From Siphlonurus alternatus (taxonomy: Eukaryota; Arthropoda; Insecta; Ephemeroptera; Siphlonuridae), in NCBI GenBank assembly GCA_949825025.1, contig OX463779.1, positions 22,922,816-22,986,815 on the forward strand: a stretch of DNA of 64,000 bases. The letters run 5' to 3'. A program made the translations under genes and the position numbers. Shown here in pieces: positions 1-64,000 of the stretch; the first letter of the stretch is position 1; each line of letters opens with the position of its first letter. The notes beneath the pieces are model-generated. The model had not been told where the DNA came from and searched no databases. It saw only the letters and a list, made by a program, of their open reading frames with translations.

Positions 1-1804
1 CAACTGAGATAGATCGCGCGATAGTTATACACTTGACATCCATGTCCTGGTTTAAAAACTGCAGTTACAATAGCTATATATTTATTTTATCAGAAAAAGT
101 TCCAGTTTGTAGCATTATATTTATAATAAAGTTTAATAATTAACAACTATATATTGGTTTTAGTTTACATCTTGCTTTAACATTTGAAAGAAATTCAATC
201 TATGCCAGGGCTTGGGCTAGAATAGAGTGATTTGATAAGTGCTTCTACTTCTTCGTTTTAGAAAAATATGCACTACTTTCGTTATTGTATTCAGTATTTG
301 TATTAAAAAAATTAAGCCTGTCAATTTTATTTGAAAATTTTTATAATCCTTAAAATATGTAAACATGAGTTAAATATTCTAATTTTTGGCATTGAAAAAT
401 TGCTACTGAATTATAAATATTATTAATTCAAGCACAATTAAGAGGTGCATATAAAGCTAATCTAAAGTCAGTTACGTTCAAGATTGTTAAATTACACTTG
501 AAATAAAAGTTAGACTTTATAACCGGCAATATGCATTTTCACTATTTTCAGTAAGGGCTAATTTCCTGGTAAAAAATTTGGGATTATGATGTTAGTTGAA
601 AATGCATATTGCCGGTTTTAAAACAAGGCAACTCTTATACATATTGCCACTATTATGGAATACTCTAATACATGCTAATGTTAAAAATTTGGATAGTAAA
701 ACCATTGTGAAATTTAAGTTAAAAAGATTGTTTTTGAATAAGTTATAGTAAGATGCATTTATATAAATTACATTATACTAATGTTTGTGGTTACAATTGT
801 TCGAATCTACATAATTACAGATATAACTATTATATAATATATAATCATTGTTTATAATACAATGACATATAAAATACACAACATATATATAATAAAAATA
901 ACTGTAAAATTTCTATTCTGTTCCAGACTTTTCTTTGTTTCTGAATTTCTTTTGTTTCAGCATTTAATTATTTTTCAATTTCTTTCAGTTTTTCGTTATT
1001 GTGTAATAACCTTTTCATTTTTTTTTTTTTATCTTTTATATATATAAAATCTCTTTTGAGCACGGAAACATATTTTTTTTTTTTGTTCTTTATTGAAATT
1101 AAAATAAATAGATATATAATATTATTTCTTTTCTCTGAGATATTTCTTGAATTTTAATTAAAATATTGAAATTAATAATAAATATATGCTCACTCATTTA
1201 TTTTCATATATAGTAACATATAAATTTGTTTACGTGTGTGCTTTTTTGTAGTGTATAAAACAAATGTACTAAAGTCTTTTTGTTTCAGATGGATCTAGAA
1301 GAGCTGTGGCTCTTATTGTCAATGTATGTTTTCAGATTAGGGCTTAAAAATTTTGAGTTGTGATAGAATTTTAGGAAAAAAATATTAGGTAATTTAACTT
1401 TGCTATCATTGTTGTTTTGAATTTAATACTAAAAACTATTATTAAGCTCCACAATTGGAACTATAAATATGTTTTCTTATGTTGTTTTAATATCTCAAGT
1501 AAAAAATTCAATGTATAAAGTTTGAGGTAACCATTAATATAATTTAAAATACAAATCAATATAAAATTATATATATTATTTTTGAACTATGTAACAACTA
1601 TATATAAGTAATGTAATGCTAAACGGCCATTATGATTTATCCTAGCTGGACGCTACTGTTTTATAAATAAAGATATTTAAAAAAAAATTAATCTGGCTGT
1701 ATATTAATTTAAAACTTTTTTCTTTGTTTTACTACTTGAAACTTTGGCGATTGTCACAATAAAGAAATAAGACGTATTACATGTAATATTTAAAAATCAT
1801 GTAC
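1..1804. other. Gene-free AT-rich DNA at the window edge
   Basis: No open frame here looks like a gene. The stretch is AT-rich with homopolymer T runs near 1018-1030 and 1072-1084, and contains one short foldback element (519-620), listed separately. It lies downstream of the minus-strand protease gene. Confidence 0.6.
519..620. repeat. Short foldback (MITE-like) inverted repeat
   Basis: Arms at about 521-541 and 598-618 are reverse complements (AACCGGCAATATGCATTTTC and its complement) around a spacer of about 55 bases. Short size, no ORF and well-matched arms fit a miniature inverted-repeat element. I could not define a target-site duplication. Confidence 0.6.
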
Positions 1805-1810
1805 TTTATT
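1805..1810 (-). terminator. Polyadenylation signal of protease gene 1
   Basis: AATAAA on the minus strand, about 85 bases past the stop codon at 1894-1896. The same signal sits about 85 bases past the stop of the paralogue (8527-8532), which supports both. Confidence 0.6.
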
Positions 1811-1893
1811 GTTACTAGATATGCATGCAACAATTCAGGGTTGATATTGGGTCTATCTTTAGAGCCAATGCAGCTTCAACTGAGAACCACAGC

Positions 1894-7142
<5,249 letters not shown>

Positions 7143-7184
7143 TTTCTCTGGCGAAAGAAGTGTGGTCTGGCTCAAAATATCTGC

Positions 7185-7210
7185 GGCTTTTATTGTAAAT
7201 CTCTTTATCT
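7185..7210 (-). promoter_or_regulatory. Core promoter motifs of protease gene 1
   Basis: On the minus strand a TATA-like CAATAAAAGCC (7185-7195) lies about 45 bases upstream of the start codon. Just above it is AGATAA (7205-7210), a GATA-factor core. The paralogue has the same order of motifs. GATA sites are common in arthropod gut-gene promoters; the gut role is an inference. Confidence 0.45.
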
Positions 7211-8526
7211 CACCATCGTATGAATTTGTGTGAAGTATCCAAAGATTGGGAAAATGTTGCGTTCATCTGTCCTTGTAAAGTTTCAATTTATTAATTTTTT
7301 AATTGGTTTTCTTGAGAACATTTTTTTTTAAAGATAAGGGTCAAACTCTTGATAAGAAATTATATTAGATACCCAAGAAAGATAAAAATTCAATTAAAAT
7401 AATTATACTGCATGTATATTGAAATATACCATCATCAAATAATTTTAATTTTCAGATATGTTTTAAACGAAACAAAAACTTGTTTGATATAATATAATTA
7501 ATGTGAATAATCCTCCTAATGAATTGGTGCAGGGCTTACTAATATTAAGTTAGCATTACTATAATTACTATCTTTACATTTATTATTCTTCGACGTGTTA
7601 AATATTTTAATAATTTTTGCATTAAAAATGTTTAACGGAATTATAATTAATTACTTTTAATTAATCTAAAGTCAATGATTATTATTATTGAAATTAAGTA
7701 TTTTAAACACTAAACTTAACTATACTATACTAAAGTATAGAATTCTTCATGCTATTTAAAATGACTACATTAAATTTAACTGACATAAATAAGGCATGAA
7801 TGAAACATTGTTCCATGGTTTCCATGCAATTGTTATGAATTCCTAAATTTATAGAACATTATATTACATTAAAAAAACTGTCTGGTTTTTAACTTAAAAT
7901 TATTTTCATTATATGGTACAGCTAACATCGGAAAAGTTCCATTTTGCATTTTGTTAATTAGTAATTACCATGTAATCGCATGTTGATTTTCTTGAAAAAA
8001 GTTCATTTTATCAGACTGCAAAATTGTACAATTTCTTGCCGAAATGTTAAGAAGAATTGATAATAATTTAATATTTAAGAAAAAACTTATAAAGTTCTAA
8101 TAAACAAAGAATTTTATATTGTTATAAATTTTCAAAGTAATAAAATGTCTGAAAATGTCTTAAACATTAAAAATATATATAATGACCATGAAACATATAA
8201 ATATATTATTAATGCATATTTTTGCTTCATTTAATTATCTGATGGTCTGGCTTGTTTATGTACTGTATCATAAGTGAAATAAAATAAAATCTTTGCATAG
8301 ATATTTTGTTTGTTTCATGTGCTATTCTGTGTTGTTTCCTCTTTTTAGGTGTTTTTTGACGTAAACCATATCCTGTACAGAACAACCAGTTGTTTGTAAT
8401 AAAAATAAACTATCAAAATGCCGAAAAGAAACTTTATACTGTATAGCAAAGAATGTCTAATATTTAAAATTGTGATATAAGAGTGTCATAATAAGGAAAT
8501 AATATGTATATATTTATTTAATAGAC
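7211..8526. other. Intergenic spacer between the two protease genes
   Basis: AT-rich sequence with no credible ORF, RNA gene or clear repeat. It separates the promoter of copy 1 from the 3' end of copy 2; both genes run the same way. Confidence 0.55.
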
Positions 8527-8532
8527 TTTATT
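8527..8532 (-). terminator. Polyadenylation signal of protease gene 2
   Basis: Minus-strand AATAAA about 85 bases beyond the stop codon at 8616-8618, at the same distance as in copy 1. Confidence 0.6.
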
Positions 8533-8615
8533 GTTACTAGATGTAGATGCAACAATTAAGGGTTGATATTGGGCCTATCTTTAGATCCAATACAGCTTCA
8601 ACTGAGAACCACAGC

Positions 8616-11600
8616 TTAAGGGCGGATGGTGACTCCAGCGTTGGCCGCGATCCAGTCGAGGTAGAAGGTGGTGCGGGTGAAGGCAGCGGGGGCTCCAGAC
8701 TGGCAACCAGCAGAAGAACCGAAGCTCACGATACCGATCTCGGAGGGAATGCCATCAGCCTCGTTGATGACCAGGGGGCCACCAGAGTCACCCTGCAAGG
8801 ACAATCAAGATTATCCAGTGTTCAGTTTCTATATCAACATATAATCTGTTTTGTTAAATGTATAATGGGAAGTAGCAACCTGATACTCATTACTCAAACC
8901 CTTTTCAATTGAATCCTCAAAATCGCTACAAGCCCCTGTTCACGGTTGATAACAGGAACCTACATGTCGAAAATGTCATGACCATAATATCTTTCAAGTT
9001 TCATATTGTCGTCTGCATAATCAAACTACATTCCTGCACCCCCCGCTTCATATTACAGTCACGACTTTGCCCCTATTATAAATCATTCCATTTATTGCAT
9101 TACATGCTTGCATGTTGGACCTTTCCATCTTGCACAGAATGCAAAGTGCAAACCAAATCCAATAGTAAAAAATTCTTACCCATTATTCATCCATAACGGG
9201 TCCCTCCTAACTGTTAATTATTTAATAAGAACAATAACCAGGCGCAGATCAAGAAAAATAATCTTCGGAGCGGGCTGCCTCCATAAGGCCAATGTTAAAA
9301 AAAATATTAGAGTGGGGGAAATGCCTATATTGCACATGTTAAATCCAAACTTTTGAGGGGCGAGGGGGGGGGAAGGCTGCAGCCTTCCAAACTCCTCCCT
9401 CCCTGGATCCGCGCCTGACAATAACACTACATATGTGCATGTATACCAAAAAAGCTTATCTTTATTAATGTAAAGAAGAAGAAGATGTTAAATTTATTCA
9501 AAGACATTTTTGTTGTTTCACTCATGAATCTAAAAATTAAATTGATTACATAAATATACAGATCTATTATCACAGTACGCGACTACTTTCAGAAAAAAAT
9601 GGTAACGCATAATTTTCAATAAAGTTCACATCAGCTAGTATGTTTACGAAAAAGAACTGCTATATACATATGTATCATTATATATTGACAAAACCTGTAA
9701 AGTTCTAAGTTAAAATGTGTGTTGATATTAATTATATAGACTTACGTTGCAGGTGGACTCGGTGCCTCCTTGGGTGCCGACGCAGATGACGCTGTCGCGA
9801 ATGGAGACGTTACCGTAGGTAAGGGCGCACTCTTCATTGGTGATGACAGTCACGTCAACGAACTTGAGGTCATTGGTGATGCCAGGAGCGGCTGCAATAA
9901 TTAGCAAATATATTAAATTACAATACATAATATACAAAAGCATAAACTAGTTTTGACTTTTATATATAGCATTTACAAAGTATTTCACATTGTTTACATC
10001 GACTTGAGGATTAATATCAACGAATTGTTGTGCAGACTCACCGTCAGAGATCTTTCCCCAGCCGGACACGCGGACGCGCTCTCCAACGAACAGGTTTCCT
10101 TCCGAGGAGCGGGCAGGCAGACGCACGGCTTCGATGTCTGCGGATCACCAAGCAATTTAGAAAGACGTTTAACAAGAAAATACAGCATGATACTTTGTAA
10201 TTTGGCAAATCTATTTAAATAACTTTTTTAGTGTCAGTTTTGTCTAAAATAATATTATACAAAGCACTAAGCAGTACACATATCTAATTGATAAGTATTT
10301 TTTTTTTAATAATTCATAAAAACAAAATCAATAGTTGATTTTCATATTAATTTAAGAGATAAATTATTCATGCATATGAATAATGTGCCATATAATTTTT
10401 TTTACTGTACTCAAATCAAATGTAGACAAATAAAATATGTCAACCATAATTATATAGCAGTTTAAAATAGGCAGTTAGAAAATCTCAAAGTGTCAAAAGA
10501 ATGGACAGTTAATGCACAATTAAATCGTTTCACTAGTTGTGAGCTCAAGCTACATTAAAATAAAAAGTTGACCACGGCGGAGACTTACTGGGTCCAGAGA
10601 CGGAACGTCCCAGGCGGACAACGGCGATGTCATTGACGATGAAGAAAGAACCGTAGCTCTCGTGGGCGAGGGCGTCAGTGGTGGTCACGATCACGCGGCC
10701 GGGCTCAGTCTCGTCGCGGATGTTCAGAGCACCAGCATGGATTTCCCAGGAACTGAATCTGAAGACACCACAAATACAATAATCAGTAATTGTGTTTCAG
10801 ATTTACTGGAGAGTGCACTTCAATAATTTAACATATTAAGAACCTGCCAGGAAAATTGAAATAAATTTCTCTTTCACTCCTTACTGCAGCAAATATCCTT
10901 AACCATTAAATATATGGCAATTTAGCATCAATAATATCTTAGTCGATAATACATCGATACTATATCACCATGCATCGGAGAAGCACATTTTTAAATCGTC
11001 AACTATGTTATACTTTGGCAAAGGGAGAACTCAAATAAACTTAAGTCACTGTTCGTTGTAAAAGGTCTAAAAACCTCACATAAAATAACTGTGGAAGTTA
11101 TTTGAAAGTTATTTCAACATTGCTTAACTTCGATGAGCTACCAGCGGTGATATTTTGCTTGGTGATTGACTTACCCGCTGACGCAGTGAGCGGCGGTGAG
11201 GACAACAGAGTCAGAGATCAGGGAGCCTCCGCAGAAGTAAGAGCCGTCCATGAAGATACCGACCTGGTACTTGAACTGACCTACGGAGGCCAACGATCCT
11301 CCGATGATGCGACCGGTAGCGGGCACAGCGGCTACAGCAAGAATATAATAATTAAGTTGGATGGAGAGAAAAGCAGGCGTATTCGTTGGGAGTTTATTCC
11401 AACTTCCCCACCCATCGCAATTCCATACTTAATTTTATCTCACTATAACATTTACATTTTTTTTAATGATGCATCTGTTCCCCATAGTTTAATTAAAAGT
11501 TATTATAATGCATTATGTAAAAAAATTGGATTTTTTTCACAGTGGTAAGTGTTACAAGATACAATTTTACATACAACTTTTCCTTACAAGAAAATTTCAT

Positions 11601-12205
11601 CTCCATACAAACGAATGGAGCCAAATTTTTCTTGTAAGGAAAAATTGTATTACAACAATTAATAAGAATAGTTGTATCGTGTGATACAGCTATTCTGCGA
11701 ACAAAAACTGACTGTTGAGTAAAATAATTATATACACATATATATATATATGTGTATATAAAGCTGGATCATATGATGTAAAATAGTGAATATTTGAAAC
11801 GGGTGAGGTAATTTTGTTGAATACTCACGGAGGATGGAAGGGCGAACCTTGACCATGGGGCGCACATTAGCCCAGTCGACGGCCTGCCAACAATAAAAAA
11901 AAAAAAATGTTAAAGCATATCTATTCAATATAAATCATAGCAGTACATCATAGTTATATGGAGCAGGAAGTTTATGACTACTATTATATATATTATACAA
12001 ATTTAATTTTATAAAAATTATAATAACTATGTGTCAATTAAAAAAATTAAATCTTTTTAATTTTCATATATATAAATTTAAATATTTTCCATGCATAAAA
12101 TTGAATATATTTTTATTTGTGTTAAATTTTCACAGTTTAATATCGAGTAGGTGTATTTACCTGAGCGGCCGCGACGAGCATCAAGCAAGCAATGACAGTC
12201 TTCAT
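8616..12205 (-). CDS. Brachyurin/chymotrypsin-like S1 serine protease, copy 2
   Basis: Tandem paralogue of the preceding gene with the same seven-exon plan: 12205-12161, 11883-11829, 11331-11175, 10758-10589, 10137-10042, 9891-9746, 8792-8616. The exons again total 282 codons. Starts [10 protein letters not shown]..., signal peptide ending about AAAQ; zymogen cut after Arg41 before IIGG. Triad His82, Asp129, Ser226 in CNGDSGGP; pocket residues Ser220 and Ala as in copy 1. Differences from copy 1 include one codon fewer before the activation site, one more in exon 5 ([11 protein letters not shown] against LPTLSETSLF), and WEIHA in place of WAIHC. Exon 7 differs at only one residue, whereas most intron sequence has diverged. 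Both copies look intact, so both are likely expressed isozymes. Confidence 0.93.
9239..9417. mobile_element. hAT-type MITE with 8-bp target duplication
   Basis: A 179-bp element inside the last intron of protease copy 2. It begins CAGGCGCAGATCAAG and ends CTGGATCCGCGCCTG, imperfect terminal inverted repeats of the CAG...CTG type. It is flanked by the exact 8-base repeat ACAATAAC at 9231-9238 and 9418-9425. An 8-bp duplication with CAG ends is the hAT hallmark. A relative lies at 48481-48651, sharing the internal words GGCCAATGTTAAAA and AATGCCTATATTGC. Confidence 0.85.
11573..11648. repeat. Small foldback repeat in a protease intron
   Basis: Arms of about 34 bases (TTTTCCTTACAAGAAAATTT and its complement, TTTTTCTTGTAAGGAAAAA) surround a spacer of a few bases. 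It could form a long hairpin if transcribed. No coding content. Confidence 0.6.
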
Positions 12206-12248
12206 GGTTACTTCGATCTACAAGTAACACGTAGTTGGTTGCAGTGCC

Positions 12249-12270
12249 TATTTATCCTCCATTCTTATCT
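12249..12270 (-). promoter_or_regulatory. Core promoter motifs of protease gene 2
   Basis: On the minus strand, TATA-like GGATAAATAG (about 12249-12258) lies about 45 bases upstream of the ATG, preceded by AGATAAG (12264-12270), a GATA-factor core. Order and spacing match the promoter of copy 1. Confidence 0.5.
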
Positions 12271-12788
12271 CTGTACTCTCCTCATTGCACGTATTTTATT
12301 CTAATCTTGGTTACGCTTATGATTTTTTTTTATTATTTTTTAATAATCTGCATTGTAATGCTAGCCTAGACATATTTATCTCTAAGTAACTAACGACATA
12401 CTCTCAAGTATTGATTGGGTTTTTTTTTTAAATGATATCGTAACTACCGAACACATTTTTATTTATTATGTAATTAGTAATATACAGATAACAAAAAACC
12501 TTTATATTAAATGACGATATGACGATACGATCATGTTATGATTTATGATTGTTGATATGATAGGCATTAAATTTATAGACTGTAAAACCCCAAGTCTGAT
12601 TCATAATGATTACAGTATTATACATATTGAAATGAAGCCGCGCGTGTGTGTATGTACTTAATCTGGGATTAATTATGATGATGCAATAAATTTTAGTGAC
12701 AAGAAAATTGTAACTCTTCTTACAAGTGACTTATAAAATCTCACTAGACAAAACAAAAAATTGGTTGTCTGCATAAATCGATAAAGCA

Positions 12789-12895
12789 ATGGACAACTTA
12801 CATGAAAATTTTTTTTCGCAAAAATGAAAAGAGGGTATCATATTATGCCACTCTGACTTTTTTTCAAATTTTTGGAGTCCCGAAAATGTTTTTAT
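12789..12895. repeat. Half copy of the foldback family at 29420-29734
   Basis: Contains GGACAACTTACATGA, a GCAAAAATGA step, then ATTATGCCACTCTGA. The same ordered words appear in the arms of the element at 29420-29734. Only one arm is present, so this is a truncated relative. Confidence 0.5.
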
Positions 12896-12900
12896 TTTTA

Positions 12901-12901
12901 A

Positions 12902-12954
<53 letters not shown>
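12901..12954. repeat. (TG)n(TA)n microsatellite
   Basis: A run of TG dinucleotides passing into a longer TA run. Confidence 0.95.
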
Positions 12955-12959
<5 letters not shown>

Positions 12960-13871
12960 GAATCATAATATTTTACTACCATTTAAGTACCATTAGCAAC
13001 TACAACGTCTATAACGCTATAAGAAGGATATAGTCGGATATGGCAATACCTAATATTTTTAACTATTCTTCATCAGTTTCATCACTCCATGCATCAGATA
13101 AATTCGACACCTATTAATTTTGTACAATATGTACCTATACAAGCAAACAAAAATTTATTTCGATTGAATGAATTTATTTACTAGCAAATTGTAAGTGTAT
13201 TCATTTCATGCAGCTAGCACATAATATTTTGTAAAAGTTCTGCCCGTCTACCTTTGATTATTAGTTTTTACGCAATCTTTACAATATTATTGCAAAACAA
13301 AAACCCAGCGTTGTATGCTTAATTTCTTTTAAATTTCAAGATGTTGAAATAATGTAATCTGTTTTAAATCAGCATTGTGTCTGACAGTATCTTAAGTCGA
13401 AAGGTTAGAACTTGTTGTTTTTCAATTCGAAATGACGTAACTCTGTTGCGCAAAGTTGAGATTAACCTTGTCATTTCTTCTGTCTTATTTCTAGAGATAA
13501 CAAATAACAAATTCGTTTGTTCAAAGTAAATCACTTAAAATCAAAACAATTATTTAATTTAAAATTTATTATTATAATTGAAAAACTACTTATAATGAAG
13601 TGATCTCAAAATTATATTTTTAATTAACGAGGAACTAAAAATATAAACTAAAATATATGCATTAATACTCTTTATTACTTAATAATTGTTTTACATTGTG
13701 AGTAAATTATTTAATAATTGTATACACACAAATGAACAGTCTGCTTGCATTTTTTCTCCTGTTTTCATAAAGCTATCACCACACACATTCATTTTGTCTC
13801 CAGACTTAGTTGAGCTTGTTAATCAAATTTATTAAAAAACAAATTAAAATATATTAATATTAATATATATA

Positions 13872-13945
<74 letters not shown>

Positions 13946-15225
13946 TGAAACACAAATATTAATGTTACTTTCATTTTTTAATTATAAGCTTATAGGCTTA
14001 ATTTATTTTTAATAACAAAAATTTATTAATCTTTATCACTTAATTTTTGTAACTTTATTTGTACATTCATTTTAAACACACTTTTTTATTCTTTAGTTGA
14101 TGTGTATTTTTTTTCCTCGCACAATTTATTTTAAATTGAAATGATGATAACTTATCGTTAATTTTGAAATGTCTGTATGGATGCAATTTTTAATGAATGA
14201 AGTTTTTAATTAAGTATATAATAATAAAAGCATGCACCAATTGGAATTAACTATTTAATTAGAATGGTTACAAAATTTATTCCTTGATTTATTTACAGCA
14301 CTTGATAAAATAAAGGTTAGATTAAAGTGAAGATTTTTCTTTGAAACATAAAAAATTTCACCAAAATTCCGCTAGCTGAGATTGCCACTTCCACAAAATA
14401 GATATCAATTATGTCACATTATGTCTTTGAAATCATTATCAATGTTCTTAAATCTGGCGTTCTGTCAGACTTTCCCTATTAGCAAAATGGTTCATAATTT
14501 TATTTTACTTCACTTATATAAATAATTAATATTAAAAATGTTATCTGACAGACTCGCATAGCAAACCCTATGACATAACGCTTTTGGTACAAATTAACAG
14601 TAATTTTTTTAATTATATTATATTTTGAATCGTAATGAATACATATTATTAAATTGTATTAATTATAACATGACTTCATTTTTCAGTTTGTTTATACAGT
14701 TGACATTAAATTATTATCAATTTTGTTATGAAACCTATTTTATAAGAAGCCAATCATAAATTGTCCACACAAAGTAATTGTAAAAATTATATAATAATTA
14801 ATTATATATTATATAAATGTCAGTGCACAAAAGTCTTGCAATATCACCGCATTTTTTCCATCTCCCACACGTGATGACGTCATAGGGTACTTCTGACGAC
14901 ACATTTGACACCATTCAGAGACGTCATGAGCCACCGGTGGGACCCTCAAATAAATCACCTGAGAATTATAATGAAAGCACTTGAATAAGTTCCTTTAACG
15001 TTACACTTCATGTTCATCCTCAGGAGATAGCTTGTAGGTGTCGAGCCTCGTGTTCTTCCCTGCAAGAACAACGAGAGTCACCCCTAGGCCCGGGTCGGTG
15101 GCATGTCGTCAGTAGTACCGGTGGCGTCACAGGCGGTTCGCCGTCAGGTTGTAGCGCCAGGCAGCGTGCGAGGCAGTGGTTGGGGGCGGCGGGCGTACGG
15201 GCTCACTCTCACCGCCCTCCGCGTG
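12955..15225. other. Gene-free stretch between protease 2 and the esterase-like gene
   Basis: AT-rich, with a (TA)n microsatellite at about 13863-13942. A less AT-rich part at about 14850-15225 includes a full CRE palindrome TGACGTCA near 14874 and ACGTCATG near 14920. This end is the 3' untranslated/downstream region of the minus-strand esterase-like gene. I could not pick its polyadenylation site. Confidence 0.5.
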
Positions 15226-15602
15226 TCAGAAAGCGTCCTCGGCTGCGTCGCGATGTTGCGAGGCACGGCGTCTTAGAAGCAGGAGGCTGAGAGCGAGCAG
15301 TGTCGCTAGTACAAGTGCCACGCCCCCCAGTGCGAATGTCGTGCTGCGGTACGTCTGGCCAGAACCGTCTAAAATACGATGAACACGTGTCAGGACGTGT
15401 CTTTGGTATTTAAGTCGTTTATGATTACCAGGTTTTGATTTGAGAAATATTATTATAATATATAAATATTAAATGAATTAATATCATATTTCACTATATC
15501 TGCATAGAAAAGAAGTATATGGAAAATTTTAGTTCCTTGCATTATGTTCAAATGTCAAAGCATCAAGTTTATAACTTCTACAAAATCAAAATATATTTTA
15601 AA

Positions 15603-15649
<47 letters not shown>

Positions 15650-18600
15650 CATGAAAGTCTTATGTTGAACATGGTAAATGCTTGGAGACTAACAAGTAAG
15701 ATGTCTTCTTGGACTGATGGACATACCTCGTCATGAGCTTGTTTGCATTAAAGGAAGGAATGTAGCTGAAAATTGCGAATCCTCATGACTAGTATTTTTA
15801 CAGCCCGACTCTCACCGTCTCGAAGCTCTCCGCCCTCGGTGCCTGTCTTGCGTGGGGTCTCCGCCGGCTCGGGAGGCAGTTCGGACAGACGCGGCAGCAG
15901 CGAGTTCCAGAGCGCCTCACCCAGGCTGGGTAGGGGCTCCGCTCGCATTTGCTGGGCCTCCAGTGAGAACACATTACCCTCGGCAGCCACGAAACTGCGC
16001 CACGACACACCGTAGCCATAAGCTCCGGGAGTAGGGTTCCTGTAAACCATTCAAGAACTCTAGAAAATTTGCTTTAGAGTCTTTAAAGGGTCTTACTTTA
16101 AAACAGGAAAAATTAACACCCCAAATTTTTCTCGAAGTAAAAATTATTTTTATTAATGTTAAAATTAATCTTAATGAGTATTAAAAAAGTAGTAGTTGAA
16201 TAAAAAACTATGTAGCAATTAGAATTACTTCTAGAATTACAGTACAATTATTATATATAATTTAAACATATTATATTCCAGGACCAAATCTAAAGATGCA
16301 TACAATTATAGCATTGTGTATTACCCGTGTCGTATGAAGTCGACCCAGAGTCTTTTTATTAAGGAGGAGAGTCGATCCTCGGCAGCGGTGAGGCGACGTC
16401 CAAGAGCGCGTGCCAACAGTCCCGGACCCAACAGCAGCACCACGTCCGTCCCGTGCGCCGCGCCTGAGGAGCATCGAGCAACAAATCATAGTATAATTAT
16501 GTATTTTATCACATTAAATATTTAATATTTGACACTTTATTTCATCAAGATAGGAAAACATTTGGTGGATATTAGCATTAAATTAGCTTAAAGATTTATT
16601 CGGTTAATAGTTATGATAAAGTTGGTATACTAGCTTGTAAAGGCACGTGTATGTTTATGGTATGTATATATGAGTCGGAGTGGCAAGAAGAATTTCAATT
16701 ATAGTAGAATACGTTAGTGTTTTAATTATTGATACTTCGATTATATAATTTTAAATTATTTTTTTGCATGTTTTTACTTAATTGCTACAGGTAAACTTCT
16801 TTTCTTTCTAGTACAAGACATTGAGACCTATAGTGCATACCTGATGAGTTGATGCCACTGTGGTAGACAAGATCTGCTCCGGGAAGGGCGGGGTGTGTTC
16901 CCAACTGGTAGAGGAACACGGGGGGCGCGGATACGCTCTCTGCCAGGACTGAGGCAGTGAGTGCGTGAGGGGCCCGGTACTGAGCGTCCGAGTACATCTG
17001 TGCATATAAACATGTGTGAGCTGAGACGGAAGCAGTCTTCATATTGAGGTAATGTATTACAAGAGGATTGACAAGTTGTTTCAAAACTTTACTCTATGAA
17101 AATTAAGTAATTCGTTACGCACAATTTCCTTAAAATGCAACACGCCCCTCACACGCGCGTGTAATTTTTGTTTTTTCTACGAAGATTTGAATGAGGGATT
17201 TAATAGCATTATACAAATACAATAAAACCTGTTTCTAGTCTTATAATCTCTAAATATAAAAGATAATTATTATTAATTTTTTAAAATGTCCAATGAAATT
17301 TGTTCTACTTCATTTAAGGACTTGAAATGTTAAAGATCGATTATAACTTGTCATAACTTGTGACCTCACCTGAATGAGCTGAGCGAGGAGCGCCTCCGCG
17401 TCGCCTTGTCTTGCTCGAGCCACGTACTGGAAGCAGAGCAGCTCACGCACCATGGAACCACGCCTCGCCAGACCGGCCTGCACCGTGAGGGCGGGCACGG
17501 CAGCGCGCTCGGCGAACTGCAACAGCTGCTCGTAACCTTGCTGCGCCAGCTCGCCCCAAGACGCTGCAACACAAAGCCGTTTCACAATACACTATCAATC
17601 TTGCTTAACAAGAACTGCAGGTTTTATGGAATTTCATATTGATTTGAAGCTATGCAAGTATTACACTGCTTATAATCTTTATTGAAAGAAAGGTTCAAAA
17701 TTCATATAATTTATGAAGAAATTAAAGGCTTCCATTTTCAGGCGAACCTTATGCAAGTATAAACTTAGGTCTTGAGCTGAAACTTGCTTTACTTTCTATG
17801 GTCCAGGGACACTTACCAAGAGCTGCAACTCCGTCGTTGGCGGTGACTCCCATAAGCACGGGCACGGAGACTCTTCGCAGCGCCTCTCGTGGTTCCAGTG
17901 GCAAGTAGCGGTCGCTTTCGGGTAGAAAGGTGTCTGTTACAGGAAGCGGGATCTCAGACCAGTTGCCACCCTGTGGAGTAGTGTGGAGTCAGAAGTCAGA
18001 ACTGACGATCATTGCCCTAAATTGCATATGCATATATATGCAACCCGCTCCGTTTCAGTGCTGAACAAGTTGCCTAACATCAAGGTGAGATCATAATTTT
18101 TTTATGTAATCCAAGTTGAAGAGAAAAAGATGGCGCGAACGGGCAAACAGCCCTTAGCGTCACTGTGTGAGAAAAATTAATTTGTTGATCTACAACGCGA
18201 AGAAAGTATTTGTAACTGTGCAAGGTGAATCTTAAATAAATTAGCAATGGATACCAGTGAAATGATGGACTATTTTAGAAAGGAATTTGATGTACTGAGA
18301 AATTTGTTGTTCGACGAGCGTGCTGAGCGTATTGCACTGCAAGCTCAGTTCAACCACGAAGTAAGCTGCCTGAAAAGGGCCAACGACGAACTTCAACGAG
18401 CACTGGACGCACAAGAAAGTAAGAACAGAAAAAATAACATTATAATTTTTGATGTTGATGAAGCCTCTGATCAGACATGCGAGGAGACTGTGACTGACAT
18501 TTGCATGTCATTAAAAGTAGATATGGGTGAAAATGGAATTTCGGAGGCATTCCGTGTTGGCCGCAACCGAGGTAAACGACCAATTGTATGCAAGATCGCA

Positions 18601-21600
18601 AATTTTAATAAAAAATGTGAAATAATGAGGAAAAATAAGCAGTGTGGAAACTTCAAAATACTTCATGACCTAACAAAAAAAGAGCGACGCGATCGCAAAG
18701 ATCTCCAGCACCACCTCAACATAGCTAGAGGCAAAGGCAAGCATGCATTTGTTAGACACGGCAACATAGTGGTAGATGGCTTCACATATACAAAAGAGCA
18801 GTTGTCAAGTGCACCATCACACAACAACGCGACAATGGCGGTGGACGAGGCAGAATGCAGCAAAAATGACAAACCGACAACATTGCAGTTTTCCGAAACA
18901 CATGGCTCTGACGTCAGTTTTTCATCAGTTAGGGGAGCAAGCTCTGAGAAATGCATCCCCACAAACGTGCGACCTTGGGAACTGAGGAGCCGAGATCGCA
19001 CCGCGGCGAGTAACGTGAGACCAGCAGCAGAAATCCCCCGCCCCCGTCAACCAGCTCCAGCTGGCAAAACTGTGCCACGAGATACACTGTACAAAATTAA
19101 ACGTGCGCCCACCACTCATTCACATGTTGTGCAAAGAAAAAAAAATGATAAATCGCTCAATTAATTAAATCAATTAAAACAAATTAAAAATTTTATTAGC
19201 GTACAATGAGTGAATCAACAAATTGGACTAAGAGACTTACTTTGGACACTGTGTAATACTTGAGACTTTTAAATTTATATTTTTAAGCAAATAATAAAAA
19301 AATAAAAAAATCCAAAAAAATTGTAAAACCCCGCAGGTAGAGATGATATAATAAGACTTAATTGTTTTGAATCCTAACTCTGTATTTGTATTATGTGAAT
19401 TTGAATAAAACCTATTCTGAATCTGAATGTAATCCAAGTTAATCCAACCGTTTCACCTAAACAAAAGTATGACGCTCCTTAAAATTGCCACCCTGAAACA
19501 CGCCTGCATATAGCTCTGGAGGGAGTCTCCAAGACTCATTATTACAATGCATAAAGTACTTTTTCTTCTGACATGTGCCATGAGAATACATTGTGGAGGA
19601 GTGAATGTGTTCATTCATTTTTTTCTTAATAAATGTGTAAATTGTACGGTTATTAATTCCTCCGCCGTTCCATAGTACTAATAAAAATCACAAAATACAT
19701 TGTATATCTGATTAATATGATAATATAATTAACATTGGTTATTCCATTAAATTTAAAAAAAAATAACGATGAAAACTTGTGCACTGGATTTTTGTTTCTG
19801 AATCAACTGCCATACAACTAATGGTTAACCGATATTAAATTACACGTGGAACGTGTTATGAGATTCATGAGCTGACACTGACCTTGTACTGGTTGTGGAA
19901 GGCACGCATCAGCTCGGCGATGCTCTTGGAGCGAAGACAGGCGAGAGTGGCACCGGACGTGGTGCCGAGGCAGCCGAGGTTTCGTGCCACCTCGCGGGAC
20001 GCTGCCAGAACGGGGGCCGCACCTCGAGAGCCACCCGCCCATGGAGCAAGGGGACTGCCCGACATGGCAACCACTCGCTGGAACAAACCTGGAGGAGAGG
20101 CGTCTTTAAGTCTGCATTATGATTGAAGAAACCCTATAATATTTGTTTTATTTGTTATATAAGTTAATCACTTTTTTTTTTTAATTTCTTCGTTAACTAC
20201 TTTTATTACTAACCTCAATCAGTTTTAGAAAAAAAATATGGATTATTATTTCTTTCTTTGTATTCTCTATATGTGTAGTAATTAAAAATACTAAAGAATT
20301 TTATTTTCATCAAATATTTGTTTATAACACAATTTAAACACCGTTAAACGAAAAAAAAAATGTTGTAAATTTTTAAAATGTGCAGTATTAAAATTTTGGA
20401 TTGCCATCACAAAGGCTATTATTGCAGTGTGTACACTGTGTACCTTAACTATTGTTTTAGCTTTAAATGTGTGTTTGAAGTTTCTAGACCAAACACCATA
20501 CCTTTAGTTCTGGGTGAGGTGGCGTGCAGCAGAGCACTGGCTGCCCCTGCTGCGTGACCCAGCAAGGTCACTGACCCCGGGTCACCGCCGAACGCAGCAA
20601 CATTCTCACGCACCCACAACAGAGCAAGGTACTGGTCCAGTAAGCCCATGTTGCCGCGAGACTCAGCCACGCCCAAGCAGAAAAATCCTGCATAGCATGG
20701 TTTCAATTATCGAGGTCAACTCAATGCCAGCAAACACTTCAATTTTTGAAAAGTTTCAAAATGGTTTTGCGGGTTCTATAAAACGTTTTATATTTTCTTT
20801 ATATTTCATGGCCGTAAGTTGCAGCCATCTATCCGAGAATAATCTGAGCCTTCTGAGGATTATCCGTGGATTATTTACTAATTAACATTAAAATTCTCGG
20901 ATAATTGTCGGATTTTTCCAAGATAGGCTGGCTGCAACTTACGGCCATCAATTCAGTTTATTAGATACAAACATATACAAAATTCCTGTAAGAAACATTA
21001 TCCTAGTAACTAAGTAGCATTTTATTCTCAGATATTAAAGCTGAGATTGAAGCCACTCCTGGACAAGCTGCAGTGACTTACCGAGTACGTTGAGGCGGTA
21101 GCTGGCGGAAACGACGATGAGGCCCTCTGCAGCCAGCTCGTGTCCGGGGAAGCGGCCCGGCCAGCCGCTCACAAATCCGTCCCCCTCGAGGATCACGACC
21201 ACGGGGAAGCCCCGGTACCCACCAGCAGGAACCTGTCAGCACCACATGGAAAGCTCGTCAAACAGCTCAAAGGAAGTTGCGTTTGTGTGATTTAATGAAC
21301 TGTATACCTTCAGTAATATATATCTTGAGGAATATATCAATATGAATAATAAACTTAAATTAATAATTGCGTTATTAAATATTATACGTTAACAAAAAGT
21401 AAAATTAACATGTCTTTATTTTGTATGACAATTCATGCCAAGCTGTAAATAAGACTTGTAATGAAATAATATGTTATATTAATTATTTCAATTACATAAA
21501 ATTTGTTTTTACACTCGTCACCTTGGAAAATTTCCAACTTGCAGCCTTGTTAATCACCATGCTTTGTGATATTCTTACGGGGCATAGTGATTAACAAGAG

Positions 21601-24163
21601 TACAAGGGAGAAATTTTCCAAGGCGACAACTGTACATAAATTTCCACAAAAGTAAGAGAAAAAATACCGAGCATTGAAGTCTCCCATTATAGTCAACAAT
21701 TCCTTTACAAAACATATAATTTTAATACAAGACCTACATTTATAACAGAACCTACATGGCCAAAATCTTCAAGAACACAACTCACCTCTGGCGCCCAGAT
21801 GTTGACGAAGAGGCAATCCTCGCTAGTATCGCCAGGGGACGCTACGCCCGGTGCTCCGCGGCCCATGACCGCTGGCACCATTGTGGGCTGTGGACACGCC
21901 CGCCCGAAACTGGTGGCCTTTAACGTCTCATTCCAGCCGCGGTGCCGTTCAGGGCTCTGCAACACCCGGTAATTTATATAATCCAATATTGATTTATTGA
22001 TTATTCATTGTTTACAACAATATACAGTGTATAATATTAATTTATTAAGATGGTGAAATACTCATAATAATTAAGACAGTAAATTTGAAAAAAATAAAAA
22101 CAAAAAAAAAAAAAACAAAAAAAAAACAAGTGCGTGAAATTACAAGAAGTACTGCATCGCAGGAATCGACTTGATTTGTTCGTTTTTATTTTGAAATATA
22201 TGCTTAATTTTCCCGCGTTGTGACGACGAAATCACATGACCGTGTATATAATTATGTGAAATGTTATTGATCTTTTAATAAATTTACCATGATCTTAATA
22301 TATATTTGTTACTGGTTTCAGAATATTCACACTTATTATTATAGTGGGTCGGGCAAAACGTGATAAATAAATAATAATAGTGCTTTATATTTATTATACA
22401 ATGCAGAATGCACCAGATGCTTGGTATATAATATTATATAATTTCCTGTACAGTATTCTCAAAATATAGAAAAACATAGTACATTATATTAAAACAAAAA
22501 TAGCAGTCAAATTACAAAGGAGTGCAAATAATCAATTGCTTCAGTAAAAAAGATTCTATGAAGCAAATCACCTGTTTAGTTGTTTAGTTCAATAAATGAA
22601 AATGTTCACAGCATTACATAAATACTGACAACAGCCATTGTAACTGTTTCACTTTAATAGAATGTTCTCCCGCATCTCCCAAAATAAATTTGCATATAAT
22701 TTAATTATATAAACCATATGGCTGTGTCATATGGTAAAGTGCAATATTTATGCTCTATTTTTCTCTTCATGCATACTTCTTGATATTACAGTATATAATA
22801 ATTAATAATATTATATGGGAAACGATAATTTCACAAATATTGGTGATATCTTGATACGTAAGGAAAATATGGCAACTGTGATTTCGATCCTTTCGATTTT
22901 TATTTTTATTTTTATTATTTTTTTTTTAAGTTTCCTTGTTATACATGTTTTTTTTTTATCAGCAATTATCTTATCGTAAAACATCATTATAAATTTAAAC
23001 CATCGTCAATTTTCCCTGAATCCATCGACTGACAATTATAACTTACCGCGAACCGCAGCGGTCCAACTGGCGCTGTGACGTAAGGTATTCCCAGGAAGGC
23101 GTTCACCGCGACACGTGTGTCCGTGTACATCTTCATCTGAAAGAGAAGTCCTCAAAGGTGACTTTGAGTCTCTAAGTCAGTCGTATACCTATATGATAAT
23201 ATTAATGAATATAACCTCTGTTACATTATTAGCTTAACTTGTTCAGTCTTTGAAACCGTATTCATATTAATTTTTAATGAATTGTATTGAAGCTATCAGT
23301 ACAGTAGTATTCTTATTTTAGACTGAATGCGAAGGGTTCTTTTGATTTCTCTATGAAATAATGAAGGATAGCTTGAGATAAGGAAGTGCGCATCCAAGAA
23401 GAGTGGCATCAATTCACTTCTGATTCGGTTTATTATTTTCATGATTGCAGTTTTATAACATATATATAATATAATCAAAATGCTATATATTGATAACAAT
23501 TTTATATAAATAATTATTCTATTATCCATTAAATTTGAAATTGTATTGATAAAACGTTACATGTTACATTAAATATCTATAATACTATTAAGGTAGAGAT
23601 AACGTCGGTCAGCTGTTTTTTTAGCTCCATTTGATTAACATGTAAACCTTAGCAAATTCACAAAAATTCTGATTTTTTTTTAGAGGCAGATATTAGTGCC
23701 TAAAAGTCATAGAAAAAGTTTCAAAACAATTTAACGAGACGATTTTTTTAAATTAATTTTTTAGTTTGTCTCTCCATGGGAAAGCCTATGCTGAAAATTA
23801 AATAAATTAATTTAAAAAAATCGGCTCGTTAAATTGTTTTGAAATTTTTTCTATGGCTTTTAGGCACTAATATCTGCCTCTCAAAAAAATTTCATAATTT
23901 TTGTCAATTTGCTAAGGTTTACATGTTAACCAAATGTAGCTATAAAAACAGCTGACCGACATTATCTCTACCTTTATTTATTAAAAACTAATGTTTTTTA
24001 ATATCGACTTCATTAAAAATTACTAATAATTAAATACTAATAAATGTAGACTAAATTAATTATAACTCACCCCCCTGACAGTTCCTTGTCTTAACACTAC
24101 GAGCGGTTCTTGAGCTGCACATCCTAATACTAAACACAACACTATAATTATTGTACACCACAT
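15226..24163 (-). CDS. Catalytically dead cholinesterase-like transmembrane protein
   Basis: Twelve exons: 24163-24071, 23136-23047, 21956-21786, 21232-21082, 20687-20502, 20088-19883, 17970-17817, 17563-17370, 16997-16841, 16463-16325, 16039-15816, 15368-15226; GT-AG introns, 636 codons. Signal peptide [18 protein letters not shown], then an alpha/beta-hydrolase of the carboxylesterase/cholinesterase family: [39 protein letters not shown]. The nucleophile elbow, normally GESAG, is GHAAG (212-216), so Ser is Ala214. The acidic residue is Asp345 (NDG in place of DEG); His471 (AAHG) is kept. Residues about 599-620 form one membrane helix followed by RRR and a tail of about 15 residues ending EDAF. 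This matches cholinesterase-like adhesion molecules (neuroligin, gliotactin, glutactin group) rather than an enzyme. The short tail lacks the neuroligin C-terminus; which member it is remains open. Confidence 0.9.
15608..15646. repeat. Poly(A) tract
   Basis: An almost pure A run of nearly 40 bases in the intron before the last coding exon of the esterase-like gene. No adjoining element is recognisable. Confidence 0.9.
18118..19426 (+). mobile_element. ORF1-only non-autonomous LINE-derived element
   Basis: A 1309-bp insertion in the intron between exons 6 and 7 of the esterase-like gene, on the opposite strand. It is bounded by an exact 14-base direct repeat, ATGTAATCCAAGTT, at 18104-18117 and 19427-19440. 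It has a 5' leader of about 130 bases, one intact ORF (18247-19164), a 3' UTR with AATAAA at 19404-19409, and an end made of CTATTCTGAATCTGA instead of a poly(A). No endonuclease or reverse transcriptase is present. The arrangement resembles mammalian HAL1 elements, which keep only L1 ORF1. It must be mobilised in trans if active. Confidence 0.85.
18247..19164 (+). CDS. LINE ORF1-type nucleic-acid-binding protein
   Basis: A 305-residue intact protein. Residues about 10-62 are rich in heptad-like Leu/Glu/Arg and probably form a coiled coil ([26 protein letters not shown]). A basic RKNN step leads to [10 protein letters not shown] and [17 protein letters not shown], the beta strands of the RRM-like domain of LINE ORF1 proteins. 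A lysine-rich part ([11 protein letters not shown]) then resembles the ORF1 C-terminal domain. The last third is low-complexity and basic. Family role: trimeric RNA-binding chaperone of a LINE ribonucleoprotein. It is the only ORF of the 1.3-kb element and lies antisense to the host gene. The ATG at 18247 is the first in frame. Confidence 0.8.
   Translation: MDTSEMMDYFRKEFDVLRNLLFDERAERIALQAQFNHEVSCLKRANDELQRALDAQESKNRKNNIIIFDVDEASDQTCEETVTDICMSLKVDMGENGISEAFRVGRNRGKRPIVCKIANFNKKCEIMRKNKQCGNFKILHDLTKKERRDRKDLQHHLNIARGKGKHAFVRHGNIVVDGFTYTKEQLSSAPSHNNATMAVDEAECSKNDKPTTLQFSETHGSDVSFSSVRGASSEKCIPTNVRPWELRSRDRTAASNVRPAAEIPRPRQPAPAGKTVPRDTLYKIKRAPTTHSHVVQRKKNDKSLN
20809..20947. mobile_element. Small TIR element (MITE), 139 bp
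   Basis: Ends TGGCCGTAAGTTGCAGCCA and its exact complement are flanked by TCA on both sides (20806-20808, 20948-20950), a possible 3-bp duplication. The inner part has further self-complementarity (CCGAGAATAATC / TCTCGGATAATTG). It lies in an intron of the esterase-like gene. Class uncertain. Confidence 0.7.
21515..21632. repeat. Imperfect foldback with CCTTGGAAAATTTC ends
   Basis: Left arm CGTCACCTTGGAAAATTTCC with TTGTTAATCACCATGC; right arm GCATAGTGATTAACAAG with AAATTTTCCAAGGCGACA. A single related arm occurs at 54922-54966 (AACAAGGCTGCAAGTGCGGA then ATTTTCCAAGGCAACGA), so this is a dispersed family. Intronic. Confidence 0.6.
23591..23973. mobile_element. 383-bp foldback MITE with long inverted repeats
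   Basis: Starts AGGTAGAGATAACGTCGGTC and ends with its near-complement (GACCGACATTATCTCTACCT). The arms continue for about 170 bases each (GCTAAGGTTTACATGTTAAC and CAGATATTAGTGCCTAAAAG-type words on both sides) around a short centre. TTA precedes and follows the ends (23588-23590, 23974-23976), a possible 3-bp duplication. It lies in the first intron of the esterase-like gene and would form a long hairpin in its pre-mRNA. Confidence 0.75.
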
Positions 24164-24420
24164 TTCACACACTATTGTTTACAATCATAACATCAGATAA
24201 TCCTCCGGTCACTAACTGCAGAGCAGCATGATGACATCTGATGTCCATTGCTAACTGACGTGGATGTTGACTCGCATGCAGCAGCGGTTCGGGAATTGGC
24301 ACACTGCGCCCTCATGAGCAGGCAGCCAGCCGGGCGGGTCTAGTAGTGTGCACGGGAGGGAAATAAGGCGTGTCCCCAAACAGGAACAATATGGGCGGGA
24401 GCACGCCTCACTGACATTAC
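24164..24420 (-). promoter_or_regulatory. 5' flank of the esterase-like gene
   Basis: GC-richer than its surroundings and directly upstream of the ATG at 24163. It is expected to hold the 5' UTR and promoter. I see no convincing TATA box, so a specific start site is not claimed. Confidence 0.35.
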
Positions 24421-25059
24421 ACATAATTAGTCTACCTTTATATTATCATAACCATTACCTACTGTTTCATAATAATATCTACAAAATAAATTTATTGTTT
24501 TGTATTTGCTATTTATTTTAAGAGTACAATTTTAAATAAAAAATTAATTATTGCTACTAATTAAGCATTTAATAATATTGGATATGATTCAGGAATGAGA
24601 AAATCATGTAGGTTTATTATCTTTGTGTCATTGAGCAAGACTGACGGTAACCGTGGTTTGGTGAAAAAGTTAGTTATCATCCCATGCTATTTCATGAATT
24701 ACGCCCATTAATACGTTTGATAATTCGAGTTAACGTCAAATAAAAATCAAGTGGGTGTATAATAAAAAAAAGAGCATGCATGTTTTAATTTTTTGATAAA
24801 AAATGTGATAATATTGATACTAGATTTATAGCTAATTGTTATTTGATCAGCATAAATGATGAAGAATTAAGGAGATGTTTTATTAATTGTGATTTTCAGG
24901 CAAATAGAAATTATATTTATTTTACAGTAAAATATACTCTCTCTCTCTCTCTCTCTTATTTGTAAACAACAACTGATTAGCGATCACATTTTAAATCGAA
25001 ACAGGTTAGTGCTAATAAACTGATGGGTATTAATTTATGCTAAAATCGTCATTGCATCA

Positions 25060-25320
25060 TTATACAGTATGTATGATACGGGCAGTATATATGCAGGCTG
25101 GCGGCGGGCAGGTTGTTGCTGATTTTGGTGAACGTCACCCAGGGGCTATGTCACTGGAGCCAGCCAGCATCACGATCACGATACAACAGTAGAGAGAGTC
25201 AGCAACAACTTCCTGCTCAACTTCCGGCGAACTGGTACGATGCGTCACGGACCACTGCGCACACCTATTGTTGCGTCACGAGCATATGACGTCACACCGC
25301 CTGTTATCACAACGATTAAC
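25060..25320. other. Unassigned GC-rich island
   Basis: About 260 bases stand out from AT-rich flanks, with GGCTGGCGGCGGGCAGG, repeated CACGATCACGATAC words, and CRE-like ATGACGTCAC near 25288. A TATATA lies near 25086. No ORF of use. It could be an enhancer, or a distal non-coding first exon of the esterase-like gene about 0.9 kb away. A (CT)n run lies nearby at about 24936-24956. Confidence 0.35.
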
Positions 25321-28028
25321 TGCGTACACCACATCGTTTAACTTAATATACTATTGAAAACGATAATATTATGATATTATAGTTAATTAATAGGAATTTT
25401 TATAGCAGAATTAATTATGATAGTTGAAACATCGACAACTTTTATAACATATAAATAAAACATTTTAAATGTTTGCGTTATTATTAAATTTTGAGATCTG
25501 AAGCTAAAATCGAATATATAAATGAATATAAAAAAAAACAGTATAATTATGCAGTAATTATTCCAAATTGCATTTTCTAACCACATGCAGGTAATGCGTC
25601 TGTTTGTTGATGAAAGTAATTATGGTAAACAGAAAAACTCCTAAACTGTAATTATAATTGTGTACTGCAAGTCTAATTATTATCACTTTAAAAAAATATG
25701 TTTTTAAACAATTACATTAAAACTGTGGTGTACCGCGCCCCTGTTTATGTTTTTATCGTACATAAAAACATAATGCAAGGAGTTTGTAAATCATGTAAAT
25801 TACGACAAGACAGAGAGGTATCGAGTTCAAAACTTCCTGTAGAAGAAGTTGCATACACGACAGGGACAAAAGAATTAAGTGGCGTTATTAAAATTATGAT
25901 GGTCCTAATTTTATTTTTAATTGAACACTGTATAATTAATTGTACACAGAATAATATATTTTATAATATTCCAATTGCATTTGCTGGTTTTAATTTTTTA
26001 ACATTGATAATAATCGATGGTAGATTATTTCTACAAATGATAATGATGTACCTCAAAAAATGAACTAAAGTAATTTCTTATCAGAATACAAACTTTTGAA
26101 TAACATGAATCAAAGAGTATCTTTCATGCTGTCCCTAAGTGTACTTAATTTTTCCTTGATAGGAAATGCTAATAAAATTACATTTCAGTATATCTCGGAG
26201 ACAATTAAAGTAGTGCTGACAGTGAGCCTCGCTAAGCCGGAAACATTAACTCAACACCGCCGCACACGCCCAACTCTAAATGCAATGTGATTATTGTCAT
26301 TATTCCAAGAAGTACCCCCAGTCGCTTCCAGAAAAAGTGTTATTAAAAACAATATAATTTCAACGTGTTTTTAAAACTTTTCGAATATATCACACAAATT
26401 TCAACCGTGAGATTGCATTTTCATAAAATTAAAATAATTTCATATCATGTATTATAGGAAGAATGAATTTAACAAACATGTAAGCCTTCTGGTAGACTCA
26501 GAAAATTTCCTTCACCAGGAGATGGAAATAGTGGTGATGTAATATTCGAACAAATACGCTATTGCTATTTACTGGGGGAATTCTCCAAGAAGAAAGATGA
26601 TTATTAAATATGTATGTTGACATGTTTTATGTAAGATTATTTATAATAAAAAATTTAATTTTGAAAAGTATACTATAATGGATATAAAATCTAAAAATTC
26701 CTTCAGTAAATAGCTTTAAATTGCTCCTATTTATTTTTAAAAATATTAATTAAATCAGTTCACATTTTATAAGCATAAATATGACAACATTATATACAAT
26801 ATATTATAAATACATTTTTTTTTATAATCTATACATTAATAAATGGGTTACATAAATATACACTAAAATACACAAATAACATGCACTATTTTTATCAAAA
26901 CTAAATATTGAAAGTAAAACTTATTACGTATTATATATAAGGACATTCAGAACATTTTTTTTTTCCAGGTATATTGTGAGCGTCAAACAAAAATATAAAC
27001 ATTTCCTCTCTAGCCACGGAAAGGCACGTAAAATATAATGCTCGCGTTCGAGCCACAGGATGTGTACAAGGCTGCAGGAAAATGAAATGAAAAGCCGGCC
27101 TGCTCAATGTCAGGTGTTACATATTTTTTTATTTATAAATATTCTGCGGCGTCACATTTATAATAACAATGCTGCAAAAATATTATTATTACTATTATTG
27201 CCTTCAAGGAATAGAAACAGAGAGCCTGCAAAAATATAATATATTAATATATATTAATTGTATGTTGCTAATTAATTTTAAGCTCAATTAATTAATGTAA
27301 AAATGTTATACTTTCAGTATCATTTAATTTTGAATCAATTTTCTGAAAGCCTTGAACCAAATATTTAAATACAAAAAAGTGTATCGTATAGTTTCTACAT
27401 TGAAATAGAAAATCCCTGGCCCTATTTCAACAATTAAGCTTATTAAGCTGATGAGTACTTACACCAGGTCAATTTGAAACTTGTACAAATTTTTACGGAA
27501 TACATAGTTTATGGTTATAGTACCAGCTAAATTGACAGATGTTTAAAATGTTTAAGTACGTCATTTTAGGGATATTTTATTGTAAAGTTTTAATTTTGCT
27601 ATTTTCTTCTATGGCTATGCTTGAAATTAATCTGTTTGAACATTTAATGTTTATGCCTTATTTTCAAAATATGACTTCACAAAACTTATCTACAGACAAT
27701 AAAGTCTTAATATGTATATACTGTTATATAATTTATATTAATATTTACCACGTGCAGTATTTGAGTCATTGCATTATCTTTTGTAGTTATGCAGAAATGG
27801 AATTTTCCACTGACATTATTAATTAATAATTACATACTCTTAATTTAATTACGTCATAAATCTTAAACAATTAATTTTAGCATTACCATTGCGAAAAACA
27901 AATTAATTAGTTTTAACTAGCATTTATTTAATTACTACAAATACAGGCTACTTTAGATGGAATTAATTATTTAATTATTGCCATTTACATTAATTTACAT
28001 TAAATAAAATATAAAACGCAATTATATG
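25321..28028. other. Gene-free AT-rich stretch
   Basis: Open frames at 25698-26063 and 27539-27826 have no domain, no splice partners and AT-driven composition, so I leave them uncalled. No RNA gene or clear repeat is seen. Confidence 0.5.
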
Positions 28029-28070
28029 AACACAATGCGTAGTAAATTCAAGTGTGACCAGTGCTTGATA
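28029..28070 (+). promoter_or_regulatory. Conserved proximal promoter of small-protein gene A
   Basis: Contains CACAATGCGTAGTAAATTCA followed by AGTGTGACC, then a TATA-like GATATAAATCC about 45 bases before the ATG. The same block, with few changes, precedes gene B on the other strand (37952-37986). Further shared bases GGACCAAACAGTCGT lie just before both start codons. Confidence 0.7.
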
Positions 28071-28112
28071 TAAATCCCGCCGTGGCTTGCTTCGGACCAA
28101 ACAGTCGTTGCC

Positions 28113-29051
28113 ATGATGGAGTTCTTCAAGACTAGCCTGCTGGCCCTGTGCGTCTTCGTTGTGGTGGTGAGTAGAAAATTGTCTTGGCCATTTTTTATAG
28201 GCTGAAAGTTAGAGCGTAAATATTTTCATTGCAGACAACCGCTTATCCAAATGATCCTGAACTGAATTATCAGCTTGGTATTCCGCAAAATAAAGGATGC
28301 CCCCTTGATGGTAAGGAAAGAAAAAAGGTGTTGCCTTTTTTTTTTATGTGAATGAATTTCTTATAATAAACTTTTCATTTAAAGTGAGCTTGAGTGTTTT
28401 TGCGATTTATATAGCTGCATTATTTTGTAAATTATTTGTCTTATTACTTGATAATTTAATTAATACTTGAAATTTCTTAAAACCTATAATACTGTATAAG
28501 GTAGGTACGTACAATCATAAATGGCAGTCAGAGTCAGACTGTCATGACTGTAATGACTTTTTACTCAACATACAATAAGTTATACTTAATATCAATATTA
28601 CATATGAAATCTTCTTAGATTTTGCGTTTATTATAACAATCCATAATTTCCAATTCGGTTTCGAATATCCTTATCCTTTCCTTTCCTTCGACTCTTATCC
28701 CTACCCATGCCAATCATAGGGGTGTCTCCTTGTATATATATTATAAGCTTTAAATTTTTCTTGATTTTGCTGTTGTTTTATTTTTGCTTCCTAAATCACA
28801 AACTTTAAAAATTAAAGTGCAGCTGTTGAGACAGAAGTTTCAAACATAATGTGTGGTTGCTTGTCGCAGTTTTCGCTTGTGGTGCCCCCGGCCTGCCCGT
28901 CTGCGACGCAGCCCACTTCTCCCGAGTGGCTGACGCTCTGCACCAGCTGGCTGACTATTTGAAGGACTCGTATCCCACGTCCAGGTCGAACCGCGGGATA
29001 TTCGGGAATGACGTGTTCGGCAAAATTCGTGACTGGTTCAATTGGGGATGA
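28113..29051 (+). CDS. Small secreted protein A, unrecognised family
   Basis: Three exons, 28113-28166, 28235-28310 and 28870-29051, with GT-AG introns and 104 codons (103 residues). I do not recognise the family. Residues 1-20 form a signal peptide (LLALCVFVVVTTA). The mature part has a short variable segment, a Cys/Gly/Pro motif (GCPLD...ACGAPGLPVC), a helical stretch (VADALHQLADYLKDSYP) and a conserved C-terminal SNRGIFGNDVFGKIRDWFNWG. A final Gly could donate a C-terminal amide; gene B lacks it. Two ATGs occur at 28113 and 28116. Gene B shares exon structure, intron phases, promoter and C-terminal motif, which makes this a real gene. A secreted peptide, possibly antimicrobial or signalling, is only a guess. 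Confidence 0.8.
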
Positions 29052-29261
29052 TAATATTAAGAAATTAAAAGAACAAAAGGAACATGGAGAGACGAAAAAA
29101 CGAGTAACAAAAATTGCAAGCCAAAATTATATATTCTAAGTTTTTAACCCTTTTAAAAAAATTATTTGCTTGTTTCCTTTTTTTTATATTATATAACTTA
29201 ACTTTTACATTGTTTTTATTTCTAAGAAAATGTAATATTTTTGTTTCCTTATTCTGTTATT

Positions 29262-29267
29262 AATAAA
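29262..29267 (+). terminator. Polyadenylation signal of small-protein gene A
   Basis: AATAAA about 210 bases after the stop codon, the first clear signal downstream. Confidence 0.5.
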
Positions 29268-29419
29268 ATTAATCAAGCACTAGCAAGAAAGAGTTTGTTT
29301 GCATTAATTCTATTCTATTCTATTCTCTAGTAAATTATTTTTACCTGATGTATCTGTGACCTGGAATTCTGCAAAATAGGGAGCAAATTTTTGACCACAG
29401 AAAATAAAAATCATACAAT

Positions 29420-29734
29420 GAACAACCTACATGACAAATTTTTATTGCAGAAATGATTAGAGGGAACCAAATTACGCTACTCTTATTTTTTTTAAACCCA
29501 GAACTATTTTTAAATAATTATTGCAAGTGCGGCCACGCCCTTTGGAGGCGTCAATAGGCGTCTCGGTCCTATCCTTTTTATTAAGGATTCAGGGGTGCCA
29601 ACTTAACTTACAGAACTTTCAATACTTATTTAAAAATAGTTCCGGGTATCAAAAAAATATGAAAAAATTCAGAGTAGCATAATTTAGTGCCCTATATTCA
29701 TTTCTGCAATAAAAAATTGTCCTGTAGGTTGTCC
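29420..29734. mobile_element. Foldback MITE, about 315 bp
   Basis: Arms carry ACAACCTACATGACAA, TTTTTATTGCAGAAATGA and CAAATTACGCTACTC on the left and near-complements on the right. The centre holds a GC-rich core near 29530-29575. A one-armed relative occurs at 12789-12895. It abuts the 5' end of the Tx1-like LINE. Confidence 0.65.
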
Positions 29735-29963
29735 ATACTAACCATAAATTGAATTTTTGTAAAATGTTAAAAATGTTAATTTGTCCCCATACTAATACTA
29801 ATCGGAGTCGGAGTGTGTTAGTGGTACGAAGCAGACGTGCTTGTGTGGAGCTCCGGCGTTCAAAATTTTTGGTGTGTTTTTACACAGTTATAAAGTGTAT
29901 AAGCTATAAAATTTATAGTGAAATACCGTGTATAAAGGCAGGGTTGAGTTAAAATACCCCAAA

Positions 29964-31091
29964 ATGGGGAGTTTTAGGGAAAACACCCTTGAAATTGATT
30001 TCTCAGCGTGTGGGAAGGCACGCCCACCTGCTGCCATTATACATTCTTGGCTAAAAAGTGTTGTTAAAATACCTGTTGAAATTATAGATGGTATACAATT
30101 AGATGGTGAAAAGTCTAGGGAATACATTAAGTTAATTAGTAAAGAAGAGTATGACAAAGCGTTGGACAATATAGTTGGTGAATATGAGTTTGAAGACAAT
30201 GTTGGCAAGAGGTGGCAGATTCCGGTGCGTGAAATTACTGAAGTAACAATGGTAAGAGTAATGAATGTTCCCTTTGAAGTACCAATGGAATTAATTGCAA
30301 ATGCTTTATCTGCATATGGAAAAATCCTGTCCAGTGAATTTGAGAAGTGGGGGCGTGGTTATGCATTACCTGTGAAGAATGGTGTTAGACTGTTTAAAAT
30401 GGTGCTAGATATGCAAATTCCATCGTACATTCCTTACTATACTGACGAGGAGGACGAGGTCACCAAAGCTCAAGTTATTTATACTGGACAAAAACGTACA
30501 TGCAAGATTTGTAATGATACCTCGCATTTCGTTCGAGATTGCCCGCGGCGACGAAGTGTCTACCGCCGGCAGCCGGGTTACTACTATAAACAAGTGCGAC
30601 CGGTTATTAACAGTCAAATGGAGTTTCCTAGTTTGAATGAAGGAAAAAATGATGAGAAAGAACAAAATGAGACAAATATTACAAAAGAAGAAGAAGGAAA
30701 AAAAGAAAATGAAACCGTGATGGAAGTGCAAGAAAGCCAGGAAATAATTGAAGAGACACAAATATCCCAAGAGGTCAAGGTTGATGGAAAAGACAACAAG
30801 GTTGATGCGGAGAGAAAGAGACAGAGGACTAAAACCAACGACTCCGAGACAAGCACGCAGCTTGAGGGTGGTGGGCATGTGACTAAGAAAGTGGACAACA
30901 AGCCTAGCCCTGTGGTTAAAGTGATACAACAACTGCAACGGGGTAGCAGAGGTGGCGGGGCTGGCAGTCCATTGAACTCAAGTCGTCCTCGCTCGCGTAC
31001 GTCATCGGCCAGTAGTGTTGACAGCGACAAGAGTACAGAATCACGTTCGACGAGCAACAGCAAAGCAGAGAGTAAAGTAAGAAAAAAATAA
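29964..31091 (+). CDS. ORF1 (gag-like, zinc-knuckle) of the Tx1-like LINE
   Basis: About 375 residues from the first in-frame ATG (the open frame begins slightly earlier without one). The N-terminal half holds an RRM-like fold candidate (TMVRVMNVPFEVPMELIANA). A single CCHC zinc knuckle follows, CKICNDTSHFVRDC, spaced C-x2-C-x4-H-x4-C. The C-terminal half is highly charged (Lys/Glu-rich) and ends in a Ser/Arg tail. In this LINE group ORF1 coats the element RNA. The frame is intact although ORF2 is not. No overlap with ORF2; the gap is about 157 bases and includes a TA microsatellite. Confidence 0.85.
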   Translation: MGSFRENTLEIDFSACGKARPPAAIIHSWLKSVVKIPVEIIDGIQLDGEKSREYIKLISKEEYDKALDNIVGEYEFEDNVGKRWQIPVREITEVTMVRVMNVPFEVPMELIANALSAYGKILSSEFEKWGRGYALPVKNGVRLFKMVLDMQIPSYIPYYTDEEDEVTKAQVIYTGQKRTCKICNDTSHFVRDCPRRRSVYRRQPGYYYKQVRPVINSQMEFPSLNEGKNDEKEQNETNITKEEEGKKENETVMEVQESQEIIEETQISQEVKVDGKDNKVDAERKRQRTKTNDSETSTQLEGGGHVTKKVDNKPSPVVKVIQQLQRGSRGGGAGSPLNSSRPRSRTSSASSVDSDKSTESRSTSNSKAESKVRKK

Positions 31092-31121
31092 TAAATTGTA
31101 TTTTGTACATGTATAAAGAGA

Positions 31122-31163
<42 letters not shown>
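31122..31163. repeat. (TA)n microsatellite between LINE ORFs
   Basis: A pure TA run of about 40 bases inside the inter-ORF spacer of the Tx1-like LINE. Confidence 0.95.
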
Positions 31164-31166
<3 letters not shown>

Positions 31167-31248
31167 TAAAATTACAGTTGAGATTATATTAAACAAATGT
31201 ATATATTTGATATTTAATGTATTATAAATAATATAAATATAATTTACA

Positions 31249-34200
31249 ATGTTGAATAAAAATCTCAAATTAACCACACTTAATATTAATAGAATCAAAC
31301 AAAATTTTAAAGTAAAAATTTTGCAAGATTAGATAAAACAAGTTAATCCTGACGTATTTTTTCTGCAAGAAGTTACTTCACATGAATGTACGGCATGGTT
31401 TACCAATTATGATAGTGTGGTTAATTTGGGTGATAGATGTTACGGAGTTGCTATATTTTGGAAGGCGACACTAAAAGCCAAAGAGATTGGAAGACTTGTT
31501 GATGGGAGGGGTTTGTCTATTATTATTGACCGTATTTTATTTGTTAATGTTTATGTACCTGCTGGAGCAAAAAATATTGAAAATAGAAAAATATTTTTCA
31601 GTGAAAAAATAACTCCATTATTTAATACAAACAGCAGGGAAATAATATTGGCAGGTGATTTTAACTGTGTAATATCACCGCTTGACCAAAAACCAGGGTA
31701 TAATAAGTGTACTCAATTAGAAACATTAATAAATGGATTGGAGTTAAAAGATGCATGGAGGGTAACTGAGAAAAATAAAATAATGTATACGTTCAATGCT
31801 AGTAGATTTGCATCGAGATTGGATCGAATTTATGTATCTAAAGAATTGGTTAAAAAAATAAGCAAAGCAGTTATAAATCCAATTGCTATTTCTGATCACA
31901 TAGGTTTTTCAGTTATATTTAAGGAAATATTGGAAAATAATTCTGATAAGCAAAATTTTGAGAATATGTGGAGATTAAATACTAGTATATTGCATAAAGA
32001 AGAGGCATTAAATAAATTTAAAAATTTGTGTGAATCGTGTTTAAGCAAAGAAAAAAACTTTGAAAATACGATAACATGGTGGGCCCAATATGCAAAACCG
32101 GAAATAATCAAATTTTGTAAACAACAAAGTCAAAATATAGAAAAATGGAGGAAATATTCCATGGAATATTATAATATTGTTTTTAAAGAAATGGTGGAAG
32201 AAAATATGAAAAATGGTAATTATAAAGAGGAGATAAAAGAGGTTAAAGCTGAAATAATAAAATTACAAGAAAAATCATTGGAAGGATTAAAGATTAGGGC
32301 AAAAAGTGGATGTAATATTTCAACTGAAAAAGCGGGTATATATCAAGTAATGAGACAGTATAAAAGGGGTAAAAGACAAAAAATAACAAAAATTACAGAC
32401 GATAATTCAAATAAAATATATACAGAAGAGAAAGAAATTCTAAACGTGTTTTATAATCATTATAATGATGCATTTGATAACAAAGGGGAGGGATTATTAC
32501 AAGAAGATGATATATTAAAATTTATAAATGAAAATAAGGTGAAAATATCGGATGATGATCTAGTAGAATTAAAGGAATTAGGTAGACCATTAACAGAAAA
32601 AGAAATAGGTAATGTTATACAAGCAGGAGAGAATGGTAAATCTCCTGGTGTAGATGGGCTTCCAATAGAAATATATAAAGTGATGTGGCCTTTGCTGGGG
32701 AAAGCATTCACAAGAATGTACAATGATGTTTTGCATAATGGGTTTCCCAGCGAAGATAATTGTTTAGGAATTGTAAATTTAGTGCCTAAAACAAAATATC
32801 CAAAGTTTGTTAGAGATTTTAGACCACTTACATTGTTAAATACTGATTATAAAATATTTTCTGCTACAATGGCTAATAGACTCAAAAAGGTATCAGGTAA
32901 AATTATTGATCCGGTGCAAACATGTTCAGTTCCTGGAAAGAAAATTTCTGATACAATTAATGACATTGTAAATGCTTCACACTATATGTTTAATAAAGTT
33001 AAGAAGGGTGCGATAGTTACTATAGATTTTAAAGCAGCATTTGATAGAGTTTATCATAAATATTTGTGGTTAGTGTTGCAAGAAAATAAAGTGGATGAGA
33101 GGTTTATTAAAGGGATACAATTTTTGTACAGAGATGCTACATCGCAAATAAAGATTAATGGAAAATTAACAGAAAAATTTAAAATAAAAAGATCTGTAAG
33201 ACAAGGTTGTCCTAGTTCAATGGTATTATTTTGTATATCAATTCAACCCTTAATTAGTTTATTGTTAAAAAAATTAAATGGAATTAAAATATATGATACA
33301 ATTTTTAAATTAGCATCCTTTGCAGATGATTTAACAGTAGCCTTAAATTGTAATGGGGAACTTACCACTCTTAAAAATTGTATTGATAATTATTGTCATT
33401 TTTCGGGGGCAGCAATAAATGAGAAAAAATGTGAACTAATAAAATCTAAAGAAAGCCGGGAAAATTATGCATGTGAATGGCTAACAGAAAAAGATTCTAT
33501 AAAAATTCTGGGTATTACAATTGGTAAAACATTTGCACAAACTATGACAAAAACCTGGGATAGTATTAACGTACAAATTATGAATATTTAAGTTGAAAGC
33601 AAATGGAGGAATATATCATTATTAGAAAAAGTAGATTTTATAAAAACATTTGCACTCTCAAAAATATGGTATGTGGCAAGTGTATTACCTATTACAGCCA
33701 GTGTAGAAAAAAAAATAAATAAACATGTGAACTTCTTCCTGTGGTCAGGTGATATTTTTCGTATGGCAAAAGAAAAGTGTTATTTACCACCGGAGAAGGG
33801 AGGAATAGGATTGACACACATCAAAGCTAAATGTGATGCTATATTATTGTTGTCTGCAATAAGGGCTAATACAGGTCAAGGATCAAAAGTTCTTGAATCT
33901 ATTTTACAATTTTATACAGAAATACATGGTGATCAATTACCGTACTGGCCTAATGTGGTTAAAAATAATAATGGAATTTCGTATTTACTTGGATTAATAT
34001 TGTACTTTAAATATGATGATGATGTAATGCTATCATGTAAAAATATTTATAAACATTATATGGAAATATTAGGTTATGGCACCAAAGTTGTTGTAACTGC
34101 ACCAGGATCAATAAATAATGAACATGCAATAAATGTGTGTTGGGAGAATGTTTATAAATGTATTGACTATAAATTTGTTGATAAAACAATAAGATCGACA

Positions 34201-34623
34201 TGGATAAGGGTTGTTCATAATTTATATGCAACTAAATTTAGAAAAAAAGCTATTGGGATAACAAATGATGATAAATGTGACATATGTGGAGAGTGTGACA
34301 CGTTATTCCATAGATTAACGGCATGTGGCACTGCTAAGGATATGGTACAATGGGTTTTTCATATTATAGATTGTATTACAAACAAACGAAATACTGTAAC
34401 ATTAGGTCATATGCTATATGGAGATCTTTGCGAAATTAGGCCTCCTGAAATAAAAAATTCAATACTGTGGCTCATTGGATATTTGATTGATTGTTTAGTT
34501 GGACATTATAAAGTTTACAGTTTAAATTGTTTTAAAATATATATAAAACAAAGATGGTTGTGTTGTAGAAATATTGATTCTTTTAAAAAGAATTTAGGAA
34601 ATTCTTTGGATATATTATTTTAA
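31249..34623 (+). pseudogene. ORF2 (endonuclease-reverse transcriptase) of the Tx1-like LINE
   Basis: One frame runs from ATG 31249 to the stop at 34623, about 1124 codons, interrupted only by TAG at 31330-31332 and TAA at 33589-33591. N-terminal AP-endonuclease signatures: LAGDFNCVISP, SRLDRIYVSKE and ISDHIGFSV. Reverse transcriptase: RDFRPLTLLNTDYKI, TIDFKAAFDRVYHKYLW (motif A), RQGCPSSMVLFCISIQP (motif B) and ASFADDLTVAL (motif C). A C-terminal CCHC-like finger (CDICGECDTLFHRLTACG) lies near codon 1010. Family role: nicks target DNA and primes reverse transcription. The two stops make this copy inactive; few other lesions suggest recent decay. Confidence 0.88.
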
Positions 34624-35437
34624 GAAATTAAGGAATGGGAGGAAAATGAATAAAAAATTCTATTATATTGCTTTATAAATAATTTGCATAATTGTTTTAT
34701 GTTTCAGGTTTTTTTTTATGTTTCAGGTTCCATTAAACATCCAGTTTCAGATTTTTTCATGTTTTAAAATTATTATTATATATATGTATGTGTGTGTATA
34801 TGTAGGTATATATATGCATATTTATGTATATATGTATGTGTATATATGCATATTGTGTAATGAATGTTTTGAAAAAACAGTAAATAGGTTACAGTGCAGT
34901 TTTATAAGTAAAGTTATCTCTTTTTTTTCTGAAAATCATTATCGGAATGTACTAATACCAATGAATTTTAAACTTGGAGAATTATTAATTATTAAATTAT
35001 TAAGTAAAATTAGTATGATACCATTGAGTAGCATGTTTTTAAATCAATTGAAATTAAACAGTATACTGGTAATAATTACACTTAATAATTTGCTTAGATA
35101 AATGTACAGTGAAAAAAAAAAAAAAAAATGAAGTTATATGTAATCAACACTAATATTTTCTTCTTTCTGTTTCAGACATATTCTTTCTGTTTCAGATAAT
35201 GCACAATAATGTTTTTTTATGTTTTGTAGTAATATTATGCTCAAATATAAAGAAAAAAAAAAAAAGTAATAAAAAGTCTCATGATATTGTATTAGAACAT
35301 TAGGGAATTTTTATACATGTAAATACTGTAATTGTTAATTTGGAATATTGAATAAGATATACAGATCTAAAGTTTAAAATTGTAATTAATAATTTGTTTC
35401 TTATGTAAAAATTGTACATAAACATGTTTTTATGAAT

Positions 35438-35465
<28 letters not shown>

Positions 35466-35468
<3 letters not shown>

Positions 35469-36656
35469 TATATAATACTTCCTCTGCATTTTTTTTATAT
35501 ATATTCTCATGACCTTTATCTTTTACTACAAGTTAAATAGGCTGAGAAAAATATGCATGCAAATAATTGTACATATTATAAAGTATATTTATATATAAAA
35601 ATTTGTTAATTTGTATGCATTAAGATTGTCATTTTGAAGGGTTATTCGGTGAAGTTTGAAATACTTTAATACCCAGAAATAAAAACTTCCTGATTTGTAA
35701 TAAATCAAGTACTGAACATCGTACTAAACATGTAAAAAAAAAAAAAAAAAAAATAGGATGCAATTATTTTTATAAATGAGTAAGTTATTTCATGATAAAT
35801 TAATATTAACTAAATTCGTTACATATATAGGTTATATTTTAGTGTCATGTTTAATACCACCAAGTTTAATACTCTATTTAACCCAGAATAAAGTTGTAGA
35901 AGAATTGAAGTGTCATTTTACAATTATCTCCAGCAATTAAGTCTTAAAAAAATCTAGATGTTAATATTTTAATTTTGCAGTGGAAAATCAATGCAGAACT
36001 GCAAGTGCATGACATACAGAAAGCCAATCATAATAATTTTTTATTAATATAATATCCTTATAAATTGTCAGGACATGGCAACCAAATCGGCATGACAAAA
36101 TACATTTCATACTAGTATAGAAATATTTTTGACTATTTTGCTTAAAACTAAAAAGCAATTTTAATTTTACTCCTAATTCTTAAACTTTTTCACATAAAAA
36201 AATCTACTGAGACTCCTAAGTTGTAAGGCAATGTGGATGAAAAATAGAAAGACAGAAATTAAATATTTGGTCAATTCCTTTATTTAATTATATGTGGTGT
36301 AATAAGTTTTTCATCAATTTTAATGTTTTTTGTAAAGATTAGGTAATTATTATGGAGTTTAATAATGAAAAAATATATAGTTAAGAAAAAATCTGGTGTT
36401 CAATAATTTAATTATTAACTTAAAACCAAAATAGAGGGGTTATTTTATGTGTCTAAAAAAAATAACCTGATAAATTTACTTGAATAACAATGATAATTTT
36501 CATTATTTTTAATCAAAATAATTATCATCCCAGTTTTTAATTAAAAAATTTAATTAATAAAAAAATTCATATGAAGTTTTATTATACAAAAATTTATATA
36601 TATTTTTTTTAATATTGTTACTGTCGTAGTATCTGCATCTATCCGTGTTTGTTAAT
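35466..36656. other. Gene-free spacer between the LINE and gene B
   Basis: AT-rich, with a poly(A) run near 35733-35752 and no credible gene. It forms the 3' flank of minus-strand gene B; a definite polyadenylation site was not assigned. Confidence 0.5.
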
Positions 36657-37897
36657 TCAAAACCAATTCAACCATGCACGAATTTTGCTAAACGCGTCTT
36701 CTCCAAACAGTCCGCGGTTTGACAAGGCTTTGGGTCGCAAGTCCTCCAAGTCATCAGCCAACTGGCGCAGAGTGGCGCTCACTTGTGTCAAGAAGGCCGA
36801 GTCACAGGCGGGTTGTCCGGGGGAGCCACAAGTGGTTAAGACTGCGACAAACAACAAGTAACCACATTATGCCACCTCTTGTTTGTACTAACTATATTAT
36901 TATAGGTCGAGTAATTAATTCATGAAAAAGTTATCCAAAAAGTTATCTACGTTTCTCACTAACCGCAATTAGCTTTAGTCAATAGTAATTCAATGACACA
37001 CATTTTATATTTTGACACTGTGTTTAGTGAAAACGTGGATATAACTTTCTTCGTGAATCGTGCGTGAATATTTTAAACCCTCACAAGCATTCATATATTT
37101 TGATATACATTTTAAAAGAGCAAGATGATTTATTATATTACGAAGTATAATACTAATTAAATACAGTTATGAATTAACAAAATATACTACAGGCACTGAA
37201 GCAATATGTTTACTAATAATATACAGTATCATATTAATATAATGATGTGTACTGAAATATTTCAAATAATTTTCATTGTGAGTGTAATTATAATTTCAAA
37301 TGTAAATTATTATAGAAAAAAAAATAAGCTACATCACACAAGTAATACTAGCTCTCATTCTTTATAAAATAAAAATCAAACACTTAACAAAATTGCATTA
37401 TTTTTCTTACTCTTTTCCAACAGGCAGCCATTTCTTTGATTTTGTGGAATATCAGCGTCATGCAGTTCAGGAGAACTCGTCGAAGACGCGGTTGTCTGCA
37501 ATAAAACTTAATTAAAACTTATAATAATTTACGTCAACTTTTGCTCAAATCGACAATCAAAATCTATAGAGCTACACATGCATATAAAGATGTAAAAAAA
37601 AAAAAAATGCAACTGAAAATCATTGCCTTCAAGGTTTATTGTATGAAAGCAAATTTTTTACAATAAATGAAGTTCTTGATTCACAATCAAATGATCCCTG
37701 GGTAGGATATATTTTTAAATTAATATCTGATCTTTAATAGTTCATGAGAAAAAATTAAACTAAGATTTTCTAATAGTATATGGTGGCTTATGGAGTATTT
37801 TTTTCATCCGGGGAACACTTGAAGTTTCTATAATTTTTTTACTCACCACTACAACGAGGACGGTCAGGGCCAGCAGGTTATAAATCTTGAAGATCAT
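36657..37897 (-). CDS. Small secreted protein B, paralogue of A
   Basis: Three exons read from the minus strand: 37897-37847, 37495-37411, 36841-36657; 107 codons, 106 residues. The start MIFKIYNLLALTVLVVV is a signal peptide, followed by TTASSTSSPELHDADIPQN. Then a Cys-containing segment (GCLLE...TTCGSPGQPACDS), a helical stretch (VSATLRQLADDLEDL) and the shared C-terminal block SNRGLFGEDAFSKIRAWLNW plus a final Phe. Intron positions and phases match gene A. It is transcribed toward gene A (convergent pair), with the Tx1-like LINE between. The family is unknown to me. The C-terminus ends NWF, so the possible amidation glycine of A is absent. Confidence 0.8.
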
Positions 37898-37951
37898 GAC
37901 GACTGTTTGGTCCAGCAAGCCGCGGTGTCAGTTTTATGAATAGAGCACGTA

Positions 37952-37986
37952 CACCGGTCACACTTGAATTTACCACGCATTGTGTG
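37952..37986 (-). promoter_or_regulatory. Conserved proximal promoter of small-protein gene B
   Basis: Minus-strand CACAATGCGTGGTAAATTCA with AGTGTGACCGG matches the block before gene A at nearly every position. The TATA-like element differs (ATTCATAAAACTG here). Conservation of about 30 bases upstream of two diverged genes suggests shared regulation. Confidence 0.7.
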
Positions 37987-38334
37987 CGCACGTTTGCTAG
38001 CTGGCTTTTTATTGCTTTATTTAATATTTAGAAATGACGTCAGATAATTATTACTTGCAAACAATAATATGCATCAAAACAACGTATTATAGTGTTATAA
38101 AACAAATGAGCAATTAGTGCTTGTGGTTGTGAAAAAAATTTCAATATTTATAGCTGAAACTAATTAATTGTTTAATGGTATATATATAACGTGTCATTGT
38201 TTAATAAGAGATTTGTTTTGTAAAATATTTTAATATTAGTGGAAAATTCCATTTCATAATCATGAAAAGGTATTTATTTATTTATTTATTTATTTTATTT
38301 CAAACAACTGGTTATACAAGATAACATGGTTCAC

Positions 38335-39544
38335 CCCAGTGACCACATGGACGTCCCCGGGACGCCCCTGGGACATCCCTCTAAGGTCCCCGTTGGACGT
38401 CCCCAAGGACATCCCCCATGTCCATCAAAAAAGGACGTCCCTGCGGACGTCTTGTGGACATCCCTCGGGGATGTTCCCTAATTTTCACTTGCCAATTATA
38501 TATTAATTCATCTTAAAATTTATATTAAAGAAGTTTAGGGGCTTTTAGAATGAGGACTACAAGATTACCAAATAAAAAATTTGGGTGCGTCGGGAATCGA
38601 ACTCGGACCTTTTGGTTGATAGACGACGTCGTAGACAACTTGGATATTGCTCTTCGTTACTAAAGTGTGGTTTATTTGGGTATATAAATTGTAAAGTTTT
38701 GGGTGTTATATAATATTTTAATATTACGAACGAAGTTGCGTTTTTTTATTTTTTTAAGCAAACTGGTACATTGGGAGATTGTTATTATTTAATACAACAT
38801 TTAATATATTGAGATTTAAATTTTTTAAAAATAAATTAAAATAAAATTTTATAATTTTAATAAAAACATGTTTATACATTAATTAATTATAAATTGCAAC
38901 GCTCAAATGCATCTCTAATTGTTAACAGACTTCGACATTAAAAAAAAAAATATTTTTAATTTTTTAGAAATTTTTAAAGGTCCCTCCGAGGACATTTGTG
39001 GGACGTTCAAGCGTCCCTCTAAAATCCCCGGGGGACTTTGATGGGACCTTGTTTATTTTTCATATATATTTTTTTCTACGAGGATATTTTATTAAAAAAA
39101 ATTATTTTTCAGTGCAAATTACGCACTTTAATATTAAGTAAAATTTCACGTCTTATTTTAAATATTAATATTTTCATATAATATTTTAAATAATATTAAC
39201 TATATTTGTATTTGTATATTTTTAAAATCAGTACATAATAATGAACAGCACATATTATGATTTTAATGAAAACATTGACTAAAGGGTCCTTTCAAAGTCC
39301 CCCGGGGATGTTCAAGGGACAGCCGTGTTGCATCCCCAGTGGATGTTCTGAGAGACTTTCATAAAAATATTAAAAAACCTAGAAAATTATTTTCGAAGTG
39401 TAGCTAAAACCTTTTTTAGAACACGGAAAACATGTTTAAAGTTAAAGGGTTTTGAAAACTAGCACGTAAAACGTTCAGGGATGTTGGGGGGGGATCTTGC
39501 GGGGATGTTCGCAAGGTCCCCGGGATGTCCATGTGGTCACTGGG
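38335..39544. mobile_element. Non-autonomous TIR DNA transposon nested in the LINE 3' UTR
   Basis: About 1.2 kb with ends CCCAGTGACCACATGGACGT and its near-complement (CCCAGTGACCACATGGACAT on the other strand). Both ends contain clusters of GGACRTCCC-type words in alternating orientation, many per 100 bases, also scattered inward. No transposase ORF. Removing it would rejoin the LINE's 3' UTR to its tail, so it inserted after the LINE. No clear target-site duplication; superfamily not assigned. Confidence 0.75.
38583..38650 (-). other. tRNA-like B-box segment inside the DNA transposon
   Basis: On the minus strand, GGTCCGAGTTCGATTCCCGA resembles a tRNA T-arm/B box, followed by CGCACCC. The T stem pairs poorly and no good A box or anticodon arm could be built, so this is not a functional tRNA. 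It may be a SINE fragment or chance. Confidence 0.3.
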
Positions 39545-39756
39545 ACGTCATAGAAGAAACTGTAAAACAACAAAACAAAACAACAAAACAATAAATACAA
39601 ACAAATCACAACAATATACAGAGACCATCAGAAAAAAAAACAATTAAAACAAAAAGAAAGATTACATATTTTTTATGATTCGCTACAACGAACTCAAGAC
39701 ATTTTCAGACATTTTATTACTTAAAAACTCTCTGACTGAATACAACTCCTTTTCAA

Positions 39757-42674
39757 CTAAAACATTCTTAAGTTTTTTTTAAACAATAAATTACTATCTA
39801 TAATTCTCAAACAGTTCGGCAAAAAATCATACAATTTTGCCGTTTGATAGATAGGACTTTTTTCGAGCAAGCTCGACTTATGCGCTGCCACACACACTTT
39901 ATCTTTGTTTCTAGTGTCATAGGCATGAACATCACAATTTTGGGTATAAATTTCTGGATGATTACGCCTATAAACACAACAATTTAAAATGTAGATGCAT
40001 GGCAATGTTAACATGTTAAGTTTTTAAATTGTGTAACACAAGTATCTCTCTTCTTAAAATTTAATATTGTCCGTATACTACGTTTTTGCAAAACAAAAAG
40101 TCTGTTGAGCTTGTCCGGGTATTGACCCCAAAAAATTATGCCATAAGCTAAATGCGGATAGATATAAGCGTAATAAATACTTAACAGTGATTTTTGAGAC
40201 ACTTGTTTTCTAAGTGAATATAAAATAAAATTAGCCCAATTAATTTTTTTACATGTTTCATTGATATGTTCGGTCCAATCCAGGCACTCGGTTATTTTAA
40301 ACCCTAAAAATTTAGTACTTACAACCCTTTTTATAGAAACTTCATTTAAATATATTAATAAGCTCCTATTAGGAATACTTCTTTGGGAATGAAATTGCAT
40401 GTAATTAGTTTTTTCTGTATTTATTATAAGCCTATTTAGCTGGCTCCAATTTGAGACTTGATTTACTGTTTTATTAACCTTTATAAAAAGTTCATCCACT
40501 GTATCCGCTATAACAACAGCAGTAACGTCATCAGCAAATTTAATTATTTGGGCATCCGTTACATATTTAGGTAGATCATTTATAGCAATACCGAATAGGG
40601 TAGTTGAAACTTTACCCCCCTGCGGGACACCCAAAGAAAGGGGTAATACGTCTGACTTAACACTTATATCAACATATTGCGTTCTATTTGACAAATATGA
40701 GTCCATTAGCTCTAAACTACTCTCATTAAATCCAATATTTTTTAATTTTTCCAACACCATGTTTTTATCGAGGCTATCGAAAGCCTTGGAAAAATCAAAA
40801 AATATCGCAACACAGAAATTTTTCTGATCAATATTTTTATAAATTAAATTCAACAGTTCAAATGACGCAGTGGTTGTTGATTTATTTTTCAGAAAACCAT
40901 GTTGACACTCGGATATTAAGTTATTATTATATCTGTATTCCATAATTTGTTCATTCAAAAAGCTTTCAAGGGTTTTACCGAATACCGATGACAAAGAAAT
41001 AGCTCTATAATTGTTAATTAAATTTTTGGGTCCTTTTTTATGAAATGGTCTGACTTTTGATTGCTTTAATTTATTTGGGAAGCGACAATCAGAAATAGAA
41101 TGATTTATCAGTGATGTCAACGGAACACTTAGCAACGCAGCGGAATTTTTCAACACACAATACGGTACCTCATCAGGACCCGCTGCATTTTTGTTAGGCA
41201 AATCTTTTAACTTTTTTAAAACTTTATCGCAATTTATTTGTTGAAAACTAAATTTATGATCACAATTTATCGAATGGTTGTCTAATGAGCCTACAAACGG
41301 TTCGGGATAATTATCTCGCACTAAGGTCTCAACAGTCTTTACAAAATAATTATTAAAGGCATTAGAAATAATTAATGGATCATTAATAATATTGTCCCCA
41401 ACAATTAATTCAGCAATGAAACTGTCATTTGGAGGTTTTAAATTAGTGGAGCTTTTGATGATATCCCAGCATGTTTTCATTTTATTTACTGATATATCTA
41501 TTTTATAATCATTGTCTTTAATTATTGCATCAAATATGTTTTTATTATAATCTTTTAATTTTTGTTTATACTGGGGTACAAGACTAGAGTCAACTTTAGA
41601 GAGTTTATGAAAATGTCTTAAGTTATTACCCTCTATTATTAAATGTGGATTATTTTTTAGCCATTGCGGTTTTTCAATTTTGTTTTTCAAATTTTTAATT
41701 TTTTTGGGAAATGCTTCATCAAAATGGAAAAAAAATATATCAAAAAATAATTCCCATCTTTCCTCTGAAGATTGAATGGGCTTCAATAAGCATTCCCAAT
41801 TTTCCTTCATTAAAATTTTATTGAAATAATCCAAATTTACAGGGTTAAAATCTCTAGTAATTCTAGATAAAGGCGCTGCATACAAATCTTTGGTATCTGT
41901 TGAAAAATAACAATATAGTAATGTATAACAATGGTCTGACAATATTGGTTTTTTTGTAATACAGTCCATTTTTAAGTAACAGTTGTTTGTAATCAAATGA
42001 TCAATTTGAGTGGAACTGGTATTAGCTATCCTGGTTGCCTGATTATTAATTACTTTGAAATTAAATGATTCTAAAACATCCAGATAGGAATTTACTGTAT
42101 TGTCAGTTTTTAAAATATTAATATTTATATCACCTCCCAGAATAATTATATCATTTTTGTTTTTAAGTTTTAACATTTTATCACACAAAATTTCTAAATT
42201 CACTAAAAATGGTTTAATGTTAGATTTAAAAGATATTCCATCAATAATGAGATTGAAATTATTATCATCTGGGGGTCTGTACAGTGAGGCTATTAAAAAC
42301 CATTGATTAGATAGCTTAACTTTTGCTGCGGAACATTCAAAACACGATTCAATGGATTTAATTTTTATTTTTTCTGCTTTTAAATTTTTTCGAACATAAA
42401 TTGCAACCCCTCCTTTTTGCCTTGATTTTCTACAAAAAAATGATATTAATACATAGTTTTTAAATTTAATTGATTCAATTTCATGTTCCTTTAATCCATG
42501 CTCACAAATAACTAAAACATCAACTTTTTCTAACTCCAAATCAATTTCTAGAGGTTTTATTTTATTTTTAAAACCAGGTATATTAAGTTGAAATAATCTT
42601 AAAATTTGTTCTGTTCTCTGTGAGCAAGGGATGTTATTATATGTTTGTTGATTTAGGCTGCTTAGAAGGGACAC
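39757..42674 (-). pseudogene. ORF2 (endonuclease-reverse transcriptase) of the macrodomain LINE
   Basis: The main frame runs from about 42683 to the stop at 40008 (about 890 codons). The next 85 codons, typical of the ORF2 C-terminus (MLTLPCIYILN, YDTRNKDK, KLYDFLPNCLR), continue in another frame to 39757. A one-base deletion near 40015 in the TTTAAAAACTTAAC stretch explains this. Endonuclease motifs: ILGGDININI, QIDHLIT and ILSDHCYTL. Reverse transcriptase: NNYRAISLSSVFGKTLE, FFDFSKAFDSLDK (A), SLGVPQGGKVSTTLF (B) and IKFADDVTAVV (C). The frame overlaps the end of the macrodomain ORF by about 40 bases in +1 phase and has no ATG near its start (GTG at 42674; TGA just upstream at 42684-42686), so translation would need coupling to the upstream ORF. 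Confidence 0.85.
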
Positions 42675-43968
42675 TAGAGCATGTCATTGAATTACTACGC
42701 AAAACACGTGTCGAGTGAGATGATGATTTAGGGCTTGAGGGAGGGTCCATTTTGTTTTCAAAATGTTCAAAATTAAACTCTTTAACCTTTGTTTCATTAG
42801 AGATTTCACCCTCAAAGGAAGATTTAGCATCACTAAAATGATCATCAAAAAGTTTCAAACGTTCCGTGAGTTCAGACTTATTTTTAATTGTATTTATAAT
42901 GAATGTACGAAGACGAGGGTCAAGAGTGCTAAGATCAATACAGTTTACTATATTTTCTTCTACACTAGTTGACTCATGGGAATTGTTTGATGAACCATGC
43001 AAAATTTGTAATGAACTCACATTTGCAGTACTCACATTTTTATCACATGATGCGGTACAAGCCATTTGACTTACCACAGATTGACTATCTAAACAAATAG
43101 GTACACAGGAGCACTCGGTGTCCTTCTCTTTCAATACGTCTCCCTCCTTGTACTCGGACGGAGGTGCGGGTGAGGCACTGTCAACCACAGCACCTTCAGC
43201 CACGTTCGCCGGCGCGTACATTCCATCGTTCTCCGCAACGTGCTCCACCTGCACGAGCAGAAGGCCATGGTCCACCGAGCCGAGGTCTGACCCTACCCCG
43301 CCCGGGGTAGCGGGCATCTGCTTCTTCTGCTCAGCCGTAGTTGGCACCAACGGTCCCTCCACTACCAATGTGCCATGCGTGACACTGGAGCGGGTACCTT
43401 CTACAGCAGTAGAGGTCTGGCAAATTTCAGGGGTTGCATGGACCGTCGGGAGTGCATTGGGGGGGACACCAGCTGTATTGACAGTTGCCGATGTTGCTTG
43501 CTTGTTTTTCTCTATGTAAAACTTCGGAGTCGTATCAGCTTTTGACTCTCTCCAGGCGTAATACGCCGTTATTTCAATGTCCAAATCACTAAAAATTGAG
43601 ATGATATCCTTCTTAACTTTCACCCAGTTAAAACCATCCCTTCCACATCCCAGACGTGGAATAGCAAGCTTCTTAATTTGTAAGATCTCACATGAACGTC
43701 TGAGGTTTTTTAGAGAAGATATGAAATTTTCGTACTTTGGAATTGATTTGGACAGAGTTTTTGTGATGAGATAAAAGATAAATCTCTCATCATTTGGCAG
43801 GACCGCAACTTCCCCTGTCACCTTAAGCTGACTCAACAGAAAAGGTACCTGCTTGAATTTTTTATTGAATTGAGTTACGACACCGCGCTTCTGTTTGAAG
43901 TCTTCACCCACACAATGTGCGAGTGAAGTACCAGCAGGAGAGTCAAACAAGTCACCTTTTTTTTCCAT
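42637..43968 (-). CDS. Macrodomain (TARG1/OARD1-like) ORF of a LINE
   Basis: 443 residues. Residues 1 to about 145 form a macrodomain of the TARG1/OARD1/Poa1 type: KGDLFDSPAGTSLAHCVGED, a GVVTQFNKKF loop, TGEVAVLPND, FYLITKTLSK, KYENFISSLKNLR, LAIPRLGCGRDGFNW, then DIEITAYYAW. The GCGRDG Asp111 corresponds to the TARG1 catalytic Asp; the TARG1 active-site lysine region reads SKSIPKY, with Ile where I would expect Lys, so glycohydrolase activity is uncertain. Such domains bind or hydrolyse ADP-ribose. The rest is a Ser/Thr/acidic linker with a helical part near residues 340-390 (DLSTLDPRLRTFIINTIKNK). ORF1 overlaps its first 94 bases in another frame; ORF2 overlaps its end. The frame is intact. 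Confidence 0.85.
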   Translation of the reverse strand: MEKKGDLFDSPAGTSLAHCVGEDFKQKRGVVTQFNKKFKQVPFLLSQLKVTGEVAVLPNDERFIFYLITKTLSKSIPKYENFISSLKNLRRSCEILQIKKLAIPRLGCGRDGFNWVKVKKDIISIFSDLDIEITAYYAWRESKADTTPKFYIEKNKQATSATVNTAGVPPNALPTVHATPEICQTSTAVEGTRSSVTHGTLVVEGPLVPTTAEQKKQMPATPGGVGSDLGSVDHGLLLVQVEHVAENDGMYAPANVAEGAVVDSASPAPPSEYKEGDVLKEKDTECSCVPICLDSQSVVSQMACTASCDKNVSTANVSSLQILHGSSNNSHESTSVEENIVNCIDLSTLDPRLRTFIINTIKNKSELTERLKLFDDHFSDAKSSFEGEISNETKVKEFNFEHFENKMDPPSSPKSSSHSTRVLRSNSMTCSSVPSKQPKSTNI

Positions 43969-44759
43969 AAAAAAAAATTCACATTACTAACACGTCGTTG
44001 TTGTAAATGACTTGTATTCTGCCTAGGAGTAGGTCTCTGATTGATGTTAGGAAAAGTTTCATCATATAAGGATTGTAATGGTGAGAAGGAATTTTGAAGT
44101 GGAAGGGGTTGCGGGGTAGGCCAGGGTGAATATGGTCTACGTTGAGGTTGATGCCGCGGCCCCTGTTGTGAATGCTGCTGTGGCACACGGGGTGGTTGCC
44201 GCGGCGTCTGATACGACGGCGCGCGAGGTGTCTGATGGTGCAGAGACCCGCGTCGCAACGTCTGTCGGGGCTCACGAGCCTGCTGCTGCTGCCAAGTTGG
44301 TGACTGCTGCCACTGCGGCGAACGACGGTACGACGTCACATGGTTATGTTGTTGCTGTGGGCCTTGGCGATCGCTCTCTCGCTGCCCATCTCCCCAAGGT
44401 CGTTCGTTACTTCGTTGAACAGCAGACGGTATAGCATTACTAACTATTTCCAGCACAACAACTTTAATATCCTCCTTAAACTGAGAAAATATATCTCTCA
44501 TATCATTTTGTATTGATGAATATAATGAATTATGCGATGGAGGTTCACGACTAAAAAAATTAGACGTGGCTTTATGGCCATTATAGTTATTATTATTATT
44601 GTAACTATGCATATTGTAGTTACCATAATTTTGCTGTACTGGATTATTTCTTCCATCAAGTGACGACCATTGTGGCACTGATTTAGAAAAAGAATTGATA
44701 TCTTGATTTTGAGCATATTGTGCACCAGTGATGTTTTGATACTGATTTGGAGCGGCCAT
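43875..44759 (-). CDS. Q/P/R-rich ORF1 of the macrodomain LINE
   Basis: 294 residues from ATG 44759. Low-complexity and probably disordered: N/Q/Y-rich at the start, a hydrophobic helix near residues 85-115 (DMRDIFSQFKEDIKVVVLEI), then Gln/Pro/Arg-rich repeats (HQTPRAPSYQTPRQPPR). No zinc knuckle or esterase domain is seen. The likely role is RNA binding and ribonucleoprotein assembly. About the last 26 residues run over the start of the macrodomain ORF and look like out-of-frame coding. The frame crosses the slippery sequence at 43956-43962, which could join it to the macrodomain. Confidence 0.75.
   Translation of the reverse strand: MAAPNQYQNITGAQYAQNQDINSFSKSVPQWSSLDGRNNPVQQNYGNYNMHSYNNNNNYNGHKATSNFFSREPPSHNSLYSSIQNDMRDIFSQFKEDIKVVVLEIVSNAIPSAVQRSNERPWGDGQRESDRQGPQQQHNHVTSYRRSPQWQQSPTWQQQQAREPRQTLRRGSLHHQTPRAPSYQTPRQPPRVPQQHSQQGPRHQPQRRPYSPWPTPQPLPLQNSFSPLQSLYDETFPNINQRPTPRQNTSHLQQRRVSNVNFFLWKKKVTCLTLLLVLHSHIVWVKTSNRSAVS
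43956..43962 (-). promoter_or_regulatory. Candidate -1 ribosomal frameshift site A_AAA_AAG
   Basis: In the ORF1 frame the codons read TGG AAA AAA AAG GTG. The last seven bases of the A run plus G form X_XXY_YYZ in the zero frame. Slipping back one base continues GGT GAC TTG, exactly the macrodomain frame. Use would give a product of about 707 residues. Alternatives are initiation at the ORF's own ATG (43968-43966) or a one-base indel in the adjacent T9/A8 runs of this genomic copy. Confidence 0.5.
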
Positions 44760-45080
44760 ATTGCCAGCTTTGGAGAACGATTTTAATATTTAATATAATT
44801 AGTTCCCCACACACACTAACCAGCACTTTTATATCACTTTAAATGCACTAATTATTTATGAATAATTTGATACTAAATACACAACAAAACACTAGAAAAT
44901 AACATACACAAATTGAAGAAATAAGGAGCCGAAACGAAAGATAATGATGCTACTCGCAGGTGCTGCAACCTATTAATTTAATAAGTTTTTTAGTTTCAGT
45001 TTAAAAAGTTTTTATTGTATTAAAAAAACACAGTACTAGATATATTATACAAATAGTTTAGTTAGATTAAATATATAATA

Positions 45081-47485
45081 CCCACACAGCACACAATGGA
45101 TATTTTTTAGATGATATCTAGATATAATCTGTATAGAACTTTTTACTTATCTAAAAATTATATAGATATTATCTATGAACTTTCATGGATATTTTCTAGC
45201 TAAATGTCCTCTATTTTTTGGATAAAGTTATCTTGTTAATATCTTATCCTATAATTATACAGTTTTTATCTAGCTATATTATCCTCCTATATACTATGCT
45301 TCTATTTTTAAGTAAAAACACACAAAATAATTATATTTAACATAAATTTTTATTATTAACAACATTTCGCAATCAACATATATACATTATAGGAAATTTT
45401 AAAGATATTGTGATAAATCATCATACATGTAGAATGATAAAAAAAATAATGTGACAAAAGTGGTCTTCATTTTTTATCAAAACATTACTGCTGCTGACAT
45501 ATTATAACATAAATAACACATATATTATATAATACTGTATGCATGTTTATTATTAATATTATATTATTAATTATAATATTGAATGCATATAGTCATTGCA
45601 TGCTTACAGCATACAGTATAACAAATTCCATATAAAACAACAGTAGGCATACAGTATGCATTATATATGTGTTTTGTTTTGTTATTAAAAAAGTAAAAGA
45701 ACCTTAATTGAGCAATACAGATGTACTAAATTATTATATATATATGCAAGAGTATATAAAAATACAATGAAAACAACTGCAATTTAGTATGCATACATTA
45801 AAAATTATCTCACTTATTCATTTTAAAAACATATACACACTGTTCTCCCTACTTGCTTGCATGGCTTCTTTTCCTGGTCAGCATTGCTGATCTGTAGTGA
45901 TGATCTGATGATATTGCCCATTATATACAGCTGGCTGCAGTTTTCAGAACCAATATATGTTGCACTATATAATTTATGCCATGGGTAGATAAGCTGGGTC
46001 TAGGTATTGGATGTTGTCATGTCTGGACCTGTAAAGTAAAAAAAAAAAAAAACATATAAACATCACTATATTCATGTTTATGCTGCTTGCAGAATGGCTG
46101 CATTGGTCATTATGAATATATAGCCACTGTATGGCCAATGTGAAATTTGCTCCTAGAAAACAATAGGGGTAGTGAAAACTTATATAAATATGTATGCATA
46201 TTGCCTGCACCTGCATATGAAATACTGTACTGAAATTTTAAAATAATGCTGCTTAAATGTGACATATTGTTATGAATTATATACTGTGTATACAGAAATT
46301 ACAGTATACAATTTTCAGTAATAATTATAGTAAAAATACAGCATCCATAAGTACACAGCTATAAAACGTATGCATACATAATTATAGAGTATGCATATGA
46401 TATCATAAGCGCCGCGGTCGGTGAATCCAACCTAAAATTGTTAATAATATATCATGCATATTATAATATATAAGTACAAGTGCTGGCCTGAAATAATGAT
46501 ATTTTAACACTGGCAAAAACATTGTAATAATTAACCCTCATTGCATACCTTATAAATTACTAGACGACTTGAAACCTGCATGGCTACTCCAATATGTACT
46601 CCAAGGCTTACATTGGTGCAGCGTGCAGTCAACCGCCGCAGCCCATATAATCCCACTTTTCTGAACAAAAAGTACACACATTGTTAAAGCCGACCAAAGA
46701 TTTATGAGCAGAAAATACTTATAATTGATTTCTTACCTTCCACTTGAAGATGTTTTCGGTTTTAGATGAGAAATTTACATATTTTTCACGCAAAAAAACG
46801 TTGTGTTTACATTACAACAAACATGCAGAATTTTCGAAGTGCGCATGACGTCACATAAAAATTGTACCCGTGATGCAAAAAAATCGCTCCAGATAGAGAA
46901 TAGATAAAATAATCTATAAAATATCTAGATAAAAATATCCTCAGATAAATAATAGATAAAATTATCTATAAAATATGCAGTCAGTTTTAAAAAGTTTAAA
47001 TACGCATTAATTAATTTAATTCATTAATTAAAGAAAATTTTAATTAATTTAGGTTTCAAAATTTAAATAATTCAAAATTTCAATGGAATAAACAAAAATC
47101 TACATAAAATTTATATATTAAAATTATAAATTTGAAGTATATAATAAACATTAAATAATAATAATTTGTGTTCATTCTTTTTTTATACTTTATATACAAT
47201 AAATCTATTAAATCTGTATTATTTTATTAATTATTATAAATTTTAACTCTCATGTGCATGTTTAAAATTTGGATAACTTTATCTATTTAATATCTCTTCC
47301 AAAATAAGCAAAGACAAAAGATAGCAGTATCCAATTTTTATCTACATATTATCTCGGCACTTTAGATAAATATTGTATAAATATTAGATATCGTTATCTT
47401 GAATTGTGGTATATCCACTTAATATCTGCATATACAAAAAATATCCAAAAAATATCTAGATGATGAGTTTTGTGTGCTGTGTGGG
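45081..47485. mobile_element. 2.4-kb TIR DNA transposon of unknown class
   Basis: Ends CCCACACAGCACACAA and its exact complement TTGTGTGCTGTGTGGG, with TA on both outer sides (probable TA duplication). Subterminal DNA is full of ATATCTAGATAT / AGATAAAATTATCTAT-type words in both orientations, also near 46880-46970. No transposase ORF is recognisable. On the minus strand, open segments bounded by splice-like signals (for example about 46741-46800 with donor AAG|GTAAGA, and acceptor TTCAG| near 46662) could be a captured or decayed exon pair; this is weak. Confidence 0.7.
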
Positions 47486-47630
<145 letters not shown>

Positions 47631-47935
47631 ATAAAAATCAAATCAACCTTGATTATTTGTAACTTTTGTAAGGAGCAGTTGTTTAATTTTCACTGTAAAG
47701 TAGGCAACTTTTGAAGCATGTCAGTAATGCAAGTTGCAAAGCTTACAGGCTGAAACTGCTGAAAGCAAACAACTAAGCATGATTATATAGAGCAAATTAG
47801 CCAACTCTGGTCAACAAAAGTTACTCACTATTATCACTATCAGCACTTTAAGTCTTATTTTGTGTCATTCAGTTTGGCTGATACGAACCATGGTTAATAT
47901 GAAATCTGGTTGTTTTTTCATGAATCGCACCGTAT

Positions 47936-47942
47936 GTATATA

Positions 47943-48003
<61 letters not shown>
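47936..48003. repeat. (TA)n microsatellite
   Basis: About 65 bases of TA with one TG interruption. Confidence 0.95.
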
Positions 48004-48007
<4 letters not shown>

Positions 48008-48177
48008 AAGTACATTATAGCTACATAATTCGAATTTGCTACAAAAATTTAATTATTTAACAGATTTGACCTGTAAATACAATTATTCTCACAATTGGGG
48101 TCACATTTAGCGATTTAGCGCCGACATTCCTGCTGCATGACTGCCGAAGGGCGTCTCTCTCGTCCGTTTCTCACAAA

Positions 48178-48383
48178 AGTATAATTGAGGCGCCGCAGAT
48201 CAAACGGGTATAAATCCAAGCCCAACTGGAATTCAATTTTTAAGCCCCATTATAGTTAACTTTCCAAATCCAAGTTCTAAAGTGGTCTGAAATTTTTTTT
48301 GTTGGTGTAACTGGGGCTTAAAAATTGAATTCCAGTTGGGCTTGGATTTATACCCGTTTGATCTGCGGCGCCTCAATTATACT
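48178..48383. mobile_element. Perfect 72-bp-arm foldback element
   Basis: Arms 48178-48249 and 48312-48383 appear perfectly complementary over 72 bases (outer end AGTATAATTGAGGCGCCGCA), separated by 62 bases. Perfect identity suggests recent insertion or gene conversion. No target duplication found. RNA from either strand would fold into a long hairpin. Confidence 0.8.
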
Positions 48384-48480
48384 GAGCAATATATGAGCAT
48401 GCAGCCAGTGAGCATCAAGCAGGCCGGCACTAATTGTAAGAAATACCACCGCCGCGCGACATTTGACATGCACCTGTTGG

Positions 48481-48651
48481 CACGCGCGGATCCAGAAATA
48501 AATTTCGGGGGGGGGGGGGCATCTACAGAAGGCCAATGTTAAAAAAATATTTGTAGTGGGGAAAATGCCTATATTGCCCATGTTAAATTCAAAATTTATT
48601 TCGGGGATGGGGGGGGGGCGGTACCCTCAGCCACCCCCTGGATCCGCGCCC
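48481..48651. mobile_element. hAT-type MITE, relative of 9239-9417
   Basis: Begins CACGCGCGGATCCAG and ends CTGGATCCGCGCCC, with internal AGGCCAATGTTAAAA and AATGCCTATATTGCCCATGT shared with the copy in the protease intron. Flanks CCTGTTGG and CCTGTTAG match at seven of eight bases, a worn 8-bp duplication. G runs inside each copy differ in length. Confidence 0.75.
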
Positions 48652-49073
48652 CCTGTTAGATTTTCCTTCCTCCCACCCCTTTACTTCCTTAATTCTCTCT
48701 CTGGACTCTGTCGTTTGCCTCCTACACAGCAGTAGTGTGTAGCCTACACACTACTGCTGTATTCGCGGGATTGCATGCTAGCATGCAGTATTACAAATCC
48801 AAACAAATCTTAATTAGTCTACGACTGATGTCTACGTGTATTCGACTGCACTGGTCGTTATAATATATAATAATATATCTTTTATATTTTTAACCCATCA
48901 GACACATAATACATGGTGACAGTCTGTCATCTCTGTCTGGAGCTTGTAATGGCTTGTATTGCTTGTAATAGACGCCATCAAGTCGAGCGTAAATTTAAGA
49001 TGTTAATGTATGCATACGTATTAATTAAATTTTAATACGTACATTAATTTGTTTTTGATACTTGTTTTTACCT

Positions 49074-49170
49074 GAGCGTGCTTTAAGTTTCCCCACGCTC
49101 AATCACCATTGGACAATTGCCGATTGTAGCCGATTGGTCGTTTCTCTCGGCTTATATTTCATTGGCTGCT
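49074..49170 (+). promoter_or_regulatory. CCAAT-rich promoter of the acyl-CoA oxidase gene
   Basis: Contains CCATTGG (49106-49112), GATTGG (49132-49137) and ATTGG (49161-49165), a cluster of NF-Y/CCAAT cores. An inverted pair GAGCGTG (49074-49080) / CACGCTC (49094-49100) lies upstream. It is about 200-300 bases upstream of the coding start, as expected for a housekeeping promoter. Confidence 0.5.
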
Positions 49171-49377
49171 CGCTCAAGTATTAATTTCACACAATTTCAC
49201 TTGATGACAGCACCATGCAGTTGAGAATTGAGAAATCGCGATTGATTGAAAAACCGAAAACAGTAAACAGCTGATAAGATTGATACCTGACAAATTGTGA
49301 TATCTGTGCGATGTGCATTAATTTTATCTATTTGTAATATACAATTAATTAATTCTAAAATGAAATTCATTTCCAGC

Positions 49378-52300
49378 ATGTTCGACCGTAAGAAGAAAGT
49401 GCCTGCACCTGCTCCTGTCAGAGAAGTAAACCCTGATTTAATTAGAGAAAGGGAGAAATGCACTTTCAACACTCTTCAACTGACACAATTTCTGGATGGC
49501 ACTGTCGAGAAATATAACGAAAGAAAAGAAAGAGGTAAGTGTAACTTTCGTAACTATGCTAATTGATAAATTAGAGCTAAACCTAAGAGATTGTACAGTA
49601 TGCATAATTAATTTTTAAATTGCATGTCATTTTTCACAGAGGATTACTTTCTGAACGACCCTGACTTCAAAGATGCCATTCCAGGAGAATTGTTAAGCCA
49701 TGAAGACCAATACCGCGATGCATTACGTAAATCTTGTATACTCTTTCGTAAAATTAAAGATCTTCGAGAGAAAGGTGGCAACATGGACAGTTACAGGTAA
49801 TTATTAAGAGCTGGTGATGCTGTATATATGCTGATTGCAGCAGAACCTGAAGTCTGCAACATACAAGTTATACACATAACCTCAACTATAAAATTTATTA
49901 TCTTCAGACAACTACTTGGAGGAGCTCTGGGAACAGCGATTTTTAAGGATGGCAATCCTCTGACTCTGCATTATGTGATGTTTGTTCCAACATTGATGGG
50001 GCAGGGTACCCCTGAGCAAAGTTCGCACTGGGTTGGTAGAGCATGGGACTGCAGGATTCTTGGCACATATGCTCAGGTGAATAAATATATTAACTTTTTT
50101 TTTAAATCCAAATTGTTATATTATATTTTTTTGTTAGACGGAGCTTGGACATGGCACCAACATCAGAGCTCTTGAGACGACTGCAACATACAAGCCTGAA
50201 ACGGAACAGTTCATTCTGCACAGCCCAACCCTGACCTCTTACAAGTGGTGGCCTGGTGGATGTAAGTTATCTTTGCATATTTTATTTTGCCTGTTGGATC
50301 AAAAAATATAATTTAAAGTACTATACAGTTATACAGTTAGTGAACTTTCAATACACTAATGCAATCAGGCTTTTGTCATGCTTGTAATGTCTACAGTCAT
50401 TATTTTTTTAACAATTCTGCTCATTGAATTTTTCCAAGCTAAGACCGAGCGAGCTCACAAAAACGCAATAAAAATATATGGCATCTGATGCCCTTATGTA
50501 ATACTGTACTGTATTAATATATAGTACTGTACTGGATGGTAGCATACAATATTAATTTAATGTTTTTTTGTTAATGAAGTGGGCCAGACAGCCAACTATG
50601 CAGTGGTGGTGGCTCAACTGTACACCAAGGGAAAGTGTCATGGAATCCACCCCTTCATTGTGCAACTGAGAGATGAGAGGACTCACAGACCAATGCCAGG
50701 TATGCCAAATACTAGACACTAACTTACAAATTGCTCTTCTTTTACAACACATAATGTATTAAAGTAAATTCCAAATTGGAGACATGTAATTTTTTATGCT
50801 ACCAAGTTTATCTATTTAGTTTTGTTTATTGTGTTGTGAATTGTAACTGACTTAAAAATTACAGTACCATCCCACTGTTATAAAATCAATGGGGAATTCT
50901 CTTACAACTCAAATTTTAATTTAACTACTACATTATGATACGGTACATATTAACAATAAGTTTGACTTAAATTTCAACTTTTTTAACTCAAATTTGGGGA
51001 CTCTGAAGGGATTATTAGAATAGGGGCAAAGTATGCAACCCGCGCGCAAAACTGAAAATTGTGACGTAGAAACTCCCTAGTTAACACACAACAACTGCCT
51101 GGTATCATAGTTTGAGCGTCAAGGAGTCATTGGCTATAAATTTTAGTAACACGATCGAAATCAGCGGGTTTTTCTACCCTATTATCAATAGTTTTGTCTC
51201 TAATATCAGTTTACTTTAAGAGTGATAATCGAAAATATAAATTTATTGCAGGAAAAATTCGCCTGCTAGGCAGTTTCTACGTCACGTTTTGGCGCTAAAT
51301 TCAAAAGGAGAAAGATTTTTAAAAAATTCCCATGTCTCCAATTTTCAAAATTGAAACATTTTTGTTTTGGGACATTTAGTTTCAAGGCATAGAGCATCTG
51401 AAAAAAAATTAAAATAAATGTAGGAGAATTCCCCATTGTCTGAGTTTTTTTAAATTAAATAAAAAAAGAATGCCGTGATGAAATGAATACATGATTGTTT
51501 ATAGACCTTGAACAAACTGTCCTTCTTGCTCACCACTGAGTGATCTGCTACTGTTTACAGGCATCACCGTTGGTGAGATTGGTCGTAAGCTGGGCATGAA
51601 TGCCACTAACAATGGATTCCTGGCTCTTGACCAAGTGCACATCCCACGTGCCCACATGCTTATGAAGAATGCACAAGTCCTGCCGGTAAGCTTTGCAATT
51701 TCTATATAATTATATTTTTTAAATAAATTTGTGTTTTTCAAATTTGAAAATTTCTTAATTTCTTTTTGTAATTAAATACAAAATTACTGTTTATTCTTAA
51801 AAAATAACATTAAATATTCAATATAATTTATTTCTGCCATGTACTGGACATGTTTTGTTTTATATTGTAATCTTTGATGATTTTTAACAACATTGTATGT
51901 TTTCTTGCAGGATGGAACCTACGTCAAGTCTCCCAGCAGCAAGCTGGCATACGGTACAATGATGTTTGTGCGTGTGGTGGTGGTGCAGGACGCTGCCGTG
52001 TATGTGGCCAAGGCCGTGACCATCGCGGTACGCTACAGTGCCGTGCGCCGCCAGTCAGAAATGAAACCAGGGTGAGTGGAAAGAATTTGACACAATAATC
52101 CAGAATTTCTCTGATTTCTCTCACAATCAATGGGCATCTTAGTATATATTTTTTTTAAATAAAATAAAACATTTTTATGTTTCAAGGCCTTAATTAATGA
52201 AGTTAAAAAAATATTAAAAAAAATACTATATGACATATTATTGTGTTATTGTATGTTATGGACAAGTATTTAATACTTAACATGTAATCAAACCATTATA

Positions 52301-52687
52301 GTTTGAATTTAAAAACTAATTAACTTGCATGAGTACTTTGACTATTTTGCAATCAAATATTTATCAATTTTTTGTACTTGGAATATTGATTACGCGAACA
52401 ACATTATTATTGCAACACTCCACCTATTTTTCGCAAGTAAGAGCTATGATAAATGACAAGTTGATTGCCAATTGAGATTGCGGTAGGAAATTATCTAGTA
52501 GCTAGGTTCAATCTTTACGGAAAAACCAACCAGAAATGCATGTACTCTTTGGAGTGTAAAAATGAGTACATAATAGAAAAGAGTTGCAAAACTTTAAGGG
52601 TTCAGAGTCCAGAGCAATTTTCTAACAGCTCAAGTTTTTTTATCTTATACTTTAATTTAACATTGACTCATTAATTCACCATATACA

Positions 52688-52773
<86 letters not shown>

Positions 52774-55676
52774 GGCCCAGGTAATAATGCTGTTGGCTTA
52801 CCCCGTAAAGGGATATGGCGTCATGTTATGTATGTATATATGCTCAACAAATGTTAATTATGAAACTTTTATTGTAGGAAGAATGGATTAATATTAATTG
52901 AATATGAAGGTGCATTCTTATAACATTAGGTAAACTATTGTATCAACATTTGGAAAAGAAAAAAAGAAGAAGGCTGGAAATAATTTGAATGACATAAAGC
53001 CTGCATTTTTTTTTTTTTTTTTTTTTACTTCTATCCTAAATGTTAAGTAAAAAATTTATTAATTGATTGATTGATTTTTTTATTTTTTTGTTTATTTATG
53101 TTGATTTCAAAAATTTATTACTGTTATATATCTCTGACACCCGCCGCCTTGGTATTCACAATTATGTAGGGGTATTTTTGAGCCAACACAGTAGAACATC
53201 CTGCATAAAACAACTTTGCAGAAGGCAAAATAGTCTATGATTGATCACCATAGTATCATGATAAAAGGATCACCTTTTGGTTGAAGGGGATAACCTTAAC
53301 AATTTCCTGCATTACTTTTATAAGATTTGAATAAACTTTTCACAAGAAAATAGACGAGCAAAATTCAAATATTTTTTATGCATCAAATTCCAAACATACG
53401 AATTCAAACATTGATAAGATTCAAGCACTTTGATTGAGAAGGACAAAAGGTTATATTCATAGTGTTGTTTACTTGTTGTTCCAGTGAGCGAGAGCCTCAG
53501 ATCCTAGACTACCAGACTCAGCAGTACAAGTTGCTACCTTTCCTTGCCTTCTCCTATGCTTTCCGCTTCTCGGCAGCCTGGCTCTGGGACATGTACAACG
53601 AGGTCACCGCCAGCATTGACAGCGGAAACCTGGAGCAGCTGCCAGAGGTTTGTTGGTTCTCCTTCTGTTTATTGTTCTTCTTTTTTACTTACAGAAAGAG
53701 GGAAAACTTATTCAATATTTATATTATTTATTGAACATCTTGCAATCCACTTTTTTAGCTAAAAATCTGAATGAGTTACTATTTATTAAAAAGTTTATAG
53801 TGCATGTAATTTATAACTACACTGCAGTGGCGATCGGTGACCTTTCTACATAGTCATGCGCATCGAAAAAGACGAGAGTAACCAGCCAAAGGGGGGTCCG
53901 GGGGGCTGTGCCCCCCGGCCAGCTCGCCGCAGGCGCGATTTTTTTCGAAAAGGGGGCGTGGCACATGATATAACTATGGGCGTAGAAGACAAATTTTAAA
54001 GTATAAAAACAACAATCAAAAAACATGTTTCAAAGTACGTTTTATAGAATTCCTTAAATTATCAATCCAATATTATTTTATTAATGTTTAATTTTTTTTT
54101 TGCCTCTTCCTAAAAAAATATAAGTAACAAATTTCATATTTTTTAAATGCATATATTTTTTATTATTATTTTTTTTTTTTTTCGTTTTCTTCCTGCTGGG
54201 GGAACTTCCTGCACTACCTTACTAGCTATAGCGTGCAAATTTTACTAGATAGTTCATCTTTTCAACACAACAAGGCGCTAGCTTACAAAGGATATTTGAT
54301 ACTTTATAAGTCAGAAATCAGAAATTAAGATTTGACAATTTATTACAAATGTGATGATTTCGAAATCGATATTTGCCGGGCGACAAAATATAAAAAATGT
54401 TGTACTTATTTATTTAATTATTTTGATTTAATTTCTTACAGAATGGTTTTACCAAAGTCTTTCATGTCCTACACGCGCTACACGTGACAAAAATTTCCCG
54501 CGCTGCAATGCTGCAATATGATTGGGAGAAGCTATGAAGACGTCGCATTACACTGCATATAATTTTATCACAGCCCACCACCCGCACCACCGCATTTGCT
54601 TCCTTGCCATTGGTCAGATGGAGCGTAGTATAAGCGGGCATTCGGATCGCTGGTTATAGAGACTCGTAATAATACGAACAAATCCGAAGATAAAGAGCCG
54701 CGGGATTTCAAAAATAAAATCGTACAAATAAAAAATATATGCTTTGGGGCAGCTAAAATAATTGAAATGGAGTTATAATACGAATATTGTTTTAAAAAAA
54801 AATCACATCCATGTTGGTCATGCAGCGCATGCTTCGCTTCTATGGACCGATCGCCCCTGCTACACTGTATCTATTGTTAATAGCTTATGGTATACTTATT
54901 TTCTTTAAAATCCCTTGATAAAGCTGAGTTAACAAGGCTGCAAGTGCGGAATTTTCCAAGGCAACGAGTTTAATTTAAAATAATTTTGTATTGTATTATT
55001 TCCTAAATTCTTTGTGTTTCCAGCTGCATGCCATGTCGTGCTGCCTGAAGTCGGTGTGCACGAGTGACGCTGCCGTTGCTGTGGAGACGGTTCGCCTTGC
55101 TTGCGGAGGCCACGGCTACATGACCTGCAGCAACCTGCCCACCACGTACGGCCTCGTCACTGCAGCAAACACCTATGAGGGAGAGAACACTGTGATGTTG
55201 CTGCAGACTGCCAGGGCACTCATGAAGGCCTGGGCTAAGGCTCGTGCAGGGGTGAGTTTTTACTCCTCTTGTTATACAACATCTCAAAGTGAAAATGTAC
55301 CAACAAATAGAACGAAAAGTGAAAATGTACCAACAAATAGAACAAAAAGGTACTAAATATTTTCTGATCAAAAGCTGCTGTAGAATTATAGAAACCAATA
55401 TTATTCATTATAAATATTATTTAAGCAATCAGATCTTTCAATAAGGTCAAGTGACTATTTTTTTTATCAGCAATACCATTTTTTTTTTTTTTTTTTTTTT
55501 TTTTACTAGTATGTTGGAAATACCAGATCTAATCAGCTAAGCTAAATTAAATTTACTTTAGATAACACAATTTCAAGAAGTTTTGATTGCATGACCAAAC
55601 AGTTTGAACAATCATTTTGGGGGATATTTTTTCTTCTAAATGTTAATCTTCTCTACTTCTATGCATATATATATAT

Positions 55677-55739
<63 letters not shown>

Positions 55740-58364
55740 TATTATTATTGAGATTAGTTAAACTTGGATTATTCACTCTATTCAGATTACAAAAGTGTAA
55801 ACTTCTAAATAACCCTTTCCTACATTTTTTAACCTATCTCTTACAGCCTTGTAAGTTTTATCTTAACCTTTGCCCACTATCTTATCAATTAAGTCTATGC
55901 TGTGCACTGACTACTGACGCACACATCATCCTATTTCTATATTTTTTGTTGCATAATTTATTAATTAAGGATTTTTTTTAATGGTGTTTTGCATTACTCT
56001 GCTTTTTTAAAACTGGAATTAATTAATTTAATTTATTAATATGTACTAAAAGATATAAAATACATATATATTATTATTTACCGTGTAAACTTGCAAACTA
56101 TACAACTGTATTTTAAAAGATATTGGGACTTTTGCTGGAATATAATTTAATCATGATGTATATTATTATTTTCATTATATGACTTATAATAATGTGTGTA
56201 TGAAAAATATAAAATAATTTACTGGGTAGTAAAATTTGATTTTAGTCCTTGCCATGCCCCTAGTCCCCTCCCCCTTCCTATTTCTTTTCTCCCCTTCCTA
56301 TTTTCACCCTCACATTTCCCGGCACTCTGGCACTGTCAGAATGATCAACAGTAGACAAACATTAAATTAATTTCTTGTGTGATTGCAATACCATGGTAAA
56401 TAAATATTGCAGTGGGGTACTGCAGTAACTTTCATAATCCTACTATATATCAGGGGTAAGAAAAGGCATCATTGCCTTACCCTCGCCATAAAGTCGAATA
56501 AATAAATAAATATATTATTATAGCAGCAACTTTGATATCACATGCTTTTTCCTAACCGTTGGTAATTAATTAAATTTTATATTTAATTACCTGTTATCTA
56601 ATTTAATAAACCTGCTGTTTTCATGAGAAGATAGAATTAAAGTTGTATGAACTTAGATAACAAACCCTGGATCAATTTGCATGTAATTTTATTTAATTAC
56701 AGTATATTTTTCAGTTAGTCGGAACACTATTGTAATAATACATGCTTGCAGAACAGTGAATCAAATTTTCGATTTTGAGTGGAAATTATGAATGAAAATT
56801 TTAGTAATAACTCATGTAGTCCAAATAAGCTCATTCATGTACAATGGTTTGATCGGTGTCTGTGGTTCGCAGGAGACGCTGACTCCCACAGTAGCTTACC
56901 TGACGCTGCCCCCAGATGCGATGCTCCCGTGGTCCAACACTCTAGATGGACTGGTGCAGGGTTTCCAGCAGGTTGCTGCAGGAAAGGTCAGTAACCTGGA
57001 GCACCAAAATTCATGATTTGTCACTAACTGCAAATAAAAATAGTAAATTCGTACAAGATTTTAGATTTTACTGTGTAACCCTTTTCTTTGTGTTTTAAAA
57101 CTGTTAACAAAAGCTTGTATACTCCCTTCTTAATGCATAAGTTCTTAAAACAAAAGTCTAGTACAGAACATATTAAACATTTTTGTTTTTACATGTCACA
57201 CTATAGAGATCCCTTAAAGTATATGAATATTGCGAACTGTATACTATACATACTGTATTATTTATTTATTTATTTTTTGAAGGAGCTTTCGTCAACAATC
57301 AAAAATTTACTTTTACAATAAGATGAGTGTATGTACATATTGTGTAATTATCATTATTAATTACAGTACAGTAAATTGTATTGGCTTATCATTTACTGCT
57401 TTTAATAAAGTATAGAAAGCAAATTTATAATTTCTATTTTTGTTTTATTTTTTAACCTAATAAAATTCATTGATACTAATTTTCTTTATCTTCCAGGTGT
57501 CTGAGTGTGGTGCCCAGCTGGAGCGTGCAGCCTCCAATGGGGTAGCTCCCGAGGTTGCGTGGAACCAGTGCTCGGTGCAGCTGGCGAAGGCTGCGGAGGC
57601 TCACTGCAGAGCCTTCCTGGTGGAGCGCTACGTGGAGGCGGTGCGCACCGGCATGGAGTCCCTCAGCCCCGAGCTGCGTGCCGTCATGCTGCAGCTGTGT
57701 GAGCTCTACTGTGTCTACTGGGCACTGCTGAGAACAGGAGACTTCCTACTGGTTAGTATATCACTGCAGTTATCAAACATTAATTAGTGTTCATTGTACA
57801 TATTTTTTTTACCAAGTAATTATAAGAAGACATTGTAGTATAGTCAAAGTAGTGGTTCGTTAATTAAATATATGTATATTTTTTTATACTGTACCTACTG
57901 TGTACTCACTTTTTTATGGTAAATTGTCTAATTTGCTGAACTGAATTTAATTTAGAAACTTTTTACTACTTCAAATTAGATGCTACTGCAACGACATGTA
58001 CTGAACTGCATTTTTGTGGGGAGAAATTATGCTCTATTGTTTTTTCTTTTAATTTTTCAACCACGTTATGAAGCTCATATTTTTACATTCCTCATGTCTA
58101 CAGTACTCTGGTATGCGAGGGGAAGACGTGGCAGTTCTTAATGAGTGGCAGTCGCGGCTGCTAGCAGAGTTACGACCAAATGCAGTGGGTCTCGTGGACA
58201 GCTTTGACCTACGTGACGAAGTGCTGGGCTCGGCCCTGGGGGCCTACGATGGCCAGGTGTATGAGCGTCTGCTAGCCTCTGCCATGCAGAGTCCTCTCAA
58301 CGCCAAGCCAGTACATGACTCATTTTATTCCAGCATTGCACCCTTGCTCAAGGCAAAGTACTAG
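49378..58364 (+). CDS. ACOX1: Peroxisomal acyl-CoA oxidase (ACOX1-like)
   Basis: Twelve exons: 49378-49534, 49640-49796, 49908-50076, 50138-50261, 50580-50699, 51561-51685, 51911-52071, 53485-53647, 55024-55251, 56873-56986, 57497-57751, 58104-58364; GT-AG introns, 678 codons (677 residues). It catalyses the FAD- and oxygen-dependent first step of peroxisomal beta-oxidation (acyl-CoA to trans-2-enoyl-CoA plus hydrogen peroxide). Signatures: N-terminal [91 protein letters not shown], and YEGENTV with catalytic Glu444. Length fits the family (about 660). The C-terminus is LLKAKY, not a standard PTS1. The start at 49378 is chosen by analogy with the paralogue; an in-frame ATG lies 18 bases upstream. 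Confidence 0.93.
52689..52771. repeat. (TA)n microsatellite in an ACOX intron
   Basis: About 80 bases of pure TA between the exons ending 52071 and starting 53485. Confidence 0.95.
53825..54859. mobile_element. 1.0-kb non-autonomous hAT element in an ACOX intron
   Basis: Begins CAGTGGCGATCGGTGACC and ends GGACCGATCGCCCCTG, imperfect CAG/CTG terminal repeats. It is flanked by the exact 8-base duplication CTACACTG at 53817-53824 and 54860-54867. Length 1035 bp. A GC-rich hairpin (GGGGGGCTGTGCCCCCC) lies near the left end. No transposase frame remains. It sits in the intron between the exons ending 53647 and starting 55024. Confidence 0.9.
54922..54966. repeat. Single arm of the CCTTGGAAAATT foldback family
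   Basis: AACAAGGCTGCAAGTGCGGA then ATTTTCCAAGGCAACGA matches the arms of 21515-21632. No second arm nearby. Confidence 0.5.
55287..55347. repeat. Two-copy tandem repeat after ACOX exon 9
   Basis: AGTGAAAATGTACCAACAAA followed by TAGAAC is present twice in direct succession, about 30 bases per unit, just inside the intron after the exon ending 55251. Confidence 0.8.
55665..55735. repeat. (TA)n microsatellite in an ACOX intron
   Basis: TA run with a single break, in the intron between the exons ending 55251 and starting 56873. Confidence 0.95.
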
Positions 58365-61889
<3,525 letters not shown>

Positions 61890-62911
61890 ATGTTTAGCCG
61901 TAAGAAGAAAATTGTGGTTGCTCCTAAAAGGGAAGTTAACCCAGATTTGCAAAATGAGAGATACAAATGATACTTTCAAAACTCTTGAACTTACATATTT
62001 TTTGGATGGAGGTGAAGAAAAGTATAAGCACAGAAAAGAGAAGGGTATTTATATTTTTGTTATAATACACTGTATTATTTATTAATTACTTAATTAAAAC
62101 ATGTTGTATATATAGTGTACATTTTTGTATGTGTTTTGTATTAGCTCTTTAAAAATATTATTATGTTCCATGTATATATGATGATGGATCAATAATGAAT
62201 AACATTAATTGCAGGTATATAAATATATATTGCATGTATAATGCATGTTCCTTGCACATATATTATGTTAGAAATTCAATGTCAATCAATTTGACCTCCA
62301 CGGACAGCAGTAACGTAACAATCCGAGAGGTTTCCATGGTTCTCTCACAAAAGTCAGAACATGACGGCATTGATGCCAGGATGGACCCACTGCAGAGGCA
62401 GTGGTGCGGTGGTATAGCAGTTTTTTATTTTATTTTTTTTTTTTACTGCGTAGAGTATTCTCGACTACTCGAGTACTCTCGAGGACTTAATTTGCATTAA
62501 AAAATGGGCATAATGTATTCTTGTTAAAAGTAATTTTTTATTGTTTGTAAACACTGTAAACAAATTTATCTGTTTTATTATAATAACAGTCGGATGTTAC
62601 TTTTTTTTATGCAAGCGTCAATTGACTTGAGATTGTTGGATCGTTCCTAATCTGATCCACTATTCCTAAATATGGTTGAGGTCTGTGGAAAAATTAATTT
62701 TATTTTTGAATTGCCAGTGCTCTTTTACAAAGTGTAAACATTGTGACGTCACCTCTACATACACCTAAGCTAGCTAGCTGTCATGCTAAAAATTTATCAT
62801 TCTTATCTACGAGCACTGGTGCGTACCAGCTTAATTACTCTTGCAATGAAATGAAATGAACCATATATTGCTTTTCTATAAATGTACTGTATCCAACTTG
62901 GAAAACATTAT

Positions 62912-63120
62912 ATCGTCCCTCGTCCGCAATAATGAGCTATCTGCCCCACGATCTCGTTGCAATAATGAGCTGTCTGCTATTTCAAATTAACGCAATATTG
63001 AGCTTTAAATCGTTATAAAATAAGACTCAAAATTGCGCTCACCTGAAAGAGCAGACAGCTAGCTCATTATTGCAACAAGATCGTGGAGCAGATAGCTCAT
63101 TATTGCGGACGAGGGACGAT
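62912..63120. mobile_element. Foldback element in the second ACOX's first intron
   Basis: Arms of about 67-71 bases start ATCGTCCCTCGTCCGCAATA and are nearly perfect complements, with a small insertion (AGCT) in one. Each arm itself contains two copies of GCAATAATGAGCT. The spacer is about 70 bases. No duplication found. Confidence 0.75.
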
Positions 63121-63293
63121 AGACGATATATATCTTATAATCTTGATTATTGTTAATTATTTTTAATATTTATTATGGTTGGCTCGCTGCACACTGCAGT
63201 TTCAATCTTCACCCTTTTTAATCTTTTTGTAGACGATTAAATTACATTTCCAAAAAGATTGTAAGTTTACAAATAATAATATAATAAAAATAG

Positions 63294-63535
63294 TGAACGG
63301 CGCTCGCGGATGGGTCATGGGGACGGGGGAGAGGGTGCAAAGCTCGGTCATGGTGGGGCTGATGGTCACTGCGGTAACACTTTCCATTTGTTTAAGCCCG
63401 GGGGAATTGAATCCGGGGCGAATGGATGTGATTCCGTGGAGGCTGGGTAACACCATGGTCGAAAGTCTGGCACTCCAATTGGGGGGGGGGGGGGGGGGGG
63501 AATAAAAAAATAAATAAAAATAATAATAATAATAA
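63294..63535. repeat. GC-rich insert ending in poly(G) and an AT-simple tail
   Basis: A GC-rich block of about 190 bases (GGCGCTCGCGGATGGGTCAT ... GGTCGAAAGTCTGGCACTCC) followed by a run of about 20 G and an (AATAA)n-type tail, in otherwise AT-rich DNA. The tail recalls a SINE or other retroposed sequence, but I recognise no tRNA, 5S or 7SL head. Confidence 0.4.
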
Positions 63536-64000
63536 AAGTTGAAAATTGTTTGAATATAAACTCATCTTTGTGCAGAGGATTTCTACTTATCAGACCCTGA
63601 GCTAAAAGAAAAAATTCCTGCGGAGCTTCTAAGCCATGAAGACCAATACCGTGAAGGCCTTCGTAAAACTAATGTTTTCAATCGCAAACTAAAAGAAAGG
63701 GAAGAAAAAGATAAAGGATTAAATCAGAGGTACATTAATTAATTAAATAAATAAAAACACTCCTATTTAATGGAAAACAAACAATTAATTTGTAACTATT
63801 ATTATTTCAGACAAAGAGTTGGAATTGCTATAGGAACTGCTATTTTCAAGGATGGAAATGCTGTGAGCTTGCATAATGCAATGTTCATTCCAACTCTTGT
63901 GGGACAAGGTAACACAGAGCAATGTTCCCACTGGCTCAGTCGAGCAACAAAAAATGAAATTCTTGGAACTTATGCTCAGGTCAGTTTATGAAGACAATTA

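Follow-up and report, generated by a model that had tools for sequence, protein, structure and literature searches.

A TARG1-type macrodomain lies inside the ORF1 protein of a LINE in the window (the whole stretch of 64,000 nucleotides of Siphlonurus alternatus DNA analysed here), and this combination is a new ORF1 architecture. The known ORF1 types I-IV are RRM/CCHC, L1-type, PHD and esterase. The first-pass annotation knew of no described LINE with an ADP-ribose-binding or -hydrolysing domain, and no LINE with a macrodomain was found in the open-access full-text literature (one result set, best 20 of 3,209). In the available portion of its main text, an ORF1 survey of 448 elements contains neither "macro" nor "ADP-rib" (PMC4120745), and in the available text of the paper on esterase ORF1 there is nothing on macrodomains, the sole match being "macromolecular" (PMC3905857). 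A "macro domain" near retrotransposons in PMC5434184 was just the gene name MACROD2. Macrodomains in retroelements are, however, already in print, as fish epsilon-like endogenous retroviruses carry macrodomain ORFs (PMC4977317, citing Basta 2009). That retroelement differs in being an LTR element with the macrodomain in an additional ORF, of a subclass not stated in the available passages of PMC4977317.

The LINE copy in the window spans 5.4 kb on the minus strand (39545..44973), with limits taken from the near-identical copy L044, which lies on another contig with different flanks and matches it at 99.56% identity across 5432 bp. The 5' end (44950..44973) reads GGTTGCAGCACC here, and a GGTGGCAGCACC start occurs in all eight groups of genomic copies (8/8), in one or more copies per group. 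Three long frames are found on the minus strand (44789-43875, 43983-42637 and 42683-40008). The first corresponds to the 5' piece of ORF1 (43875..44789 from stop to stop, with an ATG at 44759) and encodes a Q/P/N-rich basic region, while the second is the 3' piece of ORF1 (42637..43983) and encodes the macrodomain (140 aa, 43549..43968) and an acidic low-complexity tail. The third is ORF2 (40008..42683), which encodes an APE-type endonuclease (EN) and a reverse transcriptase (RT); it reads in frame +1 with respect to ORF1, overlaps the ORF1 end and has no in-frame ATG ahead of the endonuclease. A second frameshift is located near the end of ORF2, and the C-terminal part of ORF2 (39720..40025, approximate limits) is out of frame in this copy. 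The 3' UTR (39545..39720, upper limit approximate) is without the simple-repeat tail found in other copies.

The 3' piece of ORF1 had been taken for a middle ORF that opens directly into the macrodomain, an arrangement that did not survive comparison with other copies. The macrodomain is internal to a single ORF1, and the coding frame in the window is lost at about 43.97-43.98 kb, immediately upstream of the domain. This is read as a frameshift in the window copy because L044 (single ORF1 frame of 733 aa), most other copies and the metagenome protein P0001 (710 aa), which aligns successively to both upstream window frames, all have one frame. From stop to stop, the ORF1 frame measures 700-789 aa in 19/20 fetched copies, the exception (L046) having an internal stop; the ORF1 of L055 is without an early Met. 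A separate middle ORF was thus rejected on the continuous ORF1 of related copies and P0001, and a programmed frameshift joining the two pieces was rejected since near-identical and related copies read through one frame. Representatives of the eight subfamilies have ORF1s of 690-781 aa with the macrodomain inside residues 255-411, and in all eight the macrodomain is flanked by a basic Q/P/N-rich N-terminal part on one side and an acidic tail on the other. Macro was the sole Pfam domain above chance in the three ORF1s scanned (3/3), with NifZ at chance level in two (E<=1). No RRM, CCHC, transposase_22, PHD or esterase domain was detected in these three by Pfam at E<=1, although a diverged domain could escape sequence profiles, and the CCHC pattern is absent from ORF1 in 8/8 representatives. 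An AlphaFold2 model of full-length ORF1, built from three alignment rows, reached a pLDDT of 38.6 and was excluded from the conclusions.

A search of the 455.7-Mb genome (102 contigs) with the macrodomain ORF yielded 320 candidates and, among them, 95 scored matches, one of which is the window copy. Twenty of the other 94 matches were fetched, picked to span subfamilies, and sort into eight groups (copies labelled L0xx). In every one of them the macrodomain is followed by EN and RT. Neither outcome named as a refutation in the first-pass annotation was observed, since the domain is joined to this RT elsewhere in the genome and has a macrodomain fold. The EN-RT frame overlaps ORF1 in 19/20, L052 being broken near the start of this frame, and ORF2 frames of at least 1000 aa are present in 17/20 (L052, L056 and L060 are broken). 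Within-group identity amounts to 99.4-99.9% over about 5 kb in seven of the eight groups and to 97.6-98.5% in the L062/L063 group, and the flanks of the copies differ wherever they were displayed. Near-identical copies with different flanks indicate recent movement and place the element in a recently active group of non-LTR retrotransposons of about 5.4-6.0 kb. Where the 3' end of a copy was reached, it carries a simple repeat, for example (TAAA)n, (ATT)n or (GAATTT)n; in L044, the window copy and L051 a shorter partner determined the end and no tail is seen, and the end of L060 was not displayed. Target-site duplications that were consistent or of convincing length were not seen at the copy ends examined. 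No relative emerged from viral contigs scanned with three queries (the macrodomain of the window copy, the RT and the ORF1 alignment), nor from a scan of a genome-contig collection.

RVT_1 was recognised in the window EN-RT frame (Pfam, E 4e-26) and in all three ORF2s scanned, of which one gave a weak match to the Pfam endonuclease model (E 0.15); EN motifs were located in 8/8 subfamily representatives by pattern and by eye. In these eight, ORF2 occupies the +1 frame and shares 38-104 nt with ORF1, and no in-frame ATG precedes its endonuclease domain. Translation of ORF2 would therefore need non-AUG reinitiation or a +1 frameshift, and in the latter case some ORF1-EN-RT fusion protein would be expected.

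The fold of the domain is that of a macrodomain, nearest to TARG1, as had been suggested from its motifs. Identity to TARG1 (also OARD1 or C6orf130, of the ALC1-like macrodomain class) reaches 44% over 138 residues, and chance resemblance to a macrodomain was rejected on the fold and this identity. TARG1 is a cellular enzyme of about 152 aa, whereas here the domain is internal to a retrotransposon protein. The catalytic residues of TARG1 are Lys84 and Asp125 (PMC9411070), and both have counterparts in the window, namely a Lys codon at 43759..43761 (macrodomain residue 70) and an Asp codon at 43636..43638 (residue 111), on the minus strand. The equivalent dyad is present in 21/21 rows of the macrodomain alignment and conserved in 21/21 genomic copies of the eight subfamilies, the window copy counted. 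Such conservation is not fixed by the fold, as DarG is without the Lys/Asp pair as such and SCO6735 is without both residues (PMC9411070). The ORF1 macrodomain thus carries the predicted catalytic equipment of the TARG1 type, and the invariance of the dyad would favour catalysis over a reader role.

Selection on the domain was estimated as dN/dS by Nei-Gojobori counts for 28 pairs of copies, with macrodomain dS usable in 11/28 and saturated in 17/28. In the 11 usable pairs dN/dS of the macrodomain ranges from 0.05 to 0.22 and is lower than that of both other ORF1 parts (11/11), which reveals strong purifying selection. It is under EN in 8/10 and under RT in 5/8 pairs in which both values were usable, and above them in 2/10 and 3/8 respectively. 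Comparisons of ORF1 with ORF2 are safest for L044-L045, since the histories of ORF1 and ORF2 differ and this pair stays together in all three trees. Here the macrodomain has a dN/dS of 0.05 (dS 0.84), compared with 0.35 for N-terminal ORF1, 0.54 for C-terminal ORF1, 0.13 for EN and 0.09 for RT, and it differs from ORF2 (Fisher test, p 5e-4) and from the rest of ORF1 (p 4e-10). Among five hand-picked pairs, Fisher tests separated the macrodomain from the rest of ORF1 in 5/5 (p 2e-5 to 2e-11) and from ORF2 in 4/5 (p 5e-4 to 3e-10); in L058-L063 it is no different from ORF2 (p 0.63). In some pairs other parts of the element are under tighter constraint than the macrodomain, as seen for L047-L058 (macrodomain 0.22, RT 0.16), L047-L063 (macrodomain 0.14, EN 0.08, RT 0.13) and, with few changes, L050-L053 (macrodomain 0.15, EN 0.13, RT 0.10).

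The different histories of the two ORFs are clearest in L047. Its ORF1 groups with L044 and L045 in the macrodomain tree (100/99) and the N-terminal tree (100/100), while its ORF2 groups with L058 and L063 (100/100); identity to L044/L045 is 84/86% in the macrodomain and 48% in ORF2. Similarly, L050 and L053 are nearly equal in the macrodomain (dS 0.10) with an RT dS of 1.10. The conflict between ORF1 and ORF2 trees indicates an exchange of modules, with ORF1 passing from one RT lineage to another. In a quick RT tree of the eight representatives and 39/40 matches (P0039 was dropped as short), built without named reference elements, the representatives and P0021, whose ORF1 is not known, form one group (SH-aLRT 100), which is compatible with a single macrodomain acquisition in this RT lineage.

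With slightly better than even confidence, ORF1p is proposed to act as an enzyme that would remove host ADP-ribosylation from the RNP, the RNA or the target nick. A review describes TARG1 as a hydrolase of ADP-ribose esters, both on proteins and at the ends of nucleic acids, and also speculates about transposon RNA (PMC7050489). Through its basic Q/P/N-rich N-terminal region ORF1p would coat the element RNA; the macrodomain would thereby become part of the RNP and could hydrolyse ADP-ribose put by PARPs or sirtuin-type ARTs on RNP proteins, RNA or DNA ends. By analogy, a second possible target could be the SIRT6-type mono-ADP-ribosylation of KAP1, a modification that in the case of SIRT6 leads to L1 silencing (PMC4695847). 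Alternatively, the substrate may be ADP-ribosylated proteins at the nick of target-primed reverse transcription. Viral macrodomains are thought to counter host PARPs and, by analogy with these, removal of ADP-ribose may keep the particle or the nick usable.

Macrodomains may also act as readers only, and this counts against an eraser. As a reader, the domain would bind the ADP-ribose, poly or mono, that PARP1/PARP2 produce at nicked DNA, and would tether the RNP to its target, with catalysis being secondary. In human cells PARP1 and PARP2 assemble and work at the L1 nick and favour retrotransposition of L1 (PMC8535693), so that an eraser acting there could be harmful instead of helpful, and a reader role at the nick stays a serious rival. 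An ORF1 without any other Pfam domain above chance also fits such tethering. A pure reader would, however, be expected to drift at the dyad, whereas both catalytic residues are invariant in all 21 copies although the fold tolerates their loss in DarG and SCO6735 (PMC9411070), and the tethering role is considered rather unlikely. The lack of other Pfam domains could equally mean that the macrodomain chiefly provides ORF1p with a stable basic core, taken up in place of an RRM or zinc knuckle for RNA packaging, its enzyme activity being irrelevant. This would match a macrodomain net charge of +7 to +9 in 8/8 representatives, but neither the invariant dyad nor a constraint equal to or above that of the EN and RT domains agrees with it, which makes a packaging fold improbable. 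A single accident, in which a host OARD1 gene was inserted or formed a chimera without becoming part of the element, is refuted by the multi-copy linkage; the 95 genome matches, the identical order in the 20 fetched copies of eight subfamilies and the related ORF1 P0001 from another source, at 47% identity to the nearest subfamily, leave it practically no credibility.

A predicted ADP-ribose eraser in ORF1 has its closest LINE parallel in CR1/L2-type elements with an esterase ORF1 (Type IV, ZfL2-1), which likewise carry an enzymatic domain in ORF1 without RRM or CCHC, in their case an SGNH esterase rather than a macrodomain. The esterase type was described as the one kind of ORF1p with an enzymatic function (Schneider 2013, PMC3905857). 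As in alphavirus nsP3 and coronavirus nsp3, the macrodomain fold resides here in a parasite genome. The solved alphavirus macrodomain structures among the matches listed share 11-15% identity with the LINE domain, and the closest viral model is Kadipiro virus VP8 (40%).

Two protein searches (matches numbered P) point to TARG1-type domains in further retroelement-like proteins. P0002 combines the macrodomain with a GDSL esterase and P0004 has a PHD (below cut-off), the macrodomain and a GDSL esterase; from these domain sets both may be LINE ORF1s, and among the 40 matches listed in an EN-RT protein search no RT appeared on the contigs of P0001-P0005. P0014 is a Ty3/gypsy-like pol with the order RNase H, macrodomain, H2C2 and integrase. 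P0008 joins a macrodomain to H2C2, and P0007, a Harmonia gene model that is possibly chimeric, joins an integrase to one; in both the macrodomain is a protein-search match without a Macro call by Pfam. In the macrodomain tree the window groups with P0001 and P0003 (86/82) and P0008 with P0014 (96/85), while P0002 and P0004 are placed apart on weakly supported branches. Several separate captures of a TARG1-type domain by retroelements are likely from these sequences. More tentatively, it is possible that several retroelement classes (the LINE group, the PHD/esterase ORF1-like P0004, the esterase P0002, the Ty3/gypsy-like P0014 and, in part, P0008) separately captured the cellular TARG1 eraser. 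If so, ADP-ribosylation would stand out as a defence that cells commonly use against retrotransposons; the macrodomain would be the elements' counter-defence, and ORF1 an exchangeable vehicle for it.

For the LINE itself, a catalytic macrodomain would make this the second enzymatic LINE ORF1 type beside the esterase. The putative active site comprises two residues and sits in a young element with many copies and full-length frames, which makes for a sharp and testable prediction. It would give direct access to the question whether ADP-ribosylation by the host hinders or aids target-primed retrotransposition, and the conservation of the macrodomain hints that the element must cope with ADP-ribose tags when copying itself.

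In the representatives of all eight subfamilies found among 20 other genomic copies of the macrodomain LINE (L044-L063), ORF2 lies in the +1 frame relative to ORF1 and overlaps it by 38-104 nt. None of the eight has an in-frame ATG ahead of the endonuclease start in ORF2. As judged from the sequence, ORF2 would be translated by either non-AUG reinitiation or +1 frameshifting. In two of the copies (L058 and L063), the acidic tail in the C-terminal part of ORF1 contains tandem repeats with a unit of about 15 residues (TTPGEESGLASVNDG).

Other repetitive and retroelement-like sequence also occurs in the window. Two long AT dinucleotide arrays (47462-47639 and 47907-48056) lie close to the macrodomain LINE. 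By sequence identity, two stretches of 3-4 kb (1786-5787 and 8508-11913) have repeats in common; they are spaced 6-7 kb apart and are 85-95% identical in pieces. By eye, a second LINE-like element can be recognized on the plus strand (29922-34623), in which an ORF with a CCHC knuckle is followed by two endonuclease-RT-like frames, one of 752 aa and one of 343 aa, with a stop between them. A 311-aa ORF (18229-19164, plus strand) resembles, on visual inspection only, a coiled-coil L1-type ORF1 protein.

Protein searches recovered the TARG1-type domain together with extra regions in beetle and aphid proteins (P0006, P0013, P0017, P0018, P0019 and P0020; from Coccinella, Cinara, Myzus, Acyrthosiphon, Aphis and Anoplophora), and in the four scanned with Pfam (P0006, P0013, P0018 and P0020) no retroelement domain was called. 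Relatives of the macrodomain with 26-41% identity are also encoded on many IMG/VR viral contigs (L001-L035 and L064-L143), the majority of which are large. When the macrodomain model (m8a07e434e7ce) was compared with a viral library, the top structural match was Kadipiro virus VP8 (40% identity), and alphavirus macrodomains were more distant among the matches listed. Perhaps, VP8 represents a further capture of a TARG1-type domain.
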